The notes below the pieces were generated by a model. It did no database searches and was not told the origin of the DNA. It saw only the letters and a program-made list of their open reading frames with translations. A DNA stretch of 64,000 nucleotides, taken from Actinomycetota bacterium (lineage in GTDB: Bacteria > Actinomycetota > Actinomycetes > S36-B12). Position 1 is the stretch's first letter. Each line of letters opens with the position of its first letter. Positions 1 through 64,000 of this stretch are shown one piece after another. The stretch covers positions 1 through 64,000 of the forward strand of contig JAUXRN010000118.1 in the NCBI GenBank assembly GCA_030681835.1, given 5' to 3'. The translations under genes were made by a program, and so were the position numbers.

Positions 1-179
1 GCCGGCGACGACAGGCTCGCCGAGGGGGACGACGCGACGGCCGACGGGCCGTCCGACGACGACGGGCTCGACGCGGAGGGCGAGGGTGCACGAGTCGCCG
101 CACGCCATCCGAGGATGGTGACCAGGACCAAGACGCTCACCACGCCGATGCCGATCGCGGTGTTCACTGCCGGCCTCAT
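1..179 (-). CDS. Partial exported Ser/Pro-rich protein, C-terminus beyond left edge
   Basis: An open minus-strand frame starts at ATG 179-177 and runs without a stop off the left edge (59 codons visible). The first residues are MRPAVNTAIGIG, followed by a hydrophobic stretch of about 16 residues ending near W25. This looks like a signal anchor or uncleaved signal peptide. After it comes a Ser/Pro/Ala-rich linker typical of actinobacterial exported or membrane-anchored proteins. Its ATG overlaps the TGA of the upstream acetyltransferase (ATGA, 176-179), so the two are probably translationally coupled and share the promoter near 939-955. The functional domain lies outside the window, so no function can be given. 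Confidence 0.7.
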   Translation of the reverse strand, partial: MRPAVNTAIGIGVVSVLVLVTILGWRAATRAPSPSASSPSSSDGPSAVASSPSASLSSP

Positions 180-892
180 CCCGTGAAGCCACCCAGGGAC
201 AGTTCCATGTGCACCAGTGGACGACCATCACGCGTCACGCTTTCGGACACTGCCCGCCAACCACGATGCTCGTAGAAGTCGCGGCCAGAGGCGTTCTCTC
301 GTTCGCGTACCAAGTGCAGGCTGGCAGCACCGGCCTGCTGAGCCCCCTCGACGTAGGCACGCAGCAAGGCCGCCCCGACTCCCCGCCGACGATGCCCCGC
401 CGTCGTGCAGATGTACAGCAGTTCGCCGTGGCGAGGCTCCGCTGACGGGCGGCGTGGCCTCACCGCCCTCGAAACGAAGCGCCGCGCGTACCACAGCGCT
501 CGCCGCCGCGCGAAGTCGCTCCAGAGCGAGGGGCGGCGCGCGAGAGCCGAAGCGCCGGCGGCCGCAAGCACGGGAGCCGCCGGTCCGTTCATCAGCCGGT
601 CATGTGCGGCATCGTCGACTGTACCCACGAGGTATCCCACGAGGCCCGAGCCATCGCGCTGTTCCGCGACCAGGCCGATCGCGGCCGGCGAGCGGAAGTA
701 CTGCTGGAAGTAGCGCGCCATGAACGCCGGCCCGAGCCGGGCATAGAAGCCATCAGGGAACTGCCGAAGGTGGACCTGAACGATCAAGGCAAGATCGCGT
801 GCCTCAACCAACCGGACATCGAACGCAGCCGGAGCAGCCGTGCCGAGGCCGGCCGAGGCGGGGAACACGGGCAGCATGGTCGGCGATGTCAT
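176..892 (-). CDS. GNAT-family N-acetyltransferase
   Basis: A 238-residue protein with a GCN5-type acetyltransferase fold. The acetyl-CoA loop is seen in the RRRGVGAALL segment around residues 170-180, preceded by a beta-strand (ELLYICTTAG) and followed by a C-terminal part containing NASGRDFYEHRGW, the usual end of the fold. The substrate cannot be read from the sequence. Start is ATG 892; the Shine-Dalgarno sequence is poor. It is the first gene of a minus-strand unit with the exported protein at 1-179. A CopR-like direct repeat lies 47-63 bases upstream of the start, so it may belong to the metal regulon of this island, although GNAT proteins have no necessary link to copper. Confidence 0.85.
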   Translation of the reverse strand: MTSPTMLPVFPASAGLGTAAPAAFDVRLVEARDLALIVQVHLRQFPDGFYARLGPAFMARYFQQYFRSPAAIGLVAEQRDGSGLVGYLVGTVDDAAHDRLMNGPAAPVLAAAGASALARRPSLWSDFARRRALWYARRFVSRAVRPRRPSAEPRHGELLYICTTAGHRRRGVGAALLRAYVEGAQQAGAASLHLVRERENASGRDFYEHRGWRAVSESVTRDGRPLVHMELSLGGFTG

Positions 893-938
893 GAGTCCAC
901 CGTGGGGCCGGACCGGTACAGGTTCGTTCAGGGAATCC

Positions 939-955
939 TCAAGGAATGATCAAGG
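939..955 (-). promoter_or_regulatory. CopR-like tandem operator, site 1
   Basis: On the minus strand the half-sites CTTGAT and CTTGAG recur at exactly 11 bp (plus-strand tcaagg at 939 and 950). It lies 47-63 bases upstream of the acetyltransferase start at 892. It is the outermost of 13 such sites in the window. It also sits about 150 bases upstream of the divergent SHOCT/two-component operon, which has no better site of its own. Confidence 0.6.
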
Positions 956-1107
956 CGCACCCTGACGGGTTCCTCGCCGCACTCGGCGGGCGCCACGAAT
1001 GCACGCAGAACCTTAACGATCACCGCAGCACGACGTCAAAAGTGCGCGCGGATGATGGTCTTCAGAGCCAGTGAAAGCGAGCGGGCCGGAATGAAGGGAG
1101 CACGGCG

Positions 1108-1386
1108 ATGATGGATTGGTACGGAGGTGGCCTCAACGGGGCCGCACCGTTCATGTGGATCGGGATGGGCCTGTTCTGGATCGTCCTGATCGGCTTGATC
1201 GTCTTCCTCGTGGTGCGCCTGCTGCCTGGCAGCGGGACTGCAAGCCAGCCGCCTGCCGCATCCGGCCCGCGGCCGGAGGAGTCCGCCGAGCAGATCCTTG
1301 ACCGGCTGTTCGCCACTGGCGAGATCGATGAGCAGACGTACCGTGCCCGACGAGGCGCGCTTAGCGAAATGAGGAAGCAGTCATGA
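1108..1386 (+). CDS. Small membrane protein with C-terminal SHOCT domain
   Basis: A 92-residue protein: a short Gly-rich N-terminus, one transmembrane helix (about residues 17-42), a Pro/Ala linker, and a C-terminal SHOCT motif (LDRLFATGEIDEQTYRARR, residues 64-82). SHOCT is a short two-helix element, usually at protein ends and of unknown biochemical role. The Shine-Dalgarno sequence AAGGGAG stands 7 bases before ATG 1108. It overlaps the next gene (ATGA, 1383-1386) and so heads an operon with a secreted PepSY-like protein and a response regulator/kinase pair. Paralogues at 32272-32544 and 53211-53468 occupy equivalent positions next to a two-component system or a cupredoxin, which links the family to metal stress in this genome. 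Confidence 0.85.
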   Translation: MMDWYGGGLNGAAPFMWIGMGLFWIVLIGLIVFLVVRLLPGSGTASQPPAASGPRPEESAEQILDRLFATGEIDEQTYRARRGALSEMRKQS

Positions 1387-1946
1387 ACGCATCACGACGC
1401 ATGTACACGGTGGCCATCGGCGCAGCGAGCGTGGTGCTCGCCGGAACCATGATCGGTGCCGTGGCGTATGCCGCCGACGGTGGACCGACCGGGAGCAACG
1501 ACAGTTCCTGGAACCAGGGGATGAACGGCGGGATGATGAACGGCGGCTGGAACACTGGCGGGATGATGAACGGCGGCTGGAACAGCGGCGGGATGTTCGG
1601 CCAAGGGTGGGATCAAGGCGCCTCCGAGGAGGCTGCCGCGGTGACGCTGGGCCAGGCCACGAAGATTGCCGGTGACTGGATTGCGGCGAACTACCCGGGC
1701 GCCACGGTCGGCGTGGGGACACCGATGCCGATCGGGTACTGGTTCGTGGCCAGCAAGGACGGCAGCACCATCGCGCACGTCATGGTCAACGACGACACCG
1801 GCCAGGTCCTGGCCACCAACGGCCGGAGCTTCGGCGGCATGATGGGCGGCGGGTGGGGCAACGCCACCAATGGCACCAATGGAGGCGGAATGATGGGTCA
1901 GGGTCAATGGGCTGCATCACCGGCCATGAGTGGTCGCAGCGCCTGA
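1383..1946 (+). CDS. Secreted Met/Gly/Asn-rich protein with PepSY-like domain
   Basis: A 187-residue exported protein. A signal peptide (residues 1-30, likely cut after AVAYA) precedes a low-complexity segment of near-identical repeats of the type GGMMNGGWN (residues 43-70). A folded part of about 70 residues follows (TLGQATKIAGDWIAANYPGA ... VMVNDDTGQVLATN), resembling the PepSY fold, and then a second Gly/Met-rich tail. Met-rich extracellular segments commonly bind Cu(I); here that is inferred from composition only. It is translationally coupled to the SHOCT gene upstream, and its stop lies 2 bases before the response-regulator start, so it is likely co-regulated with the sensor system and could buffer copper outside the membrane. 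Confidence 0.75.
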   Translation: MNASRRMYTVAIGAASVVLAGTMIGAVAYAADGGPTGSNDSSWNQGMNGGMMNGGWNTGGMMNGGWNSGGMFGQGWDQGASEEAAAVTLGQATKIAGDWIAANYPGATVGVGTPMPIGYWFVASKDGSTIAHVMVNDDTGQVLATNGRSFGGMMGGGWGNATNGTNGGGMMGQGQWAASPAMSGRSA

Positions 1947-1948
1947 CG

Positions 1949-2662
1949 ATGGCCGAAACTGGATCCCAGGACGACCCGCTGCATGTCCTCGTCATCGAAG
2001 ACGAGGACATGATCCGGCGGGTCGTCGTGGGCTATCTGGAGCAGGCAGGCTACCGGGTCACGGAGGCTGCGGAAGGTCACGCGGGCGTCGACCTGGCTCG
2101 GAGCGAATCACCGGACGTGTTGGTCCTGGACGTCGGCCTGCCGGGTATCGACGGCATCGAGGTGTGCCGGCAGGTACGGACTTTCACCGACGCGTACATC
2201 ATCATGCTGACGGCACGCAGTGACGAGGTCGACAAGCTCATCGGACTGTCCGTCGGCGCGGACGACTACCTGACCAAGCCATTCAGTCCGCGAGAGTTGG
2301 TGGCGAGGATCAAGGTCATGCTGCGTCGACCGAGAGCGCAACCGGTCGCAGGCGACGTGCAGGCACGTGTGTTCGGCGAACTCCGGGTCGATCCTGAATC
2401 CCGTGAGGTGACCCTTGCGGGTGCGCCCATCGACGTCACCCGCACGGAGTTCGACATCCTGGACGTTCTCAGCGCGAATCCGCGCCGCGTGCACAGCCGC
2501 GCCCGCCTCGTCGACGAGGTCTGGGGTCAGGGCTGGGTCGGCGACGAGAGGGTCGTGGACGTGCACGTCGCCCATATCCGCGCCAAGCTCGGCGAGGACG
2601 TCGCCGAGCCCCGGTACGTGCTGACCGTTCGTGGCGTCGGGTTCAAGATGGGTCCTGGGTGA
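1949..2662 (+). CDS. OmpR/PhoB-family response regulator (copper-type, system A)
   Basis: A 237-residue two-domain regulator. The receiver domain (residues 11-125) has the acidic pair E17/D18, phospho-acceptor D61 in VLDVGLPG, the conserved Thr of MLTAR and the Lys of LTKPFSP. The C-terminal winged helix (about 140-235) has the usual EFDILDVL and VDVHVAHIRAKL segments. ATG 1949 is preferred to the longer frame because it follows the TGA of the previous gene directly and begins at the receiver strand. The stop overlaps the kinase start (GTGA, 2659-2662). Regulators of this family bind tandem direct repeats with a period of about 11 bp, exactly the spacing of the 13 repeats in this island. Its close paralogue is at 32572-33282. 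Confidence 0.93.
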   Translation: MAETGSQDDPLHVLVIEDEDMIRRVVVGYLEQAGYRVTEAAEGHAGVDLARSESPDVLVLDVGLPGIDGIEVCRQVRTFTDAYIIMLTARSDEVDKLIGLSVGADDYLTKPFSPRELVARIKVMLRRPRAQPVAGDVQARVFGELRVDPESREVTLAGAPIDVTRTEFDILDVLSANPRRVHSRARLVDEVWGQGWVGDERVVDVHVAHIRAKLGEDVAEPRYVLTVRGVGFKMGPG

Positions 2663-3768
2663 GCGGGCCTGGCGATCCGCGCGGGCCACGGTTGCGCACG
2701 CGCATCCTGGGCGCCATGGCGCTGGTGGTCCTTGCCGGTGCCGGAACCCTTGTCATCGTCTCTCTCCTGCTCGCCCCTGCGATCTTCTACAACCACCTCC
2801 AACAGGCCGGGCTCGCCCGGAACGATGTGCTCGCCACCCACGTGGACGAGGGATTCGCGACCGCGATCGTCGTCTCGACCCTCGTGGGGGTCGGCATCGC
2901 CACGGCCGTTGCCGCCGCGATGGCGACACTCGTGTCACGGCGCATCAGCCGGCCCGTCGCGATCGCGGCCTCGGCGACCACCCGGCTCGCGAGCGGCGAC
3001 TACTCGGCCAGGGTCCCGTCACCTCACATGGGTCCGGAGCTCGATTCCCTGGCGGACGGCGTCAACTCCCTGGCCGAACGGCTCGAAGCCACCGAGGGAG
3101 CACGCATCCGGCTCATGGCCGACCTGGCCCACGAGCTCCGCACGCCGCTGGCCGCCATCGATGCCACCGTCGAAGCGATCACTGACGGCGTGCTGGCAGC
3201 GGACGAGCAGACCCTGGCGACCTTGACTGCAAACGCCCAGCGGCTTTCGCGCTTGGTTGACGACGTTGCCTCCGTTTCCCGTGCCGAGGAGCGCTCCTTC
3301 CGGCTGACCATCTCCGAGGTGGACCTGGCCGAGCTTGCCCGACTGGCGATTGCCAGCACCTCGGCTCTCGTGACGGCCAAGGGAGTCGACGTCACTGCAC
3401 CGCCGGGGCTCGGGCCGTTGGTGCGCGTCGACCGCGATCGCATCCTCGAAGTGATCGGCCAGCTGCTCGCCAACGCCCTCAACGCGTGCTCGGCCGGGGA
3501 CCGCATCACGGTAGACGTGTCGTCATCCGGCTCGGACGCCCTGCTCACGGTCAGCGATACCGGGACCGGCTTCGCGCCCGACGATGCCGATCGACTGTTC
3601 CAGCGATTCTTCCGTGCGAGCCCGACGCATTCACCGGGCGCGGGCAGCGGCATCGGGCTCACCATCGCGAGGTCCCTTACCGAGGCGCACGGCGGAACCC
3701 TCACGGCGGCAAGCGCAGGACCGGGCACAGGAGCCACTTTCACGCTGACGCTTCCTAAGCCCGCCTGA
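2659..3768 (+). CDS. Two-component sensor histidine kinase (system A)
   Basis: A 369-residue membrane kinase. Two transmembrane helices (about 17-42 and 70-95) flank a short extracytoplasmic loop of about 30 residues. HAMP follows, then a dimerisation/phosphotransfer domain with H158 in DLAHELRTPLA, and an HATPase domain with N, G1 (DTGTGF) and G2 (GSGIGL) boxes. The loop carries HLQQAG and THVDEGFA; the paralogous kinase at 33279-34382 has HLVHAG and HAEEAFA at matching places. These His and acidic positions are the best candidates for metal sensing, which is inference. It overlaps the response-regulator stop by GTGA, so the pair is coupled. Confidence 0.93.
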   Translation: MSGPGDPRGPRLRTRILGAMALVVLAGAGTLVIVSLLLAPAIFYNHLQQAGLARNDVLATHVDEGFATAIVVSTLVGVGIATAVAAAMATLVSRRISRPVAIAASATTRLASGDYSARVPSPHMGPELDSLADGVNSLAERLEATEGARIRLMADLAHELRTPLAAIDATVEAITDGVLAADEQTLATLTANAQRLSRLVDDVASVSRAEERSFRLTISEVDLAELARLAIASTSALVTAKGVDVTAPPGLGPLVRVDRDRILEVIGQLLANALNACSAGDRITVDVSSSGSDALLTVSDTGTGFAPDDADRLFQRFFRASPTHSPGAGSGIGLTIARSLTEAHGGTLTAASAGPGTGATFTLTLPKPA

Positions 3769-3809
3769 GTCGGGCACTGACGTCGTCGGATGACGTCGGG
3801 ACCTGCACG

Positions 3810-4121
3810 TCAAGCCCTGCCTGCCCTTTCCAGCGCGGCAACGAGCTGCGCGGTCGTTGGTGAGCCCTGGAGCCCCTCGGGAGTGCGGTATAGGCGGCAC
3901 GACAGGCCCACCTGAAGTGACGGGTCCTCGAATGGGTCGCGGCCGTCAATGAGGATCGTCGGCGATCCCCGGAAGCCCGCGGCCTCCGCCTTGGCTCGCG
4001 TGTCAATCACCTCGTAGCTCACCGCCACCGGGACACCGACCTGCGCCGCCGCCGCGTGCAGGCACTCATCCAGGACGTGCCAACTTGGGCAGTCCCCGAA
4101 GTACTGGATCGTCGCTTCCAT
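3810..4121 (-). CDS. Small thioredoxin-like protein (CPSWHVLDEC type)
   Basis: About 103 residues. The N-terminus MEATIQYFGDCPSWHVLDEC has a Cys pair separated by eight residues instead of CxxC. This resembles the thioredoxin-like proteins often found with metal or organomercury genes. The middle part (GFRGSPTILIDGRDPF) is the cis-Pro region of the thioredoxin fold. ATG 4121 is chosen over the longer frame because the domain begins there and the upstream gene ends at 4135. It is the last gene of a four-gene minus-strand unit with a redoxin, a CcdA-like protein and a second thioredoxin-like protein, so it probably takes part in thiol exchange across the membrane. It converges on the sensor kinase gene. 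Confidence 0.75.
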   Translation of the reverse strand: MEATIQYFGDCPSWHVLDECLHAAAAQVGVPVAVSYEVIDTRAKAEAAGFRGSPTILIDGRDPFEDPSLQVGLSCRLYRTPEGLQGSPTTAQLVAALERAGRA

Positions 4122-4134
4122 GCGGGCCAGGCCC

Positions 4135-4761
4135 TCAGCCGGCCAGCGCACCCACGGCCTGGGCCAGCAGGTCATCGGGATTGAGCCACATTCCGGGATA
4201 CTCCCCATACCAACGCTGCATTCCGGTGGCGTCGATCACGACGAAGCTGTGCCCAGGCAGGTTCGAGTGCATCCCCTTCCCAATGGTCCCGTAGGCGGCG
4301 GACACGGCGCCGTCATCGAGAAGGAATGGCGTGCGCACATCGTTGAGAGCCATGTCAGCGACGATCTGCTCGCGCGTGTTCATCACGATGGGCAGGACCA
4401 CCAGGTTCGCGGCGGCGAACTGGCTGCTGGCCTTCTCGATCTCCGCCATCTGGACCAGGCATGACTGGCATCCGGCGCCTTCGCTGAAGTAGAGCACGAC
4501 GTTCTGCCCACGGAAGTCGCTGAGGCTGCGCGTCTCACCACTCGTGTCCGTGAGGGTGAAGGGGGGTGCCGCGCGCATCGTGGTCGACTCGTTGGGTCGA
4601 CTCGTCGCGAGGCCCACCGCGACTGCGGCAGCGATGAGCACCACTCCGGCGCCCCAGGCGAACCGAGCCGTGCGGCGGCTCTTCCGGGACTTCTGCTCGT
4701 CGCTCGCCTCGAGTTCGCGGATCGACCGCCCGCGCTGCCTGGTCGCACGCCCACTGGTCAC
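4135..4761 (-). CDS. Membrane-anchored peroxiredoxin-like (AhpC/TSA) protein
   Basis: A 208-residue protein: a basic cytoplasmic N-terminus, one membrane anchor (about residues 33-54), then an extracytoplasmic redoxin domain. PPFTLTDTSGETRSLSDFRG is the typical entry into the AhpC/TSA fold. YFSEGAGCQSCLVQM holds a CxxC pair instead of the single peroxidatic Cys. The later cis-Pro region appears as LPGHSFVVID. Its start overlaps the end of the CcdA-like gene (4758-4761), which suggests that CcdA keeps it reduced. The role could be disulfide reduction or peroxide removal outside the cell, and the sequence does not decide between them. Confidence 0.82.
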   Translation of the reverse strand: MTSGRATRQRGRSIRELEASDEQKSRKSRRTARFAWGAGVVLIAAAVAVGLATSRPNESTTMRAAPPFTLTDTSGETRSLSDFRGQNVVLYFSEGAGCQSCLVQMAEIEKASSQFAAANLVVLPIVMNTREQIVADMALNDVRTPFLLDDGAVSAAYGTIGKGMHSNLPGHSFVVIDATGMQRWYGEYPGMWLNPDDLLAQAVGALAG

Positions 4762-5741
4762 TTGCCTACCTCCTTGTTGCTGGTTGACCCGGATCCGGAC
4801 GGGTGGCAGTGTCCTGGTCCGGCTTCGGCGCCTGGCGGATTCTGATCAGGGACGTCCGGCCCGGACGTCTGCCGCCGGTCCGGTGCTCGTCGACGAAGCG
4901 TGGCCATCACGAACACTCCCGCAAGCAGGACCAGGCCCAATCCGAGGAAGGCCTCGGGCACAGGGGCCAGCCACGCCTGGATCTGGGTGAACGCCACTGC
5001 GATGCCGGTGCCGACGGCCACCTGGAAGCCGGGGCCAGTCGTCATCGTTCCGGTGTCGGCGAGGTACAAGACGAAGGCGCCCATGATCGCGAAGGCGGCG
5101 GCTACGCCGATGTTGATCGTGTTGGTGTGCAGCGTGCGTCCGCGGGGCAGGTGGAGCGTCACCGGGCGCGCCTGCAGGAAGCGGCGCTCGCCGAGCCGGA
5201 ACCGGTCCCACAGCAGGGCCATCACCAGGAGCGGGAAGACCATGCCGAAGACGTAGGCCAGCCCGAGTACCAGGCCCCCGACGGCACTCCCGGACAGGGC
5301 GGAAAGGGTCATGACGCCGACCAGCACAGGGGCGCAGCACGCGGACGCGACACCCGAGAAGACGCCGAGGGCGAAGAAGCTGGCGGAGTCTCCACCGCGG
5401 GTATCGGGCGCGCGCAGGAAGGATGGCAGGCTCCACATGCGGCCGCTGAGCGACCACGCAGCGAGCAGCAGCATGAGGATTCCTCCGGCCGCGTACAGCC
5501 ACTGGTGGTACTGGGCGATTGCTGCCGACAACAGGCTCATCCCGAGGGTAAGGGGGATCAGCACCATGGCCAATCCAGCCGCGAAGACGAACGTCAGCGG
5601 AAGGAGGCGCCAGCGACGGTTCTTGACGGCCACCGCAAGGTAGCTCGGGGCCAGGAAGACGATGCAGCAGGGGGCGAACAGGGCGACGCCGCCCGCGAGG
5701 AATGCCGCAAGCACGGAGCCCGTTGTCAGCAGGTCGGTCAT
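4758..5741 (-). CDS. CcdA/DsbD-like thiol transporter with PCC-type cysteines
   Basis: A 327-residue protein with 6-7 predicted membrane helices, of the CcdA/DsbD transmembrane family. These proteins move reducing equivalents from cytoplasmic thioredoxin to extracytoplasmic redox proteins. The two membrane cysteine sites are APCCIVFLAP (near residue 25) and SACCAPVLVG (near 135), so each site holds a Cys-Cys pair where usual CcdA proteins have a single Cys. A Pro/Gly-rich C-terminal tail follows the last helix. It overlaps both neighbours by four bases, giving the tight order thioredoxin-CcdA-redoxin. A second, more ordinary CcdA lies at 7041-7808. Confidence 0.88.
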   Translation of the reverse strand: MTDLLTTGSVLAAFLAGGVALFAPCCIVFLAPSYLAVAVKNRRWRLLPLTFVFAAGLAMVLIPLTLGMSLLSAAIAQYHQWLYAAGGILMLLLAAWSLSGRMWSLPSFLRAPDTRGGDSASFFALGVFSGVASACCAPVLVGVMTLSALSGSAVGGLVLGLAYVFGMVFPLLVMALLWDRFRLGERRFLQARPVTLHLPRGRTLHTNTINIGVAAAFAIMGAFVLYLADTGTMTTGPGFQVAVGTGIAVAFTQIQAWLAPVPEAFLGLGLVLLAGVFVMATLRRRAPDRRQTSGPDVPDQNPPGAEAGPGHCHPSGSGSTSNKEVGK

Positions 5742-6058
5742 GGCGTGCTCGGCTGACGGACGGCCGCCTTCTCGGCGAGCAGCTTGCGCAGACGACCGCG
5801 AGGCAGTCGCCCCGAGCTGACATATTCACCATCGAGGAGCACCAATGGGCTCATCGACGCACCGAACTGCTGGATCAGGCCCGAGCCCTCGGGGCTCGTG
5901 AAGCGCACCCGCGTGACGTGGAGGGGGTGTTCCCGCGCGATCTCGGCGATCGCGGATTCGGCATCTGCACAGAAGTGACAGCCGGATGAAGCGACAATGG
6001 TCACCTCGGGCAGGAGGGTCGCTGGCCCACCGTGCTCAAGCGCCGTTTCAGTGTTCAT
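5738..6058 (-). CDS. Glutaredoxin/thioredoxin-like protein with CHFC motif
   Basis: A 106-residue protein starting at ATG 6058. After a short leader, TIVASSGCHFCADAESAI contains a CxxC (C-H-F-C) active site of glutaredoxin type. FTSPEGSGLIQQFGASMSPLVLLDG corresponds to the strand with the cis-Pro region, and the C-terminal helix is basic. No signal peptide is visible, so it is probably cytoplasmic and could feed electrons to the CcdA-like protein encoded immediately downstream (ATGA overlap). It is the first gene of the unit and has a CopR-like direct repeat 46-62 bases upstream, the same distance as at the acetyltransferase. Confidence 0.85.
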   Translation of the reverse strand: MNTETALEHGGPATLLPEVTIVASSGCHFCADAESAIAEIAREHPLHVTRVRFTSPEGSGLIQQFGASMSPLVLLDGEYVSSGRLPRGRLRKLLAEKAAVRQPSTP

Positions 6059-6103
6059 GCTGCGAGTGTCTGACCCACTAGAGCAAGGATCTGAAAGTTC
6101 GGA

Positions 6104-6120
6104 TCAAGGTTTCGTCAAGG
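6104..6120 (-). promoter_or_regulatory. CopR-like tandem operator, site 2
   Basis: The minus strand reads CCTTGACGAAACCTTGATC, with two TTGA half-sites 11 bp apart. It ends 46 bases before ATG 6058 of the thioredoxin-CcdA-redoxin unit. The promoter-proximal half-site could double as the -35 element, with TCTAGT farther down as a weak -10. Confidence 0.7.
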
Positions 6121-6194
6121 TGCCTGCCGCAAGCCCCGGCGTCGGCTTCCTGTGGGACTTTCGACCTGCCGGGACACTGTCCTTGTGCCTGCTG

Positions 6195-6416
6195 TCAACG
6201 ATTGGTGCTGTCGCGGTCATCGACAGGGTGGTCCGACCAGGAGTCCGTGCCGTGCCCGCCCATCATCACCATCATCACGATCATCATCAGCGGGCACGCG
6301 AGGATGAACGCAAAGGGAAGAACTGTCGCCAGCGGCAGGCCCGCCCAGACCAGCACTACGACGACGAGGGCGCCAACGGCTGCCGTGCCGGCTACGTGCT
6401 TCATGGACATGTTCAT
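6195..6416 (-). CDS. Met-rich small membrane protein (73 aa), paralogue 1
   Basis: A 73-residue protein starting at ATG 6416, with the Shine-Dalgarno sequence GGAGAGG just upstream; the longer open frame above it is not coding. It has two predicted membrane helices. The second ends in a Met cluster (CPLMMIVMMVMMGGHG), followed by a His/Asp-rich tail. The product at 17768-17989 is a clear paralogue, with the same MNMS start, the shared block AFILACPLMM and an equal length. It resembles the small DUF2933-type membrane proteins found near copper genes. The Met and His residues suggest metal contact, but no function is established. A CopR-like repeat lies 84-100 bases upstream. Confidence 0.75.
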   Translation of the reverse strand: MNMSMKHVAGTAAVGALVVVVLVWAGLPLATVLPFAFILACPLMMIVMMVMMGGHGTDSWSDHPVDDRDSTNR

Positions 6417-6499
6417 GATGAGCCTCTCCAACGTGGGCGCTGAGTGGCGCCATGCGACAACCATCTGCCCGGATTTCTGCATTTCCCCGACAGCCCCGG

Positions 6500-6516
6500 T
6501 CAAGGTTTGCTCAAGG
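6500..6516 (-). promoter_or_regulatory. CopR-like tandem operator, site 3
   Basis: The minus strand reads CCTTGAGCAAACCTTGACC, half-sites 11 bp apart. It is placed between the Met-rich small membrane protein gene (start 6416, minus) and the DUF2752 gene (start 6576, plus). Its orientation fits the minus-strand gene, but either could be controlled. Confidence 0.7.
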
Positions 6517-6575
6517 AGTGGGCCACGTCCCGCCGCACGCTTGGAGGATGCGCTTGATCGCGGCACGCTTATGCC

Positions 6576-7016
6576 GTGACCCAGCCATCCATCGCCCTGG
6601 CCGTCACCCGGTCGGATGGCCACCGCACCCTCACGTGGCTGGCACTCGGGGCGCTCGCGGTGGCCCTCGGCCTCGCCGTGCTGGGGCTCCCCGCAGTCGA
6701 CCTCCACGGGCCGCTGCACCGCCTGGGAATCATGGATCCCTTCTGCGGCGGCACCCGCGCAGTCCGCTACACGATGCTGGGTCAGTTTGGGCTCGCCTGG
6801 ACCTACAACCCGCTTGGCATCGCGGCCGTCGGAGCGGCCGGCCTCCTCGCCGTACGTGCCTCCGTGGGAGCGGCCTTCCACCGGTGGATCAACCTCCACG
6901 TCACGTGGACCCCGCGCCTACGGTGGCTGCTCGTCGGTCTGGTGGTCGTGGTCCTGATGGTCCTCGAGGTTCGGCAGCAGGCGATCGCTTCGTTGCTCAT
7001 GCAAGGCGCTCCCTAG
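6576..7016 (+). CDS. DUF2752 family membrane protein
   Basis: A 146-residue protein with three predicted membrane helices (about 18-42, 65-90, 115-135). LHGPLHRLGIMDPFCGGTRA resembles the Cys-Pro-x-CGxTR signature of DUF2752 proteins, except that the first Cys is replaced and only one Cys remains. GTG 6576 is the only sensible start; the Shine-Dalgarno sequence is weak. It converges on the CcdA gene ending at 7041. The family has no assigned biochemical role. Its placement beside operator site 3 suggests, without proving, that it belongs to the island regulon. Confidence 0.75.
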   Translation: MTQPSIALAVTRSDGHRTLTWLALGALAVALGLAVLGLPAVDLHGPLHRLGIMDPFCGGTRAVRYTMLGQFGLAWTYNPLGIAAVGAAGLLAVRASVGAAFHRWINLHVTWTPRLRWLLVGLVVVVLMVLEVRQQAIASLLMQGAP

Positions 7017-7040
7017 AGCCGGGCATGGCCGAGCTGCCTG

Positions 7041-7808
7041 TCATAGGACCGTCTCGAATCCGCCGATCTGCACGCGCATCCAGATGCTCAGTTCCGTCCA
7101 CGCACCCGTGACGAGCAGCAGGCCGATGGCAACCATCGCCACTCCGCTGAGCCGGAGGATGAGCGGTGTCCGGCGGCGAGCCCAGGAGACCGCGGAGACG
7201 GTGGAGTCGAAAGCCAGGCCGACCACCATGAACGGCACGCCCAGGCCGATGCAGTACGCGACGGACAGGAGGGCTCCGCGGGCGGCGCTGGCCTCGGTGA
7301 ACGCGAGGGTCTGCACGACGGCGAGTACCGGCCCGATGCAGGGCGCCCAGCCCAGGCCGAACACGACGCCGAGCACCGGTGCTCCCCACAAGCCTCGGGA
7401 CGGCCGATGGGCCGACCGCCACTCGCGATTGAGTGCGGGTAGGTCGAGCAGGTAGGCGACTCCCAGGGCCACTACCAGCACGCCGAGCACCCGGGTCAGG
7501 GGTTCCTGGTAGGCGAGGAGCTGGGACCCCAGGCCGCCGAACACCAGGCCGAAGGAGACGAATACGCCCGTGAACCCGGCCACGAAGAGGGCCGTTCCGG
7601 CGATGATGACCCGGCGACGATGCCACGGAGCGATACGCACGCCGGAGCGACGCTGGTTCGCCTGCTGGCTCGCGGACATGCCGGTGACGTAGGCGACATA
7701 CCCCGGCGCTAGCGGCAGCACGCACGGGCTGAGGAACGAGACCAGGCCCGCGGCGAGTGCCAGCGGAATGGCTAGCAGCAGAGATCCGGACTGGACGACG
7801 TCGCCCAC
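7041..7808 (-). CDS. CcdA-type cytochrome c biogenesis/thiol transporter
   Basis: A 255-residue protein with six predicted helices. The two characteristic sites of CcdA are present: SFLSPCVLPLAPGY near residue 25 and LGWAPCIGPVLA near 155. CcdA passes electrons inward to outward through these cysteines. GTG 7808 is chosen because it lies 5 bases after the stop of the TlpA gene and opens the first helix; the longer frame upstream is antisense noise. Order and spacing (Lgt-like, TlpA lipoprotein, CcdA) show a single minus-strand operon in which CcdA would reduce the TlpA partner. Confidence 0.9.
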   Translation of the reverse strand: MGDVVQSGSLLLAIPLALAAGLVSFLSPCVLPLAPGYVAYVTGMSASQQANQRRSGVRIAPWHRRRVIIAGTALFVAGFTGVFVSFGLVFGGLGSQLLAYQEPLTRVLGVLVVALGVAYLLDLPALNREWRSAHRPSRGLWGAPVLGVVFGLGWAPCIGPVLAVVQTLAFTEASAARGALLSVAYCIGLGVPFMVVGLAFDSTVSAVSWARRRTPLILRLSGVAMVAIGLLLVTGAWTELSIWMRVQIGGFETVL

Positions 7809-7813
7809 TCGGG

Positions 7814-8467
7814 TCAGTCGTCCATGGCGTCGGTGGAGTCGGTTGTGGAGCCGGCCGACTCGCTCGCTCGGTCCTCGTCCAGCAGGGCGGTGAGCACGGA
7901 CCGCAGGGTGGCCTCTGATGCCCGGCCCAGGATGCGTGCCGCCACTCGTCCGTCGCGGTCCACGACCACGGTGGACGGGATGGCATTGGGGTTGAGGTCG
8001 CCAGCGAAGAGCAGCTGGAGCCGGCCGTCGCGGTCGACGAGGCTCGGGTAGGAGATGGCGTACCGGCGCTCGAAAGCGAGCGCAGGTACGTCGCTGTCCC
8101 GGGTGTTGAGCCCGACGAAGGCGACGCCTTGGCCCGCGAACTCCTCGGACACGCTCTTCAGGGCCGGGGCCTCGGCGCGGCACGGCGCGCACCATGAGGC
8201 CCAGACATTGAGGACAACAACCTGGCCCCGGTGCTCGGCCAGCGACCACCTGCCCCCATCAAGGGTCGTTCCAGCCACGTCGGGTGCCGGGTTGCGCTCG
8301 GCCGGGGAAAGGACGGTGATGCTGCCGTCGACCGCCTCGTAGCTCCCTGACGCCGGGCCCGGAGATCCGGCCGCGGTGCCGGCACATCCCGCCAGAAGGG
8401 CGCCCGCCGCGAGCGCGGCGACCGCCCACCGTATGCCGCCGGTCGCAGCGGCGATGACGGCCGTCAC
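7814..8467 (-). CDS. TlpA-like thiol-disulfide oxidoreductase lipoprotein
   Basis: About 217 residues. GTG 8467 overlaps the stop of the Lgt-like gene (GTGA). The N-terminus is a lipoprotein signal peptide with the lipobox LLAGC near residues 26-30. The mature part is a TlpA/ResA thioredoxin domain: APDVAGTTLDGGRWSL entry, active site WCAPC (about residue 97) and cis-Pro loop IPSTVVVDRDGRV. Such proteins reduce apocytochromes or copper-site cysteines outside the membrane. Its electron donor is probably the CcdA encoded directly downstream. It is one of at least four predicted lipoproteins in the copper island. Confidence 0.9.
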   Translation of the reverse strand: MTAVIAAATGGIRWAVAALAAGALLAGCAGTAAGSPGPASGSYEAVDGSITVLSPAERNPAPDVAGTTLDGGRWSLAEHRGQVVVLNVWASWCAPCRAEAPALKSVSEEFAGQGVAFVGLNTRDSDVPALAFERRYAISYPSLVDRDGRLQLLFAGDLNPNAIPSTVVVDRDGRVAARILGRASEATLRSVLTALLDEDRASESAGSTTDSTDAMDD

Positions 8468-9750
8468 AGGTGTGTTGACCCCACGGCTAGTGCGCCAACG
8501 GCGATGGCGAGGACCAGGCACCCCACCGCCAAGGCCATCATCCGGCCACGTCGCGAGTGCGGGCTGCTGCGGAGCGGGAACAGCACCTGCCGGAGGACCA
8601 CATACGCAGCGAACACAGCAGCGAACAGCGCTCCCGCGGGATGGGGCAGGCCTCGCCATGCGAGGACGAACGCCACGATGCCGATCGCGGCGGCGGCGGC
8701 GCCCTCCATCATCTGGACGGGGATCCGCTTGATCCCGATTTCCCGATCGGTCGACCACAGCGCGAACCGGTGGGTGGAGGGCCTGCCTGCACAGCAGCCC
8801 GTCTTCCAGCATCCCGCCCGCCCGAACATCACGCCGAACATCACCCCCGGCGCGGCGAGGTCGAGCAACGTCCCCGTCGGGACGTTCAGCAGCATGGACC
8901 CCGCCGCGACCGTCGCGAAGGCCCCGATCACGAAGCCCTGGATGCACATGCCGCCTGTCGACAGCAAACTCGTCTTGGAGTCCGATTGCAGGACGAAGTA
9001 CGCCTTTGCCCCCGCCAACCCGACGATGCACGCCACCAACGCCACCACCGCCAGGCCTGCGACGGACATGCCGTGCCGGCTGGCGAGTACCAGCAAGGAC
9101 GCCACGCCCGCTACAGCGCCAAGGGCCACGAGGGCTGGCCAGGAGCCCATCGACATCCCAGGGGCGAGCTCGCGCACCACGGGCAGGAACGCCGTCCTGC
9201 CGATCGCGGACGCTGCGGACGGGCGGGGGGCCGCAGTCGGAAGAACCGGCGCCGCCGTCACATGCCAGGCCCCAGGCGCGACGTCCGCGAATCGCGCGGT
9301 GTACGCCACCCGCCCGGCACCCGGCAGTACGCCGTGGACAGTACGGCTGGCCACGAACTCGGCCGGCTCCTCGTCGGCCTCGACCGGTGTTCGTGTGCCG
9401 CTGAAGCGCACCTCGAGGTCGTGGGGCTCGCCGTCGGCCGGGGCCTCGAACCAGTACGTCACGCCGAGCCCCTGGGGCTCCAGCTCGTCCAGCGCATCGC
9501 AGTTGACGCTCGTGACCTCGACTCGACCGGTCGGCCCGCCGGCCACCACGTCCACTGAAACGGCTGGCGTGGGCGCCTGGGGAAGGACGGCAGCCGAGCG
9601 AGTAGGTGGCAGATGACCGAGGAGCAGGGCGCCCGGCGAACGGGACGCGGGTGTTGCAGGCGGGATCCCGGTGCGGGACGAGGGGCTGGCTGGCGGCCTG
9701 CTCGGCCGCCCTCGGCCAGGCTTCCGCTTGGCCCGTGATTGCTTGGACAT
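8464..9750 (-). CDS. Lgt-like (prolipoprotein diacylglyceryl transferase family) protein with extra N-terminal domain
   Basis: A 428-residue protein. ATG 9750 is supported by AGGAG immediately upstream. Residues 1-60 are basic and Pro-rich. Residues about 65-190 form a beta-rich domain with no clear relative. From about residue 200 there are six to seven helices with the Lgt-like core STGGMCIQGFVIGA and MFGRAGCWKTGCCAGRPS (about 305-325). This keeps the GR pair of Lgt but carries a Cys-rich GCxxxGCC variant. True Lgt attaches diacylglycerol to the lipobox Cys; this divergent branch may differ. It heads the operon with the TlpA lipoprotein and CcdA, with operator site 4 upstream. Substrate and activity are not established. 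Confidence 0.72.
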   Translation of the reverse strand: MSKQSRAKRKPGRGRPSRPPASPSSRTGIPPATPASRSPGALLLGHLPPTRSAAVLPQAPTPAVSVDVVAGGPTGRVEVTSVNCDALDELEPQGLGVTYWFEAPADGEPHDLEVRFSGTRTPVEADEEPAEFVASRTVHGVLPGAGRVAYTARFADVAPGAWHVTAAPVLPTAAPRPSAASAIGRTAFLPVVRELAPGMSMGSWPALVALGAVAGVASLLVLASRHGMSVAGLAVVALVACIVGLAGAKAYFVLQSDSKTSLLSTGGMCIQGFVIGAFATVAAGSMLLNVPTGTLLDLAAPGVMFGVMFGRAGCWKTGCCAGRPSTHRFALWSTDREIGIKRIPVQMMEGAAAAAIGIVAFVLAWRGLPHPAGALFAAVFAAYVVLRQVLFPLRSSPHSRRGRMMALAVGCLVLAIAVGALAVGSTHL

Positions 9751-9818
9751 CGGTCTCCTGGGACGCGTAGGTGCTCAGAGCCTCGCGCCTCAATCCCGCA
9801 TGGCGGATGTTCGCGTGG

Positions 9819-9835
9819 TCAAGGTTGGATCAAGC
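9819..9835 (-). promoter_or_regulatory. CopR-like tandem operator, site 4
   Basis: The minus strand reads GCTTGATCCAACCTTGACC, half-sites 11 bp apart, 69-85 bases upstream of ATG 9750 of the Lgt-like/TlpA/CcdA operon. The 300 bases between this site and 10144 contain only this operator and site 5; no gene was found there. Confidence 0.7.
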
Positions 9836-10052
9836 CGGCGAGTACCCCGGACGTGACGGCGGTGGCGCTTGCAGAGACCGGGGCAGCCACGAGTCCGGCG
9901 GGCGGGGACCTTGGTTGCATCCGGCTGGTCGGAGGCGTCCTTCCGCGCAGCGGCCAGCAGCAGCAACTGGTCCCGGTCGGCGCCGTCGACCCTGCGGGTG
10001 GATGCCAGCACCGCGATCCCTCGACGAGGATCCCCGGCAGTCGGACAGCACA

Positions 10053-10069
10053 TTGAGCAAATCTTCACG
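10053..10069 (+). promoter_or_regulatory. CopR-like tandem operator, site 5, with a third half-site
   Basis: The plus strand reads TTGAGCAAATCTTCACG, with an additional TTCGTG at 10074-10079 (10 bp further). The half-sites resemble AAATCTTCA, the core I remember for CopR boxes of Corynebacterium. It precedes the copper ATPase unit (first small ORF 10145, HMA-like gene 10276). Confidence 0.7.
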
Positions 10070-10144
10070 AATCTTCGTGGCGATTGATACAGCGGGCGAG
10101 GACGGTTGAACCTGACGAACCCATGAGGAACCGTTGAGGTGGAC

Positions 10145-10279
10145 ATGAACGTACCGGCCATGTGGAGCATCAAGCAGGCGACGCTGCAAGGTCGCTCCTC
10201 CTCGGAGGGGCGAGGTGATCGGGGCGCGGCAAGGCGTGAGGACCCCCGCTCACCCGGCCTTCGACGGGGACGCAGATGA
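10145..10279 (+). CDS. Possible 44-residue leader ORF of the copper ATPase operon
   Basis: A short frame MNVPAMWSIKQATL... of 44 codons, rich in Arg/Ser/Gly, starting at ATG 10145 with GAGGTGG about 5 bases upstream. Its TGA overlaps the next ATG (ATGA, 10276-10279), just as that gene overlaps the ATPase gene (10542-10545). Three successive 4-base overlaps make translational coupling likely and are the main argument that it is real. No domain is recognised. It could be a leader whose translation opens the downstream start. The alternative is an untranslated leader with a chance frame. Confidence 0.4.
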   Translation: MNVPAMWSIKQATLQGRSSSEGRGDRGAARREDPRSPGLRRGRR

Positions 10280-10545
10280 GCAGCACGGTAACTCTCCGCG
10301 TCGGAGGCCTGACGTGCGCGTTGAGCATCGGCGACATCATCGAACGCGTGCACCTGGTTCCCGGCGTCGTGCAGGTGGCCGTTGACCGTGTCGAGCATGG
10401 CCGCTCCTGGGTCACGGTCACCGGCGAGCCGGGGGTCAGCGTGACCCGGCTTTCGAGAGAGCTGTCGCGTGGAGGGTTCCACATTGCAGGCACAGACGGG
10501 CATCTAGCAGGCCCGGACGATAACCACCACCGGAGAGCACGATGA
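10276..10545 (+). CDS. HMA-like protein with degenerate metal site (TCALS)
   Basis: An 89-residue protein. Residues 4-75 follow the heavy-metal-associated fold ([39 protein letters not shown] ... [13 protein letters not shown], quoted in part). The binding loop, however, reads GLTCALS: the second Cys of the expected CxxC is Ser. It may bind Cu(I) weakly with one Cys or be a scaffold partner of the ATPase, which itself lacks an HMA domain. A basic His/Arg tail closes it. Coupled by ATGA to the ATPase gene. An intact CxxC chaperone exists at 29685-29906. Confidence 0.72.
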
Positions 10546-13500
10546 CCTTCACGAATCTGTTCGTCCTGCTGGGAGCCGTTGCCCTCACTGGGTTCCTGGG
10601 CTGGTACTTCTTCGGCCCCAAGAAGAGCCGTAGTGCCGAGCTCCAGGGCGGCGTGCAGGCGATCACGGTGACGGTCAAGGGCGGATACAGCCCCGACCTG
10701 ATCGAGGTTGTCCGTGGCGTGCCCGTCCGGCTCATGTTCGACCGCCAGGAGTCCGGGGACTGCTCGTCACGGTTGGTGATGGCTGATTTCAAGGTGAACC
10801 AGTCGCTACCGGCGTTCGAGATGACCACCGTGGACATCCTCCCGGAGGAGCTCGGCGAATTCGACTTCGCGTGCGGCATGAACATGCTTCGCGGACGGCT
10901 CAGGGTGGTCGAGGACGGGTCCCGACTAGGGACGGGCGCGATCCAGTTCCAGGATGGAGCCGCTTCCCGCGCCTCAAACGACGCGGGGCCAGTGGCTCGC
11001 CTCACCGTCCGGGGCGGGTACCGGCCCGGCCGGATGCTGGTGCCCAGCGGGGTCCCCGTCAGGCTTGAGGTCGACCGTCAAGAGGGATCCGCCTGCTCGG
11101 AGCGCCTGCTGATCCCCGCCCTGGGCATCGAGGTGGTCCTTGACTCATTCGCGACCACGGTCATCGACCTGCCGCCGCTGGCCGCCGGCGACTACGACTT
11201 CAGCTGTGGGATGGGGATGCTGCATGGCACTCTCTCCGCCGGCGGCGCCGCCGAGACCCCTGTCGAGCGTGCGCATGGCGCGGGGGGCTCGTTGCCGGGC
11301 GCGGGCGAGAACGCGGGCGACGCCGAGGCGGCCGAGAGGCGCATGGAGGTCGCCGACCTGCAGCGTCGGGTCGTCGTCGGGGCGATCCTGACCGCGCCCG
11401 TCCTGTTCGCCGTCATGTTCACCGAGTTCTTCGGCGTGAGCTGGATGCCGGAGCTCCTCCTCAACCGATGGCTCCAGATGGCGCTGATCACGCCCGTGAT
11501 GTTCTACACGGGCTGGCCGATCCACCGCACGGGGTGGCTGGCACTGTCGCACCGTACGGCGGACATGAATTCGCTGATCACCTTGGGTACCTTCGCAGCC
11601 TTCGGCTTCAGCGCCGTGGTGACGGCGGTCCCCGACCTGCTGCCCACCGACGTGCAGGAGGTCTACTTCGAGGCCGTTGGCGTCATCATCACGCTGATCC
11701 TCCTCGGCCGCCTTCTCGAGACGAAGGCGAAGGCAGGAACAGGTGAGGCGATTCGCTCGCTCATCGGCCTGCAAGCCCGCACCGCGCGTGTCATGGGGTC
11801 GACCGGTGAGCGGGAGATCCCCATCGAGGACGTGGTCCCCGGAGATGTCATCGTCGTCCGCCCCGGCGAGAAGCTGCCGGTCGATGGAGTCGTCGTGTGG
11901 GGCCAGTCGTCGGTCGATGAATCGATGGTGACTGGTGAGCCCATTCCGGCCACGAAGTCCATCGGTGACGTCGTGATCGGCGCGACGATCAATGCCACCG
12001 GATCGTTCCGGTACGAAGCCACCCGCGTGGGTGCCGACACGATGCTGGCGCAGATCATCGCCCTGGTGCGCCAGGCCCAGGGCTCGAAGGCGCCCATCCA
12101 GCGCCTGGTCGACACCGTCTCGGGGTATTTCGTACCGGCCGTCATGATCATCGCCATCTGGACCTTCGTGGTGTGGCAGATGGTCGGGCCGCCGCCGGCA
12201 TTCATCTTCGCGCTCGTCGCGGCCGTCTCGGTGCTGATCATCGCCTGCCCATGCGCCCTGGGCCTGGCGACGCCGTTGTCCATCACCGTGGGCACGGGCA
12301 AGGGAGCCACCTCCGGCATCCTGATCCGTTCGGCCGAATCGCTGGAGACGGCCCACAAGCTCGACACGGTCGTGCTCGACAAGACCGGCACCGTCACGCG
12401 GGGGACGCCGGCGCTCACCGACGTGGCCCCGGCAGGCCACTACGACGAGCAGGACCTGTTACGCCTCGTCGCCTCGGCGGAGCAGATGTCAGAGCACCCT
12501 TTGGCAACTGCCATCGCCTCGGGCGCGCGTGAACGAGGGATCACCCTCGACGAGCCGACCTCTTTTGCGTCGGTCACGGGTGAAGGGGTCCGCGCAACCG
12601 TCGCCGGCCACGCCGTGCTGGTAGGGAATCGGCGACTGCTCGTCAACGCCGGCATCGACCCCACGGTCCTGGCCGAGGACTTCGAGCGACTCGCCGGCGA
12701 TGGCAAGACACCGATCCTGGTCGCGATCGACGGCACGCCCGCAGGGGTCGTCGGCGTCGCGGACACGATCAAGGACGGATCGGGCGCGGCGATCGCCGCC
12801 CTGCGTCAGCGCGGGATCAACGTCGTGATGATGACGGGCGACAACCGAGCCACCGCGGCAGCGATTGCCCGCCAGGTCGGCATCACGCGAGTGGTCGCCG
12901 AGGTACTGCCCGAGCACAAGGCGGCAGAGGTCCGGCGGCTGCAGGCCGAGGGACGTGTCGTCGGGATGGTGGGCGACGGGATCAACGACGCCCCGGCCCT
13001 CGCGCAGTCCGACGTCGGGTCGGCGATCGGCACGGGCACTGACGTGGCGATCGAATCGTCGGACATCACGCTCATCTCCGGTGCCCTCGGCGGTCTGGTG
13101 ACGGCGATCGACCTGTCCCGGGCCACCATGCGCAACATCCGCCAGAATCTCGTCTTCGCCTTCCTCTACAACGGGCTCGGTATCCCCATCGCGGCCGGTG
13201 CCCTGTACCCGGCATTCGGACTGCGACTCAGCCCGGTGATCGCTGCCGCGGCCATGGCCCTTTCATCATTGTCCGTCGTCGCGAACTCCAACCGGCTCCG
13301 CCGATTCACGCCTGCCGTGCTCGGTGACGACCCAATCGCGCCGGGGATCGACCCGCTGGTGGAAATCGGGGAACGCACGGAAGCGGTTGGGGTGGAACTA
13401 GCAGGGACTGACCGGCAATCGGCAGTCGACCCGGTCTGCGGCATGCCAGTGGACCCGCGGAATGCAGCCGAGACCGCGCAGCACGGCGGGGTCGTCTACT

Positions 13501-13568
13501 ACTTCTGCTCGCTGTCGTGTCGCGACTCCTTCACGGGGGAGCCCGCCGCCTACGCTTCGGTGGGATGA
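10542..13568 (+). CDS. copA: Copper-exporting P1B ATPase with two N-terminal cupredoxin domains and C-terminal YHS domain
   Basis: A 1008-residue protein. Residues 1-28 are a membrane anchor. Residues about 38-128 and 145-232 are two cupredoxin_1-like repeats, each with an early Cys (SGDCSS, GSACSE) and a late Cys-Met-Met site (ACGMNML, SCGMGML). From about 270 there is a standard Cu(I) ATPase: eight helices, TGEP loop, transport site CPC (residues 569-571), phosphorylated DKTGT (about 613), SEHP, and the hinge GDGINDAP. Residues about 960-1006 are a YHS metal-binding domain ([17 protein letters not shown]). It has no HMA domain; the coupled 89-residue protein upstream may replace it. The cupredoxin repeats may take up or hand over copper; their side of the membrane is not certain, because a KK follows the first helix. 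Confidence 0.93.
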
Positions 13569-13573
13569 CCCGC

Positions 13574-14083
13574 TCACCTGGGCGGGAATCCCCCGGCAGC
13601 CATCGCGTCCGGCTGGTTGGGTCGCACGGCGCATGCGGCTTGGTTCCGCAGGCGAGCCCGCACCGCAACCGCCATCAAGGCAAGTGAACCGACCGCCAAG
13701 AAGGGCTGGAACGGCGCGAACCACGACATGGCACCCGAGGCGCCCAGGGCCACAATGACCAGCTTGTTGCACACCGGGCAGCCGACCGCGAAGAACGCCA
13801 GGGCGGCGCCAGCGATGCCCAGCCGTGACGCCCGCTCGACAGTTTCATCGCCTGGCGAGTCCCCTTGGCGGACGTACGTGCCGACGAGCAAGGCCCCGAG
13901 GATCCCGGTCATCACCAAAACGGGGTAGGACCACCAGGTGACCGCCATGCTGCGCGTGAAGTACGGGTTAGGAATGATGTCGGTGGGGATCGCCACCAGC
14001 ACGGCGATGGCGATCCCGCCGAACGCGCCCACGATCCATCGGCGCGCAGACCAGGTCCGCACCGCCGCCCACTCCACGCTCAT
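13574..14083 (-). CDS. Membrane protein with CPVC thiol motif
   Basis: A 169-residue protein with four to five predicted helices. AVGCPVCNKLVIVALGASGA (about residues 101-120) places a CxxC at a helix edge. Similar actinobacterial membrane proteins carry this conserved CPVCNKL stretch, but I know of no established function. ATG 14083 is preceded by a TANNNT -10 (TAGGCT) only 6 bases upstream, so a leaderless transcript is likely. It ends 5 bases from the end of the convergent copper ATPase gene. The Cys pair suggests a thiol-redox or metal-binding role matching the neighbourhood. Confidence 0.7.
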   Translation of the reverse strand: MSVEWAAVRTWSARRWIVGAFGGIAIAVLVAIPTDIIPNPYFTRSMAVTWWSYPVLVMTGILGALLVGTYVRQGDSPGDETVERASRLGIAGAALAFFAVGCPVCNKLVIVALGASGAMSWFAPFQPFLAVGSLALMAVAVRARLRNQAACAVRPNQPDAMAAGGFPPR

Positions 14084-14089
14084 CCGGGC

Positions 14090-14095
14090 AGCCTA
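14090..14095 (-). promoter_or_regulatory. -10 element of a leaderless transcript
   Basis: TAGGCT on the minus strand, matching TANNNT, ends 6 bases before ATG 14083. With transcription starting at or next to the ATG, no Shine-Dalgarno sequence is expected, and none is seen. Confidence 0.45.
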
Positions 14096-14250
14096 GTCGC
14101 CGGCCAGCGTGCCCGTGGCCCTGGCGCTCATCCGCCCACTCCGGCAGTAGATCGCGATCGGGGCGCGAAGGTCGGGTGGCAGTTCCGCCGCGGCGGCCCG
14201 GATCTGATCGAGGGCGACGTGGGCAGGGGGAACTCCAGCGCCCCGCGGCC

Positions 14251-14267
14251 TTGACCCAACCTTGACC
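14251..14267 (+). promoter_or_regulatory. CopR-like tandem operator, site 6
   Basis: The plus strand reads TTGACCCAACCTTGACC; both half-sites are TTGACC, 11 bp apart, the most regular of the set. It lies 68 bases before the TTG start (104 before the GTG alternative) of the ABC1-kinase gene. Confidence 0.75.
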
Positions 14268-14334
14268 CACACGACATCGAATGCACCGAGGGTGACGCCA
14301 CGATGGTGGGAGGATTCGGCGTCTCACCGAGGCC

Positions 14335-16353
14335 TTGGCACGTCACCATGCGGAAGGTCAGTCCCTGGAGGTGGTCCTCGTCATCAACGCTGAGGCCTTT
14401 GCCGTCAACCTGCACGCCGGGCTCTTCGAGTTGATCGCCATCTTGATCATCATTGGGTGGCTTACCGGACGTTTGCTAGGCGTGCGTCGTGGATTCCTGC
14501 GAGCGGCGGCGGCCGGACTGGTAGGTCTGCTCGCCGGGCAGATCCTCATTACCCAGCAACTGGGCGAGCACACGTCGTTCGGCAGCCCTAGTGATCTCCT
14601 CGCCCACGGAATCGGCTTCCTGGGTGCGGTCCTGCTCGCAACAATGGTCACCAGCGTCGTGATCGAAGTGATTCTTCGACCCACGAAGGAACGCTCGTTC
14701 CGGATTCCCGGGCCGCGGAAGTGGATCCGCGCGAAGCTGGCGACCGCTCGACGAATCGTCAATGTAATCGCGATAGCGAGGCGACATGGACTGATCGGAA
14801 GACGGGGCCTGACCCGCGTCACCATCGCCACCCCCGCGGGCGCACGTGCCCTGAGAGCGACGCTCGAGGACTGTGGTGGCATCTTCGTCAAGTTCGGCCA
14901 GCTCGCGGCTGGAAGGGATGACTTCCTCCCCCCGAATCTCACGGTCGAACTCGCGAAACTCCGCTCCGCGGCCAAGCCGCTGCCGATCAAGAGCGTGCGG
15001 GCCGTTCTCGCGGCCGAGCTCGGAGTGCACTGGATGGACCACTTTCGAACCTTCGAGGACGAGCCGTTGGCTTCGGCCTCCATCGGGGTCACGCACCGGG
15101 CAACGCTCCTGAACGGACGCCGCGTCGTGGTCAAGGTGAAGCGCCCACACGTCGATGGCATCGTGCGGCGCGATTGCTCCGTCCTGCTGTGGGGGGCTCG
15201 ACGCCTCGAGAGGAGATCACGAAGCGCACGTTCGCTCAAGATCGTCGACCTCGCCGAGGAGCTTGTCGATGCGGTCTTGGAGGAACTCGACTTTCGGCGG
15301 GAGGCGGCCAACAACGCCGCCATGCGTAGGCGCAGTTCCGGTGACGTGGCCCTTCCCGAGGTCTACGGAGATCTCACGACCGAAAGTGTGCTGGTCATGC
15401 AAGAGGTGGTAGGGGAACCGATCTCGGATACCAACGCCGTTGATGCGTGCGCGGTCCCTCGCGAGATTCTTGCCGACCGCCTGTTCAAGGACTTCCTGAA
15501 CCAGGTGCTGCAGGACGGCATCTTCCATGCCGATCCCCATCTGGGCAATGTTCTGGTCGACCATGAAGGACAACTGTGGTACGTCGACTTCGGCGCAGTC
15601 GGGTTCCTCGACCCAACCACCCTCGAGGCACTGCAACAGATCGCAATCGGCTTCACCCTCAGGGACCCGGGCATGCTCGCGCGGGCGATGCGCGGACTGT
15701 CCGGTGGTGCGGTCGAGCTCGACATCCCCACCTTGGAGTTCGACATTGGACAGATCTTCGGCTCGGTGGACGATGTCGGTTTCAGCCCAGCGGCTATCTC
15801 GGAAGTAGTCCACGTTCTTCAACGACACCAAGTCCCAGTCCCCAAGTCGCTCAGCGTCCTGGCCCGAGCGGCAATGACGATCGAAGCGACCCTACGAACC
15901 CTGTCACCGGGCTACGACATGTCCGGGGCTACCGACCGGCTGGTTGACCGTTTCCCGCATGCCGACTCCCCATCGCAGGCGATATCCGACGAGCTCCTGC
16001 GGGCACTGCCCACCTTGAGGTCGCTGCCGCGCATCTTCGAGGACATCGCCGTCCAAGCCCGGGCGGGCCGATTTGCAGTCCGTGTCGAGCGATATGCGGG
16101 ACGCGACAAGATCCAAGTCGACACGTGGCTGGATCAAGTCCTTTGGGCGGCTTCCTCATTGACGGGCCTCTTGGTCTCGTCGATCCTTCTGCTGGCCGCC
16201 GGCGTAACCGGGGACGCTGAAGGAGCCGCGTATCTCCGCGCCATCGGGTACGTGGGCTTGACTGCGGCCACCGCCATGCAACTAAGGATGATCGCGCGGA
16301 TCCTCCAGCGTCGCGGTCGCGCCCCAGACGGCCAGCGGCGCATGAATCCATGA
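14335..16353 (+). CDS. ABC1/UbiB-family atypical kinase, membrane-bound
   Basis: Up to 672 residues. Two to three N-terminal helices (about 25-50, 60-75, 90-110) are followed by an ABC1 (ADCK/UbiB) kinase core: FVKFGQLAAGRDDFLP (KxGQ motif, about 183), catalytic Lys in VVVKVKRP, HADPHLGNVLVDH (about 401), and DFG in YVDFGAVG. A C-terminal helix pair follows. The Ala-rich nucleotide loop reads SASIGVTHRA. Family members support quinone biosynthesis or lipid homeostasis, and the precise substrate is unknown. Start is either TTG 14335 or GTG 14371. An operator of the copper set precedes it, which is unexpected for a UbiB protein and may reflect quinone or membrane repair under copper. Confidence 0.88.
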   Translation: MARHHAEGQSLEVVLVINAEAFAVNLHAGLFELIAILIIIGWLTGRLLGVRRGFLRAAAAGLVGLLAGQILITQQLGEHTSFGSPSDLLAHGIGFLGAVLLATMVTSVVIEVILRPTKERSFRIPGPRKWIRAKLATARRIVNVIAIARRHGLIGRRGLTRVTIATPAGARALRATLEDCGGIFVKFGQLAAGRDDFLPPNLTVELAKLRSAAKPLPIKSVRAVLAAELGVHWMDHFRTFEDEPLASASIGVTHRATLLNGRRVVVKVKRPHVDGIVRRDCSVLLWGARRLERRSRSARSLKIVDLAEELVDAVLEELDFRREAANNAAMRRRSSGDVALPEVYGDLTTESVLVMQEVVGEPISDTNAVDACAVPREILADRLFKDFLNQVLQDGIFHADPHLGNVLVDHEGQLWYVDFGAVGFLDPTTLEALQQIAIGFTLRDPGMLARAMRGLSGGAVELDIPTLEFDIGQIFGSVDDVGFSPAAISEVVHVLQRHQVPVPKSLSVLARAAMTIEATLRTLSPGYDMSGATDRLVDRFPHADSPSQAISDELLRALPTLRSLPRIFEDIAVQARAGRFAVRVERYAGRDKIQVDTWLDQVLWAASSLTGLLVSSILLLAAGVTGDAEGAAYLRAIGYVGLTAATAMQLRMIARILQRRGRAPDGQRRMNP

Positions 16354-16378
16354 GCGATCGCGCGGCCCGGCCGGCACC

Positions 16379-16395
16379 TTGACCAAATCTTCACG
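16379..16395 (+). promoter_or_regulatory. CopR-like tandem operator, site 7
   Basis: The plus strand reads TTGACCAAATCTTCACG, half-sites 11 bp apart. It ends 33 bases before the NlpC/P60 start. The sequence following it (GTTCATCGGGCTAACC) is matched after site 13 in front of the paralogous gene (GTTCATGGAGCAGACC). Confidence 0.75.
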
Positions 16396-16428
16396 GTTCA
16401 TCGGGCTAACCACCCGGGCGTTGCCGCC

Positions 16429-17598
16429 ATGGTAAGTCGCATGAGGAAAAGGAGTGCGGTCCTGTCGAGCGTTCTCGTCGCCGCCATGTTCGTCTCGCTC
16501 GGCACCCTATCGACAACGTCGGCCGCGCCGCGGAAGGACCTCAAGGAGGTCGAGCAGCAAGTGCGCGAGCTTCAGATGGAGGCCGGGTTCGCTGAGGAGA
16601 ACGTGAAGGGCGCGCAGGCTCGGCTCGACGGAATCTCGCGCCAGCTCGACACGATCCAAGACCGGGCCGATCGCGAACGAGCCGAACTGCGAGTGGCGGT
16701 ATCAACCATCGACGACATCGCGCGAGCGCAGTACACCAGTGGAGGCCTCGATCCCACGTTGCAGGTCTTGATGGCGGAGGATCCGGCCGAGTTTCTCGCC
16801 CAAGCCGCCGTGATGGGACAGATCGAGCAGACCCAGCTCTCCCAGTTGCGGCGCGCCCGGACAAGTCGCCTTCGCCTCGCCCAGACCGAGGCGGAGATCT
16901 CAGACCGCGAGGCGGCGTCTCAACTGGTTCGGGACGAGCTGGCTGCCGCCGAGGAATCCCTCGCGTCACGGCTCGCAGCGGCCGAGGAGGTACTGGCCAC
17001 CCTCCAGGAGGAGGAACGGCAGCGCCTCGCGCAGATCGCCGAGGAGCGCCGACAGCAGCAAATTGCCGAGGCGGCTGCGGCCACCCAGGCGGCCCAACAG
17101 GCGAATGCGTCCTCGGAGGGCGGGTCGCCCGACACCGGACCCTCGGGCGGCGGGTCACCCGACAACGGACCCTCGGGCGGCGGGTCGCCCGACAACGGAT
17201 CGGCTGAGTCCGGTGGAGGGTTCGCCGGTGGCTCCCGCGCCCAGGCCGCCGTGCAATACGCCCTCGCGCAGGTCGGGGAGCCGTACTCCTACAGTGCGCG
17301 GCCTCCGGACTCATGGGACTGCTCAAAGCTCACGGCGGCCGCATGGGGAAGTGTCGGCGTGAGCCTGACGGCGCTGAGCTACATCCAGTGGGACGAGACC
17401 CGGCGAGTTCCCGTCAGCGACATCCAGCCGGGTGATCTGGTCTTCTACTTCGGCAGCGGTGCGCGTCATGTTGCCATCTACATCGGCAACGGAAAGATGG
17501 TCAGCGCGTCCAACCCCCGGGATGGCGTCGAGATCATCGACTACCTCGGCCCCTGGTACAACGAGCGGTTCAGCGGAGTTGGCCGCGTCGTCGGCTGA
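16429..17598 (+). CDS. Secreted coiled-coil NlpC/P60 peptidoglycan endopeptidase, paralogue A
   Basis: A 389-residue exported protein. Signal peptide (about 1-33). Long coiled coil (about 36-225). Linker with three 10-residue GGSPDxG-type repeats (about 225-255), then an NlpC/P60 domain (about 265-389). The catalytic Cys is in SWDCSKLT and the His in ARHVAIYIG; the usual DCSG is DCSK. Family members cut peptide cross-links in the cell wall. Domain order matches RipA-like hydrolases. The paralogue 34471-35562 has the same order, and both genes have a CopR-like repeat just upstream, so wall remodelling seems tied to copper. Start is ATG 16429 or 16441; no clear Shine-Dalgarno sequence. Confidence 0.9.
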   Translation: MVSRMRKRSAVLSSVLVAAMFVSLGTLSTTSAAPRKDLKEVEQQVRELQMEAGFAEENVKGAQARLDGISRQLDTIQDRADRERAELRVAVSTIDDIARAQYTSGGLDPTLQVLMAEDPAEFLAQAAVMGQIEQTQLSQLRRARTSRLRLAQTEAEISDREAASQLVRDELAAAEESLASRLAAAEEVLATLQEEERQRLAQIAEERRQQQIAEAAAATQAAQQANASSEGGSPDTGPSGGGSPDNGPSGGGSPDNGSAESGGGFAGGSRAQAAVQYALAQVGEPYSYSARPPDSWDCSKLTAAAWGSVGVSLTALSYIQWDETRRVPVSDIQPGDLVFYFGSGARHVAIYIGNGKMVSASNPRDGVEIIDYLGPWYNERFSGVGRVVG

Positions 17599-17621
17599 AG
17601 CTCGGCAAGATCCCCTCGCGC

Positions 17622-17650
17622 CTCCAGCCACGGCCAGGCGCAGGCTGGAG
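17622..17650 (+). terminator. Probable hairpin terminator after NlpC/P60 gene
   Basis: A perfect 8-bp inverted repeat, CTCCAGCC at 17622-17629 and GGCTGGAG at 17643-17650, begins 23 bases after the stop at 17598. There is no U-tract, as is common in high-GC actinobacteria. Confidence 0.5.
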
Positions 17651-17767
17651 TTGTGCGCGTAAGGGCACAGAGAACCTTTACCCCGCCTCACGGGTACCGA
17701 CACCCACGGAGGGCACTCTGGAGATGCGGGGTCCACAAGGGCGGATCCCTCACCGGGAGGTCAAATC

Positions 17768-17989
17768 ATGAACATGTCCATTAAACACATCGTCGGAATG
17801 GTGGGCGTGGGTGCCGTGCTGATGGCCGTCCTCGCCGCCGTCGGCCTGCCAATCACGACCGTGCTGCTGCTCGCCTTCATTCTCGCCTGCCCGCTGATGA
17901 TGGTGGCGATGATGCTGCTGATGGGCGGGAACGGGATGAACCACGGCATGGATACGAAGCACGACGACGAGACCCACGCACACAGTTGA
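17768..17989 (+). CDS. Met-rich small membrane protein (73 aa), paralogue 2
   Basis: A 73-residue protein with two predicted helices, a Met cluster (CPLMMVAMMLLMGGNGMNHG) and a His/Asp tail ending DDETHAHS. Start ATG 17768 with GGGAGG upstream. It is clearly paralogous to 6195-6416: both start MNMS, share GLPxxTV and AFILACPLMM, and are equal in length. Unlike that gene, no convincing 11-bp operator precedes it; a degenerate CTTTACC/CTCACGG pair near 17676-17693 has the wrong spacing. A role in copper contact at the membrane is inferred from the Met/His content and the neighbourhood only. Confidence 0.75.
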   Translation: MNMSIKHIVGMVGVGAVLMAVLAAVGLPITTVLLLAFILACPLMMVAMMLLMGGNGMNHGMDTKHDDETHAHS

Positions 17990-18205
17990 GGTGACGCGTC
18001 CGCCTCGTCGTTCGTGGGCCACGGACCACGGTCCCCTCCGTTTCAGGGGCGCTGGGGGTTGGCTGTCGGTTGGGTTGTCGCCTTGACCTGCCGCGTTGGC
18101 GATGGCAGCGGGGTCGACGATGCACCCATGCGGAACTCGCCCACAGACGCAAGGACGGATCCAGCGACCCGCGGGCTCGGGTGCCCCCCGTGCAGGGGGT
18201 CATCC

Positions 18206-18222
18206 TTGACGCGATCTTCACC
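18206..18222 (+). promoter_or_regulatory. CopR-like tandem operator, site 8
   Basis: The plus strand reads TTGACGCGATCTTCACC, half-sites 11 bp apart, 79 bases before ATG 18301 of the two-gene membrane/exported protein unit. Confidence 0.7.
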
Positions 18223-18300
18223 TGAACGACGGAAGAATTGCAGGGATCCGGGCAGATAGTTGGGGTGGCACAGATCAGTCCCGAGGGAGGGAGGCGCGCG

Positions 18301-18882
18301 ATGGTCCTGACCCCACCGCTGCCAACCGCAGCAGAGCAGATACCGGCGGCCGAAAGGCTGGGGACGTCGAACACGAGCAGCGAGCGTGAACCGCCAAGGC
18401 GGAATGCGACCTTCCTCCCTTCGCTCGCCGCGGGCTCGATACTGGTCGGCCTCGCTGCCGCCCTAGCGCTATTGGCCTTCTACGTAGCCGTGCTGACCCT
18501 CTTCGGTGGAATCGGCCACCTGGGCGACCAACTCGTCCAGGACGGGCCGTGGGTGGTGATTCTGAGCGCCGGTTTCGGACTCCAGGCCGCCCTCCTGTTT
18601 GAGTTGCGGCGCAGGGGGCGCCTCGACGCGCAGTCAGGGTCGGCCGCGGGCGCAGGTGGCGGCGCGAGCGCAGGGGCCATGGTCGCCTGCTGCGCCCACC
18701 ATGCAGCCGACCTGTTGCCACTCATTGGTGCCTCGGGAGCCGCCGTCTTCCTGACGGCATACCGCACGCCCCTCATGCTGGTCGGTGTCGTCGTCACGGG
18801 GATCGGAATTGCACTGTCACTGAGGCGCCTTCGCCGCGCGCCTGTGGTGGTCGGGGCGCGAGCCGACGGTACACGACCATGA
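18301..18882 (+). CDS. Membrane protein with CCAHH motif
   Basis: 193 residues from ATG 18301, chosen because GAGGGAGGGAGG stands just upstream; the frame is open further 5'. Four predicted helices. AMVACCAHHAADLLPLIGAS (about residues 122-141) has adjacent Cys-Cys and His-His at the mouth of a helix, reminiscent of metal-handling membrane proteins such as MerT, although overall similarity is not evident. Its stop overlaps the start of the next gene (ATGA, 18879-18882). With an operator of the copper set upstream and these residues, a metal-binding or transport-related role is plausible but unproven. Confidence 0.72.
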   Translation: MVLTPPLPTAAEQIPAAERLGTSNTSSEREPPRRNATFLPSLAAGSILVGLAAALALLAFYVAVLTLFGGIGHLGDQLVQDGPWVVILSAGFGLQAALLFELRRRGRLDAQSGSAAGAGGGASAGAMVACCAHHAADLLPLIGASGAAVFLTAYRTPLMLVGVVVTGIGIALSLRRLRRAPVVVGARADGTRP

Positions 18883-19349
18883 CCGGCTTGCCGGCCCCCT
18901 CGCGCTCCCCCAGGCGATCGGCCAGATGGCTCGGATGGGCGATCGCCCTCGGGGCCGTCATCGCCGTCGTGATCGCCTCCGCGCTCGTGTGGCGCTCCAC
19001 CTCATCCGCGGTCCCCGAGCCTGCGCCTGGGCCGAGCCTGTCGACCCAGGTAGTGCAGGCCGGGGAGATCGAGGTCACCGTGACGCCCACGATGGCATCC
19101 GGCAAGGCGGGCTTCGCATTGGTCCTCGACACGCACTCGGTGGAGCTGGACATGGACCTCGCAGCAGCCGCCACGCTCACGGTCGACGGTCGCGATGCAG
19201 GGACCGCTTCGTGGGTCGGGCAGGAGCCCGGCGGCCACCATCGCGAGGGGACACTGAACTTCTCCGCGGATGTCGGTGACGGCTCGATCCTTGTCCTGCG
19301 CCTGGACGGCTTCGCTGAGCCGCTCGAGGTCACCTGGCCGGCGCCATGA
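18879..19349 (+). CDS. Exported single-anchor protein of unknown function
   Basis: A 156-residue protein: basic N-terminus, one membrane anchor (about residues 20-41), then an extracytoplasmic domain of about 110 residues with alternating hydrophobic strands (GEIEVTVTPTMASGKAGFAL, VELDMDLAAAATLTVDG) and a GGHHREG turn. The pattern suggests a small beta-sandwich; I do not recognise the family. It is translationally coupled to the CCAHH membrane protein and ends 39 bases before the acyltransferase gene. It may be a periplasmic partner of the membrane protein, perhaps binding metal through the paired His. Confidence 0.65.
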   Translation: MTGLPAPSRSPRRSARWLGWAIALGAVIAVVIASALVWRSTSSAVPEPAPGPSLSTQVVQAGEIEVTVTPTMASGKAGFALVLDTHSVELDMDLAAAATLTVDGRDAGTASWVGQEPGGHHREGTLNFSADVGDGSILVLRLDGFAEPLEVTWPAP

Positions 19350-19388
19350 GCGCAAGCCTCCGAGACGCAGTTCCTCGAACGGTCGACG

Positions 19389-20675
19389 TTGGCCGCTGAC
19401 TCCGCCAACGTGTTCATCCGGCAGCTCACGGGTGTTCGATTCGTAGCCGCCGCGTGGGTCGTGCTCTACCACTACCAAGGCCCGCTGGCCACCGCGGGAC
19501 TCCTGCCCCTGCCCGTCGTCTCCGACACGCTGCGGGTGGGCCGGCTGGGCGTCGATCTGTTCTTCGCGCTGTCCGGCTTCATCCTCACGCATACCTACTT
19601 GAGCAGCTTGGGACCCGCGCTACGAGGCCGGTCCACCCTGCGCTTCTGGTGGCTGCGCCTGGCCCGGATCTACCCCGTCCACCTGGTCATGCTGGTGGTT
19701 GCCGGGCTGGCCGTCGTCATTCAGGCGAAGGTGGCGGGCGAGGAGCCTGGCCGCGCCTGGCTCAACCCGATCGACTTCGCCAAGAACCTCCTGCTTGTCC
19801 AGGAATGGGGATCCGACCCAAGTCGCGGCTGGAACTACGTGGCGTGGTCCTTGTCGATGGAATGGCTGGCCTACCTGGCCTTCCCGCTCCTCGCCCTGGT
19901 CCTATGGGCCCTGCACAAGCGCGCACCGACCTGGTCCCTCGTGGTCCTGTGGGGCGTCGCCCTCACCCCTCTCGTGGAATACGGCCTGTCGACGGCGGAC
20001 CCGTACTACGGCAGCAACTGGGGGTCGACGTACCGCATCTTCAGTGAGTTCACCGCTGGCGCAATCACGTACCTCGTGGTGCGACGCCTCCTGAAGGGTG
20101 GCCCGACTTCGTCGGACCCCGCGCCCCGCGTGGAGCGGGTCGCGTCCATCCTCTCCGTCCTGCTTCCGCTGATGGTCGTCGCCGGAGCGGTCTTCCTCGC
20201 CAACTGGCCAGCTGCCCAGCCACCGGGCACCACACCGGCGAGCGGCGTCGAGCCGCTGCCTCCCTACTACCACTTGCTGCTCGTGCCCTTCCTCGTCGCC
20301 TGGATCGGTGCCCTGGCCCTGTCACGACGCGGCCTCGCTCGGTGGCTGTCGACTCGCTCACTCGTCCTCGGCGGCTTCATCTCCTACTCGCTATACATGA
20401 CGCACGTCGTCTGGCTCGGACTCTGGCGAGCCGCCCTCGGAGCCACGGGCCTCGACGGCGGGCTTGCGTACACCGCCGCGGTTGCCGTCCTGCTCGTCGG
20501 ATCCCTGGGCATCGCCTGGCTGATGTGGCGGCTCGTCGAGGAACCCGCCCGGGTGTGGATGCGGCGGCTGGCGGGATCCCGGCCCACGCCCACCGAGGAG
20601 GCGGGGGAGGCCATCGCCGAGTCGACGGGCGACCCCGACAGTGCCGCCCCCGTGCGACTGACAGGCGACCCGTGA
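19389..20675 (+). CDS. Acyltransferase 3 family membrane protein (OafA-like)
   Basis: Up to 428 residues with about ten helices. The N-terminal signature RQLTGVRFVAAAWVVLYHY contains the conserved Arg and His of acyltransferase-3 proteins, followed by LGVDLFFALSGFILTHTY and the RLARIYPVHL block. Such proteins transfer O-acyl groups to surface sugars or peptidoglycan. There is no C-terminal SGNH domain; the end is a short acidic tail. Start is TTG 19389 or GTG 19410, both with poor Shine-Dalgarno sequences. Its 3' end overlaps the convergent Lnt reading frame by 285 bases. The acceptor is unknown. Confidence 0.85.
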   Translation: MAADSANVFIRQLTGVRFVAAAWVVLYHYQGPLATAGLLPLPVVSDTLRVGRLGVDLFFALSGFILTHTYLSSLGPALRGRSTLRFWWLRLARIYPVHLVMLVVAGLAVVIQAKVAGEEPGRAWLNPIDFAKNLLLVQEWGSDPSRGWNYVAWSLSMEWLAYLAFPLLALVLWALHKRAPTWSLVVLWGVALTPLVEYGLSTADPYYGSNWGSTYRIFSEFTAGAITYLVVRRLLKGGPTSSDPAPRVERVASILSVLLPLMVVAGAVFLANWPAAQPPGTTPASGVEPLPPYYHLLLVPFLVAWIGALALSRRGLARWLSTRSLVLGGFISYSLYMTHVVWLGLWRAALGATGLDGGLAYTAAVAVLLVGSLGIAWLMWRLVEEPARVWMRRLAGSRPTPTEEAGEAIAESTGDPDSAAPVRLTGDP

Positions 20676-22181
20676 TGCGGACAGCGCCACGGCCAGCAGC
20701 CCGGCGAGGACCAGGGCCGATTCGACCCATCCGCCCCATCGGGTCGCCGCCGTCTGCTCGGTCCGCAGGACCACGTCAGCCGTCAACGTGCCTGCCTCGC
20801 CGTCATCGAGCATGCTCACGACCGAACCGTCGGGCGCGATGAAGGCGCTGACGCCGGTGGTCGAGGCGACCGCCACGGTTACGCCGTGCTCGATGGCTCG
20901 GGCGCGGGAGATCAGCAGCTGCTGCACGGGCTCCGCGGTTCCCGTGTAGGTGGCGTTGTTCGACTGCACGACGAGCAGCTGCGCCGGCATCTGCATCGCC
21001 TCTCTCACGGTGGAGTCGAACGCCACCTCGAAGCACAGGACGCTCGCCACCCTCAGGTCACCGACCCGTAGCAGCGCCGGTCCCGGCCCGGGGACGAAGT
21101 CACGGGGAACGGCGGCCAAGCGCCCGATCAGCGGCCGCAGCACGTCCCCGAACGGCACGTACTCACCGAAGGGGACGAGATTTCGCTTGACGTAGCGGTC
21201 GCCCGGGCCTTCGGTCGGATCCCAGGCCAACGCGGTGTTCTCCAGGCGGCCCGGGCTTGCCGCCGACGCGATGGTCGCTCCTACGAGGATCGGCGCGCCG
21301 ACCGACCTCGCGGACGCCGAGATCACCCGGGCGACCCCCGCGTCCGCGAAGGGGTCCAGGTCGGTCGCGCTCTCCGGCCACACGACGAGGTCCAGCTGCT
21401 CCCTCGCGGCCGCAAGGCTCATCGTCAGGCGCGCATGCCGCCCAAGCACGTCGCGGACGCGGGCCCCACCGTCATCGCTCACCTCGGACGCGCCCCCCTG
21501 CACCACCGCGACCCGGGCCGTGGGTCCCCCGCGAGCGGTGTCCTGGGCACTGCCGACTGCCCACGTCATGGCCACCGCCAGCGACGCGGCCGCGACGGCA
21601 CCCACCCCGAATTGGCGTGGGCGCATCCGTCGGGCGTTCAGGAGCCCCCATGCCGCCGCGGTGCCAGCCAGTGCAACGAGGAATGTCACGCCCGCGGCGC
21701 CCACGACGGACAGGGCGGGTGAGAGAGGCCCGTCGACCTGGCTGTGGGCAAGCCTCAACCATGGGAATCCGCCGAGGGGCAACGCTCCCCTCCCGGCCTC
21801 CACGACCACCCACGCCAAGGGCACCGACAGTGGCCACAACGACTGGCGTTGCAGCAGTGCCTGGGCGGTGAGGAGCAAGGCCCACCAGCCCGCGCACAGC
21901 AGGACCGTGAGCAGGTAGGCATCCCAGCCGATGACCCGTAGCCACGCCAGTGACGAAGCGAAGAAGACCGCGCCAGCGGCAGTCCCCAGCATCGCGGCCG
22001 AGGCCAATCGAACACCCTTGGTGGCGAACGCGAGCAGGCCAACCGACACCGGTGCCGCCCACCATTGGTTGGCAGGCGGGAAGGCCGCCGCCATGGCCAC
22101 GGCGGCCGCAACGGCAAGGACCGCCCGGGAGGGCATGCTCGGATCGAGTGCCACGGCCCTCAGCCGGAGCTGCTCAGGCAC
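20391..22181 (-). CDS. lnt: Apolipoprotein N-acyltransferase
   Basis: About 596 residues from GTG 22181. N-terminal membrane domain with six helices (about 15-200), then a nitrilase-type domain with the full Glu-Lys-Cys triad: E in VVWPESATD (about 271), K in RYVKRNLVPFGEY (about 332), C in SVLCFEVAFDS (about 383). Spacing is close to that of E. coli Lnt. A last helix (about 475-495) closes the usual protein. The frame then continues for about 100 low-complexity residues antisense to the acyltransferase gene. Lnt adds the third acyl chain to lipoproteins. It overlaps the preceding gene by 8 bases; ATG 22136 is an alternative start. Confidence 0.88.
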   Translation of the reverse strand: MPEQLRLRAVALDPSMPSRAVLAVAAAVAMAAAFPPANQWWAAPVSVGLLAFATKGVRLASAAMLGTAAGAVFFASSLAWLRVIGWDAYLLTVLLCAGWWALLLTAQALLQRQSLWPLSVPLAWVVVEAGRGALPLGGFPWLRLAHSQVDGPLSPALSVVGAAGVTFLVALAGTAAAWGLLNARRMRPRQFGVGAVAAASLAVAMTWAVGSAQDTARGGPTARVAVVQGGASEVSDDGGARVRDVLGRHARLTMSLAAAREQLDLVVWPESATDLDPFADAGVARVISASARSVGAPILVGATIASAASPGRLENTALAWDPTEGPGDRYVKRNLVPFGEYVPFGDVLRPLIGRLAAVPRDFVPGPGPALLRVGDLRVASVLCFEVAFDSTVREAMQMPAQLLVVQSNNATYTGTAEPVQQLLISRARAIEHGVTVAVASTTGVSAFIAPDGSVVSMLDDGEAGTLTADVVLRTEQTAATRWGGWVESALVLAGLLAVALSASRVACQSHGGGTVGVARRLGDGLPRLLGGRGPGSRQPPHPHPGGFLDEPPHQPGDAQGSDEQDGNRGGVRKPAVEARGSEGGSPESEPDDVRHV

Positions 22182-23565
22182 CGGCACTGTCAAGGGGATC
22201 CAGCGGTCGGACGCCTGTGTCGATGGCGTAGGGACGCTGCGCATGGTCGAAGGATTGCCGGTGGAGCGCGTCAATGCCCAGGGCACCTGCGGCAGCGGCG
22301 TGCAGGTTGTCGGCGTCGCCTGCGGGGTGCACGAGGACCACTGACCCTCCGGGGGACAGCAGGCCCGCCAGCTCAGCCATTTCGCGCCGGACGTGCGCAG
22401 GCGAGCCGAGGTAGTACAGGACCTCGGCGACGACCACGGTGTCCGCGGCAAGCACGCCCAACGCCCTAAGACGGGCAGTCGCCGTTGCGGCGTCGGCGAC
22501 GAGGACCGTGACATTGCCGAGCTCCCCGGTTCGCTCGCGGGCAGCCTCGACGGCGAGTGGACTGATGTCTAGGCCGACTATGCGCGCACCGGGAAACCGG
22601 GTCCCGAGGGCCAGCAGGTTGTGGCCGTCGGCGCAGCCGAACTCGACGATGGTCCGCGCGGTCGGTGGCACGGAGTCCACGAGCCGCTGCCTCTTCTCGT
22701 GTTCGTACGGCATCGTGCCGTACTGCCACGGGTCAGATGCCGCACGGAAGAGCGATTCGAAGACGCGGCGACGAGTGCGGTTCGCGAAACGCGCGGGGAG
22801 GACGGACAGGCTCCGGAATGCCCAGCGATGGAACCAGCCTCCCAGTCGCGAGCCGGTGGGACGAGGGTCTGCGGACGTGGCCGGGAGCGGCCCGGCGCGT
22901 CGCGACACGACCCAGGCGACGATCATGACGCTGCGCCAGAGTGCAGCCGTGGCCAGCGCCGCGGAAGCGGGCGCGCCTATCGCCACGAGCGTGAGGACCA
23001 GTGACGCATCGGCAATGCCGAGGCCCCATGGGGGAAGCGGTAGGTGCGTGAGCGAGCGGGCGACGACGGCCGCGGCGGCGGCCTCGAACGGGCTGATCAT
23101 CGCGCCGGCCGTGTGGGCCATGGACACCGCGGCCCAAGCGGTCGCCGCGGCGATAAGCGCTTCGCCCCCGAGGGTCGGCAGCACCAGGTGCGGGCCGCGG
23201 CGGGCAAGCCACTCCCGCGTCGCCGAGCACACTCCCGTGCGGTTCGGGACCGTCGACCAAGCGGCGATCACGGCGACCAGGGAGAGTATGAGCCACGCGA
23301 TGGCGAGGCTGGCCGTTCCCCCGTCGGCGGAGTGACCGCGGGCGAGGAGCATGACGGATGCGCCAATTGCGGTCGCGCCGACGAGCGTCGCCGCGACGAT
23401 GCGCACGGCACGGACGAGGTCGTCCTCGCCGCCCCCGGCTCGGTGAGGGAGGTGGTTCGCGGCACCGCTGAACCGGCCACCAGCCACCAGGCAGAAGGCA
23501 GCAGGAAGCGACGGCACTGCGGTGCGCAACTGCAATGCACCGGCGACCAGCCATGCGGCGAGCAT
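22174..23565 (-). CDS. Fusion of UPF0104-type membrane domain and SAM methyltransferase
   Basis: 463 residues from ATG 23565. Residues 1-235 contain six to seven helices with features of the lysylphosphatidylglycerol-synthase-like UPF0104 family (LPHRAGGGEDDLVRAVRI; LGIADASLVLTLVAIGAPASAAL, quoted in part). Residues about 285-460 form a class I methyltransferase: motif I VEFGCADGHNLLALG (about 305), IVGLDISPLAVEAA, and VVVAEVLYYL. This pairing is not one I know. The frame is open upstream to 23715 without ATG/GTG/TTG, so the N-terminus is a little uncertain. It overlaps lnt by 8 bases and shares operator site 9, which suggests a lipid or lipoprotein substrate. Confidence 0.78.
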   Translation of the reverse strand: MLAAWLVAGALQLRTAVPSLPAAFCLVAGGRFSGAANHLPHRAGGGEDDLVRAVRIVAATLVGATAIGASVMLLARGHSADGGTASLAIAWLILSLVAVIAAWSTVPNRTGVCSATREWLARRGPHLVLPTLGGEALIAAATAWAAVSMAHTAGAMISPFEAAAAAVVARSLTHLPLPPWGLGIADASLVLTLVAIGAPASAALATAALWRSVMIVAWVVSRRAGPLPATSADPRPTGSRLGGWFHRWAFRSLSVLPARFANRTRRRVFESLFRAASDPWQYGTMPYEHEKRQRLVDSVPPTARTIVEFGCADGHNLLALGTRFPGARIVGLDISPLAVEAARERTGELGNVTVLVADAATATARLRALGVLAADTVVVAEVLYYLGSPAHVRREMAELAGLLSPGGSVVLVHPAGDADNLHAAAAGALGIDALHRQSFDHAQRPYAIDTGVRPLDPLDSAGA

Positions 23566-23715
23566 CGCGACGATGACCCCGGCCGCCGTGATGTCGGAGG
23601 CCGCAATGACCCCTATAGCCGCCGACCAGTGCTCCTCGATAGCCGTGCCCCTCCGCTGCGACGCTGAAGCCTCACGATTCTGGCGCGACTCGATGGACGT
23701 CAGGCAGGCATCGGC

Positions 23716-23732
23716 TCAAGGTCTGGTCAAGC
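23716..23732 (-). promoter_or_regulatory. CopR-like tandem operator, site 9
   Basis: The minus strand reads GCTTGACCAGACCTTGAGC, half-sites 11 bp apart, upstream of the UPF0104-methyltransferase/lnt unit. Only 41 bases separate it from the oppositely oriented site 10, making a divergent pair. Confidence 0.72.
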
Positions 23733-23773
23733 CGCGGGCCCCGCACGAACCCGCCGGCGACCGTCGTGGCGGC

Positions 23774-23790
23774 TTGACCAAACCTTGACG
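23774..23790 (+). promoter_or_regulatory. CopR-like tandem operator, site 10
   Basis: The plus strand reads TTGACCAAACCTTGACG, half-sites 11 bp apart, 92 bases before the preferred GTG 23882 of the Lnt-like/VanW unit. A start at 23795 would lie inside the promoter and is unlikely. Confidence 0.75.
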
Positions 23791-23881
23791 AGTTGTGAGG
23801 CCTTTTGCCATTCGGCGCCCGGCAGACTCAGTTGAGGCGGGAGTTGCCTTGCATGACCGCATCGGGAGGAGGACCCAGTCC

Positions 23882-24643
23882 GTGCCGGTGCGCACCGAGA
23901 CAATCACAAGGGCCGCGGGACCCGGCCTTCTGGACCACGCGCGGCGGCGCCCGGACGCACCGCTATGGCGTGCGGCAAGCGCCGCGCTGGCCGGGTTGCT
24001 GGTCGGATCGGCAGGCGCCGGTCCGGTGGGCTGGTGGATGACCGTGGCCGGGCTGTCGCTGCTGGCGTTGAGCACGCTCAAGGCACGGCCCCTGTCGGCG
24101 ATCATCGCCGGATCCCTGGCCGGAGCCGTGGCACTCGGCGCCTGGCAAGCCACGAGCGCCACGGGGTCAACCGTGACGGCGACAGCCGTGGCGATTGCCG
24201 TCTCAGCCGCTGCCGGGGCGGCGTACGGAGCGATCGCCCGCATGGTCCAGACCTGGGCCGGCTGGCCACTGCTCCTCCCCGTGGTCTGGCTGGCCATCGA
24301 GGCCTCGATCTCGGGGACCGTGACGCTGCCTCGCGTCGACCCCGCTGCCATCGCCGCGATCCCTGGCGAGCAGGCATCAAGCATCGTGGTGCTGGCGGCC
24401 GGCCCCGTCATCGCATTCCTCCTCGGACTGGCATCGTGCTGCCTCGCCGCCGCCGCCGCTGGGATGCGCCGATGGGCACGGGCACGCACCGTCGTGGCAT
24501 CCCTGGCCGCAGCACTCGCGAGCCTGGGAATCCTCGTCATCTTGGAGTCAGCCGTTCACGCGCATGACGCCCCGCCGAGCAGCACCCTGTCGGCCCGAGT
24601 GCTGGCTCCCGTATTGCTGGACAAGGGCAACTCGGACGCATGA
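23882..24643 (+). CDS. Lnt-like membrane domain protein lacking the nitrilase domain
   Basis: 253 residues from GTG 23882, chosen for the GGGAGGAGG 9-10 bases upstream and for the operator position; earlier in-frame starts exist (23795, 23849). Six predicted helices. The run from GPVGWWMTVAGLSLLAL through LLLPVVWLAIEA and SGTVTLPRVD parallels the membrane half of the Lnt encoded divergently, including the WP-L-PVxW-xxE block, but it ends before any nitrilase domain. It may be a stand-alone paralogue of the Lnt membrane part. It overlaps vanW by ATGA. Function is unknown; it could bind lipoproteins without acylating them. Confidence 0.68.
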   Translation: MPVRTETITRAAGPGLLDHARRRPDAPLWRAASAALAGLLVGSAGAGPVGWWMTVAGLSLLALSTLKARPLSAIIAGSLAGAVALGAWQATSATGSTVTATAVAIAVSAAAGAAYGAIARMVQTWAGWPLLLPVVWLAIEASISGTVTLPRVDPAAIAAIPGEQASSIVVLAAGPVIAFLLGLASCCLAAAAAGMRRWARARTVVASLAAALASLGILVILESAVHAHDAPPSSTLSARVLAPVLLDKGNSDA

Positions 24644-26328
24644 CGAAACCCTCAAGGCGCTGGGCCGGCGCCACCCTCGGTGCGGTGGCCGGGCTCGTGC
24701 TCCTGCTCGCCAGTGCTTACGTCGCGGGCGCCTGGTGGATGAGCACCCGCATGCCGCCCGGCACCATCGTCGCGGGCATCGATGTCGGAGGCATGGATAC
24801 GGGGCAGGCGTCGGCCGCGGTTGCCTCATGGGCGTCCGCGCGTGAGCAGGAACCGATCGAACTGGCCGCGCAGAGCCTTCTCGATCCCCTCGTGCCGCGG
24901 GACGCCGGCCTGGGCATCAATGTCGACGCCACCATGGGACTGGTACCAAGGTTCGGCTGGGCACCGCCCGACCTGGCGGCCTGGCTCATGGCCCGGATCC
25001 ACGTCGAGCCCGTCGTGACCATCGACGAAGCTCGCCTGGACGCCAGCATGCGGGAGCTCGCCGGCGCCGTGGCGCGGCCCCCCGTGGAGCCGGTGCTCCG
25101 ATTCGAGGGGACCGCTCCGGTCCTCGTCCCGGGTAGTGACGGCCAGGCGCTGGACACTGGCTTGCTGCGTGACGGCGTGCTCGCTGCGTTCCCGACAGCG
25201 GAGGTGCCCGTCGAGCTTTCGTTGCGACCTCAGGCGCCGTCGGTCCCGGAGGACGAGGCCCTGCGCGCATGGCAGGGTGCCGACACGCTGATCACGGAAC
25301 GACTGACGATCACTGCCGGTGAGGCGCAGGCACGGGTGACGCGCAGGCAGATCGCCCGCACCGTGTCGTTCCGCACCGCCAACGGCACCATCAGCCCTGT
25401 CGTCGACGGCGCACGGCTGAAGGCCGAGCTCGTGGCCCGCCACCCTGATCTGCAGGTGCCCGGCCGCGACGCGACCTTCCGCATCCGCGCCGGGGTCCCC
25501 CTGGTGGTGGAAGGCTCGCCCGGGACCACGCTCGACGAGGCAGCGCTGGCGGCCGCGGTCGAGGCAGCCTTCGTCAACTACCCGTCGTCGGGCAGCGTCA
25601 CCGTCCCCCTAGCAGCAATCGAGCCGGACCTCACGGCCGACGAGGCACGAGCCCTGGGGATCACCGATCGCCTGTCCCGGTTCACCCAGGCCTTCCCGTA
25701 TGCCCCCTACCGCGTGCAGAACATCGGTCGCGCTGCGGACTTCATCGACGGGACCATCCTCCTGCCGGGGCAAACGTTCTCCTTGAACGAGACGATCAAG
25801 GAGCGGACCCGGGAGAACGGCTACACCGAGGGCATCGTGATCGGGCCCGGTGGGGTGTTCCGCGAGGACCTCGGCGGCGGGGTGTCGGCCGCCGCCACGA
25901 CGACTTGGACGGCGGCCTTCTTCGCCGGGATGGAGCGGGTCGAGACGCGCGCCCACTCCATCTACATCTCCCGGTACCAGCCCGGGCTGGAGGCGACCGT
26001 GGCGTGGGGCGTATTCGACATGAGGTTCCGTAACGACTCCCCGTACGCGGTCCTGATCAAGGCCCGGACCACCAACACGAGCATGACCGTGTCCTTCTGG
26101 GGAACGCGCATCTACGACGAGATCAAGGCAGAGTTCGGGCCGCGCACAGACATCGTGCCGTTCGACACCATCACGGACACCAGCGCGCAATGCCTCGGCC
26201 AGAGCGGCGTCAGCGGATTCGACATCACGGTGGATCGCGTCTTCTACGTCGCCGGCGCGGAGGTCAGGCGCGAACCCATCCACACGGAGTACCGCCCGGC
26301 ACCCCGGGTCGTCTGCGGCAGCGCCTAG
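24640..26328 (+). CDS. VanW family protein with PG-binding-like domain
   Basis: A 562-residue exported protein. One N-terminal anchor (about 10-32) precedes two copies of the putative peptidoglycan-binding 4 module (about 40-330). A VanW domain follows (about 350-520): FPYAPYRVQNIGRAADFIDG, GQTFSLNETI, GGGVSAAATT and YISRYQPGLEATV. VanW proteins occur beside glycopeptide resistance and in many actinobacterial envelopes; the catalytic role is uncertain. Coupled to the Lnt-like gene by ATGA. Its TAG stop shares a CTAG palindrome with the TAG of the convergent P-type ATPase gene (26325-26328). Confidence 0.88.
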   Translation: MTKPSRRWAGATLGAVAGLVLLLASAYVAGAWWMSTRMPPGTIVAGIDVGGMDTGQASAAVASWASAREQEPIELAAQSLLDPLVPRDAGLGINVDATMGLVPRFGWAPPDLAAWLMARIHVEPVVTIDEARLDASMRELAGAVARPPVEPVLRFEGTAPVLVPGSDGQALDTGLLRDGVLAAFPTAEVPVELSLRPQAPSVPEDEALRAWQGADTLITERLTITAGEAQARVTRRQIARTVSFRTANGTISPVVDGARLKAELVARHPDLQVPGRDATFRIRAGVPLVVEGSPGTTLDEAALAAAVEAAFVNYPSSGSVTVPLAAIEPDLTADEARALGITDRLSRFTQAFPYAPYRVQNIGRAADFIDGTILLPGQTFSLNETIKERTRENGYTEGIVIGPGGVFREDLGGGVSAAATTTWTAAFFAGMERVETRAHSIYISRYQPGLEATVAWGVFDMRFRNDSPYAVLIKARTTNTSMTVSFWGTRIYDEIKAEFGPRTDIVPFDTITDTSAQCLGQSGVSGFDITVDRVFYVAGAEVRREPIHTEYRPAPRVVCGSA

Positions 26329-28697
26329 GCCGCGAACGGTCGCGGGAGGCGCAGCCGCTTGAGCATCAGCGCATTGACGGCGACCAGCAGCGATGAGCCG
26401 CTCATGGTCAGTGCGGCGATCTCCGGCCGCAGGACGAGCCCCGCCACGGGAACGAGCAGCCCCGCCGCGATCGGTAGCGCGACCGCGTTGTAGCCGATCG
26501 CCCAGCCAAGGTTCTGCCGCATCTTGCGGACGGTGCCCTTGCCGATGGCCAGCGCGATCGCCACGTCCAGGGGGTCCGACCGCATGAGAACGACGTCAGC
26601 CGTCTCGATCGCCACGTCGGTACCGGCACCGATCGCGATCCCGAGGTCGGCCTGTGCCAGGGCGGGCGCGTCGTTCACGCCATCGCCCACCATCGCGACA
26701 TGGCGTCCCTCGGCCTGCAAGGCCTCTATGCGGACGGCCTTGCCACCGGGCAGCACCCCGGCGATCACCTCGTCGATGCCAAGCTGGGCCGCGATCCGCT
26801 GCGCAGTCGCCTCGTTGTCACCGGTGAGCATGACCACCCGGACACCGCGGTCGTGCAGCGCCGTCACCGCCGCGGCCGCCGTGTCGCGCAACGCGTCGGC
26901 CATCGCGATCACCGCCAGGGCACTGTCCCCCGCCGACACGTACACCGCTGTGCGGCCGGCCGAAGCGAGGCGTTCCCCGGCGTCCCGCAGGGCGGTGGGG
27001 ACGGTGATGCCTGCGTCGGCGAGCAGGCCCGGCGAGCCGACCCGCACGACCGTTCCTTCGACGGTGGCCTGGGCCCCCTTGCCCGGCGTGCTGGTGAAGT
27101 CGACGGCCGCCGGGTATCCCGAGCCTGCTCGGCGGACGATCGCGGCCGCGAGAGGGTGCTCGGATTCGGCCTCCACGGCAGCCGCCAGCCACGCCACGTC
27201 GTCCTCGTCGGCACCGAGGGTGACGATGTCGGTGACGTCAGGCATCCCCTTGGTCAGGGTGCCGGTCTTGTCCATCACGACGGTGTCGATGCGGGCCGAG
27301 GCCTCCAGCGCCGTGGCGTTCTTGAACAGCACGCCGCGGCGGGCGCCGAGCCCGGTGCCCACCATGATGGCGGTCGGCGTGGCCAGGCCGAGCGCGTCCG
27401 GGCAGGTGATCACGACGACGGTGATCGCGAAGAGCATCGCCTCCTGGGGGCTGGCACCGGCCAGCATCCATCCGGCGAACGTGAGCGTCCCGCCGACCAG
27501 GGCGACCAGGACCAGCCAGAAAGCCGCCCGGTCGGCCAGCCGCTGGCCGGGGGCCCTGGAGTTCTGGGCGGCCTGGACCATGGCGACGATCTGGGCCAGG
27601 GCCGACTCGTCGCCGACCTTCGTCGCCCGGATGCGCAGGGTCCCGGTGGTGTTCACCGACGCCCCGATCACTGCCGCGCCAGGCTCCTTGGCGACCGGGA
27701 GGCTCTCGCCGGTGACCATCGATTCGTCGATCTCCGAGCGGCCCTCGACCACCACCCCGTCCACCGGCACCTTCGCGCCCGGCCTGATGAGGAGCAGGTC
27801 ACCGGACACGACGTCGGCGGTGGGCACCTCGACCGGCTCGCCGTCCCGCAGGACCAAGGCCATGGGCGGGGAGAGCTCGAGCAGGGTCCTGATGGCGTCG
27901 TTGGCCCCGCCGCGGGCGCGCATCTCGAACCAATGGCCCAGCAGGACGAACGACGTCAGCACGGCCGCGGCCTCGTAGAAGACCTCGCCACCGCCGGTCA
28001 GCGTGACCACGACGCTGTACACCCATCCGGCCCCGACGGCCACGGCCACCAGGACCATCATGTCCAGCGTGCGGGCCCTTAACGCCCGGTAGGCGCCGTC
28101 GAAGAAGATCCACCCCGCATAGAACACGACGGGCAGGCTCAGGAGCAGCGACACGACGTCGTCCCGCAGGCCGAACGGCGCCGGGGCGCTGAAGCCCAGG
28201 ACCTCGCGACCGATCGGCGACCACAGCAGCAGGGGCACCGACAGGACGGCCGCCACGACGAAGCGCCGGCGCATGTCCCGCGTCATGTCGTCCATCGACA
28301 TGGATGCGCCGTGGCCGCCATGGCCCATGACGTCATGCGGGCTCGCCGCCGGGACCACGTGCCCCTGGTGGACGGACACCTCGTGACTGTCGTCCGCGTC
28401 TGCGGAGGCGTGCGCTGAGTGCGCTTCGTGCCCCTCGTGCCCGTCGGCCATGGGGTCGCAGGCATGCGCCGGGACGGACCGCCCCTGGCAATGCAGCCCG
28501 CAGTCACGCAGCCAGCCGGCCAGTTCCGGTACCGAGGTGAGCGTGCTGTCGTAGGTGACCGTCGCCGTCTGCGCCAAGGGGTTCGCCTCCACCGCGACGA
28601 CGCCGGGGAGCGCGGCAAGGGTGCGCTCGGTGGCGGGCTTCGAGCTGGCCCACCACTGGCCGGAGGCGTCCAGGATCGTGGTGCGGGTAGCCGTCAT
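26325..28697 (-). CDS. P1B-type heavy-metal ATPase with CPD transport motif and His-rich N-terminus
   Basis: A 790-residue protein. Residues 1-70 keep an HMA-like fold but lack CxxC. Residues about 80-140 are rich in His, Asp and Met (HEGHEAHSAHA, MGHGGHGASMSMDDM). Eight helices follow, with TGES (actuator loop), phosphorylation site DKTGT, SEHP and GDGVNDAP. The helix-6 metal motif is TCPDALGLATP, that is CPD where Cu(I) pumps have CPC and CopB-type pumps CPH. Substrate is therefore not certain; copper is likely from the His-rich tail and from the operon (multicopper oxidase, DUF305, chaperone). It is the last gene of a five-gene unit. Confidence 0.9.
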   Translation of the reverse strand: MTATRTTILDASGQWWASSKPATERTLAALPGVVAVEANPLAQTATVTYDSTLTSVPELAGWLRDCGLHCQGRSVPAHACDPMADGHEGHEAHSAHASADADDSHEVSVHQGHVVPAASPHDVMGHGGHGASMSMDDMTRDMRRRFVVAAVLSVPLLLWSPIGREVLGFSAPAPFGLRDDVVSLLLSLPVVFYAGWIFFDGAYRALRARTLDMMVLVAVAVGAGWVYSVVVTLTGGGEVFYEAAAVLTSFVLLGHWFEMRARGGANDAIRTLLELSPPMALVLRDGEPVEVPTADVVSGDLLLIRPGAKVPVDGVVVEGRSEIDESMVTGESLPVAKEPGAAVIGASVNTTGTLRIRATKVGDESALAQIVAMVQAAQNSRAPGQRLADRAAFWLVLVALVGGTLTFAGWMLAGASPQEAMLFAITVVVITCPDALGLATPTAIMVGTGLGARRGVLFKNATALEASARIDTVVMDKTGTLTKGMPDVTDIVTLGADEDDVAWLAAAVEAESEHPLAAAIVRRAGSGYPAAVDFTSTPGKGAQATVEGTVVRVGSPGLLADAGITVPTALRDAGERLASAGRTAVYVSAGDSALAVIAMADALRDTAAAAVTALHDRGVRVVMLTGDNEATAQRIAAQLGIDEVIAGVLPGGKAVRIEALQAEGRHVAMVGDGVNDAPALAQADLGIAIGAGTDVAIETADVVLMRSDPLDVAIALAIGKGTVRKMRQNLGWAIGYNAVALPIAAGLLVPVAGLVLRPEIAALTMSGSSLLVAVNALMLKRLRLPRPFAA

Positions 28698-28710
28698 GCC
28701 TGCCTCCGCG

Positions 28711-29688
28711 TCAGTGGCCGGACAGGTCGGTCAGCCTGGGCGTGAAGGTCACGCCGCCGTTGAGGGACTCGAGCACCGTCCCGCCGGTCAGGACGACTAC
28801 TCGCTCTCCTTCGGCCGCGATGGCCAGCGGCGATCCGCCGGACTCTCCCCTGGGTTCCCAGGACTCGCCCATGTCGGTGGATGCATGCACCCGGCCGTCC
28901 ACGTCGACCCCGAAGAGTGCCTGCGGGTCCCACGCCAGCAGGGCGATGAGCGTGTCGGCCTCGATCGGCTCGAAGTTCCCTCCCCCGTCCCTGCTGCGAA
29001 CCGGGCCGTCCTGCGTCGTGCCGACGACGGTGTCGGGTTGCGTGGGGTCGACCGCGATGTCGTACAGCGGCGGGGTGCCCAGCTGCGTCCACGTGGCGCC
29101 GGCGTCGTCGGATCGAAGCAGGGCGCCGTCGCCCGAGTTAATTCCCAGCAGCTGTTCGCCCGAGGTCACGAGCCGGTGGAAATCGACCTCGCCCGCCAGA
29201 GACACTCCTTGCCAGGTCACTCCCTCGTCCGTCGACTGGATGAGTCCCAGGTGCCCCGGGCCGTCCATCCCCTCGCCGGGGTGGCCGGACGCGAACCAGC
29301 GGCCGTCACCCATCGTGAAGCCCATGACATCGAAGGGATCACGGGACACCATGACCGTCTGCTCGCCTGGGGCCTGGGACCACAGCCCTTCGTGCGTGCC
29401 CAGCAGCAGCACTCCATCGCGCAGGGAGATGTTGTGGATGTGCCCGGGCACGTCGCGACCGCTGACTGTGGTCGTCGACTCCGCCGCTGGCCCAGCCGCA
29501 GGGGAAGAAGCTACCGGACCGGGAGCCTGGGTGGCAGGGGAGGCGGGCCCTGCGCTGGCTGGCGGCGTCGCGGCCGGCGCCTCGGAGGTCGGCGAGGAAG
29601 TTGCGCAGGACGCCAGGGCACCCGCCACGGCAATCGCCAAGGCGGCCGCGCCCGCTACCCCACGCGCGCGCACGGCTCGTGCCCTCAC
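28711..29688 (-). CDS. Beta-propeller-like lipoprotein (exo-sialidase/YCF48-like repeats)
   Basis: 325 residues from GTG 29688, which overlaps the stop of the HMA chaperone (GTGA). The signal peptide has a lipobox-like ALASC (about 25-29). An Ala/Pro/Thr-rich linker follows (about 30-75), then about 250 residues of repeating blades with Asp-box-like turns: STDEGVTWQG, SDDAGATWTQ, SRDGGGNFEP, STDMGESWEP, SLNGGVTFTP. Proteins of this kind occur next to multicopper oxidase and DUF305 genes in actinobacteria and are often labelled F510_1955-family glycosyl hydrolases, but enzymatic activity is not shown. It may bind copper or protect surface components. Confidence 0.8.
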   Translation of the reverse strand: MRARAVRARGVAGAAALAIAVAGALASCATSSPTSEAPAATPPASAGPASPATQAPGPVASSPAAGPAAESTTTVSGRDVPGHIHNISLRDGVLLLGTHEGLWSQAPGEQTVMVSRDPFDVMGFTMGDGRWFASGHPGEGMDGPGHLGLIQSTDEGVTWQGVSLAGEVDFHRLVTSGEQLLGINSGDGALLRSDDAGATWTQLGTPPLYDIAVDPTQPDTVVGTTQDGPVRSRDGGGNFEPIEADTLIALLAWDPQALFGVDVDGRVHASTDMGESWEPRGESGGSPLAIAAEGERVVVLTGGTVLESLNGGVTFTPRLTDLSGH

Positions 29689-29906
29689 GGCCGCACCACC
29701 TCGTACCCCGCTTCGTCCACGGCAGCGTCCAGTTCGGTGGACTGGAGCGCGTCGAGGCTGGAGACGGTGACGCGCGACTCGGCGCCGGGAGCAAGGTCGA
29801 CCGACACCGAGACGACCCCCGGCAGTGCGGATATCGCCTCCGACACGGCGGACACGCAATGGCCGCACGTCATGCCGGAAACCGCGACGTTGGTCGTGAT
29901 AGTCAT
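29685..29906 (-). CDS. HMA-domain copper chaperone (CopZ-like)
   Basis: A 73-residue single-domain protein: TTNVAVSGMTCGHCVSAV gives the canonical GMTCxxC site (C14, C17), and the rest follows the ferredoxin-like HMA fold (SALPGVVSVSVDL ... AVDEAGYEVV). CopZ-type proteins carry Cu(I) to P1B ATPases. Start ATG 29906. Its stop overlaps the propeller lipoprotein start, and the P-type ATPase is the next gene down. Because that ATPase has an HMA domain without CxxC, the chaperone may be its main cytoplasmic copper donor. Confidence 0.92.
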   Translation of the reverse strand: MTITTNVAVSGMTCGHCVSAVSEAISALPGVVSVSVDLAPGAESRVTVSSLDALQSTELDAAVDEAGYEVVRP

Positions 29907-29926
29907 GCTGCCTTGCCCTTCGTCGA

Positions 29927-30535
29927 CTAGTTCGCGAGCAGTTGTTGCATGGCGTCGATCTCAGCGGTCTGCCCGGCGACGACCGCATTGGCCAACGCGG
30001 TGACGTCGGTGTTCGTGCTGTCGGCGATGACCTGCTCGGCCATCTGGATCGCCCCCTGGTGGTGGGTGATCATCATCTGAAGCCACATGCGGTCGAACTC
30101 CTCCCCGGACGCGTTCATCAGGGAGTTCATGTCCTCGTCCGTCATCATCCCCGACGCGCTCATCCCGCCCATGTCCATGTCGCCGTGGTCGCCGCCGTCC
30201 ATCTGCTCGGGGGCGCCCCAGGCTGCCAGCCAGCCGCGCATCTGCTGGATCTCAGGGTCTTGCGCGGCCTTGATCTGCCCGGCGAGGCTGAGGACATCGG
30301 GGGAGGTCCCTTGCTGCAGGGCGAGGTCGGCCATCTCGACGGCCTGGGCATGGTGGGGGATCATCAGCTGGGCGAAGGCGACGTCGGCTTCCGAGGCATC
30401 CGCAACCGCGACCTGGGTCGCAGCCGCAGATTGCGCTGGCTGGGTGTCCGGGGTCGACGAGCCGCAACCGGCAAGCACGGCGCCGCCCAGGAGTGCTGCC
30501 GACGCCATGGCGAGAATTCGTGTGGTGCGGTTCAT
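29927..30535 (-). CDS. DUF305 family lipoprotein
   Basis: A 202-residue protein. Lipoprotein signal with lipobox LAGC (about 21-24). Two ferritin-like DUF305 halves follow, with MIPHHAQAVEMADLAL (about 58-73) and MMITHHQGAIQMAEQVI (about 153-169). Between them is a His/Asp/Met-rich segment (GGDHGDMDMGGMSASGMM). The paired His-His-Gln/Ala and Met residues are characteristic; the family is common in copper operons and is thought to bind copper. Lies between the multicopper oxidase and the HMA chaperone on the minus strand. Confidence 0.92.
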   Translation of the reverse strand: MNRTTRILAMASAALLGGAVLAGCGSSTPDTQPAQSAAATQVAVADASEADVAFAQLMIPHHAQAVEMADLALQQGTSPDVLSLAGQIKAAQDPEIQQMRGWLAAWGAPEQMDGGDHGDMDMGGMSASGMMTDEDMNSLMNASGEEFDRMWLQMMITHHQGAIQMAEQVIADSTNTDVTALANAVVAGQTAEIDAMQQLLAN

Positions 30536-30543
30536 GCGGCTCC

Positions 30544-30577
30544 TTGTGATGCTGTTTGGGTTGTGATGCTGTTTGGG
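30544..30577. repeat. Perfect 17-bp tandem duplication
   Basis: TTGTGATGCTGTTTGGG occurs twice without gap (30544-30560 and 30561-30577). It fills the space between the multicopper oxidase stop and the DUF305 start on the minus strand. It is probably a recent slippage duplication; an effect on translation of DUF305 is possible. Confidence 0.9.
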
Positions 30578-32062
30578 TCAGGCAACATATTCGAGGCGGG
30601 TCATCATTCCCGCATCGGCGTGGTAAGCGTTGTGGCAGTGGACCATCCACTTCCCAGGGTTGTCGGCGACGAGGTCGACGCGATACCCGCCCATGGGCGG
30701 GACGAGGACGGTGTCCTTGCGCGGGCCGGACCCTCCCGCGCTGCCCATCTGGAACGTGTGCCCGTGGACGTGCACGGGGTGGGACATCATCGACATGTTG
30801 CGGATCGAGAGCCGTCCGGCCTGCCCCTCGCGGATGGTCAGCGGGATCGTGTCCTGGTACGTGGTGCCGTTGATGGTCCAGACGTACGGCGCCATAGAGC
30901 CGGACAGCAGGACGTCCTGCACGGTATCGGGGTCGCGCTCGGGAAGGCGGGCCGACTCAGCCGCCCGCAAGGCATCGACTGTCAGCGGGTATGCGGCGAG
31001 CTCGGCCGGCCGCGCCGACGCCATCGGGACGGACCCTGAGCCGCTCCGGACCAATGCCCTGGCAAGGCCCTTCTTGCCGTCGGGCGCTGCCGCGAAAGCG
31101 AACACCCCGTCGCCGAGGGTCACCACCGCGTCGTACCGCTCGCCCATGCCGATGCGCAAGGCCGGGGTGGCGACGGGCTGGACGGGGTAGCCGTCGGAAT
31201 GGGTCACCACGAGGTCGTGCCCGCCCAACGCCACCGTGAACACGGTGTCGGCGGCGGCGTTGATGATGCGCAGCCGGATGCGGTCCCCGGCACGCGCGAC
31301 GAACGTCTCGGGGTCGGACGGCACGCGGCCGTTGACGAGGTAGAAGGGGTACGTGACATCGCCGCCATCCATCCCCATGCCGCCCATGCCGCCCATGCCG
31401 TGGTCCATGCCCATCCCCATGCCGGCCATCCCGTCGCCGGATTCCCCGGCCGCTACGAGGCCGGCCATGATCTCCGTCGCGTCAGGGCCGACGCCGTCGG
31501 TCCAGTCGTCGAGCACGATCACCCACTCGGCGTCGTAGTCGCCTGGCTCGTCGGGGTCGTCGATGACGAACGGGGCATACAGGCCGTGGTCGAGCTGCAG
31601 GCCGTGGTGCGGGTGGAACCAGTGGGTGCCGGGATCGGGGACGACGAAGTCGAACGAAGACCGACCACCGGGGGCGGTCTCGGGCGTGGTGACCCCCGGG
31701 ACGCCGTCCATGTCGTTGCGGATGGCCAGGCCATGCCAGTGCACGCTCGTGGGCTCGGGCAGGTCGTTGCGGAAATCAACGATGACTCTGTCCCCCGCGG
31801 TCGCGTGGAAGGCCCTTCCGGGGATCGTCGAGCCGTACGCCCACGTGGCCACGATCGTCCCGCCGAGGTCGACCTCGATCGGCTGGGCGCGCAGCACCAG
31901 CCGGCGCGTGGCGCCGCTGCCCGTCCGCGCGGTCGCGCGAGGCGTGATCGCCGCTGTACCCACAGAAGTGCTCGCGGCCCCCGCACCGCAGGCCGCCAGG
32001 CCCAGGGCGGCCCCGGTACCGGCCGCGGCGAGCAGGAACGTGCGCCGCTCCACTGTGCCCAT
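30578..32062 (-). CDS. Tat-exported multicopper oxidase lipoprotein
   Basis: 494 residues from ATG 32062, chosen for GGGAGGG upstream and because it opens the signal peptide; the longer frame adds 12 unlikely residues. The signal has ERRTFLLAA (Tat-type RR) and then LAAC (lipobox). Copper sites are complete: HWHG, HWFHPHH, HPVHVHGH and HCHNAYHADAGMM (type 1 Met axial). A Met/Gly/His-rich insert (GMGMGMDHGMGGMGGMGM) lies near residues 210-235, as in cuprous oxidases such as CueO. It probably oxidises Cu(I) outside the membrane. It is the first gene of a five-gene unit, with operator site 11 upstream. Confidence 0.95.
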   Translation of the reverse strand: MGTVERRTFLLAAAGTGAALGLAACGAGAASTSVGTAAITPRATARTGSGATRRLVLRAQPIEVDLGGTIVATWAYGSTIPGRAFHATAGDRVIVDFRNDLPEPTSVHWHGLAIRNDMDGVPGVTTPETAPGGRSSFDFVVPDPGTHWFHPHHGLQLDHGLYAPFVIDDPDEPGDYDAEWVIVLDDWTDGVGPDATEIMAGLVAAGESGDGMAGMGMGMDHGMGGMGGMGMDGGDVTYPFYLVNGRVPSDPETFVARAGDRIRLRIINAAADTVFTVALGGHDLVVTHSDGYPVQPVATPALRIGMGERYDAVVTLGDGVFAFAAAPDGKKGLARALVRSGSGSVPMASARPAELAAYPLTVDALRAAESARLPERDPDTVQDVLLSGSMAPYVWTINGTTYQDTIPLTIREGQAGRLSIRNMSMMSHPVHVHGHTFQMGSAGGSGPRKDTVLVPPMGGYRVDLVADNPGKWMVHCHNAYHADAGMMTRLEYVA

Positions 32063-32137
32063 CGCCCGCCCTCCCGCTGATGCCGCGCTCTGCGCCAAGC
32101 ATGCGCCCCGCCGGGTATGGCCTGGGCCGAGAACGGG

Positions 32138-32154
32138 TCAAGATCGCGTCAAGG
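32138..32154 (-). promoter_or_regulatory. CopR-like tandem operator, site 11
   Basis: The minus strand reads CCTTGACGCGATCTTGACC, half-sites 11 bp apart, 76-92 bases upstream of the multicopper oxidase ATG. It forms a divergent pair with site 12, 14 bases away. Confidence 0.75.
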
Positions 32155-32168
32155 CCACCAAGCGAGGC

Positions 32169-32207
32169 TTGATCAATTCTTCACCGATGCGTGAGCGCGG
32201 ATATACG
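32169..32207 (+). promoter_or_regulatory. CopR-like tandem operator, site 12, with -10 element
   Basis: The plus strand reads TTGATCAATTCTTCACC (32169-32185), half-sites 11 bp apart. TATACG at 32202-32207, 16 bases beyond the second half-site, is a good -10, so that half-site sits at -35 as expected for an activator-dependent OmpR-type promoter. It drives SHOCT, response regulator and kinase B. Confidence 0.75.
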
Positions 32208-32271
32208 TTGGGCACGGGATCATCGCACTATCGGGTGCATCCAGTACCCAACAACCAGGAAGGGGCCGGCC

Positions 32272-32544
32272 ATGATGGGTTGGTACCCCAACGGATGGGG
32301 CGCGATGGGCGTCCTGGGAATGGTGCTGATGGTCGCCGTCTGGGCGGTGATCATTGCCGGCGCGATCTGGCTGATCGCGCGGGCCACGAGGACCGAGCAT
32401 CCCGCCGGCGTAGTGCATGAGCCTGGCCGGACGATCCTGGACCGGCGGTTCGCAGCGGGCGAGATCGACGCCCAGGAGTACGCGAGCGCGCGCCGGACGT
32501 TGGAGTCGCCGGGCACGGAGTCCAGCGCCACGCCCGGGGCGTGA
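32272..32544 (+). CDS. Small membrane protein with C-terminal SHOCT domain (system B)
   Basis: 90 residues from ATG 32272 (AGGAAGGGG upstream). MMGWYPNGWGAMG is followed by one helix (about 12-38), a linker, and the SHOCT motif LDRRFAAGEIDAQEYASARR (about 57-76). It is similar in length and layout to the protein at 1108-1386. It stands first in the operon with the second response regulator/kinase pair, directly behind operator site 12, so it is expected to be under autoregulation by the system. Its role is unknown; association with the sensor kinase in the membrane is a reasonable guess. Confidence 0.85.
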   Translation: MMGWYPNGWGAMGVLGMVLMVAVWAVIIAGAIWLIARATRTEHPAGVVHEPGRTILDRRFAAGEIDAQEYASARRTLESPGTESSATPGA

Positions 32545-32571
32545 GCAGCAGCGGAACGGCACCCGGGTGGG

Positions 32572-33282
32572 GTGGATCCCTGCGTGGATAGCAGCCTGCG
32601 GGTGCTCGTCGTCGATGACGAGATCCCCCTGACCGGCGTCATCGGAAGCTACCTTCGAGCCGAGGGCTTCGACGTGGCGTTCGCGCACAACGGGCCGGAT
32701 GCCGTGACCGTCGCGCGGGAGGTCGACCCAGTCCTCATCGTCCTGGATGTCATGCTGCCCGGATTCGACGGCGTCGAGGCGTGCCGCCAGATCCGCCAGT
32801 TCTCCGACGCCTACATCATCATGCTCACCGCGCAGGAGGAGGAGATCGACAAGGTCCTCGGCCTGTCCATGGGGGCCGACGACTACATCGTCAAGCCGTT
32901 CTCCCCTCGCGAGCTCATCGCCCGCGTCCGGGCGATGCTTCGGCGTCCGCGGGCTTCCACCGCCGGCCCCGCGGACGCCGAGCCGATCACCCTAGGCGGG
33001 CTGAGGTTGGATTCCGCCGCGCGGATCGTCACCGTCGACGGGACCGCTGTCGAGCTCACTCGCACCGAGTTCGACCTGCTGGCCGTCCTGGCGGCCCGGC
33101 CCAAGGCCGTGGTCACCCGCCGCCAGCTGATCGAGGACGTGTGGGGAACGACGTGGATCGGTGACGACCACGTCGTCGACGTCCACATCGGGCACCTGCG
33201 CAGCAAGCTTGGTGACGACGCGACCAGCCCTCGCTTCGTCCGAACCGTCAGGGGCGTCGGGTACGGGATGGGCCCTGGATGA
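32572..33282 (+). CDS. OmpR/PhoB-family response regulator (copper-type, system B)
   Basis: A 236-residue receiver plus winged-helix regulator. D15/D16 acidic pair, phospho-acceptor D59 in VLDVMLPG, Lys in IVKPFSP. The DNA-binding part has TRTEFDLLAVLA and VDVHIGHLRSKL. It resembles the regulator at 1949-2662 closely, including the YIIMLTA and KPFSPRELIAR segments and the C-terminal VRTVRGVGYGMGPG. Start is GTG 32572 or GTG 32584; the stop overlaps the kinase start (ATGA). Near-identical recognition helices would let both regulators read the same operators. Confidence 0.93.
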   Translation: MDPCVDSSLRVLVVDDEIPLTGVIGSYLRAEGFDVAFAHNGPDAVTVAREVDPVLIVLDVMLPGFDGVEACRQIRQFSDAYIIMLTAQEEEIDKVLGLSMGADDYIVKPFSPRELIARVRAMLRRPRASTAGPADAEPITLGGLRLDSAARIVTVDGTAVELTRTEFDLLAVLAARPKAVVTRRQLIEDVWGTTWIGDDHVVDVHIGHLRSKLGDDATSPRFVRTVRGVGYGMGPG

Positions 33283-34382
33283 GAGCCCGGCAGCCCCGCC
33301 TGGCGACCCGCCTGATGGTCGCGCAGGCGATCGTCGTCAGCGTCGGCGCGGTGACCATGGTGATCGCTGCCGCCCTCGTGGCACCGGTGCTGTTCCACGA
33401 CCACCTCGTGCACGCCGGAGTAACCGAGCCAGGGGTCCAGTTGCACGCCGAGGAAGCATTCGCGTCGTCCTTCGCGATATCGGTGGCCGTCGCGACGCTG
33501 ACGTCGCTCGCCGCGGCCTTCGTCGTGTCCCTGTTCCTCGTCAGGCGGGTGTCGCGGCCGGTCGAGGAGCTCGCCCACTCCGCCCAGGAGGTGGCCGTGG
33601 GCAGGTACGACGTCGACGTGCCTGACGCCACCTTCTCCCGCGAGCTGCAGCAGCTGTCCGGCTCGTTCAGCTACATGGCGGACCGCCTCGCCGAGTTCGA
33701 GGCGACCAGGATCCGCCTGCTCGCCGACCTTGCCCACGAGATCCGGACCCCGTTGGCGACGCTCGAGGCCTACATCGACGGGATGGAGGATGCCATGCTC
33801 CCGGTCGAGGCGTCCTCCTGGGCCACGATGCGCACCCAGGTCATGCGCCTACGGCGCCTGTCCGGGGACCTCCGCGAGGTCGCGGCCGCCGAGGAGCACG
33901 CCCTTGGCCTGGCCCTCGAGCGCATCGATGCCCGCAGCGTCAGCAGTTCCGCGGTCGCGGCCGCGCTCCCGCGCTACCACGCCAAGGGCGTCTCGCTGGC
34001 CGAGGAGCACCCTGCCCAGCCTTGCTGGATCAGCGGCGACGACGTGCGCCTGCAGCAGGTCCTGGCCAACCTGCTCGACAACGCCTTGCGGCATACCCAA
34101 GCAGGTGGCACGGTGCGGGTCGTGACCCGCTCGACCCAGGCACGGGTCTCGATCAGCGTGACGGACAGCGGCGAAGGGATCCCGCCGGAGCAGCTGTCCT
34201 CGATCTTCGAGCGCTTCCACCGCGTGGACCGATCCCGGACATCCAACGATGGCAGCGGCAGTGGGCTGGGACTCACGATCGCCCGAGCGATCGTGATGGA
34301 TCACGACGGTGCGCTGACGGCCCGGAGCGACGGGCAAGGGCACGGCTCGAGCTTCACCGTCGAGCTCCCGGCCCGACCGTAG
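33279..34382 (+). CDS. Two-component sensor histidine kinase (system B)
   Basis: A 367-residue membrane kinase: helices about 14-37 and 67-88, a short loop of about 30 residues with FHDHLVHAG and HAEEAFASS, HAMP, phospho-acceptor H153 in DLAHEIRTPLA, and an HATPase domain with NLLDNALRH, DSGEGI and GSGLGL boxes. The loop aligns with that of the kinase at 2659-3768: both keep His-Leu-x-x-x-Ala-Gly and His-x-Glu/Asp-Glu-x-Phe-Ala. This supports a common ligand, probably copper ions. Coupled to its regulator by ATGA. It ends 36 bases before operator site 13 of the second NlpC/P60 gene. Confidence 0.93.
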   Translation: MRARQPRLATRLMVAQAIVVSVGAVTMVIAAALVAPVLFHDHLVHAGVTEPGVQLHAEEAFASSFAISVAVATLTSLAAAFVVSLFLVRRVSRPVEELAHSAQEVAVGRYDVDVPDATFSRELQQLSGSFSYMADRLAEFEATRIRLLADLAHEIRTPLATLEAYIDGMEDAMLPVEASSWATMRTQVMRLRRLSGDLREVAAAEEHALGLALERIDARSVSSSAVAAALPRYHAKGVSLAEEHPAQPCWISGDDVRLQQVLANLLDNALRHTQAGGTVRVVTRSTQARVSISVTDSGEGIPPEQLSSIFERFHRVDRSRTSNDGSGSGLGLTIARAIVMDHDGALTARSDGQGHGSSFTVELPARP

Positions 34383-34417
34383 CCCTCACCCGCGGAGATG
34401 GCCGCTCCGTCGGCATC

Positions 34418-34434
34418 TTCATCGTTTCTTCATC
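34418..34434 (+). promoter_or_regulatory. CopR-like tandem operator, site 13
   Basis: The plus strand reads TTCATCGTTTCTTCATC, half-sites 11 bp apart, 36 bases before ATG 34471. It is the most divergent member, but position and downstream sequence match site 7 in front of the paralogous NlpC/P60 gene. Confidence 0.65.
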
Positions 34435-34470
34435 GTTCATGGAGCAGACCTTGAGCGGACCCCCAACACC

Positions 34471-35562
34471 ATGGAAGGCATGCGATTGACGCGAACGGTC
34501 ATCGGCAGCGCGATCGCCGCAGCAGTCATCCTCGCCGGCGTACCCCTGGCGACCGTGACGGCCGCGCCTCGGGCCGACATCGAGCAGGTCAGGACCCAGG
34601 TTCGGGACTTGGAGATGAAGGCCGCGGGCGCCACCGAGGAGGCCAAGTACGCACAGTCCCGACTGCAGGGAATCCAGCAGGACCTGGGCAGCATCCAGCG
34701 GCGCGCCGCGCGCGAACGCGACGAGCTGAACGTCGCCGTATCCACGCTGGACGACCTCGCCCGAGCCACCTACCTCGCAGGCGGCCTTGACCCGACCCTC
34801 GAAGTCCTCATGGCGGACGACCCGACCGAGTTCCTAGCCCAGGCCGCGGTCCTCGCGCAGCTTGAGCACACCCAGATCGGGCAGGTGCGGGCCGCCCAGA
34901 CAACCAAGCTCCGTCTCGCCCAGACGGAAGCGCAGATCATCGACCGCGAGGCGGCCGCGGCCGATGTGTCTGCCGAGATGGTAGCTGCGCAGGCGGAGGC
35001 TGACGCGGCCCTTGCCCAGGCCCAGGACGTCCTGGCCGGGCTGGAGGAGGACGAGCGCCAGCGGCTCGCGCAACTGGAGGAGGAACGGCGGCAGCAGCAA
35101 CGAGATGAGGCCGCCGCCGCTGCCGCGGCACAGCCCGGTTCCAGCAATGGCGGGGCATCCGGCGGCAGCGCGCAGGGAGGCGGCTACGCCGGCAGCAGCC
35201 GCGCCGCAGCCGCCGTGCAGTACGCCCTCGCTCAAGTGGGTGAGCCGTACTCGTACAGCGCCCAGCCACCGGACTCCTGGGACTGCTCGAAGCTCACCGC
35301 CGCCGCATGGGGTTCGGCGGGCGTCGGCCTCACCGCGCTCAGCTACACGCAGTGGGACCAGACCCAGCGCGTTCCGACCAGCGACATCCAGCCGGGGGAC
35401 CTCGTGTTCTACTTCGGCCTCGGCGCCCACCACGTCGCCATCTACATAGGCAACGGCAAGATGGTCAGCGCCTCGAACCCCGGGGACGGCGTCGAGATCA
35501 TCGACTACCTCGGACCGTGGTACGCGGAACGCTTCAGCGGCGTCGGCCGCGTCGTGACCTGA
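34471..35562 (+). CDS. Secreted coiled-coil NlpC/P60 peptidoglycan endopeptidase, paralogue B
   Basis: A 363-residue protein with the same order as 16429-17598: signal peptide (about 1-32), coiled coil (about 33-220), Gly/Ser linker without the Pro-Asp repeats, and an NlpC/P60 domain with Cys in SWDCSKLT and His in AHHVAIYIG. The catalytic domains are nearly identical in sequence, so this is a recent duplication. Immediately downstream of the second two-component system, it is likely part of the same response; cutting wall peptides under copper stress is the natural reading. ATG 34471 is kept; no convincing Shine-Dalgarno sequence. Confidence 0.9.
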   Translation: MEGMRLTRTVIGSAIAAAVILAGVPLATVTAAPRADIEQVRTQVRDLEMKAAGATEEAKYAQSRLQGIQQDLGSIQRRAARERDELNVAVSTLDDLARATYLAGGLDPTLEVLMADDPTEFLAQAAVLAQLEHTQIGQVRAAQTTKLRLAQTEAQIIDREAAAADVSAEMVAAQAEADAALAQAQDVLAGLEEDERQRLAQLEEERRQQQRDEAAAAAAAQPGSSNGGASGGSAQGGGYAGSSRAAAAVQYALAQVGEPYSYSAQPPDSWDCSKLTAAAWGSAGVGLTALSYTQWDQTQRVPTSDIQPGDLVFYFGLGAHHVAIYIGNGKMVSASNPGDGVEIIDYLGPWYAERFSGVGRVVT

Positions 35563-35827
35563 GCGCTGCACTCCCGTCACGCGATTGCACTCCCGGGCCT
35601 TCTACCCGCATCCGCGACCGCCATGGGGTTGGGCCTTCCCCCGGCGCCGCATGACCTTCCAACTGCTCAGCAGATGGGCCTATAGCCATGGCATGGGATA
35701 GTTGCACTTGCGAGCTGTCCCTTTCTTGCTCCCTCGCAGCGTCCGGTCCGACGTTGTTCCAACGGATTGATCGACGGATCGGAGCAACGGCTCAACGCAA
35801 GGAAGCTCTCCGGGAGGTGGGGACGCA

Positions 35828-37072
35828 ATGCTGCCCCTCCATGCATCCGATCCGCGTGACGTGGGCGGGATGTCGCTCCTTGGTCGCTTGGGGTCAGGCG
35901 GAATGGGCGTTGTCTACCTGGCCCGCCAAGGTGACGGTGACCTCGTCGCCCTCAAGGTCATCCGACCTGACCTGACCGCGGACCCCCAGTTCAGATCGCG
36001 GTTCACGCAGGAGGTGCGCCATGCCCTCCGGGTGCGCGGCCCGTTCCTCGCAGAGGCGCGAGAGGCGAGCACGTCGTTGACGCCCCAGTTCATCGCGTGG
36101 GTCTACGTGCCCGGGGAAGACCTCGGCGTGACTGTGCGGAGCCACGGGCCGCTCCTGCCCGACGAGGTCGCGGCGCTCGCTGCCGCCCTCGCGGACTCGC
36201 TCGGCCGGCTGCACAGCGCGGGAGTCGTGCATCGCGACGTGAAGCCGTCCAACATCCAGATTGGGCCGCGAGGCCCGATCCTCCTGGACCTGGGCGTTTC
36301 CAAGTCCACGGATACCACGTCGCTCACGACCACCGCGATGTCCATCGGCACTCCCGCGTGGATGTCGCCCGAGCAGTGGCGTGGTGCAGAGCACGGGCCC
36401 CCAGGCGACATCTGGAACTGGGGCGCCGTTGTCGCCTTCGCAGCCGGCGGCACGCATCCCTTCGGCTCGGGCACCGGCGAGGCTTTGGGCTATCGCGTCC
36501 TTCACGAATCGCCAGCAGTACCGCCGCTCGGAAAGCCGCTCGGGGGTCTCGTCGCGGCGGCGTTGGACAAGGACCCTGAGAATCGACCCGACTGGCGCGA
36601 GATCCTCAATGCCCTCGATACCGACCCCACCACGGTGTCCGCTTACGTGGCGAGCAGGTGGGGCCGACTCGGCCGACTCGCATTTGCGCCCGTTGCGAGC
36701 GAGGACGCTCCTACCGTGCTGATGGCAGGTACCCCCGACCCCACGCTCGCCCTGCCCGCCACCCGACTGGAGCCAGCCGGGAAGATTGCCGGGCCGGCAG
36801 CCTCCGGCGTGCGGCGCGCCGCCTTCGTGGCAGCGGTCGCAGCCCTCCTTCTCGCCGGAGCAGCCATCGCCATCATCATCGGCCAGACAGCATCCGCGCC
36901 GACCGATCCGCCAGCCCCCACTCCCACCCCGGCGGCGACCCAGCCGGCGCCGACCTCCGTGCCGGGAACGGCTTCGGCCGAGCCTCCAGCTGCATCAACC
37001 CCGCCGACCGTCGATCAGCCTGCGCCCAAACCAACGAAGGATCACGGCAAGCCTTCGAAGCAGCCCAAGTAG
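35828..37072 (+). CDS. Membrane Ser/Thr protein kinase (PknB-type) with Pro/Thr-rich tail
   Basis: A 414-residue protein; ATG 35828 has GGGAGGTGGGG upstream. Kinase domain about 15-265: Gly-rich loop LGSGGMGVVY (21-30), K43, HRDVKPSN (catalytic D137), DLG in place of DFG (LLDLGVS), and GTPAWMSPEQ. One helix (about 328-350), then a Pro/Ala/Thr tail ending in Lys-rich residues, with no PASTA repeats. Such kinases sense envelope signals, but the extracellular part here is only low complexity, so a ligand cannot be named. The 265 bases before it hold no gene or recognisable operator. Confidence 0.9.
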   Translation: MLPLHASDPRDVGGMSLLGRLGSGGMGVVYLARQGDGDLVALKVIRPDLTADPQFRSRFTQEVRHALRVRGPFLAEAREASTSLTPQFIAWVYVPGEDLGVTVRSHGPLLPDEVAALAAALADSLGRLHSAGVVHRDVKPSNIQIGPRGPILLDLGVSKSTDTTSLTTTAMSIGTPAWMSPEQWRGAEHGPPGDIWNWGAVVAFAAGGTHPFGSGTGEALGYRVLHESPAVPPLGKPLGGLVAAALDKDPENRPDWREILNALDTDPTTVSAYVASRWGRLGRLAFAPVASEDAPTVLMAGTPDPTLALPATRLEPAGKIAGPAASGVRRAAFVAAVAALLLAGAAIAIIIGQTASAPTDPPAPTPTPAATQPAPTSVPGTASAEPPAASTPPTVDQPAPKPTKDHGKPSKQPK

Positions 37073-37133
37073 GCCAGTGCGGGAACTCATGACCGGGCCG
37101 CCTAGATTGGGCGGTCCCTCGACTGCGTGAGGC

Positions 37134-37280
37134 TCAGTCGCCCTCGAAGCCGATGAGCCAGTGGATACCGTGACGGTCAACTTCCTGCCCGTCGGTTGCA
37201 CCCCAGGAGCGGGTTTGCAGTTCATCTATGACCCGGCCGCCGTCCGACAGCCGGGCACCCCAATCACGTAGGGTGTTGGG
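37134..37280 (-). pseudogene. 3' remnant of a VOC/PhnB-like (glyoxalase-fold) gene
   Basis: Minus-strand codons ending at TGA 37136-37134 read ...RLSDGGRVIDELQTRSWGATDG and end DRHGIHWLIGFEGD. This is the characteristic C-terminus of PhnB-type VOC proteins (Trp-Gly-Ala, Asp-Arg-x-Gly-Ile-x-Trp). Upstream of about 37280 the similarity stops and there is no start codon, so it is a truncated relic. Nothing else was found between 37073 and 37426. Confidence 0.7.
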
Positions 37281-37426
37281 GCTGCGGCGCCGAGCAGCCC
37301 CGAGCCATGTAGCGGCCGGTCGGAACCGTCTGGGCCGGGGATACGGACGAATTGCCCAACACCTACCTGACGTGATTCATCTGGTTCGCTTCACAGCCTC
37401 ATCCAGAGCTAAATCGAGTCCTGGGC

Positions 37427-38851
37427 TCAGGTCGCACTGTCCACGTCGGCAGCGCTCGAGGCACGCAGGTGAACGGTGGGCAGACGCAGCGACAGGAGGA
37501 CTGCGGCGACCATCACGAGTGCAGCGGCTAGGAAGGTGGCCTGGGTCGCGTTGGCCAACGACTCTGCCGATGGTGTGTGGCCGGCGCTTGAGCCAGGTCC
37601 AGCGGTCAGGGCCAGCCCCCAGACCAGACCGAATGCGGTCGCCCCGAACGTGCTGCCCAGTGACCGGGCAAGTGACGCGGTGCTCGTCACGACGCCGATG
37701 TCCCGCGGCGCCACCGCGCTCTGCGCGGCCACCGTGAGCACGGGGATGATGGCGCCCAACCCGGCCCCGACGAGGCTGAGGCCCACCGCTGCCCATGCAT
37801 AAGGCGTGCCCACGCCGAGGCGGGACAGCACGAGCAGTCCGAGCGTGGCAGTGATGGTTCCGGCGATCGGGTAGGCCCGGTAGGTGCCCGTGCGACTGAT
37901 CAGGCGCCCGACGAGCACGGAGGCGATCAGCGTGCCGACGACGAACGGCAGCAGCTGCATCCCGGACTCGGCAGGTGTCGCGCCAAGGACTCCCTGCAAG
38001 TAGGCGGGGGCGTAGACGATGGTGCCCAGGGTGACGAGCCCGACGATTAGCCCGAGGCTTGCGGTGATGCGCACCACCGGGTGGTTGACGACTCGAAGAG
38101 GCAGGAGCGGCTCCACAGACCGCTGTTCGACCCGGAGCAGGGCGAGCGTGGCCAGGAGCCCCACCCCGACGAGCGTGACCGTGCTGGCCGCCAGCCATCC
38201 GCTCGCGGGGTCTGCGCTCAGGAGGCCAAGCATCACGCCACCGACCGCGACGACCAGGAGCAGTGCCCCGAGCCAGTCGACGCGACCGGCACCGGTCGGC
38301 CGCGGCAGGCGCAGCGCCACTGTGATCGCGAGCAGGGCGAGCAGTCCCAGGGGGATGTTGAGATAGAAGATCCAGCGCCAGGATGCGGCCTGGGTGAGAG
38401 CGCCGCCCACGACGGGACCCAGCACGCTCGCCAGGCCGAAGGCCGCGCCGAACAGGCCCACCAAACGACCGCGCTCGCGCGGGCTCACCAGGTCGGCGAC
38501 CGCAGCGAACACCAGGACGACCATGCCGCCGCCCCCCACGCCCTGGAGCGCGCGCGCGGCGACAAGACCCGCGATGTCCGACGCGAACCCGGCCCACAGC
38601 GAGCCCGCAACGAACACGACCACGGCAGCTTGCAGCAGCGGTCGGCGGCCATGCAGGTCGGAGAGCTTGCCCCATACCGGGGTGCTCACCGTGGCGGTGA
38701 GCAGGTAGGCGGACATCACCCAGCTGAGCGCGGCGCTAGTGCCCAGTTCTGCGCTGATGGTCGGCAGTGCGGTCGCCACGGCAGTCTGGTCGAGGGCTGC
38801 GAGCAGCAGGCAGAGCAGCAGCGCGCCCAGAGCGGTGGAGCGGCTCCTCAT
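37427..38851 (-). CDS. DHA2-type MFS multidrug exporter (14 helices)
   Basis: A 474-residue transporter with 14 predicted helices. LDQTAVATALPTI (motif D1-like, helix 1), GKLSDLHGRRPLL (motif A), RALQGVGGGGM (motif B) and GPVVGGAL (motif C) identify the EmrB/QacA drug:H+ antiporter group. ATG 38851 overlaps the hemCD stop (38848-38851), so it is read through from the hemA-hemCD transcript. This is unusual for a drug exporter and raises the chance that it exports a porphyrin or precursor, which is only an inference. Confidence 0.92.
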   Translation of the reverse strand: MRSRSTALGALLLCLLLAALDQTAVATALPTISAELGTSAALSWVMSAYLLTATVSTPVWGKLSDLHGRRPLLQAAVVVFVAGSLWAGFASDIAGLVAARALQGVGGGGMVVLVFAAVADLVSPRERGRLVGLFGAAFGLASVLGPVVGGALTQAASWRWIFYLNIPLGLLALLAITVALRLPRPTGAGRVDWLGALLLVVAVGGVMLGLLSADPASGWLAASTVTLVGVGLLATLALLRVEQRSVEPLLPLRVVNHPVVRITASLGLIVGLVTLGTIVYAPAYLQGVLGATPAESGMQLLPFVVGTLIASVLVGRLISRTGTYRAYPIAGTITATLGLLVLSRLGVGTPYAWAAVGLSLVGAGLGAIIPVLTVAAQSAVAPRDIGVVTSTASLARSLGSTFGATAFGLVWGLALTAGPGSSAGHTPSAESLANATQATFLAAALVMVAAVLLSLRLPTVHLRASSAADVDSAT

Positions 38852-40515
38852 GCGCGGCCGGCCGAGCCGAGGAGGCCCGCAACGGCTCGCGCGACATCCG
38901 CGGAGGACGGGGACGTGGCGACGGCGGCGACGGCCAGTCCGGCTTCGATGGCGGCCTCCGCGGTGGTGCGTCCCGGGCAGACGACGGGGACCGACGCCGG
39001 CACCTGGGCGTGGGTGACGAGGGCTCGGACCGCGCTCGGGGAGCGGACGACGACGGCCGAGACCTGGGCCTGCTCGATCATGTCCGCGCTGGCCGGGCGC
39101 TCGGGAACCGTCGTGGTCCGGTAGACGACGCCTTCGTCCACCTCCCAGCCGAGTTCACGCAGGCCGTCGGGCAGCGTTCGCAGCGCCAGGTTGCCTCGCG
39201 GGAACAGCGCACGGCCGGGGGTGACACCGGCCAAGTCGGCCACGAGACCGCGTGCTGAGGCCTCTTGCGGCACGCGGACCTCGCGGAATCCGAGGTCGCG
39301 CAGGGTGGCTGCGGTGCGCTCACCGGTGGCAGCCGCACGAACGCCTGCCGCGGCCGCCAGGGCAATGGCCTCTGTGAGACCGGCGCGTCCCGAGGCGGTG
39401 AGCCACGAGGGGACCGTCATCGGCGACGTTGCCACCAGCCAGGTGTTCTCGGCCCGGTCCGTGTCGGCGGCACTGGCCCGCAGCAGCGCGACAAGGGACG
39501 CGGCGTCCGCGCCGTCCAGCATTGGCGTGATGCGCACGTACGGCTCGGTGATGCTGGCGATGCCGAACTGGTCAAGGCTCTCGGCATCAGACTCGTTGCC
39601 CTCGGATCGGATGAGCAGGACGGGCCGCTCGCTGCCAGCGAGGACAGCCGATGCGCGGAGTCCGAGCGCCCGTGCCCGAGCCACGTCCGTTGGAGCGCAG
39701 GACTCGACAAGATCAGCGGTCGCGTGGCGGCCGTACATCGTCAGCTCCGCACGCAGGCGCAGCTGCCCCGACTCGTACGTCGCCAGCGCGGCGACGGCAG
39801 TCGTGCACGCGGCGTTGATGCCGACCAGGACGTGGCGCTCGGCAGAGGTGACCAGCCGGGCCTGCGGGTCGTCGAGGGCCGCCACCAGGGCGCGCATGTC
39901 GGCATCGTCCTCCCGGCACTCCACTGCCAAGGCCCCCTGCGCCGGGGCGGGAAGCAGGCCGTCGAGGATCTCGGCTATCTCCGCCGTGCGACCGATCCGG
40001 GAGAGGCCGGCCACGGCGAGGACCGTGGCGTCGACCTCGCCATCGCGCACCCGGCCGATGCGGGTGTCGACGTTCCCGCGGATGGGGGTGAACACGAGGT
40101 CGGGACGCAGGCGTGCAAGCGCGGCCGTGCGTCGGGGCGAAGACGTCCCGACGGTCGATCCGGCGGGCAGGTCGGCGAAGCGCCGGCCGTCACGGCTGAC
40201 GAGCGCGTCGCGGGGGTCGGCGCGGACCGGTACCGCCGCGAGCACGATGCCCGGCTCCGGTGCACTCGGGAGGTCCTTGAACGAGTGGACGATGACATCG
40301 ACCGCGCCCGCGAGCAGTGCCCGTCGCAGGGTAGAGACGAACAGGCCCGGTGAGCCGGGCTGGTCCAGCGGCTTGGTGGTGTCGTCGCCGGGCGTGCGGA
40401 CGAGGACCTCGAGCCATGGTCGCTGTGATGACTCGGAGAGGGCGGCTCCCACGGCCGCCGACTGGGTCCTCGCCAGCTGGCTCGCACGGGTTCCGAGTCG
40501 GATGGGCTCAGTCAC
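38848..40515 (-). CDS. hemCD: Porphobilinogen deaminase-uroporphyrinogen III synthase fusion (HemC-HemD)
   Basis: 555 residues from GTG 40515, which overlaps the hemA stop by 8 bases. HemC part about 1-305: IRLGTRASQLARTQSA, VHSFKDLPS, GTSSPRR, RGNVDTRIGR, and the dipyrromethane cofactor Cys in NAACTTAVAA (about 236). HemD part about 315-555 with the weakly conserved bilobal pattern (LLIRSEGNES ... VVVRSPSAVRAL). It converts porphobilinogen to uroporphyrinogen III in one polypeptide. Fused hemC-hemD genes are known in actinobacteria. Next gene upstream is hemA, and downstream an exporter in ATGA overlap. Confidence 0.92.
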   Translation of the reverse strand: MTEPIRLGTRASQLARTQSAAVGAALSESSQRPWLEVLVRTPGDDTTKPLDQPGSPGLFVSTLRRALLAGAVDVIVHSFKDLPSAPEPGIVLAAVPVRADPRDALVSRDGRRFADLPAGSTVGTSSPRRTAALARLRPDLVFTPIRGNVDTRIGRVRDGEVDATVLAVAGLSRIGRTAEIAEILDGLLPAPAQGALAVECREDDADMRALVAALDDPQARLVTSAERHVLVGINAACTTAVAALATYESGQLRLRAELTMYGRHATADLVESCAPTDVARARALGLRASAVLAGSERPVLLIRSEGNESDAESLDQFGIASITEPYVRITPMLDGADAASLVALLRASAADTDRAENTWLVATSPMTVPSWLTASGRAGLTEAIALAAAAGVRAAATGERTAATLRDLGFREVRVPQEASARGLVADLAGVTPGRALFPRGNLALRTLPDGLRELGWEVDEGVVYRTTTVPERPASADMIEQAQVSAVVVRSPSAVRALVTHAQVPASVPVVCPGRTTAEAAIEAGLAVAAVATSPSSADVARAVAGLLGSAGRA

Positions 40516-41761
40516 GCTCGGCAGCGTCCACATCGATGCCGAACAGCGTGTGCACGGCTCGCGTGTACTCGGCGAAGTCACCTGTCCGCGCGAGCTCCTG
40601 GGCGCGAACGGATGGGGTGTGCAGGATGGCGTTGGACACCCGATTGAGGGACTTGGCGACCTCGTCGGCGGTGTCCGGGTCGACGCGGCGGCGGATGCGC
40701 TCGATCTCCTCGCTGATGATGCTCATGACGTGCGAGCGCATGGCGACGATGGCGTGGTCCGCGCTGCGGCCGGACTCGAGCTCCTCGAAGGAGCGGACCG
40801 AGGAGAGCACGATGTCCTGCGCCTCGAGGATGGCGGACGAGTGCTCGCGTGGTGCGAACTCGTGGATGACGTTCAGGTCGACGACGTCGATGTTGGGCAT
40901 GCCACGGACATCCGATGCGACATCGGGTGACAGCGCGAGGTCCATGATCGGCAGGACCCGGTCGCGGGCTGCACCGGAGGCCTCGACGAGCGGCTGGTCG
41001 ATGAGCGGATGCGGCGCACCGCTGCACGCCGCCACGACGTCGACGCTCCCGAGGAAGGCGGCGAGGTCATCCATCTGCACGGACTGCACGTCGTGGGACT
41101 GCGAGAAGTGCGCGGCGCGACCGGAGGAGGAGAAGACGCCGATGTCGGTGCAGCCGCGGCGCTGCAGGGCTGCTACGACGACGCGGGCGTAGGAGCCGGT
41201 GCCGAGCACCAGCGCTCGGGTGCCGGCGACATGCCCGTGTCGCTGCTCGACGATGTCGAGGCCCACGCTGACGATGGAACGGCCCGCCGCACCGAGGCCG
41301 GTCGAGCTGGTCACCGACTTCGACGTCGTGAGGGCGCACTGCAGGAGCCTCTCGAGGGACGGTGTCGTCGTCGCCTCGCGCTGCGCGGTGGCGAGCGCCT
41401 GCCGGACCTGGCCTGCGATCTCGTCCTCCCCGACGACCATCGACTCCAGGCCCGAGGCGACGGAGAACAGGTGCTGGGCCACCGACGTGCCGACGACCAC
41501 GCGCATCGCATCGACGACGAAGTCCTTGTCGAGCCCGGCGAGCTCGGCCACGGTGTCGGTCGTGGTCTCGACTGCGCCGTGGAACCGCTTCAGGTCAAGG
41601 TAGATCTCGAAGCGGTTGCACGTCGACAGCACGACGGCGCCGGCGATGTCGTCGCCCGACTGCACGAGGCGCTGCGCGAGCCCCTGCTCGGCGGCAACAA
41701 GGCGATCGAGTTCATCGAGAGTGACGTCGTGATGACTCGTACCGATGAGCACCATGACCAT
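40508..41761 (-). CDS. hemA: Glutamyl-tRNA reductase
   Basis: 417 residues from ATG 41761. Catalytic domain with the nucleophile Cys in STCNRFEIY (about residue 47), SGLESMVVGEDEI, then an NADPH domain with LVLGTGSYARVV, and a C-terminal dimerisation helix (about 315-415). It catalyses the first step of the C5 pathway to 5-aminolevulinate. The longer frame adds 41 residues unlike any HemA. TAGCAT 8 bases upstream and no Shine-Dalgarno sequence suggest a leaderless transcript. Divergent from hemE by 56 bases. Confidence 0.95.
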   Translation of the reverse strand: MVMVLIGTSHHDVTLDELDRLVAAEQGLAQRLVQSGDDIAGAVVLSTCNRFEIYLDLKRFHGAVETTTDTVAELAGLDKDFVVDAMRVVVGTSVAQHLFSVASGLESMVVGEDEIAGQVRQALATAQREATTTPSLERLLQCALTTSKSVTSSTGLGAAGRSIVSVGLDIVEQRHGHVAGTRALVLGTGSYARVVVAALQRRGCTDIGVFSSSGRAAHFSQSHDVQSVQMDDLAAFLGSVDVVAACSGAPHPLIDQPLVEASGAARDRVLPIMDLALSPDVASDVRGMPNIDVVDLNVIHEFAPREHSSAILEAQDIVLSSVRSFEELESGRSADHAIVAMRSHVMSIISEEIERIRRRVDPDTADEVAKSLNRVSNAILHTPSVRAQELARTGDFAEYTRAVHTLFGIDVDAAERD

Positions 41762-41769
41762 GGTGGTGA

Positions 41770-41811
41770 ATGCTACGCACTGCTCAGAGCCCCGCATGCC
41801 TTGGATAGGTT
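41770..41811. promoter_or_regulatory. Divergent leaderless promoters of hemA and hemE
   Basis: On the minus strand TAGCAT (41775-41770) ends 8 bases before the hemA ATG. On the plus strand TAGGTT (41806-41811) ends 6 bases before the hemE ATG. Both match TANNNT, and neither gene has a Shine-Dalgarno sequence. The 56-base interval leaves no room for a longer leader. Confidence 0.5.
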
Positions 41812-41817
41812 GCCTGC

Positions 41818-42888
41818 ATGCATAGTGGATCGGCCCTGCCGACGACGCACCCGCTGGTCGATGGCCGGACCGCGCAGTCCGCACTCGTGCAGGCGTACCA
41901 AGGGGTTCGGCCGGAGCGGCGACCCATATGGATGATGCGGCAGGCGGGCCGATCCCTGCCGGAGTACCGCGCTGTCCGGGCCGGGATTCCCATGCTCGAG
42001 TCCTGCCTGCGCCCCGAACTGGTGACCGAGATCACCCTGCAGCCTGTTTACCGACACAGTGTCGATGCAGCCATCTTCTTCAGCGACATCGTCGTGCCCC
42101 TCAAGCTCGCCGGGGTTGACGTCGACATCGTCGCCGGGGTCGGGCCGGTGATGGGGTCCGCCGTGCGCACCAAGGCAGACGTCGAGCGGCTGCGACCGCT
42201 GGAGGCCGAGGCGCTCGAGCCGATCGTTACGGCCGTCGGCATGCTGACCGCCGAGCTCGCCGCCACGCCGCTCATCGGGTTCGCCGGTGCCCCCTTCACC
42301 CTGGCGTCGTACCTGATCGAGGGGCGCCCGTCGCGCGACTACGTGCACACCAAGGCGATGATGCGCGACGACCCGGACGCGTGGGAGGCCCTTCTCACCT
42401 GGGCGGCCGGTGTCACGGGCACGTTCCTGCGCGCGCAGGCGATGGCCGGGGCGAGCGCCGTGCAGCTGTTCGACTCCTGGGCGGGAGCGCTGACCCACGA
42501 CGAGTACCAGGCTTTCGCGGCGCCCTACTCGACCTCGGTGATGGCTGCCGTGAGCGACCTCCCGGTCCCGCGCGTCCACTTCGGCACCCGCACGCGCGAC
42601 CTGCTCGTGGCCATGCGTGACGTGGGCGCGACCGTCATGGGCGTCGACCAGCACACACCCCTCGACGTGGCGAACGACCTGCTCGGCGGACGCACGCCAC
42701 TGCAGGGCAACATCGATCCCGACCTGCTGGCAGCCGACTGGGACGTCCTGGCCGATCACACCCGCGATGTCCTCCGCCGCGGACTGGCTGCACCCGCCCA
42801 CGTGGTCAACTTGGGTCACGGCGTGCCCAAGGACGCCGATCCCGACGTCCTGACGAGGCTCGTCGCGCTGGTCCACGAAGAGGGGTGA
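41818..42888 (+). CDS. hemE: Uroporphyrinogen decarboxylase
   Basis: A 356-residue enzyme. RPIWMMRQAGRSLPEYR carries the conserved substrate-binding Arg, FFSDIVVPLKLAGVDVDI includes the essential Asp, and GFAGAPFTLASYLIEG and QGNIDPDLL complete the signature. It decarboxylates uroporphyrinogen III to coproporphyrinogen III in the cytoplasm. First gene of a six-gene plus-strand heme unit; the downstream oxidase start overlaps its stop. Confidence 0.96.
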   Translation: MHSGSALPTTHPLVDGRTAQSALVQAYQGVRPERRPIWMMRQAGRSLPEYRAVRAGIPMLESCLRPELVTEITLQPVYRHSVDAAIFFSDIVVPLKLAGVDVDIVAGVGPVMGSAVRTKADVERLRPLEAEALEPIVTAVGMLTAELAATPLIGFAGAPFTLASYLIEGRPSRDYVHTKAMMRDDPDAWEALLTWAAGVTGTFLRAQAMAGASAVQLFDSWAGALTHDEYQAFAAPYSTSVMAAVSDLPVPRVHFGTRTRDLLVAMRDVGATVMGVDQHTPLDVANDLLGGRTPLQGNIDPDLLAADWDVLADHTRDVLRRGLAAPAHVVNLGHGVPKDADPDVLTRLVALVHEEG

Positions 42889-44252
42889 TCGTGGCCCGCA
42901 CGGTCGTCGTGGTCGGCGGAGGCGTTGCCGGCCTGGTGGCCGCGCGCCAGCTGGCGCGCGACGGTCACCGCGTCACCGTCCTCGAGGCATCCGACCGCAC
43001 GGGCGGTGCGCTGCGCTCGGCAACCCTCGCCGGCGTCGCGGTCGACGCGGGCGCGGAGGCCTTCGCCGTCACCCGACCCGAGACGCGGAGCCTCATCGAC
43101 GAGCTCGGCCTCGCAGCCCACGTCGTCGCTCCCCGTCGGTCCGATGCCCGACTGTTGCTGACGGACGGCATGCACGCCATGCCCCACGCGCTGCTCGGCG
43201 TCCCCACTGACCTGTCCGAGTCCGCGGTCATCGAGATCCTCGGCGCCGATGCCGCCGCCCGGGCCCGCGGGCTCGACAGTCAAGCACCCCGGGATGTCGC
43301 CGTGTCCCTGACGCTCGGGGCCCTCGTCCGCGAGCGGATGGGCGACGCCGTCGCCGACCGCATCCTCACCCCGGTCGTCGGCGGGGTGCATGCCGCCGAC
43401 CCGGACCTCGTCGAGTGCGAGGCGGTCATCCCGGGCCTGCAGCGTGCACTCACCGAGACCGGGAGCCTCGCGTCGGCTGCCGCACGGCTGCGCGCGGCAG
43501 CGGGGGTGCCCGGAGCCGCGATCGCTGGGCTGCGCGGCGGGATGACGACCCTCGTCGGGGCTCTCGAGCAGGACGCGACGCGACTGGGTGTGGACGTGCG
43601 GGTCGGATCCACGGTGCGCGGGGCGACCCGTCGGGCGACCGGCTGGTCGGTCGTGGTCGATGGCGTCACCGTGGAGGCCGACGACCTCGTGCTGGCTGTC
43701 GACGCCCCGACGGCGGCCCGGCTGCTGGACACCGAGCCGATGCCGCGCGAGGCGCTCGCCCGGATCGCCGTGGGAGACGTCGCCGTCGTGGCCATGGTCC
43801 TTGCGGCCCCGGAGCTCGACGACGAACCCGTCGGCTCCGGCCTTCTGGTCGCCCCCGGGCACCCGCGCATCATCGCGAAGGCACTCACCCATGCCACCGC
43901 CAAGTGGGCATGGATCCTCGAGGCGTACGGTCCGGGTCGGCATCTCGTCCGGCTGTCCTACGGCCGCGACGGGCGGGTGCAGGAGAACATGGACGACCTC
44001 CCGGCCATCGCTCGCGCCGACGTGTCGACCATCTTCGCCCTCGACGAGCCGGATGTCCTGGACCTGCGCATCACCCGCTGGGACCGATCCCTCGTCTTCC
44101 CGCGCAGCGGGCACCAGGACGCAGTTGCCGAGGTGCGTGCCGCGGTGGCGGCCACGCCAGGGCTCGCGGTCATCGGCGCCGGCATCGGCGGCAACGGTCT
44201 TGCCGGGACCATCGCGCTGGCGCGCTCGGTGGCCGGGCAGCTCGAGCGCTGA
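42885..44252 (+). CDS. cgoX: Coproporphyrinogen III oxidase (HemY/CgoX-type FAD enzyme)
   Basis: A 455-residue FAD-dependent oxidase. Dinucleotide-binding VVVVGGGVAGLVAARQL at the N-terminus, DRTGGALRSATLAGVAVDAGAEAF (quoted in parts), and a C-terminal FAD motif VIGAGIGGNGLAGTIA. With ChdC and a cysteine-bearing ferrochelatase as neighbours, it most likely oxidises coproporphyrinogen to coproporphyrin III rather than protoporphyrinogen. GTG 42885 overlaps the hemE stop (GTGA); GTG 42891 is an alternative. Confidence 0.92.
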   Translation: MIVARTVVVVGGGVAGLVAARQLARDGHRVTVLEASDRTGGALRSATLAGVAVDAGAEAFAVTRPETRSLIDELGLAAHVVAPRRSDARLLLTDGMHAMPHALLGVPTDLSESAVIEILGADAAARARGLDSQAPRDVAVSLTLGALVRERMGDAVADRILTPVVGGVHAADPDLVECEAVIPGLQRALTETGSLASAAARLRAAAGVPGAAIAGLRGGMTTLVGALEQDATRLGVDVRVGSTVRGATRRATGWSVVVDGVTVEADDLVLAVDAPTAARLLDTEPMPREALARIAVGDVAVVAMVLAAPELDDEPVGSGLLVAPGHPRIIAKALTHATAKWAWILEAYGPGRHLVRLSYGRDGRVQENMDDLPAIARADVSTIFALDEPDVLDLRITRWDRSLVFPRSGHQDAVAEVRAAVAATPGLAVIGAGIGGNGLAGTIALARSVAGQLER

Positions 44253-44278
44253 TGCACCCTGGATGGGAGACTGGGCAC

Positions 44279-44977
44279 GTGACCACTGACGAGCGTGAGC
44301 GCGTGACCGCGCGGGAGATCAACGACACGATCCGCTATACCTGCTGGACCGTCTACCGGCGAACGGGAGTGCCCGCCCCGGACGGCGCGCAGGCCGACCT
44401 GGAGTCGGTCATCGCCGAGCTGGACGCCACTGACGTCGTGATCCGGGGCTTCTACGACGTAAGCGCGCTGCGCGGCGACGCCGATCTCATGGTGTGGATG
44501 CACGCGCCCGCTGCCGAGCTGGTGCAGCAGGGGCTGCGCCGGTTGCGCCGATCAGCCGTGGGTCCCTCGATGGAGCAGACCTGGTCTGCGATGGGCCTGC
44601 ACCGCCCAGCCGAGTTCAACAAGGGGCACGTGCCGGCATTCATGGCCGGCAAGGGCGCGCTGGAGTGGGCGACGGTGTACCCGTTCGTTCGCTCGTACGA
44701 GTGGTACCTGCTCCCCGATGACGAACGCCGCGCAATGCTGGTCGAGCACGGGACGATGGGGCGCGGCTATGGCGGCATCCTGTCCAACACGGTCGCCGCC
44801 TTCGCCCTGGGCGACTATGAGTGGATCCTCGCCCTGGAATCCGACGAGCTGCACGAGATCGTCGACATGATGCGACACCTGCGCAGCTCGCAGGCACGGC
44901 GCCACGTGCGCGAGGAGACCCCCTTCTACACCGGACGCCGCATCGACGCGGCGTCCGTCGTGGAGCTGCTCGCGTGA
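44279..44977 (+). CDS. chdC: Coproheme decarboxylase (HemQ/ChdC)
   Basis: 232 residues from GTG 44279 (GGGAGA upstream); ATG 44252 in TGATG overlap is an alternative adding nine residues. A chlorite-dismutase-like protein: INDTIRYTCWTVYRR, GFYDVSALRGDADLMVWMH, FNKGHVPAFMAG, YPFVRSYEWYLLP (with the reactive Tyr region), and MRHLRSSQARRHVREETPFYTGRR. It turns coproheme into heme b, the last step of the coproporphyrin branch. Its stop overlaps the ferrochelatase start by GTGA. Confidence 0.94.
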   Translation: MTTDERERVTAREINDTIRYTCWTVYRRTGVPAPDGAQADLESVIAELDATDVVIRGFYDVSALRGDADLMVWMHAPAAELVQQGLRRLRRSAVGPSMEQTWSAMGLHRPAEFNKGHVPAFMAGKGALEWATVYPFVRSYEWYLLPDDERRAMLVEHGTMGRGYGGILSNTVAAFALGDYEWILALESDELHEIVDMMRHLRSSQARRHVREETPFYTGRRIDAASVVELLA

Positions 44978-46029
44978 CCTTCGAAGCCGTCCTGCTCGCC
45001 TCCTTCGGCGGGCCCGAGGGCCGCGACGAGGTCATGCCGTTCCTCGAGCGTGTCACGGCCGGGCGAGGCGTCCCCCGCGAGCGGCTCGAATCCGTCGCGC
45101 AGCACTACCTTGCCCTCGGCGGGGTCAGTCCCATCAATGGGCAGAACCGGGACCTGATCGGGCACCTGCGGGCGGAGATGGACCGGCGCGGGATCGCCCT
45201 GCCAGTCTTCTGGGGCAACCGTAACTCCGCCCCGTTCTTCGTCGACACCATGCGCGAGATGCACGCCGCCGGCCACAGGCGCGTCCTGGCGATCGCGACG
45301 AGCGCGTACTCCTCCTACTCCGGTTGCCGGCAGTACCGGGAGAACCTCGCCGCCGCGACCCAGGAGGCAGGCCTGGCCGGTGGCATCGAGGTCGTCAAGG
45401 CGCGGCCGTACCACCAGCGGCCGGGCTTCGCCGCTCCCTTCATCGACGGCGTGGTCGATGCGCTCGCCAGCGTCACCGGACCGGAGTCGGTGCGTGTCCT
45501 GTTCACCACCCACTCGATCCCGGTCGCCATGGCCGAGGCCGGCGGCCCCGACGAACTGCGCCACGGTCTTCCCGGGCTGTACGAGCGACAGCACCTCGAC
45601 GTCGCGCGTCGGGTGATGTCCGCCGTCGAGGCGGCCACGGCCATCAGCCCCATCGACTGGCAACTCGTGTTCCAGTCCCGTAGCGGACCGCCGCAGGTGC
45701 CGTGGCTCGAGCCCGACATCGGCAGCGCCGTGCGAAGCGCCGCGGCCGACGGTAAGTCGGCCGTCATCGTGGTCCCGATCGGCTTCGTCAGCGACCACGT
45801 GGAGGTCGTGTGGGACCTCGACCACGAGGCACGGGGGATCGCCGAGGACATCGGGATCGGATTCACCCGGGTTGCCACGCCGGGCGTGGACCCCCGCTTC
45901 GTCAGCAGCCTCGTCGACGTGATGGCCGATGCCCTGGCCGGACGACCGACCTCGCCCGAGCCCAGCCTGTGCTCGCTGACGTGCTGCCGCAACGCCCGCG
46001 CCGACCTGCCCGTCGTGACCGGTTGCTGA
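44974..46029 (+). CDS. hemH: Coproporphyrin ferrochelatase
   Basis: 351 residues from GTG 44974 (GTGA overlap with chdC). FGGPEGRDEVMPFL at the start, SAYSSYSGCRQYRENL, the catalytic His in LFTTHSIP, and IGFVSDHVEVVWDLDHEA are ferrochelatase hallmarks. The C-terminus CSLTCCRNARADLPVVTGC holds four Cys suited to the [2Fe-2S] cluster of actinobacterial enzymes. It inserts iron into coproporphyrin III (CpfC role) given the ChdC neighbour. Confidence 0.94.
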   Translation: MTFEAVLLASFGGPEGRDEVMPFLERVTAGRGVPRERLESVAQHYLALGGVSPINGQNRDLIGHLRAEMDRRGIALPVFWGNRNSAPFFVDTMREMHAAGHRRVLAIATSAYSSYSGCRQYRENLAAATQEAGLAGGIEVVKARPYHQRPGFAAPFIDGVVDALASVTGPESVRVLFTTHSIPVAMAEAGGPDELRHGLPGLYERQHLDVARRVMSAVEAATAISPIDWQLVFQSRSGPPQVPWLEPDIGSAVRSAAADGKSAVIVVPIGFVSDHVEVVWDLDHEARGIAEDIGIGFTRVATPGVDPRFVSSLVDVMADALAGRPTSPEPSLCSLTCCRNARADLPVVTGC

Positions 46030-46052
46030 GCCGCGGATAGGCTCCCTTGGTC

Positions 46053-47024
46053 ATGGACCTAACCGAGCGGCCGCGGCGGCTCCGGCGGACACCCGCCATC
46101 CGACGGCTGGTGCGCGAGACGCGCCTCGCCGCGGCCGACCTGATCCTGCCCGTGTTCGTCCGCGAGGGGGCCATCGCACCGAACCCGATCGGATCGATGC
46201 CCGGTGTCGTGCAGCACACGCGCGACTCGCTGCGCCAGGCCGTCACCGAGGCGGCGGAGGCTGGCGTCGGCGCGGTCATGATCTTCGGCGTACCGGAGGT
46301 CCGTGATGCCTGCGGAGACGTGGCAATCGCCCCGGACAGCATCCTCGCGCAGGCCGTGCGCTGGGTGAAGGACACGACCGGCGACGACCTACCGGTCATC
46401 GCCGACCTATGCCTGGACGAGTTCACCACGCACGGGCACTGCGGCGTGCTCGACCGCCAGGGTCGCGTCGACAACGACGCGACCCTGGCGGTGTACAAGC
46501 AGATGGGGCTCGTACTGGCGGATGCGGGATCGGACATCCTCGGCCTCAGCGGCATGATGGACGGCCAGGTCGCAGCGGTGCGCGAAGCCCTCGACGCCGC
46601 CGGCTGGACCGACACAGCACTCCTGGCATACGCGGCGAAGTACGCCTCGGCGATGTACGGGCCCTTCCGCGAGGCCGTCGAGAGCCAGCTGCAGGGCGAC
46701 CGCAAGAGCTACCAGCAGGATCCGGGCAACGCGGTCGAGGCCCTGCGCGAAGTGCGGCTCGACGTGGCCGAAGGGGCGGACATCGTCATGGTCAAGCCCG
46801 CACTTCCCTACTTGGACATCATCGCGCGGGTCAGCGACGAGGTGGATGTCCCGGTGGCGGCGTACGTCGTGTCCGGTGAGTTCTCGATGGTCGAGGCAGC
46901 TGCGGCTGCGGGCATGATCGACCGTGATCGCGCCATCCACGAGGTCCTCACCAGCGTCAAGCGTGCCGGCGCCGGGATCATCGCGACCTACTGGGCGACC
47001 GAGGTCGCCCGCTCGCTGCGCTAG
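46053..47024 (+). CDS. hemB: 5-Aminolevulinate dehydratase (porphobilinogen synthase)
   Basis: 323 residues from ATG 46053. Schiff-base lysines lie in [19 protein letters not shown] and [12 protein letters not shown]. The metal-site loop reads [14 protein letters not shown]: two Cys positions are kept, but the middle Cys of zinc enzymes is Asp, so the site is a hybrid between Zn and Mg types. It condenses two aminolevulinates. Upstream TAGGCT lies 9 bases from the ATG. It follows the ferrochelatase after 23 bases and precedes hemL. Confidence 0.95.
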
Positions 47025-47070
47025 CCGCACCCGCATCGACAAGCCGGTCCGTTCGGCAGGAGGAGGACCC

Positions 47071-48369
47071 GTGGCACCGAGCTCCGAGGAGTGGTTCGCT
47101 CGCGCGCAGAACGTCATCCCGGGAGGGGTGAGCTCGCCCGTGCGGGCGTTCCGCTCCGTGGGGGGCACGCCCCGCTACGTTGCGCATGCCCACGGGTCGC
47201 GCATCACCGATACCGAGGGCCGGGAGTACGTCGACCTTGTCGGCGCGTGGGGACCGATGATTCTCGGCCACGCGCACCCGGACATCGTCGCGCAGGTGAC
47301 GCACGCCGTGGCCGGCTCCGCATCCTTCGGGGCGCCGTGCGCGCCCGAGGTCGAGTTGGCCGAGGAGATCGTCAACCGTGTGGCCCCTGTGGAGCGGGTG
47401 CGGTTCACCAGCTCCGGTACCGAGGCGGTGATGACCGCGATCCGCATCGCCCGTGCGAAGGCCGGCCGCAACGTGGTCGTGAAGTTCGCCGGGTGCTATC
47501 ACGGTCATGCCGACTCGCTGCTGGTCGCTGCGGGTTCCGGCGTCGCCACCCTCGGGCTGCCGGACTCCCCCGGTGTCACCCCGGGAACGGCGCAGGACAC
47601 CCTGGTGCTGCCCTACGGGGACGTCGCCGCGCTCGAGGAGCTGTTCGCCGCCCGCGGGAGCGAGATCGCCTGCGTCATCACCGAGGCGGTGCCGGCGAAC
47701 ATGGGCGTAGTGCCGCCTCCGCCTGGCTTCAACGCGCGCCTGGCCTCGATCACCCGCGAGCACGGCGCGCTGCTCATCCTCGACGAGGTCATGACGGGCT
47801 TTCGCATGTCCGCGGCCGGCTGGTGGGGCATCGAAGGGGCCGCGGAGGGGTGGCGGCCCGACCTGTTCACGTACGGGAAGGTGATCGGTGGAGGCATGCC
47901 GTTGGCCGCCGTGGCCGGTCCCGCCGCCACCATGGACCTGCTCGCCCCGGCCGGCCCGGTCTACCAGGCCGGCACCCTGAGCGGGAACCCGGTTGCCACG
48001 ACGGCAGGGCTGGCGACCCTCCGCCTATGCACCCCGCAGGTCTACGCCCACCTCGATGCCACCGCAGGGGCCGTAAGGGGGATCATCACCGAAGCCCTCA
48101 CCCGGCACGGCGTCGTTCATCAGGCACCACAGGCCGGCAACCTGTTCAGCTTCTTCTTCACTGACACGCCGGTCCGCACGTACGACGACGCGCGCACCCA
48201 GAATGCTGCTGCCTTCGCCGCCTTCTTCCACTCCATGCTGGACGCGGGCGTGTGGCTGCCACCGTCCGCCTACGAAGCCTGGTTCGTCTCCGCAGCGCAC
48301 ACGGACGACGACCTCGCGGTGATCGCGTTGGCCGCCGACTCTGCTGCAACTGCGGCGGCAGCAGTCTGA
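47071..48369 (+). CDS. hemL: Glutamate-1-semialdehyde 2,1-aminomutase
   Basis: 432 residues from GTG 47071, with AGGAGGAGGA just upstream. PLP-dependent class III aminotransferase fold: [35 protein letters not shown], and the PLP-binding Lys in [12 protein letters not shown]. It makes 5-aminolevulinate from the product of HemA. It ends the heme unit, so hemA and hemL lie at opposite ends of the cluster. The following 673 bases have no recognisable gene. Confidence 0.96.
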
Positions 48370-49042
48370 ACACGCATCCCCGCACGACGCGGTTGGCCGC
48401 CACCCCCTGCAGCAGGGCCTGGCGAACAGACCGACGCCGAACAGCACCACTTCGTCCGCGACGAGACTCTGCAGGTCGACTCGTGACACCCAGCCACACA
48501 ATCGGACGCCCGAGCCCCTCCATGATGGTCCTGCCACTCCACTGTCGCTGTTGGCGGGGTGCGCCACCAGGACCCGTGGACACGGACAGGACAGCCATGG
48601 TGCAACGCAAGGCTCCTATGAAGTCACGACCCACAGGCCAGGTGGCGCGTCGAGCACCCGGCGCAGCGCCAGCCGACAGATCAGTCCCCAGGCATCGCAC
48701 GCGAGCCAGTCAGCAAGAGGTTCAGGCCAGCAGCCAAGTCCCCGGCGCAGTTCCCATCATGACTGTCAGGATTTCGGTGTAGCTGTTGCATTGACAGATC
48801 GGCGCCGGGTCGTGACGTCACGGGAACAGGGTGGGATTCTCTGCGACAGCCGGGAGCCTGCCCTGCTTCCGTCTCGGATTGCCCGGTGGTCCGGTCCGTA
48901 GATCGAAGCGGCAAGGGCCTTCCGAACGCGACGTCGATCAGTCGCCGACGCTGCGTGCTGAACGACGTGCGTCATCGGCACCGATACGGTCGGGGCGGGC
49001 TCATCTTGCAGCATGACCCGCCCCGACTGTCACTCGTTGCAG
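48370..49042. other. Intergenic stretch without a convincing gene
   Basis: Short frames in all directions lack domains, starts with Shine-Dalgarno support, or coherent codon use. A 6-bp hairpin (CCCTGC-A-GCAGGG, 48405-48417) about 35 bases after the hemL stop may end transcription. No repeat or operator of the copper set was seen. Confidence 0.5.
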
Positions 49043-49594
49043 TTAGTCGTCGCTGTCGTTCTCGTCGGCGTCGTCGTCGTCGTTCTCATCATCGTCCTCG
49101 TCCTCGTCGTCATCGCCGTCGTCGTCAAAGTCGTCGAGGTCGTCGTCGTCATCGTCGTCGAAGTCGTCGCCGTGGCCACCAATCAGATCGTCATCGTCGT
49201 CGCCGCCATCGAGGTCGTCGTCGCCGTCATCGCCGTCGAGGTAGTCCTGGCCGAGGCCCCCCAGGAGCATGTCGTTTCCGGACCGGCCGTGGATCCGGTC
49301 GTTGCCGCCGTTGCCATAGATCGTGTCGTCTCCTGAGCTTCCGCAGACCAGGTCACGACCGGCGCCGGCCCACACGGTGTGCTTGCCGCGTCCGGTGATC
49401 ACGATGACGTCAGAGTCAGCCGTTCCCTTGATGCGCGACGCACCCGAGACGATCGTCGCGGTCTTGCCCATGCAGGTCGGCAACGGGGTCGCCTGCGCGG
49501 GCGACCCGAATGCGAACGCGGGCACGAACAACAGTGAGGGCACGCTCACCAAGGCGAGCCGGGCAACTGCTGTGCGTCGACGTCTGGATCTCAT
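49043..49594 (-). CDS. Secreted RTX-type calcium-binding protein with Asp-rich tail
   Basis: 183 residues from ATG 49594; GGAGG lies 3 bases upstream, so the earlier ATG of the frame is excluded. Signal peptide (about 1-36, AQA cleavage). Residues about 70-125 are hemolysin-type nonapeptide repeats (GSSGDDTIYGNGGNDRIHG, then GRSGNDMLLGG) that fold as a Ca-binding beta-roll. The remaining 60 residues are almost only Asp/Glu with few Gly/Phe. This is too short for a toxin; binding of Ca or other cations at the surface is plausible. The run of GTC/GAC codons gives a simple-sequence DNA tract. Confidence 0.85.
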   Translation of the reverse strand: MRSRRRRTAVARLALVSVPSLLFVPAFAFGSPAQATPLPTCMGKTATIVSGASRIKGTADSDVIVITGRGKHTVWAGAGRDLVCGSSGDDTIYGNGGNDRIHGRSGNDMLLGGLGQDYLDGDDGDDDLDGGDDDDDLIGGHGDDFDDDDDDDLDDFDDDGDDDEDEDDDENDDDDADENDSDD

Positions 49595-49654
49595 GACAAC
49601 CTCCATGGTTAGCCGTGCTTGTGCTTAGTCAGGTCTGCTCTTTCAGTATTGCCA

Positions 49655-49680
49655 TGCAGTCCCCAAAACGGGGACATGCA
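49655..49680. promoter_or_regulatory. Inverted repeat upstream of the RTX gene
   Basis: TGCA-GTCCCC-AAAAC-GGGGAC-A-TGCA: arms of 6 bp perfect, extended by TGCA on both sides. Located about 60-85 bases upstream of ATG 49594, where an operator or a leader hairpin could act. Confidence 0.5.
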
Positions 49681-50000
49681 GAGGTTAAGAACGGGCAAGG
49701 TCTTCACGTCTGATCGAAACCCGCCCTTGACATGATCGAACTACACGATCGCAGTGCGGGCTGCTCGCGTTGGGCCTATCACGAACCGTGTTGGCGGTGC
49801 GAGGTAGCGGCCACAATCGGCGTATCGCACCCTACGGGCGCTGCCGAGCGGGATGATCGCCTTGGTACGCGACGGCAGGCGAATGGCTCTCGTCGGCGCG
49901 ATGTTGTCCGCTGACACCGTATGTTGAAGTGTAAGGGCACAAGAAACGGCCAAACTACCATGTTGACACTTGCGGCCTTGCTTTGGCAATGCCGGAATCT

Positions 50001-50067
50001 GTTGCGCTGCAACAGGTTTCGGAAGTGGGTCGCCGGGGGCTCGAACCCCGAACCTACGGATTAAAAG
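50001..50067 (-). repeat. att-like repeat 1 carrying the 3' half of tRNA-Lys(UUU)
   Basis: 67 bases repeated at 54879-54945 with one mismatch. The minus strand of 50067-50026 gives anticodon loop CTTTTAA (anticodon UUU), stem TCCGT, variable loop, T arm CGGGG-TTCGAGC-CCCCG, acceptor GCGACCC and discriminator A. The 5' half of the tRNA is absent. Next to it is CTGTTGC-GCT-GCAACAG, a 7-bp inverted repeat. AAGGGCC-type short repeats flank both copies like integrase arm sites. Apart from short unconvincing frames, 49595-50195 holds only this and the inverted repeat at 49655. Confidence 0.8.
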
Positions 50068-50195
50068 CCTTCCCGATCACACCGCAGAAAGCCAAATATC
50101 AAACGATTGCATCGGTTTCCGGCCCACCCCGACCCTCACAGTGAAGCGCCCGAGGTTTGATGCCGCCTCCTTGTGAGTCGAGGAGGATGTACGTC

Positions 50196-50507
50196 ATGCC
50201 GAAGAGGATCGATCCGAAGGTGAAGGAGCGGTGTGTCCAGCAGATGCTGGATCACGTCTCGGAGTACCCGAGCCCGACTGCGGCGGCCGAGGCGGTCGCC
50301 AAGCGCAACGGGGTGGGTGCCGAGACGGTGCGCCGCTGGTACCTGCAGGCGCAGGTCGACAGGGGCCAGCGACACGGTGCCGCGAGCGAGGAGCTCGCTG
50401 AGATCAAGGAGCTGAAGGCCAGGGTCAGGCGGCTGGAGGAGGACAACGACATCCTGCGCCGGGCCTCGATTTTCTTCGCGGGGGAACTCGACCCCCACGG
50501 TCGCTGA
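50196..50507 (+). CDS. IS3-family transposase OrfA
   Basis: 103 residues from ATG 50196, with AGGAGG 9 bases upstream. Helix-turn-helix (PSPTAAAEAVAKRNGVGAETVRRW, residues about 23-46) followed by a leucine-zipper-like coiled coil (LAEIKELKARVRRLEEDNDIL). The ending ILRRASIFFAGELDPHGR is typical of IS3 OrfA. It binds the IS ends. The OrfAB fusion is made by -1 slippage into the OrfB frame near T4/G5 runs at 50470-50484. Confidence 0.9.
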   Translation: MPKRIDPKVKERCVQQMLDHVSEYPSPTAAAEAVAKRNGVGAETVRRWYLQAQVDRGQRHGAASEELAEIKELKARVRRLEEDNDILRRASIFFAGELDPHGR

Positions 50508-51481
50508 TCGTCGCGTTCATCGACGAGTGCCGACAGGCCGGTCATGCGGTCGAGTCGATCTGCCGGGTCCTGACCGAACAGGGCTGCCAGATCGCCGCAC
50601 GGACCTACCGGGCCTGGAGCAGCACCGGCCAGCACGTCGCGCCCCGGACGGTGAGTGACGCCGTGGTGATGGACGCGGTCCGCGATGCCGCCTGGACCGT
50701 CGACGCGGACGGGCCGCTGGCCGGCGTCCGCAGGCTGACCCCCGAGGGGCTCTACGGCAGGGGGAAGATGACCGCGCTGGTCAAGCGGAGCCTGCCCGAG
50801 GCGTCTCCCGGGTCGGTCGACCGGGCCATGAGAGCGCTGGGGCTGAACGGGATCCGGCGTGCGAAGGGCATCCGGACCACGATCCCGGGCAAGGACGGCC
50901 GCCGTGCCGGGGACCTGCTGAACCGGGACTTCACCGCGGCCGCCCCGAACCGGGCGTGGGTGATGGACTTCACCTACTGCCGGACGTGGGCCGGGTTCGC
51001 CTACGTGTCGTTCATCGTCGACGTCTTCGCCCAGAAGATCGTCGCCTGGCACGCCGCTACCTGCAAGGACGTCGACCTGGTGATGACGCCGCTGCGGATG
51101 GCGACCTGGCAGCGCGAGCGCGAGGGACACCCGGTCGAACGCGACGAGCTCATCGGCCACGCGGACGCCGGCAGCCAGTACACGTCCATCACCTTCACCG
51201 AGCACCTGGACCTCGAGGGCATCCGGCCCTCCATCGGGTCGGTCGGCGACGCCTATGCCCTGATGGAGTGCGTCATCGGGCTGTTCAAGAGCGAGTGCAT
51301 CCGCACCACCGTCTTCCACCATGGCCCGTACCGGAACCTCGCCGACGTCGAGTGGGCCACCGCCGGCTGGGTCGACTGGTACAACAACCGGCGCCTGCAC
51401 AGTAGCCTCGACTACCAGAGCCCTGAAGAGTTCGAGCACGCCCACTACGCAGCCCTCAACCGAGAGCCGCAACCCGTATAG
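50486..51481 (+). CDS. IS3-family transposase OrfB (DDE domain), read by -1 frameshift
   Basis: The frame is open from before 50462 to 51481 without a good start until GTG 50651, so the product is expected as an OrfAB fusion. The early part VAFIDECRQAG...ICRVL is the usual OrfB beginning. The rve core has D in WVMDFTYCRTW, D in HADAGSQYTS and E in ALMECVIGLFKSE, completing DDE, followed by WVDWYNNRRLHSSLDYQSPEEF. No internal stop, so the element is probably active or recently so. Confidence 0.9.
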   Translation, partial: TRPPRSLIVAFIDECRQAGHAVESICRVLTEQGCQIAARTYRAWSSTGQHVAPRTVSDAVVMDAVRDAAWTVDADGPLAGVRRLTPEGLYGRGKMTALVKRSLPEASPGSVDRAMRALGLNGIRRAKGIRTTIPGKDGRRAGDLLNRDFTAAAPNRAWVMDFTYCRTWAGFAYVSFIVDVFAQKIVAWHAATCKDVDLVMTPLRMATWQREREGHPVERDELIGHADAGSQYTSITFTEHLDLEGIRPSIGSVGDAYALMECVIGLFKSECIRTTVFHHGPYRNLADVEWATAGWVDWYNNRRLHSSLDYQSPEEFEHAHYAALNREPQPV

Positions 51482-51603
51482 GGGCGGCACAGAACCTGGG
51501 GCGCTTCACAGAACCACCCAGATCCATCAAGAAAGGGCCACCGCCCCGAGCATGAAAGGGCCATGTAAGGGCCAATGTCCTTGCGGCGCTTCGACTTCGC
51601 CGG

Positions 51604-51879
51604 TCACGCGGAAAGGTACTCGTGGAGCGCTTCGCGGACGATCTCACTCGATGTCTTGTGATCGGCCTTGGCGCGTCGCTCGAGGGCCGCGTGCAGGTCC
51701 GGATCCAGCCGTGCCTGAACGGCCCTTGCCGGGCCGTCTCCCAGTGTGGGCCGGCCCCTGCCGGTACGGCGCAACTGGGCGTCGCCGTAGCCGCGCTCGG
51801 CCTCGTCGGCCATCCGCTCTACGTCGGCCTGGGTGATCGGCTGGCCGCCGGAGACGCCGAGGACCTTCTTCTTAGTCAT
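51604..51879 (-). CDS. Ribbon-helix-helix antitoxin (BrnA/CopG-like)
   Basis: A 91-residue protein. Residues about 52-89 (RAVQARLDPDLHAALERRAK ... SEIVREALHEYL) form a ribbon-helix-helix DNA-binding motif; the N-terminal half is charged and probably binds the toxin. It overlaps the toxin gene by 8 bases and stands downstream of it, the BrnT-BrnA order. It would neutralise the toxin and repress the pair. Confidence 0.82.
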   Translation of the reverse strand: MTKKKVLGVSGGQPITQADVERMADEAERGYGDAQLRRTGRGRPTLGDGPARAVQARLDPDLHAALERRAKADHKTSSEIVREALHEYLSA

Positions 51880-52135
51880 TGCGGTGCCCTTCCAGGAGTC
51901 GCCAGTACTGCTTCGTCATCCTCATCGCGTGGATCGCGAGCACTCCGCCGTCGTCGACGTGCAACGTCACGACCTCGAGCATGTTCCCCGATCGGTCCGG
52001 GCCGAGGTGGAGGCGGCGAACCGGTGGCTCGGGGTCGATGTCATCGGTGAACACGGCGTGAGTGATCGCGTGCCTGATGTCACCATCCTCGATCCCGTGC
52101 CGACGGGCACTGGCGTTGATGCCGGCATCACGCAC
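51872..52135 (-). CDS. BrnT/DUF4258-like ribonuclease toxin candidate
   Basis: 87 residues from GTG 52135. INASARRHGIEDGDIRHAI and LEVVTLHVDDGGVLAIHAMRMTKQYWRLL match the usual start and end of small RelE-like toxins of the BrnT/DUF4258 type; R and H residues in SARRHG and IHAMR are likely catalytic. Stop overlaps the antitoxin start. It is short but complete in length for the family. The pair may stabilise the mobile region. Confidence 0.75.
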   Translation of the reverse strand: MRDAGINASARRHGIEDGDIRHAITHAVFTDDIDPEPPVRRLHLGPDRSGNMLEVVTLHVDDGGVLAIHAMRMTKQYWRLLEGHRND

Positions 52136-52265
52136 GCGAATATCGTACTACACAAATGCAGTTGGAGGAGGGCGCCTCCCCGAACGCGTCCAGTGGGGAC
52201 GGCCTTGCCCCGCTGCGATCGGCGCGATTCATCGGGCCATGGACCGACGCCAGGACTGCACGAGA

Positions 52266-53030
52266 TCAGACGACTGCTAGTGCGTTGCGCAGTTCCCGGA
52301 CCACTTGGAGGACGTCTTGGACGGAGGTTCCGTGACCCAGCGATAACCGCACGGTGCCCATCGCCTCGGCGTGCCCGACGCCCATGGCGGTGAGGACGGC
52401 CGACGGGTGCTCGGCGCCGGAGTGGCAGGCCGATCCCGTGGAGGCCGCGATCGTCGGGGCGAGCCTGAGGACGTCGGCGCCCAGGACGCCGGGGAGACTG
52501 ACGGACAGCGTGTTGGGCAGCGAGTGCATCGGGGTGTGGCGGGTGATGCCAGGGATGGAGGCGGAAAGCTCGTCCCACAGTTGCTCCCGCAGGATGCCGT
52601 ACCGCGCGGCGCGCTGGTCGAGGTCACCTGTAGCGGCGTGGGCGGCGGCACCGAGGGCGACGATGCTGGCGACGTTCTCGGTGCCGGGCCGGATCCCCCG
52701 CTCCTGGGACGCACCGAGCAGGACGGGGCGAATGGGTGTGCCGCGGCGGATGTACAGGGCGCCGACGCCCTTGGGTGCGTTGACCTTGTGGCCGGCGATC
52801 GACAGCAGGTCGACGTTCAGGTCGTCGACGCCGACCGGGATCTTGCCGATGGCCTGCGCAGCATCGGTGTGCACCAGGGCGCCGACGGCGTGGGCGGCCG
52901 CACCGACCTCGGCGATGGGCATCAGGGCGCCGGTCTCGTTCTGGGCCAGCATGATCGTGACGACGGCGACGTCGTGCGTAATTGCCCCGGGCAGGATCGA
53001 TGGGTCGATGCGTCCCTCGCGGGTGACCGG
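52266..53030 (-). pseudogene. 5'-truncated cysteine desulfurase (NifS/IscS family)
   Basis: The last 255 codons encode the C-terminal two thirds of a PLP-dependent cysteine desulfurase: MLAQNETGALMPIAEV, HTDAAQAIGKIPV, PLP Lys in SIAGHKVNAPKGVGALYI, RPGTENVASIVALG, and catalytic Cys in STGSACHSG. The first about 130 residues are missing; upstream of about 53030 the frame reads unrelated sequence antisense to the SHOCT gene. The enzyme cannot fold without that part, so this is a relic, probably cut during insertion of the SHOCT-cupredoxin segment. Confidence 0.8.
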
Positions 53031-53210
53031 GGGCAGCAAAGCCGCATACGGCGGCGGCAACGTCTCCGCCGAACCCTCCGCACGCTGCTCGACTAGGACG
53101 TCCTTCACCGCTGGATTGGAGGACCCGTCAGTTGGGACTTTCGGCACTTCAACCATGGCATCGACCTGGTCCAGACTGCTGAACAAGAAGCATGGAAGGT
53201 GGTTCCGCCA

Positions 53211-53468
53211 ATGATGAACTGGGGTTACGGCTGGGGCGGCGGCTGGGGCGCGTGGCTCATGATGTTCCCGCTCATGCTGCTCGTCTGGGGCGCGGTCGCG
53301 TGGGTGCTCGTGGTGGCGATCAGGAATTTCGGCGGCACGGGGCACGCGAGCACGTCGAATGCGCATGCAAGAGCTGACGCGATGCAGATCCTCGATGAAC
53401 GCTTCGCCCGCGGCGAGATCGACGCGCAGGAATACCGCGAGCGCCGAGACGCCCTGCGCTCGGGCTGA
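53211..53468 (+). CDS. Small membrane protein with C-terminal SHOCT domain (third copy)
   Basis: 85 residues from ATG 53211 (GGAAGGTGG upstream). MMNWGYGWGGGWGAWLMMFP, one helix (about 15-37), linker, and SHOCT motif LDERFARGEIDAQEYRERR (about 62-80). Same plan as the copies at 1108 and 32272. Its stop overlaps the cupredoxin start (TGATG). No CopR-like repeat was found ahead of it. It seems to be part of a transferred copper-related pair. Confidence 0.85.
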   Translation: MMNWGYGWGGGWGAWLMMFPLMLLVWGAVAWVLVVAIRNFGGTGHASTSNAHARADAMQILDERFARGEIDAQEYRERRDALRSG

Positions 53469-54031
53469 TGGCACCGACCCAGCCGATCAGCCGAGCCGCC
53501 CTCGCGGCGGTGTTCGTCGCCGTCGTGCTCGCCGCTGCGGTATCCACCTTTGCGATCACCGGCTCAACCGGCCCTGGCCCGCCCTGGCGCGGCAGTGCCG
53601 CTGACATCCCCTGCAATGTCCCACCGCTGCCAGGCAGCCTCGTCGATGTCACCCTCGCCGACTACGGCTCGGGCATGATGGGCGGGACCTGGCCGATGAT
53701 GGCCACCGTGCAGGCCCAGCCCCAAGTCGTGGAAGCGGGCACCGTGTCCTTCCTCGTTCGCAACCGTGGGCAGTACGTCCACGAGCTCACCGTCCTCCCC
53801 ACGACAAGCGCGGGCCCGGGCACGCGAATCACAGGACCCGACGGCACAGTCTCCGAAGAAGGCGCCCTCGGACACGCGGAAGCCTCATGCGGGGCAGGAG
53901 AAGGCGACGGCATCCCGCCAGGCGGCACCAGCTGGCTCACCCTCGACCTGCCTCCCGGTCAGTACGAGTTGATCTGCAACGAACCCTGGCACTACCAAGC
54001 GGGCATGTACCAAATACTCACCACCACATAA
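53468..54031 (+). CDS. Membrane-anchored cupredoxin (sulfocyanin-like)
   Basis: A 187-residue protein. N-terminal anchor or signal (about 9-32). Cupredoxin fold with a complete type 1 copper ligand set: His in QYVHELTVLP (about 104), Cys in LICNEPWHY (about 172), His in PWHY (about 176) and Met in AGMYQI (about 181). Two more Cys occur in the loops (DIPCNV, ASCGAGEG). It could carry electrons or hold copper outside the membrane. Coupled to the SHOCT protein upstream. Its 3' end overlaps the convergent phosphoribosyltransferase fragment by 14 bases. Confidence 0.88.
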   Translation: MAPTQPISRAALAAVFVAVVLAAAVSTFAITGSTGPGPPWRGSAADIPCNVPPLPGSLVDVTLADYGSGMMGGTWPMMATVQAQPQVVEAGTVSFLVRNRGQYVHELTVLPTTSAGPGTRITGPDGTVSEEGALGHAEASCGAGEGDGIPPGGTSWLTLDLPPGQYELICNEPWHYQAGMYQILTTT

Positions 54032-54383
54032 CCGACGTGAGCGCAGTAACTCGACTAGCGCCCTCCCACTTCAGCGAGGTGGCGGTCGACTTGGCACGCG
54101 CGCCCGACACCCAAGTGTCGTCAATGACGAGTACGTGCGCGCCCTCGAGCATGTTCGAAGGAACCGGATGGTAGTGGCGCGGCAGGTAGGCGCGCGCCGC
54201 CTCACCAACCGGGCCTGAGTAGCCGACATCTAGGCGTGGCGAGCCCATCAACTGGGCAATCGTTTCCACCAAGGTAACGAGCGGCGCGCCCGCGCCGTAC
54301 TTCGTGGACGGGACGGCCGCGACCACGGACAGCGGATGGACCCCGAATTCCAGGCAAGGGCGATGCACGATCGTCCCGACCAC
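54018..54383 (-). pseudogene. Phosphoribosyltransferase-like fragment
   Basis: 121 codons. The PRPP-binding signature VLVIDDTWVSGARAKSTA is clear (about residues 86-103), preceded by LSVVAAVPSTK and a His/Pro-rich linker. Comparable actinobacterial proteins are about twice as long; the N-terminal half is missing here, with an IS3 end 20 bases upstream, and the C-terminus is clipped at the cupredoxin end. Probably inactive. It resembles ComF-type proteins, without clear assignment. Confidence 0.65.
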
Positions 54384-54402
54384 AAACAGCGCGAACAGAA
54401 TC

Positions 54403-54453
54403 TGAAGCGACCCAGGTTCTGTGCCGCTTCTATACGGGTTGCTGATCTCGGTT
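54403..54453 (-). mobile_element. IS3 right-end remnant, inverted relative to the intact IS
   Basis: These 51 bases match the reverse complement of 51458-51508 (end of orfB and right terminal repeat) at 46 of 51 positions. The rest of that element is gone. With the intact IS it brackets 51509-54402 by inverted IS ends. Confidence 0.85.
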
Positions 54454-54878
54454 CAACGAAGTCAGCTTGGGGTGCACGGACCTGAGACGCGAAGCTGGAC
54501 GTGCTCCACAGCCTCCTGAAGACGCTGCGGGCATCGGCCGGCGACTTCCCGCAACTGATCGCTCGTCCGCACTGAGCGACGGGAAACGGCGACACGCTTC
54601 TTCAACCTACGGATTGCGCGTTCTGCAGAATCACGACGCCGACGGCCCGGTTGCCATGCCAGGCCAGGCCCGCGCAGTGGCCGGGTGCGGAATCCGCCGA
54701 CGCAGTCATCGACGACGACGCATCGCGCGCTCTGGAGTCACGCGATCTGCGGATTCCAAAGGGCCTGCGCATCGATTATCCGTAGGTTCAAAGAAGGAAG
54801 GGCCAAAGAAAGGGCCAGAGAAAGGGCTAGACTGCCGATTTGACACCTCTCGTTGTCGCTTGGCAGCACCCAAAACAT
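54454..54878. other. Non-coding flank with short inverted copies of the att core
   Basis: No gene recognised. AACCTACGGATT, part of the tRNA-derived core, recurs at 54604-54615, and its complement ATCCGTAGGTT at 54778-54788. Between 54793 and 54830 three AAGGGCC/T units follow at a 12-bp period, resembling integrase arm sites. A long open frame across here is a product of these repeats. Confidence 0.5.
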
Positions 54879-54945
54879 GTTGCGCTGCAACAGGTTTCGC
54901 AAGTGGGTCGCCGGGGGCTCGAACCCCGAACCTACGGATTAAAAG
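54879..54945 (-). repeat. att-like repeat 2 carrying the 3' half of tRNA-Lys(UUU)
   Basis: Identical to 50001-50067 except one base (54900 C versus 50022 G). The tRNA part is 54945-54904 on the minus strand and again lacks its 5' half. Two AAAGGGCT units at a 12-bp period follow at about 55038-55058. From 54946 to 55509 no gene is recognised. Confidence 0.8.
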
Positions 54946-55509
54946 ATCGCCGAGGGCACCAGAGCCCATGAGGGAAATCGTTGGGTACCAACGGTTTCCG
55001 TCTCACCAAGACCCACCCGGAACCACCGAGAACCATGTGGAAAGGGCTATCGAAAGGGCTACGCAACCGATCCTCGATAGCGCTGTCAACGCCGATTGAG
55101 AATGGACCCCTTGGTGCCGTATGGGTTCTGGCGGCCGTCACAGCACCCAACCACTGAGAAGGTGCGGTTATGGGCAGGCGCGGGCGCAAGCGGGATCTGG
55201 ATCGTTTAGTGTTGACCGTTCGGCTCACCCTGCGGACGCGAGCATTCCGGTCGACTTCGTCGCGCCGGATTCACGGGCGGGCCGAGAGTAGCCGGGGGGT
55301 GACCAACGGCTGCGAGCACACCGCGTCTCCAACGTATGCCCCACGCGTTAACGTTCATCGCTTAGTTCAGGACCTGGTCTCCGAGCTGTCTCTGTAGCTG
55401 ATGGCTGTCGCAAAGTCGGAAGCAGCGGCCGAAAGGGAGTTCTCGAATGACCCACTACGCCGACGCCCATCGGCGACTTTGCTCTCCTTTGGGAGCCCGA
55501 GGTTGGTCC

Positions 55510-56031
55510 TTAGGTACTCAATCCCAAGTTGATGAGTCGATAGCCCATCGCTTCTGCGCTGACGCCGAACTGCTCAGCCAACTCGGAAACGACTCTGCCC
55601 GGGTTCCCGGTTGCACTTTGGAATCGCTGCAGCGAGGCTCGAACTTGAACCGCGGGCATCAGAAGAGCGGCAGCGAATGCGTTCGCTTCTATCTCTTCGG
55701 AGTCCGTAGCTCGGCTGGACACATCGTCACGGAAGTTGACGCGCACGGTGCTGTCGACGGTGTGCTGGCGACCGGGGTGAAGGAGGAGATGGCCGAGTTC
55801 GTGAGCGATAGTGAAGCGCTGCCTTCGCGGGTGGTTGCCGCTGTTGACAGCTAGCAGCACAACTGATTCCTCGCGAATCAACATCCCGCTGATGCTTCTA
55901 TCCAAGTTCTCGCGAACGAGCTGTGCTCCTTCGAGTTGAACAAGTTGCTCAACGTCGACCGGGAGCGCTTCGAATCCGTGCTTCGCGAGGAGTTCCTCCG
56001 CCGCTTCCTCGGCGGACCGCGTCGCTGTCAC
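55510..56031 (-). CDS. ImmA/IrrE-family metallopeptidase
   Basis: A 173-residue protein. FTIAHELGHLLLH (about 73-85) is the HExxH zinc site; EIEANAFAAALLMP (about 112-125) supplies the third ligand Glu. The N-terminal helix pair and a C-terminal FGVSAEAMGYRLINLG segment are usual in the family. Such proteases cleave partner XRE repressors (ImmA-ImmR) or act in stress regulation (IrrE). Start ATG 56031 overlaps the XRE gene stop (56028-56031), giving a classical regulator-protease pair next to the ubiquitin-like operon. Confidence 0.9.
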   Translation of the reverse strand: MTATRSAEEAAEELLAKHGFEALPVDVEQLVQLEGAQLVRENLDRSISGMLIREESVVLLAVNSGNHPRRQRFTIAHELGHLLLHPGRQHTVDSTVRVNFRDDVSSRATDSEEIEANAFAAALLMPAVQVRASLQRFQSATGNPGRVVSELAEQFGVSAEAMGYRLINLGLST

Positions 56032-56342
56032 TGCGCTCGCTGCGCTTTAGCCGACGTACGGACCAGTTCGATCATCTCGTCGTCGAACGCTTGCTCGACG
56101 TCGTACTCGGCCACCTCAAACTTCGGCATTAGATCCTCCACACTGGTTCCGAGTTGGTCTGCCAACACCGCGACCTGATGTGCGAGTGGTCGCTGGCGGC
56201 CGGCTTCGAGATTTGTGACTGAGACTCGGGTCAGGCCCAGGCGATTCGCGAGCGCCGCCTGCGACATTCCCAAGGCCTGACGGCGAGCCCTGACCTTCAT
56301 GCCGAGCGCTTGGTAAAAGCGGTCCTCCGGAGCTTCGGACAC
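56028..56342 (-). CDS. XRE-family transcriptional regulator
   Basis: 104 residues from GTG 56342. HTH domain about 13-70: LGMKVRARRQALGMSQAALA, RLGLTRVSVTNLEAGRQRPL and LADQLGTSVEDLMP, quoted in parts. A C-terminal Glu-rich tail may contact ImmA. TTGACA (minus, 56377-56372) and GATGAT 17 bases further form its promoter, and the palindrome at 56363-56375 overlaps the -35 end and spacer, so autorepression is likely. The divergent unit is the ubiquitin-like operon, starting 126 bases away. Confidence 0.9.
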   Translation of the reverse strand: MSEAPEDRFYQALGMKVRARRQALGMSQAALANRLGLTRVSVTNLEAGRQRPLAHQVAVLADQLGTSVEDLMPKFEVAEYDVEQAFDDEMIELVRTSAKAQRAQ

Positions 56343-56362
56343 ACCATCATCATCACCCGCGC

Positions 56363-56392
56363 GACACGAAGTGTCAATCTCACAAACGTGTG
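56363..56392. promoter_or_regulatory. Palindromic operators between XRE and ubiquitin-like operon
   Basis: GACAC-GAA-GTGTC (56363-56375) is a perfect 5-bp-arm palindrome; CACA-AACG-TGTG (56381-56392) is a second, similar one (minus strand ACACGTTTGTG). A third symmetric element, TCACCAA-G-TTGGTGA, lies in the leader at 56432-56446. TAAACT at 56418-56423 is a possible -10 of the rightward operon. Confidence 0.6.
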
Positions 56393-56468
56393 TCGCAGCA
56401 CTTGTTAGTCAGTGTGATAAACTTGCCACCGTCACCAAGTTGGTGATGATGACTCCTAAGGAGAAGTC

Positions 56469-56723
56469 ATGAGCAACCAAGGCAAGCCGCCTGTAACGAT
56501 CTTCGTCAACACCCGCGAGTTCCAGTGGCCCGAGAAGCAGATCTCCTACGAGCAGATCTACAACCTGGCGTTCCCGAACGAGCCGGTCAACGACGGAGAC
56601 GTCGCTCGGATCGAGTACTCGCGTGGACACAACGGCGGTGGTGGGGGGACCCTCCACCCTGGAGAGAGCGTCAACGTCAAGGAAAACATGGTCTTCGATG
56701 CCTACGTCACCGTTCGATCGTGA
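56469..56723 (+). CDS. Single-domain ubiquitin-like protein (multiubiquitin family)
   Basis: An 84-residue protein with AAGGAG 5-6 bases before ATG 56469. The whole length matches one repeat of the prokaryotic multiubiquitin domain: PVTIFVNTREFQWPEKQISY, YNLAFPNEPVNDGDVARIEY, LHPGESVNVKENMVFDAYVT. There is no C-terminal GG; it ends TVRS. In ubiquitin-like systems this protein would be adenylated by the E1-like protein encoded next (overlap 26 bases) and attached to a target. Conjugation is not demonstrable from sequence. Codon use is less GC-rich than in the neighbours, suggesting transfer. Confidence 0.85.
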   Translation: MSNQGKPPVTIFVNTREFQWPEKQISYEQIYNLAFPNEPVNDGDVARIEYSRGHNGGGGGTLHPGESVNVKENMVFDAYVTVRS

Positions 56724-57897
56724 TCCGTCGACTCGTCGACTGCTCGACGAGGACTACTGCCTCTCGTTCGAGGGCAACCACCTAATAGTCGAGCGAGTGC
56801 CGTACGTGACGGCCGCCAAGGTCGTCACGTACGGTCGGCTCGCCCTGCCAGTCACCTTCAGCGGCGACGTCCTCCAGGACAGCTCTGGGGACCACAGGAT
56901 CTGGTTCATCGGTGAACAGCCTTGCGACCAGAACGGCCAGCCGCTCCCAGGACCATCGCCCGAGGCGCACGCGGTCACTCAGGACCTCATTGCGAACTTC
57001 ATGATCTCTAGCAAGCCGAAGAACGGCGGGACCTTCGCCAACACCTACGACAAGATCACGTCCTATGTGCGCGTCCTGAGTCACCCGGCGCACGTGCTGG
57101 ACCCGACGGTGACCGCTACCCCGGGTGCTGGCTGGACTGAGATCCCCGACGACCTCCCCTTCGTCTATCCCGACACTGGCACCGCGCGCGCTGGCCTCGC
57201 AACGATGAACGCGAAGTTCAGGGGCCAGCGCATCGGCATCATCGGCTTGGGCGGCACCGGCAGCTACATTCTGGACCAGGTGTCCAAGACTTGGGTCGAC
57301 GCCATCGACCTGTTCGACGGCGACGTCTTCGACAATCACAACGCCTACCGCGCGCCGGGCGCTGCCGACATTGACGATCTGAAGCTACGTCCGAATAAGG
57401 CTGAGCACTTCGCTCGCGTCTACTCACACATGCACACAGGAATAACCGCACACTCGTTCTTCATCACTGCCGACAACCTAGACCAGCTCGGCGACTGCAC
57501 GTTCGTCTTCGTGGCCGCCGCCGATGCCGATGACAAGCCCGCCATCCTCGCGTCGCTCCGGGAGCGGGACATACCCACGATCGAGGTCGGCATGGGCATC
57601 CGAGACGAAGGCGGACGTCTTTCGGGGCTCCTCGCAGCCGTCAATCACTTTCCCCCTGACATGTCGGAGGCCGCGATCTCCACGTCAACTGGCGGGGTAG
57701 ACGAGTACGACCGAAACATTCAGACCGCCGACCTCAACTGCCTGAATGCGATGCTCGCGGTGGTGAATTGGAAGAAGTACCTCACGTACTACGCCGAGTT
57801 CGAGCCGGTCGATGAAACGGTGTATCGGGTTTTCACGGGTACCACCCGCAGCGGCCGAGATGGCGCCGACGCAAGTATCGAGGAGGCCGAGTCGTGA
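56698..57897 (+). CDS. E1-like ThiF-family protein with N-terminal DUF6791-like domain
   Basis: 399 residues from ATG 56698 (overlaps the ubiquitin-like gene by 26 bases). N-terminal region (about 1-165) includes RIWFIGEQPCDQNG, with C76 in a setting like E2-type or DUF6791 proteins. The ThiF/E1 part (about 170-375) has the nucleotide loop GIIGLGGTGSYIL (about 180), IDLFDGDVFDNHNAYR, the ATP-binding Lys in RPNKAEHF and FVFVAAADADD. A Cys near 348 (DLNCLNA) could take the thioester, but it is not in the canonical place and there is no CxxC zinc site. It would activate the ubiquitin-like partner and perhaps transfer it itself. Confidence 0.82.
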   Translation: MPTSPFDRDPSTRRLLDEDYCLSFEGNHLIVERVPYVTAAKVVTYGRLALPVTFSGDVLQDSSGDHRIWFIGEQPCDQNGQPLPGPSPEAHAVTQDLIANFMISSKPKNGGTFANTYDKITSYVRVLSHPAHVLDPTVTATPGAGWTEIPDDLPFVYPDTGTARAGLATMNAKFRGQRIGIIGLGGTGSYILDQVSKTWVDAIDLFDGDVFDNHNAYRAPGAADIDDLKLRPNKAEHFARVYSHMHTGITAHSFFITADNLDQLGDCTFVFVAAADADDKPAILASLRERDIPTIEVGMGIRDEGGRLSGLLAAVNHFPPDMSEAAISTSTGGVDEYDRNIQTADLNCLNAMLAVVNWKKYLTYYAEFEPVDETVYRVFTGTTRSGRDGADASIEEAES

Positions 57898-58280
57898 GGT
57901 TGACCAACATGGTTCCTGAGTTTATGACGTCGTTTCCCGAGCAGTTGGAGCCGGGCCATCTCTACGTGTCTACCCACTTCTCGACCGCAGCGCACCTATG
58001 TGCCTGCAGCTGCGGCAGCGAGGTCATCACGCCGCTCTCTCCAGCCCAATGGGTGCTTACGTTCGACGGCACCATCTCAATGAGGCCGTCCATTGGGAAC
58101 TGGGCGTTGCCATGCCAGTCTCACTACGTCATCGACCACGGCGCGATCCGATGGGCTCGCGGCTTCACCCGCGACGAGATCCAGCGCAACCGCGAGTCGG
58201 ACCACCGGACATTGGATGCTGCCTATGCCACCCAGGGCGGATGGTGGAGCCGCCTGTTTCACCGCCGGAAAGGAACCTGA
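57894..58280 (+). CDS. DUF6527-like Cys/His-rich protein of the ubiquitin-like operon
   Basis: A 128-residue protein; GTG 57894 overlaps the E1-like stop (GTGA). LYVSTHFSTAAHLCACSCG gives H34 and C36/C38/C40; PSIGNWALPCQSHYVI gives C74 and H77. The arrangement suggests a metal site. DUF6527-type proteins accompany multiubiquitin/ThiF operons; I cannot say from the sequence whether this is a peptidase, a ligase adaptor or a structural zinc protein. It is the last gene of the coupled set. Confidence 0.75.
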   Translation: MRLTNMVPEFMTSFPEQLEPGHLYVSTHFSTAAHLCACSCGSEVITPLSPAQWVLTFDGTISMRPSIGNWALPCQSHYVIDHGAIRWARGFTRDEIQRNRESDHRTLDAAYATQGGWWSRLFHRRKGT

Positions 58281-58794
58281 CTGGCGCCCTCCGACGGTCT
58301 CGTTCCGGTGTCCTTCGGCTGCACCTGTCCGTTTTGCCCGGAACCACTTCGGAGATTGGAACTCCGGACCAACGCAACACAAGCGAGACACGACGTGCCC
58401 TGGTCCTGGCCGCAGGCGCGTGGCGGGTCCGACAAGTAGCTGACGCCGACCTCGAGGGCGCCAAGGACTGCCAGCCCCTGACGACTCGCCACCGCGACAC
58501 CGCCATTCGCTCACCTGAACGCCGAAGCGCCCAAAGGACAAAATGCAACCACTAGCCGGGCTAGCATCCCGACGCGCGACGAGTACGCGCTGCGGTCAAT
58601 CTAGGCCAGTCCCCGGTGGCTGAGCCCGCGTTACAACCCACCGAGGATCCGTTGACAAGGCGCTAGTGCTCTTGATGAGCGTCCGAATGCGAGGCACCGA
58701 AGGGGTCGCACCGTTGACCGGGTAACGGCGCTTGCGCGTCGCTGCCGGCGGCCTCGGGCTGCCGGGCTACCACTGCCCTGGAAGGACGTTCCTG
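58281..58794. other. Intergenic stretch without a recognised gene
   Basis: Frames present here have no domain or start support. It separates the ubiquitin-like operon from the DUF4192 backbone; GC content is more mixed than on the right. A possible Shine-Dalgarno sequence, GGAAGGA, belongs to the DUF4192 start. Confidence 0.4.
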
Positions 58795-59988
58795 ATGTCG
58801 GACTCCGTGATCACCTCTGCTGGACGGTTGACCCTGTCCAGTCCCGACGCGTTCCTCGCGTCGATCCCGCACATGATCGGCTTCCCGCCCGAGGACTCAA
58901 TCGTCATCGTCGGCCTCGCTCCCGACCACACGGGTGCAGGATCGACGGTCCGCGTGACCCAGCGCTTCGACCGACCACCGGCCGGGATCGCCGGCGACGA
59001 GGCGCGGCAGCTCGCCGCCCAGGCTGCCGAGCCGATGATCAGGTCAGGGTCAATCGAGGTGATCATCGCCGTGTTCGCCGACCAGTACCCCGAACCGGAT
59101 CGCGAGCTGCCCGACGCGGCGCTGGTCGACGCGCTCATCACTGCCCTGGACGACGGCGGTGTCGGCATCCGCGACGCCCTCTACACCGACGGCACGTCGC
59201 GCTGGTCCTACGGCTGCGACAACCCGAGCTGCTGCCCTCCTACCGGTCGGGTCATCTCCGAGAAGGTGCGAACCCTGGTCGCCGCGGAGTTCGCGCTGGC
59301 CGGATCGGCGATGGTCGACTCCCGCGAGGTGCTCGCCGCCGAGGTCGCGCCCGCCGACGCGGCCGCACGCGCGCAGGTCGCCGACTGCGTCCGCGCAGCC
59401 GAGCAGGCCCGCGACGACGCCCTCGCCGCGCCCGGAACCTCGCACACCACCGACCGCCCGACACGTGCCAGGGAGGACTGGCGCGAGCAGTCCATCACGC
59501 AGATCGCCGCCCTCACCTCCGGCGAGCCGGCCAGCCCCCAGGAGTTCGCCCGTGTCGCGGTCGGGCTGGGCGACATCCGCGTGCGCGACACCGTCCTGTG
59601 GGATCTCATGCAGCCGTCCGCCGACCCACCGGCAGCGATCGCGGGCCTGACGAATGTCGTCCGTCACGCCCCCGACGGCCATGTGGCCCCCGCCGCGACG
59701 GTCCTGGCGATCTGCCACTGGACATCCGGCGACGGCGCCCGCGCGAACGCCGCCCTGCAACGCGCCGACGACGACAACCCCGACTACTCGCTGGCGGCCC
59801 TGGTACGCACCAGCCTCAGCGCTGGGCTGCCACCCCAGTCGTGGCGCGACGCCCTTGCCGACCTGACCCGCGACACCTGCCGGCACGGCGAGCCTCCGCG
59901 TACCCCGCAGCCTGCCGCCGGCCCAGTCGTGGCCTCACCGCACCGTCGCGCCTCGATCGCCGCATCCCAGCCGGGTCTGGCCCTCTAG
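58795..59988 (+). CDS. DUF4192 domain-containing protein
   Basis: 397 residues from ATG 58795 (GGAAGGA upstream; the longer frame is rejected). LSSPDAFLASIPHMIGFPPEDSIVIVGL (quoted in part) is the standard N-terminus of DUF4192, and the middle part has SRWSYGCDNPSCCPPTGRVI with two Cys pairs. The C-terminal half is helical with TPR-like segments (APAATVLAICHWTSGDGARAN). The family is actinobacterial and is frequent on plasmids and integrative elements; its function is unknown. It is first in a group of plus-strand backbone-like genes. Confidence 0.9.
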   Translation: MSDSVITSAGRLTLSSPDAFLASIPHMIGFPPEDSIVIVGLAPDHTGAGSTVRVTQRFDRPPAGIAGDEARQLAAQAAEPMIRSGSIEVIIAVFADQYPEPDRELPDAALVDALITALDDGGVGIRDALYTDGTSRWSYGCDNPSCCPPTGRVISEKVRTLVAAEFALAGSAMVDSREVLAAEVAPADAAARAQVADCVRAAEQARDDALAAPGTSHTTDRPTRAREDWREQSITQIAALTSGEPASPQEFARVAVGLGDIRVRDTVLWDLMQPSADPPAAIAGLTNVVRHAPDGHVAPAATVLAICHWTSGDGARANAALQRADDDNPDYSLAALVRTSLSAGLPPQSWRDALADLTRDTCRHGEPPRTPQPAAGPVVASPHRRASIAASQPGLAL

Positions 59989-59998
59989 CCCGGGACCC

Positions 59999-60060
59999 GT
60001 GGACAACCTTCCCCGTCGTCCACAGGCCCGCCGTCTCGCCGTTCCGGGGCGAGCGGCCCC
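59999..60060. promoter_or_regulatory. Inverted repeats after the DUF4192 gene
   Basis: GTGGAC (59999-60004) pairs with GTCCAC (60018-60023), in a TGTGGAcaa/gTCCACA-like setting that recalls DnaA boxes. Farther on, GGGGC (60046-60050) pairs with GCCCC (60056-60060), a possible terminator. Both lie before the gene at 60107. Confidence 0.35.
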
Positions 60061-60106
60061 GTGACCATCACCGCACGACCCTGCCCACCTATCGAAGGAG
60101 CCCGCC

Positions 60107-60508
60107 ATGGATATCAGCGACTGGATCGACCTCATCGACGCCCGCATCGCCCGCCGGCCCCGCGCCGCCGACCGCGCGTGGGCATGGGCCCATATCGCCC
60201 ACCTCGTCGCCCTGAACGACCTGCTCACCGACCGCTCGACCGCCCCGAGTGCGGCCTGCTGGGTCGAGCCGCGGATGGCGTGGACACTCGACGACCTCGC
60301 CAGCGCCGGCACCCGCACCGACCCGGTCCGGCTGCCCCTGGTGGATCCGGCGGACACCCCGGAGGCGCTGCAGCAGATCCTCGACCGGCTCATCCTCACT
60401 GCCGGTGCCCCGGATCGGCACGCCACCGCCGCGCAGGCCGACGCCTGCGCCCAGGCCGTCACCCGGGCCGTCGCCGCCCGCCACGACTACGCCACCTCAC
60501 CGACATGA
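60107..60508 (+). CDS. Uncharacterised small helical protein, backbone gene
   Basis: 133 residues from ATG 60107, with AAGGAG well placed. Acidic-hydrophobic N-terminus (MDISDWIDLIDARIARRP), then Ala-rich helices. No signal, helix in membrane, or known domain. Its stop overlaps the next start (ATGA, 60505-60508), so both are probably made in one complex. The neighbourhood (DUF4192, XRE) points to an integrative element or plasmid of actinobacteria. Confidence 0.75.
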   Translation: MDISDWIDLIDARIARRPRAADRAWAWAHIAHLVALNDLLTDRSTAPSAACWVEPRMAWTLDDLASAGTRTDPVRLPLVDPADTPEALQQILDRLILTAGAPDRHATAAQADACAQAVTRAVAARHDYATSPT

Positions 60509-61794
60509 CCGTCACCGATCCCCCACCCGCCGCGCCACATCCCACGTACGGCGAGCTCATGGACCGCGCGCGCTGGCACACCGTCCACGCCCACGCCCTT
60601 CTCACCCAGGCGCGCTTCGCGTCGCAGGATCACGCCCGGGACGCCGTTCGCTCACGGGCGGAGCTGCTGGCCGGGCTCGCGGCCCACGCCCGCGCCGTCA
60701 TCGGCCCCGCGCACCTGACGGCGCTGCGCGAGCACCCGGTGACCCGACGGACCCCCGACGCCGTCGACTCCCGGGTGCGGCACCTGCTCACATGGATCGA
60801 CGCCCTCACCGAACCGAGCTGGCGGTCACTGTCGACACCGGACGACATCGACGAGGTTCGTGACACCGGCGACCGGGGTCCGGTGTGCGCCGCGTACCGG
60901 GCCGCGACCCTGGCCGTCAAGGCGGCCACCGACCTGATCCTCACCCACTACCGCGGCACCGGGGCGGCCCGCGCGTGGACGCCCCCGGCGCTGACCGCAA
61001 CCGGTTACGGCCCGCTCGTGGTGGAGGTCGCCCGGGTGGCCGCCATCGCGGCCGCGATCGAGCCACTGGCCGTGCGCTGCCGGCAGGCCGGACTGACCCG
61101 CTCCGAGGTCGACCTGGATCTGCCGCTCGCGGACCGACTGGTCGACGACACGTGGTCGCTGGCCGCGGAGTGGGGCTTCCCGCAGCCCGGGATCCGGGAC
61201 ATCACCGTGGCACGGCCCGCGATCCGCACCGGGGACCCGGCCGCCGAGTGGACCGACCGGATCCACCACGTCCGCGACCGGATGCGGGCGCACCAGGACA
61301 CCGGGCACGCCGGGGTCCGCACCCTGCAGGACGTCGCCCGCCTGGGCACAGTGATCTCCCACATCCTGGCCACCAGCGGCACCGACGCACCCGTCGAGCA
61401 GGCCGCGATCACCGCCCGGTGGCGGTCGATCACCGAGTACCTGGCGCCGCTGCGCAGCACCGAACCGGCCGACCGCACGGTGCGGTCGCACGTGGAGCGG
61501 ATGCTCGAGCTGGCCCGCCCGGCACACACCCAGGACGCACCGAGGGCGCGTGACCGGCTGCTGCGGGCCATCGCCGACACGGCGCCGGTCCTGGACGAGT
61601 GCGCCGCCATTGCCGATCGGCTCGCGGCCTCCAGCACCGACCTGTGGATCCCCGCGAAGCCCACCCGCCCCTACCTGCGGTCGATCCGCACCGCCGGTCT
61701 GGCCGCCCGCCGGCCGACCGAGGCGCCGCGCGCCTGGCCCCGCCCCACTCGCGCCACCGGCGCGGGAACGGCTCGATGGGTGGGACTGACGTGA
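60505..61794 (+). CDS. Uncharacterised helical protein, backbone gene
   Basis: 429 residues from ATG 60505 (ATGA overlap); the longer frame at 60061 is antisense-like noise. Almost entirely alpha-helical, Ala/Arg-rich, soluble. Recognisable features are only repeated helices (RARWHTVHAHALLTQARF, LLTWIDALTEPSWRSLS) and a basic Pro-rich C-terminus. I do not recognise the family. It may work with the 133-residue partner in plasmid or element maintenance, but this is only context. Confidence 0.75.
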   Translation: MTVTDPPPAAPHPTYGELMDRARWHTVHAHALLTQARFASQDHARDAVRSRAELLAGLAAHARAVIGPAHLTALREHPVTRRTPDAVDSRVRHLLTWIDALTEPSWRSLSTPDDIDEVRDTGDRGPVCAAYRAATLAVKAATDLILTHYRGTGAARAWTPPALTATGYGPLVVEVARVAAIAAAIEPLAVRCRQAGLTRSEVDLDLPLADRLVDDTWSLAAEWGFPQPGIRDITVARPAIRTGDPAAEWTDRIHHVRDRMRAHQDTGHAGVRTLQDVARLGTVISHILATSGTDAPVEQAAITARWRSITEYLAPLRSTEPADRTVRSHVERMLELARPAHTQDAPRARDRLLRAIADTAPVLDECAAIADRLAASSTDLWIPAKPTRPYLRSIRTAGLAARRPTEAPRAWPRPTRATGAGTARWVGLT

Positions 61795-61954
61795 GATCTG
61801 GCTGACGTCGCCTGCCGGCTGCCCTCACCGGGGGCAGCCGGATGCGAGGCACCAGCGCGCTGGACACCGTTGACCCAAGTAGGAGGACAACTCGTCCGGC
61901 AGCGCAAAGGAGCACAGGTGTCCCAGTCCCCATCCCCGTGTGGCCAGGTGTCCC

Positions 61955-62647
61955 ATGCCTGACGCCGAGCCGACGCGTGATTTCCGTGGGCAATCCCTGC
62001 CCGGAGCCGTCTTCGACGGGCAGGACCTGCGCGAGGCACAGTTCGACCGGGCCGACCTCACGGGCGCGTCCTTCGTCGGCGCCCGGCTGGACGGTGCGAG
62101 CTTCTGCGGTGCCGACCTGACGGGCGCGAGCCTGCGCGAGGCGGTGCTCGACGCCGCCGAGCTCAGGGGGGCGTGCCTGCGGGAAGCCGACCTGACCGGC
62201 GCGACCGCCCTGTATGCCGATCTGCGCCGGGCCGACCTGAGCGGAGCGAGGCTCACCGACGCGGACCTCACGTGCGCGACCCTGAGCGGCGTCGACGCCA
62301 CCGGGGCGAGGTTCACCCGCACCCAGCTCGCGGGGGCCAACGTGCGCGGGGCGGCCCTGACGGGCGCGACATTCACCGGCGCGAGCCTTGCTGATGCGGA
62401 CCTGGCCGGCAGCGACCTGACCCAGGCGCAGTTCCCCGACACGACTGGTGCCGCTGTCGCGGTGTTCCTCGCCCGGGCCGAGGCGCACTGGTCCACCGGG
62501 CAGGTGCTGTCCCGGATCGCTGACGACCTGGGGATCGCCGAGTACACCCACGACATCCAGCCGTTGGTCGACCGGACCGTCGAGGCGGGACGCCCGGTGT
62601 CGGCGCCGCGCACCACACGGCAGCCTCCCCCGATCTCATGGGCGTGA
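61955..62647 (+). CDS. Pentapeptide-repeat protein with helical C-terminus
   Basis: 230 residues from ATG 61955 (GTG 61940 possible). About 30 tandem pentapeptides of the A(D/N)LxG type (residues about 10-160; for example ADLTGASFVGARLDGASF) form a right-handed beta-helix. The final 70 residues (VFLARAEAHWSTGQVLSRIADDLGIA) are a helical cap or extra domain. Some such proteins mimic DNA and protect gyrase, others have no known role. It converges on the XRE gene with 6 bases between stops. Confidence 0.88.
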   Translation: MPDAEPTRDFRGQSLPGAVFDGQDLREAQFDRADLTGASFVGARLDGASFCGADLTGASLREAVLDAAELRGACLREADLTGATALYADLRRADLSGARLTDADLTCATLSGVDATGARFTRTQLAGANVRGAALTGATFTGASLADADLAGSDLTQAQFPDTTGAAVAVFLARAEAHWSTGQVLSRIADDLGIAEYTHDIQPLVDRTVEAGRPVSAPRTTRQPPPISWA

Positions 62648-62653
62648 GGTCGG

Positions 62654-63076
62654 TCAGCCCGGTGGGCGCAGGCGCGCCCGCAGCCCGGGCAGGGTCGCCT
62701 CCAAGGACGCCAGGACGGCGGCGAGCGCCGCCTCGACCACGGAGGCATCCCCAGCGTCGACGTCGATGACGAACGACATCCCACCGTGGGGAGCCGGCTG
62801 GGCCAGGAGGTCGGCAGCGGCCGTGAACGGGTCGGGGCGTCGCGTGCTGGCGGCGAGAGCGACCAGCGCGCTCGCTGGCACCGACAGGCCATGGGCCAGG
62901 TGCTCGATGGTCGAGGGCCGGTAGGTGTCCCGGGCTCCGGTGACCACGTTGACGACGCTGTTCACCGACAGCCCGCTGGCGACCGCGAGGTCGGCCTGGG
63001 TGTGGTGGCCGCGCAGGACCATCGCCTGGCGGATCACCGCCCCGAACCAGGCGGGGTGTCGCACGGTCACAGCCAC
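62654..63076 (-). CDS. XRE-like transcriptional regulator
   Basis: 140 residues from GTG 63076; AAGGAGG stands upstream, so the longer frame is excluded. HTH part about 5-60: IRQAMVLRGHHTQADLAVAS, GLSVNSVVNVVTGARDTYRP, then a linker and a second half (AHGLSVPASALVALA, FVIDVDAGDASVVEAALAAV) of unknown role. Divergent from the gene starting at 63237, 160 bases apart, so it could control that gene. Confidence 0.8.
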   Translation of the reverse strand: MAVTVRHPAWFGAVIRQAMVLRGHHTQADLAVASGLSVNSVVNVVTGARDTYRPSTIEHLAHGLSVPASALVALAASTRRPDPFTAAADLLAQPAPHGGMSFVIDVDAGDASVVEAALAAVLASLEATLPGLRARLRPPG

Positions 63077-63236
63077 GACGGCCTCCTTCGTCCCCACATT
63101 TTACCCACGAAACATCCCGCAGCGAAACGCAATCTGACAGTGCGAAGTTTAGTCCTGCCCATATCGGGGTAAACCCGTTACTGACAGGTTGCTGACCGCC
63201 GGGTCACCGGCATTCCCAGGACGCGGGGTACCACTG

Positions 63237-64000
63237 ATGGACGACAAGGACCTGGATCCGCTCGTGCGGGATCCGGCGATGGCCTCACCGGCGGCGGCGT
63301 ACGCCCTGATCGCCCTGGCCGACGAGGTGACGTTCGATCCCGACGTGGCCGGTGACGTCGTGCTGCTGCTGACCGAACGGCTGAGACCGGGCGGGTCGCT
63401 GGCCCGAGCCCTGCCGTCCCACCCGAACCCGTGCGCCCTGCTCACCGCGGCAGCGAAGAACGCCGCCCTGCAGGCCATCGAGGCCACCGGCCGCCACAAG
63501 CGCGCGATGCACCTGACCGACGACGGCGACCTCACCGCCCTAGAGATCCCCGGCGCCCCGATCGTGCCGACGGCGGGCATCTTCGAACTGCTCGAGGACC
63601 TCGGCTGGACCGCCGCGCACCTGCAGGCCCTGGCGATCCCCCGGCAGCGGGCCGGCCGCTCCATCCACCCCGGCATCGAGGCGGTGCTGGACAAGGTCGC
63701 GCACTGCTACGGCATCACCGTGCGCTGCCCCGGCTGCCCCAGCCCGATGGACCTGCAACGGCTGGACCTCAACGGTCCCCGATCGTGGCCGGCGCTGGTC
63801 CAGGTCGCCGGCGAATGGGGCTGGTCACCGGACCTCATCGACTACCTGACCACCACGCCCGCGAACATCGGGCACTGGCGCCGCCTGGGCGTCACCCCAC
63901 CGCCGCGGCAGGAGCGGCGCATGGTCGAGGTCGTCCGCAAGATGCGCTGGGAACCCTGGCTGCTGACCGACCCCGACACCATCCGCAACTCCGTCAAGCC
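63237..64000 (+). CDS. Uncharacterised protein, C-terminus beyond right edge
   Basis: An open frame from ATG 63237 to the window end (254 codons, no stop). It begins MDDKDLDPLVRDPAMASPAA. A Cys-rich segment, TVRCPGCPSPMDLQRL (about 163-178), may bind zinc. WSPDLIDYLTTTPANIGHWR and later segments are helical. No family assigned. It has the same GC-rich codon use as its neighbours and belongs to the element-like block. The start has no strong Shine-Dalgarno sequence. Confidence 0.72.
   Translation, partial: MDDKDLDPLVRDPAMASPAAAYALIALADEVTFDPDVAGDVVLLLTERLRPGGSLARALPSHPNPCALLTAAAKNAALQAIEATGRHKRAMHLTDDGDLTALEIPGAPIVPTAGIFELLEDLGWTAAHLQALAIPRQRAGRSIHPGIEAVLDKVAHCYGITVRCPGCPSPMDLQRLDLNGPRSWPALVQVAGEWGWSPDLIDYLTTTPANIGHWRRLGVTPPPRQERRMVEVVRKMRWEPWLLTDPDTIRNSVK

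Follow-up and report, generated by a model that had tools for sequence, protein, structure and literature searches.

How does copper reach a copper ATPase that carries cupredoxins in place of an HMA domain? The question is raised by a pump gene in the window, by which the whole 64-kb stretch of DNA that was analysed is meant, and it touches a long dispute over the role of terminal metal-binding domains, as donors of copper or solely as regulators of the pump. The pneumococcal CupA/CopA system has so far been treated as an unusual exception, and in a 2024 paper the cupredoxin-like metal-binding domain is still cited as unusual, from a pneumococcal ATPase (PMC11970713). As judged from its sequence, the pump described here is a natural CupA-CopA fusion, and with its duplicated domain it is a real, little-described form of a known copper-resistance system; a survey of genomes shows that the CupA-CopA fusion recurs in Actinomycetota and also outside this phylum. 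With chaperone and pump in a single chain, point mutants of one gene make the dispute testable.

Reading Frame and Domain Architecture

The open reading frame at 10542-13568 (+) runs without interruption from ATG to TGA and encodes 1008 amino acids, in which Pfam recognizes two stretches of Cupredoxin_1 (99 bits), an E1-E2_ATPase domain, a HAD hydrolase and a YHS domain. The features of the gene are as follows:

10542..13568, + strand: CupA-CopA fusion, as read from sequence (TM anchor, two CupA-type cupredoxins, P1B-1 Cu ATPase, YHS)
10548..10613, + strand: N-terminal TM anchor helix, residues 3-24, then GPKKSR (AF2 pLDDT ~90, hydrophobicity)
10653..10910, + strand: CupA-type cupredoxin 1, residues 38-123 (phmmer to CupA, E 1.4e-21)
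10761-10763, 10872-10874, 10878-10880 and 10884-10886, + strand: predicted ligands C74, C111, M113 and M115 of cupredoxin 1
10989..11240, + strand: CupA-type cupredoxin 2, residues 150-233 (phmmer to CupA, E 3.2e-14)
11094-11096, 11205-11207, 11211-11213 and 11217-11219, + strand: predicted ligands C185, C222, M224 and M226 of cupredoxin 2
11310..13316, + strand: P1B-1 ATPase core, residues 257-925 (TIGR01511, 3rfu alignment, conservation)
13422..13565, + strand: C-terminal YHS domain, residues 961-1008, DPVCGM...YYFCSxxC (Pfam YHS, E 2.9e-9)

The first-pass annotation had described two cupredoxin repeats with an early cysteine and a late CGMxM motif, and both are present (C74 and C111-G-M113-N-M115; C185 and C222-G-M224-G-M226). 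Its outline of a CPC-type ATPase after the repeats, with a YHS domain at the end and no HMA domain, likewise agrees with the CPC motif at 569-571, the Pfam YHS match and the lack of a Pfam HMA match in the pump, which thus does not have the N-terminal HMA with CxxC of an HMA-type CopA. Two features had been overlooked, namely the TM helix ahead of cupredoxin 1 and the CupA type of the repeats, which had been taken as cupredoxins generally. In the full-length AF2 model (pLDDT 83), a helix (residues 3-24) is followed by two groups of strands (29-123 and 151-233), which match cupredoxin barrels, by the ATPase and, at the C-terminus, by a small YHS fold; disorder (pLDDT <50) is seen in the linkers 127-148 and 236-257, and the placement of the cupredoxins relative to the ATPase is of low confidence. 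All nine cysteines of the pump (74, 111, 185, 222, 569, 571, 966, 989, and 993) lie in predicted metal sites.

As cupA and copA are separate neighbours in streptococci (loci L108-L118), it could be supposed that the frame joins two genes through an assembly or frameshift error. However, the in-frame fusion occurs at some 60 loci, isolate genomes and plasmids included, the layout is identical in a genus mate at 97% identity, and the ATPase differences from that genus mate are mostly synonymous (few changes in total). The probability of such an error is hence vanishingly small, and a gene-fusion artefact was rejected on the grounds that the same fusion is found across many genomes. The single frame assumed in the first-pass annotation is a genuine one, found in dozens of genomes including the genus mate, and chaperone and pump are fused within it, rather than the chaperone being a separate protein that docks on CopA.

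The ATPase Core and the YHS Tail

The NCBIfam model TIGR01511 of the copper P1B family matches the core with 595.6 bits (cut-off 397), and all P1B-1 signatures are present and conserved among the homologues, namely CPC 569-571 (12246-12254, M4), DKTGT 613-617, YN 876-877 (M5), and MxxSS 905-909 (M6). The copper-entry residues M342, E377, and D524 are conserved, with M342 aligning to M148 of LpCopA (3rfu alignment). By its signatures the pump can be assigned to the P1B-1 (CopA-type) Cu(I) ATPases, and outward transport of Cu(I) is predicted. The YHS domain scores 37.2 bits in Pfam (cut-off 30.3), contains the CGM...FCxxC core with C966, C989, and C993, and is found in the same position in many relatives.

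The Repeats Are Matched to Pneumococcal CupA

When each repeat was searched alone against PDB sequences, Streptococcus pneumoniae CupA (2mry/4f2e) was the best match, followed by the metal-binding domain of CopA (4f2f). As the ATPase accounted for the VIA-align results with the full model, which were uninformative on the cupredoxins, the N-terminus was folded separately, and Foldseek with this AF2 model (residues 1-235) returned 4f2e and 4f2f at the top, with TM-scores on the target of 0.95 and 0.96. The Cu(I) ligands of CupA are given as C74, C111, M113, and M115 (PMC5646241), and repeat 1 has its ligands at these very residue numbers. The four-ligand set C...CxMxM is complete in both repeats; that of domain 1 is invariant in the aligned pumps (47/47), and that of domain 2 is kept in seven of eight tandem proteins, the exception being Cellulomonas humilata. 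Both repeats are, by sequence match and modelled fold, specifically CupA-type. No second Cupredoxin_1 protein was detected in the genome at the search threshold, and hence no stand-alone CupA.

The anchor helix, the cupredoxin fold and the binuclear Cu(I) ligands, numbered as in domain 1, are thus shared with S. pneumoniae CupA (4f2e, 2mry), which is a small separate protein, whereas its equivalent in the fused gene is the N-terminus of the pump. S. pneumoniae CopA also has a cupredoxin (4f2f) instead of an HMA domain ahead of a P1B-1 ATPase, but only one, with neither anchor helix nor YHS domain. The actinobacterial CopA proteins with a single cupredoxin (Cellulomonas, Sanguibacter, Bifidobacterium, and Acidimicrobiia) share the anchor, the CupA domain, the ATPase and often the C-terminal YHS domain with the tandem pump, and differ in the second metal-binding domain, which is absent, of HMA type or decayed.

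The Anchor Helix and Membrane Orientation

The hydrophobic N-terminal stretch aligns with that of streptococcal CupA and, like it, has the features of a membrane anchor. After it, the fused pumps have the motif [WF]FFGPKK or one very similar, the stand-alone CupA of streptococci has FFKKP, and on this sequence evidence the helix with FFGPKK is CupA's membrane anchor.

Cupredoxins are mostly extracytoplasmic, and a hydrophobic N-terminal helix looks like a signal anchor, so that the domains could instead lie outside and, plastocyanin-like, accept exported copper or handle it extracellularly. Against this, lysine and arginine are commoner after the helix than before it in 41 of 45 homologues (p = 6e-6, which is generous, as the sequences are related), a bias that by the positive-inside rule favours a cytosolic position of the cupredoxins. 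Moreover, the first helix of the pump must begin in the cytosol, as in all P1B ATPases, and, if the ATPase keeps its usual topology, the cupredoxins would have to be cytosolic. The homologous CupA and the SpCopA domain are also described as acting intracellularly, and the ligands are the cysteines and methionines of CupA, without the histidines of a blue copper site. An outward orientation is therefore very improbable, and a plastocyanin-like extracytoplasmic role is disfavoured by the charge bias together with the CupA ligands.

Distribution and Origin of the Fused Pumps

A contig scan of genomes with a four-sequence profile yielded 80 loci. Among these and further loci from genome searches, the ATPase-fused architectures comprise TM-Cup-ATPase (18), TM-Cup-ATPase-YHS (17), TM-Cup-HMA-ATPase (16) and the same with YHS (6), tandem cupredoxins with or without YHS (6, the genus mate being one) and streptococcal forms with no anchor (12), YHS being undercounted because some loci are incomplete. 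Strong matches of CupA type in long frames were obtained in 10 of 297 genomes of a class sample and in 10 of 396 genomes of a phylum sample; CupA-CopA fusions thus recur in Actinomycetota, in ~3% of sampled genomes. In the family of the source genome the domain pair was found in only two of 85 genomes, both of this genus and both tandem, and tandem loci beyond the genus are few (L054, L088, L089, and L131). To the question of how frequent this architecture is, which had been raised with the first-pass annotation, the answer is therefore that the fusions are recurrent and the tandem form is rare. Fused pumps are also plasmid-borne in Streptomyces, Cellulomonas and others, and that on a Streptomyces mirabilis plasmid is tandem as well. 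The plasmid-borne pumps, and the single-cupredoxin CopA proteins where annotation was seen, are annotated only as "heavy metal translocating P-type ATPase." In the open-access literature searched, no description of CupA-CopA fusions in Actinomycetota was found, which is weak evidence of absence, and the viral contigs searched gave ATPase matches only.

None of the fused pumps examined lacks domain 1, and the second metal-binding domain is absent, an HMA domain, a cupredoxin or decayed. When 103 domains were placed in a tree, the second domains of the actinobacterial pumps clustered together (97/85), separate from the first domains as well as from the domain of pneumococcal CopA. Drawn from 82 columns with long branches, the tree is suggestive of one duplication as the origin of domain 2, followed by loss or replacement, and it separates, weakly, cupredoxin 2 from the SpCopA domain, as whose direct relative it had been considered.

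Two kinds of relatives combine further domains. At locus L084 (4884-7943), in a Heimdallarchaeota MAG, one chain contains an anchor and a pair of CupA cupredoxins together with an HMA-like domain and a Cu ATPase, which could reflect transfer or misbinning. At L057, L063, L071, and other loci of Acidimicrobiia, a CupA domain is followed by an HMA domain with GMSCASC in one pump, so that cupredoxin and ferredoxin-fold copper domains occur in a single chain.

The Upstream CopZ-Like Gene

Directly upstream of the pump lies a small gene of the family of CopZ/HMA chaperones, the stop of which overlaps the pump start (ATGA):

10276..10545, + strand: small HMA-like (CopZ-type) gene (Pfam HMA, E 5.6e-5)

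Its Pfam HMA score of 23.9 bits is just below the cut-off of 24.8. The altered CxxC motif that had been noticed earlier is confirmed: the frame is open, and the site reads CALS, with the second cysteine replaced by serine, so that, unlike CopZ, it has no CxxC, and the pump, unlike these chaperones, has no HMA domain. In the genus mate (locus L045, upstream of 4881), CALC is intact and the frame is broken by a 7-bp tandem duplication. Two species of the genus hence carry differently damaged copies of one CopZ-like gene, with CxxC changed to CxxS in one and a duplication frameshift in the other.

Elsewhere the equivalent gene is intact. At locus L133 it retains CxxC and the same 4-bp overlap, in Streptomyces NBC_00637 it stands in the order csoR-copZ-cupAcopA-RR-HK with lgt close by, and intact upstream HMA genes also occur in Sanguibacter, Cellulomonas and others. 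A fused gene on a Streptomyces plasmid lies in csoR-HMA-cupAcopA-RR-HK, with lgt nearby. Given the intact equivalents and the differing damage in the two species, the gene appears to be the CopZ gene of the csoR-copZ-cupAcopA layout, decaying in this genus, and not a designed variant.

A Proposed Route of Copper

We consider it likely, at a probability of roughly 0.7, that the gene encodes a Cu(I)-exporting P1B-1 ATPase with a fused, membrane-anchored chaperone of CupA type, the tethered CupA capturing cytosolic Cu(I) and handing it to the pump. The extra N-terminal helix would lie in the membrane with the N-terminus outside, which would keep the two cupredoxins close to the membrane surface on the cytosolic side. 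Cupredoxin 1, as CupA itself, would catch Cu(I) at the bis-Cys site C74/C111 and pass it to the weaker C74/M113/M115 site, from which the ion, directly or via cupredoxin 2, would move to the entry residue M342 and to CPC for ATP-driven export. Cupredoxin 2 would replace the N-terminal metal-binding domain of CopA, probably as a relay, a buffer or a copper-sensing brake, and the YHS domain may be an accessory tail in the cytosol that binds or senses metal. Tethering could make a separate CupA unnecessary, and perhaps CopZ too. Of this picture, the identity of the domains, their ligands, the fusion, the charge signal for topology, the conservation and the gene neighbourhood are observed, and from them we infer copper binding, the direction of transfer and the roles of cupredoxin 2 and YHS.

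Fu et al. reportedly found in 2013 that copper binding by the pneumococcal CopA domain is not needed for copper resistance. A domain 1 that is constant with its full ligands, next to a variable second domain, agrees with the reported need for CupA in pneumococcal copper resistance (PMC7558416); in the same organism, CopZ tethered to CupA's anchor was unable to replace CupA (PMC7558416). A role in the proposed CopZ to AfCopA handover route has been assigned to the entry methionine (PMC9433437), and with M342 and CPC conserved, handover to the core could take that route.

Alternatively, the cupredoxins and YHS could be copper sensors that keep the pump inhibited at low copper and release it once they have bound copper, with the ion handed to the entry methionine directly by CopZ or glutathione. 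The N-terminal metal-binding domains of LpCopA have been argued to regulate rather than deliver, as a sensor and autoinhibitory module (PMC11970713), the conserved M342/E377/D524 would permit direct delivery by another donor, and the genome has other CopZ genes. However, the CupA anchor and all ligands of the binuclear site are retained in domain 1 with no exceptions, which is chaperone-like, its pneumococcal homologue is a separate chaperone required for resistance (PMC7558416), and in this genus the neighbouring CopZ gene has suffered damage. We regard the purely sensory role as unlikely and retain the fused chaperone. A more specific version, in which anchored CupA, second cupredoxin and core form a covalent two-step relay, soluble CopZ is dispensable and the adjacent copZ is decaying in consequence, is put forward tentatively, as a possibility on the doubtful side; if true, it would make the protein a self-sufficient one-chain chaperone-pump.

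Of the changed route of copper delivery proposed in the first-pass annotation, one part stands, in that cupredoxins have taken over the place of the HMA/CopZ-type donor module, but the route is already known from pneumococcal CupA/CopA (4f2e, 4f2f; PMC7558416, PMC5646241). What is new relative to that system, as far as sequence goes, is a duplicated chaperone joined covalently to the pump.

Neighbouring and Other Copper Genes

A further csoR-copZ-copA set lies on contig C108 of the genome, so that copper homeostasis does not depend on the fused-pump locus alone. Within the window, a second copper-type P1B ATPase (26325-28697, - strand) has CPD in place of CPC (ITCPDALGLATP), which suggests altered metal coordination, and an N-terminal HMA fold without its CxxC region; it is clustered with a BNR protein, an intact CopZ (about 29700-29888), DUF305 and a multicopper oxidase. 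Beside the pump, at 1853-9750, a redox/metal island contains an OmpR-type response regulator and a histidine kinase, two TlpA/redoxin proteins, two membrane proteins of CcdA/DsbD type, DUF2933, DUF2752 and an Lgt-like protein; DUF2933 accompanies copA and cupredoxin genes on copper islands of Alteromonas (PMC8478169). Directly downstream of the pump and convergent with it, a gene at 13574-14083 (- strand) encodes a membrane protein that contains a GCPVCNK motif and is weakly similar to MerT (E 0.03).

Follow-up and report, generated by a model that had tools for sequence, protein, structure and literature searches.

Bacterial operons of the Bub type encode a ubiquitin-like protein (Ubl) and an E1-like enzyme alongside an E2 and a JAB protein. 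How, then, might an operon function that pairs a Ubl ending in serine with an E1-like enzyme and has neither of these partners? We addressed this question with a 64,000-nucleotide stretch of contig JAUXRN010000118.1 (hereafter the window). The source of the DNA is a metagenome-assembled actinobacterium, and its contig recurs as L017 in the set of relatives described below.

Locus architecture

The locus comprises five genes in two divergent groups, Ubl-E1-DUF6527 rightward and XRE plus ImmA/M78 leftward (Table 1), and the Pfam matches of all five encoded proteins lie above the cut-off; the E1-like protein matches both DUF6791 (E 2e-37) and ThiF (E 1.5e-7). The overlap of 26 bases between the Ubl and E1 genes holds, in the Ubl frame, the last 7 residues and the stop together with two bases of the preceding codon, and, in the E1 frame, the first 8 codons and two further bases. 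Overlaps of 4 bases join the E1 gene to the DUF6527 gene and the ImmA gene to the XRE gene. Both the coordinates and the Pfam families agree with a preceding sequence-only reading of the locus, which had described three genes overlapping by 26 and 4 bases beside a divergent XRE/ImmA pair.

Table 1. Features of the locus and its surroundings, in window coordinates.
Feature	Position	Strand	Basis or remark
tRNA-Lys 3' fragment, 68 nt, left of the locus	54878-54945	-	repeat of 50000-50067, 99% identical
ImmA/CapP-like HEXXH metallopeptidase, 173 aa	55510-56031	-	Peptidase_M78 E 2.5e-24
XRE/CapH-like repressor (predicted), 104 aa	56028-56342	-	HTH_31 E 1e-12
Divergent control region	56343-56468	.	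11-nt inverted pair and promoter-like sites on both strands
Ubl, Multi_ubiq family, single domain, 84 aa	56469-56723	+	Pfam PF14452 E 4e-14
Ubl C-terminus ...FDAYVTVRS; relative of solved chain 9cd2	56469-56723	+	
DUF6791-E1 (ThiF/PRK06153-like) adenylating enzyme (predicted), 399 aa	56698-57897	+	Pfam, NCBIfam
Ubl/E1 dual-coding overlap, 26 bases	56698-56723	+	same length in 95/97 loci
DUF6791 domain, in the position held by JAB in Bub E1	56734-57177	+	Pfam PF20590
E1 adenylation domain, residues 165-392	57190-57873	+	closest solved fold Citrobacter BubCD
DUF6527 protein, Cys/His-rich, 128 aa	57894-58280	+	Pfam PF20137 E 1e-20

Conservation of the three-gene unit

A scan of genome contigs confirmed at least 485 relatives, archaea among them, and the three-gene unit was found in Actinomycetota, Bacillota, Cyanobacteriota, Bacteroidota, Pseudomonadota and archaea. 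A Rhodococcus plasmid carries an identical five-gene layout, with overlaps again of 26 and 4 bases, and further loci were located in Streptomyces, Arthrobacter, Rhizobium, Pseudomonas, Cytobacillus, Leptolyngbya, Tunicatimonas and others; within the Actinomycetota the unit is rare (3 of 396 genomes). A Ubl gene was present in 97 of 100 fetched loci and a DUF6527 gene in 78 of 85. The sequence-only reading had suggested such a survey of homologue neighbourhoods and had named homologues never occurring together as the outcome that would count against it; the Ubl, E1 and DUF6527 genes were instead found to recur together across phyla. Because the same three genes co-occur so widely, the E1-like enzyme, its Ubl and the DUF6527 protein constitute a conserved unit and not a chance grouping. 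The Ubl has 115 residues or fewer in 47 of 92 loci, and with about half of the Ubls in this size range a single Ubl domain is evidently common. Neither a JAB gene nor an E2 gene accompanies the operon in the window or in annotated DUF6791-type relatives; the earlier remark that both were missing was therefore accurate, and their absence is the rule in the DUF6791 subtype.

Divergent switch and genomic setting

The XRE protein matched the PADLOC capH profile at 6e-11 and the ImmA protein matched capP at 4e-36, far better than it matched the other PADLOC ImmA families. The capP match covers model positions 3-154 of 242 and ends there, so that the part that follows is absent from the window protein. 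With capH and capP as its best profile matches, the pair most closely resembles the CapH/CapP damage switch, which bears out its original interpretation as a switch of the damage type. Association of the operon with such genes is widespread: 56 of 86 loci have an ImmA gene in the 3 kb upstream (divergent in 45), as compared with 1 of 79 equivalent downstream stretches, and 37 of 136 upstream proteins match the capP profile. The closest relative by E1 (L018, with an 84% identical E1) has a different XRE/ImmA pair, which argues that switches have been swapped and are exchangeable rather than intrinsic to the operon.

Palindromic operators had also been read into the region between the divergent genes, and this claim is the least secure of the earlier observations. 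A perfect 11-nt inverted pair (56347-56357 and 56442-56452, with arms 84 nt apart) was matched in 0.4% of shuffles, whereas a compact palindromic operator was discarded as indistinguishable from shuffled sequence, the best candidate (56432-56446) being equalled or beaten in 7.6% of shuffles.

An intact tRNA-Lys(TTT) gene resides on another contig of the same genome, and the tRNA-Lys 3' fragments in the window are probable attachment scars. Lying beside these integration scars, the locus is probably part of a genomic island. Elsewhere the operon occurs in 114 plasmid records and at 4 loci on viral contigs, and a search of phage records for it returned zero matches.

This setting raises the possibility that the locus is a stress-response or mobile-element housekeeping module and not an anti-phage defence, a reading that is compatible with the mechanism proposed below. 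The plasmid records and the adjoining tRNA-Lys scars point in this direction, as do the reports that ImmR/ImmA pairs control conjugative elements too (PMC10233336) and that phage protection by Bub has not been demonstrated (PMC13373217). Conversely, the far better score of the window pair as capP than as other ImmA families is at odds with such a role, as is the link between CapP switches and immune operons (PMC13373217). We regard a housekeeping function as a substantial possibility that falls somewhat short of being probable.

The serine end and the fixed overlap

Of 80 non-redundant loci, archaeal ones among them, 79 encode a Ubl with Ser as its terminal residue, and in every one of the 80 the penultimate residue is Lys, Arg or Gln. 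The tail thus fits [KRQ]S in 79 of these loci, the C-terminal Gly-Gly of the ThiS/MoaD type is absent, and Thr occupies the fourth position from the end in 72. The TVRS tail of the window protein had been correctly read as a non-GG end, but it had been taken for an oddity, and a serine end proves to be the family norm. The 80 loci are the best matches to an alignment headed by the window protein; they were picked through E1 motifs distant from the tail and overlap region, so the serine-tail pattern is not an effect of selection.

The Ubl stop codon, which may be TAG, TAA or TGA, ends 26 bases beyond the E1 start in 95 of 97 loci. Several observations indicate for whose sake the serine is kept. 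All four codons TCG, TCA, TCT and TCC are used for it, and residue 8 of the E1, encoded by bases of the same Ubl codon, is variously Arg, His, Leu or Pro. E1 codon 7 has T as its third base in 79 of 80 loci; a C at this base would be silent for the E1 at nearly all residues seen and would change the Ubl end to Pro. Moreover, two loci without the overlap (L043 and L059) still encode a Ubl that ends in Ser. Taken together, these observations argue that the serine end is maintained for the sake of the Ubl and not of the E1. As no JAB or E2 gene stands alongside, the most economical interpretation is that the Ubl needs no maturation and is synthesised in its final form. The fixed serine ending and the fixed gene overlap suggest a chemistry unlike that of ordinary ubiquitin, and we found no report in the literature examined of the serine end with the exact 26-base overlap and an E1 that has no conserved cysteine.

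The E1-like enzyme and its cysteines

In an AF2 model of the E1-like protein (mean pLDDT 90.9), residues 165-392 aligned best with Citrobacter BubCD (Z 24.0, rmsd 2.5, 215 residues aligned), which was also the best profile match; ThiF, the NEDD8 E1, MccB and UBA5 followed closely in the fold list. G183, G185, G186, D207, D209, N215, R218, K234 and Y337 are invariant in 71 relatives, Y337 lying in a low-confidence segment of the model, as expected for a crossover loop. No cysteine is invariant among these 71 sequences. Position 348 is Ala in 50 of them and Cys in 7, and on this ground C348 was rejected as the catalytic residue; position 76 is Cys in 61 and Arg, His, Val or Ser in the remaining 10, all of them from actinobacteria.

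The pattern at position 76 bears directly on whether the protein is a genuine E1-E2 fusion of the Cap2 kind, with DUF6791 a diverged E2 that forms a thioester through C76 and a cysteine that was lost secondarily in some actinobacteria. The prevalence of C76 would fit such a fusion, and the invariant H66 stands ten residues before it, a spacing that is also that between the His and the catalytic Cys of eukaryotic E2s; the N-terminal region is predicted to follow the order helix-strands-Cys-helix, and Cap2-like fusions exist. However, the 10 relatives with another residue at position 76 retain the operon, and in the model H66 precedes the last strand, whereas the His of an E2 follows it. Searches for resemblance to E2 proteins were likewise negative: none of the 71 members gave a match to Pfam E2 families at E up to 10, and an hhalign comparison, run with controls, of DUF6791 with five prokaryotic E2 domains, a small test, returned a probability of 0.1. 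The sequence-only reading had placed an E2 activity within the E1 through C76 and C348; with neither cysteine invariant and no E2 profile similarity in this small test, we did not retain it, and we consider an E1-E2 fusion unlikely, even if C76 could be usable in those relatives that carry it.

Bub E1s have been proposed to use an oxyester. A possible counterpart of Y337 is Y370 of BubCD, which the depositors of 9eav mutated to Phe and which is conserved in the seven Bub relatives that were aligned; in the alignment, Y337 faces the nearby Y362, and Y370 faces a gap.

A small-molecule or cofactor pathway in the style of ThiS/MoaD or MccB, in which the Ubl tail would be activated with no protein conjugation, is very unlikely: MccB, ThiF, MoeB and UBA5 are among the nearest E1 folds, and MccB, which activates a non-Gly C-terminus, provides a precedent, but the tail is without GG, the conserved unit is without a rhodanese, sulfurtransferase or biosynthetic gene, and the E1 is most similar in both fold and profile to BubCD, which is a conjugation enzyme.

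The DUF6527 protein

Across 60 relatives H34, C36, C40, C74 and H77 of the DUF6527 protein are invariant, in a motif C36-x3-C40 followed by C74-x2-H77, and the protein is likely to bind zinc. Its model (pLDDT 92) found no match in the PDB (best Z 3.2), and we therefore claim neither a RING-like nor any other fold for it. A literature search for DUF6791 or DUF6527 found no paper.

Proposed mechanism

The locus is most likely a relative of Bub that works without a protease, and perhaps without a thiol, and that is turned on by DNA damage; its probable function is to couple a small ubiquitin-like protein to other molecules. By homology, the CapH-like repressor would keep the divergent promoters off until single-stranded DNA, arising from DNA damage or phage, prompts its cleavage by the CapP-like protease. 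The Ubl, as its sequence indicates, would then be translated directly in final form with its Ser end, and the fixed 26-base overlap may tie its level to that of the E1. The E1 domain, whose adenylation residues are conserved, is predicted to adenylate the carboxylate of the terminal Ser. More speculatively, transfer of the activated Ubl might involve no conserved cysteine: the Ubl could go directly to the target or by way of an oxygen nucleophile, with the invariant Tyr337 in the crossover loop or Ser104 in DUF6791 as possible candidates. Equally speculatively, DUF6791 and the putative zinc protein DUF6527 might select or position the target.

A DUF6791-subtype Bub relative that works through these steps is the best explanation overall, and we hold it to be reasonably probable. 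The strictest form of the proposal is tentative and rather doubtful: a self-contained Ubl pathway with no tail-exposing protease, separate E2 or catalytic thiol, in which the E1 would charge the terminal Ser carboxylate, transfer would be direct or by way of an oxygen nucleophile, and the dual-coding overlap, found in archaea and actinobacteria alike, would keep the Ubl tail and the start of the E1 in register. Although the family and the switch are already known and the locus is one of hundreds, a serine end, a fixed overlap and the lack of an invariant cysteine together make a sharp family-wide pattern across phyla. If true, thiol-free charging of a C-terminal Ser would represent a distinct chemistry of ubiquitin-like conjugation, and the role of DUF6791 in place of E2 and JAB would be revealed.

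Comparison with known systems

The locus had been proposed as a new minimal pathway, a claim that does not survive comparison with the literature, as Iyer, Burroughs and Aravind had already reported this kind of operon in 2006 under the name of the "domain X" form of type 6e (PMC1779556). We infer that domain X is DUF6791, a name that the paper does not use, and we read the actinobacterium "Fsp." in its type 6e list as Frankia (PMC1779556). Type 6e and the locus share a polyUbl-family protein, an E1 with a distinct N-terminal domain replacing JAB, and a metal-binding protein with a C-x(3)-C signature; the second metal pair is printed as H-x2-C (PMC1779556), where the locus has C74-x2-H77. The locus differs in its single Ubl domain, and the inactive E2/RWD gene of type 6e is absent from the window and from annotated relatives, a variation for which the paper allows (PMC1779556).

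In the locus, as in CapH+CapP, genes for an XRE repressor and a HEXXH metallopeptidase lie next to the operon in divergent orientation, although the CapP-like protein of the locus is shorter. The Bil and Cap2 E1-E2 systems likewise rely on E1-type adenylation of a C-terminus, which is predicted for the locus, but have a catalytic E2 domain and a JAB gene, neither of which was found here. The multi-ubiquitin protein ZDHYS365 (PDB 9cd2) belongs to the same Ubl subfamily and ends in VTQTDKS, with several Ubl domains as opposed to one, and its best plasmid homologue sits in a DUF6791-type operon.

The nearest relative is the Bub pathway, reportedly described by Gong 2025 and Ye 2026 and represented by PDB entries 9ea4-9eav. 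Searching with the BubCD sequence yielded JAB-type operons that encode multiubiquitin (alone or fused to E2/UBC), an E2/UBC protein, a JAB-E1 and DUF6527; BubB (E2/UBC) is present in L145, L147 and L148 and absent from the window and the DUF6791-type relatives, and a DUF6527 gene is found in these three loci and in L143. Bub and the locus have in common a multiubiquitin-type Ubl, the nearest E1 domain fold, DUF6527, and switches of the CapH+CapP or CapW kind, CapW or CapH+CapP being found at 219 of 544 Bub operons (PMC13373217). Unlike Bub, the locus is without BubB and BubC (JAB) and has DUF6791 instead. The Ubl ends vary among JAB-type Bub operons, in keeping with trimming by JAB, whereas they are fixed among DUF6791 operons. 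By its sequence features, the locus thus almost certainly belongs to the DUF6791 subtype of the bacterial polyUbl/E1/DUF6527 operon family and is a relative of Bub; this subtype is set apart by its fixed serine end and 26-base overlap.

Surroundings of the operon in the window and in relatives

Left of the operon, an IS3-like transposase gene and a class-V aminotransferase gene are enclosed by two tRNA-Lys 3' fragments spaced 4878 nt apart, which look like tandem integration scars; another contig of the source genome (C85) carries an intact tRNA-Lys(TTT). On the other side, the DUF4192 and pentapeptide-repeat genes (within 58732-62647) perhaps belong to the same island as the operon.

Among relatives, two pairs of neighbors each adjoin one operon of the DUF6791 subtype and one of the JAB subtype, namely 7-cyano-7-deazaguanine synthase with a PfkB-type kinase, and a DarT-type ADP-ribosyltransferase (DUF4433) with a macro-domain protein, the latter pair being a possible recurrent operon partner. 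A third layout occurs on a Mycobacteroides plasmid (L144), where the ubiquitin-like protein has two domains and the C-terminal end GGVA, accompanied by a small unknown protein, a more distant E1 and a nearby ImmA; DUF6527 is absent from the annotation of this locus. UvrD-helicase genes lie beside or around the operon copies of rhizobial and cyanobacterial loci (L007, L011), together with a PD-(D/E)XK nuclease gene in L007, and these surroundings may constitute a larger defense island.

Features around the operon in the window and at related loci
Feature	Locus	Position	Remark
Predicted secreted protein	window	49043-49606 (-)	long Asp-rich C-terminal repeat (calcium-binding-like)
tRNA-Lys 3' fragment	window	50000-50067	68 nt
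IS3-like transposase	window	50651-51481	
tRNA-Lys 3' fragment	window	54878-54945	68 nt
DUF4192 protein	window	58732-59988	3' of operon
Pentapeptide-repeat protein	window	61940-62647	3' of operon
PfkB-type kinase, 7-cyano-7-deazaguanine synthase	L016	657-2428	
Same pair	L149	5885-7706	
DarT-type/DUF4433, macro-domain	L010	7482-9122	
Same pair	L148	5457-7243	
Third operon layout	L144	2532-4912	
UvrD-helicase neighborhood	L007	1788-13131	
UvrD-helicase neighborhood	L011	1-3208
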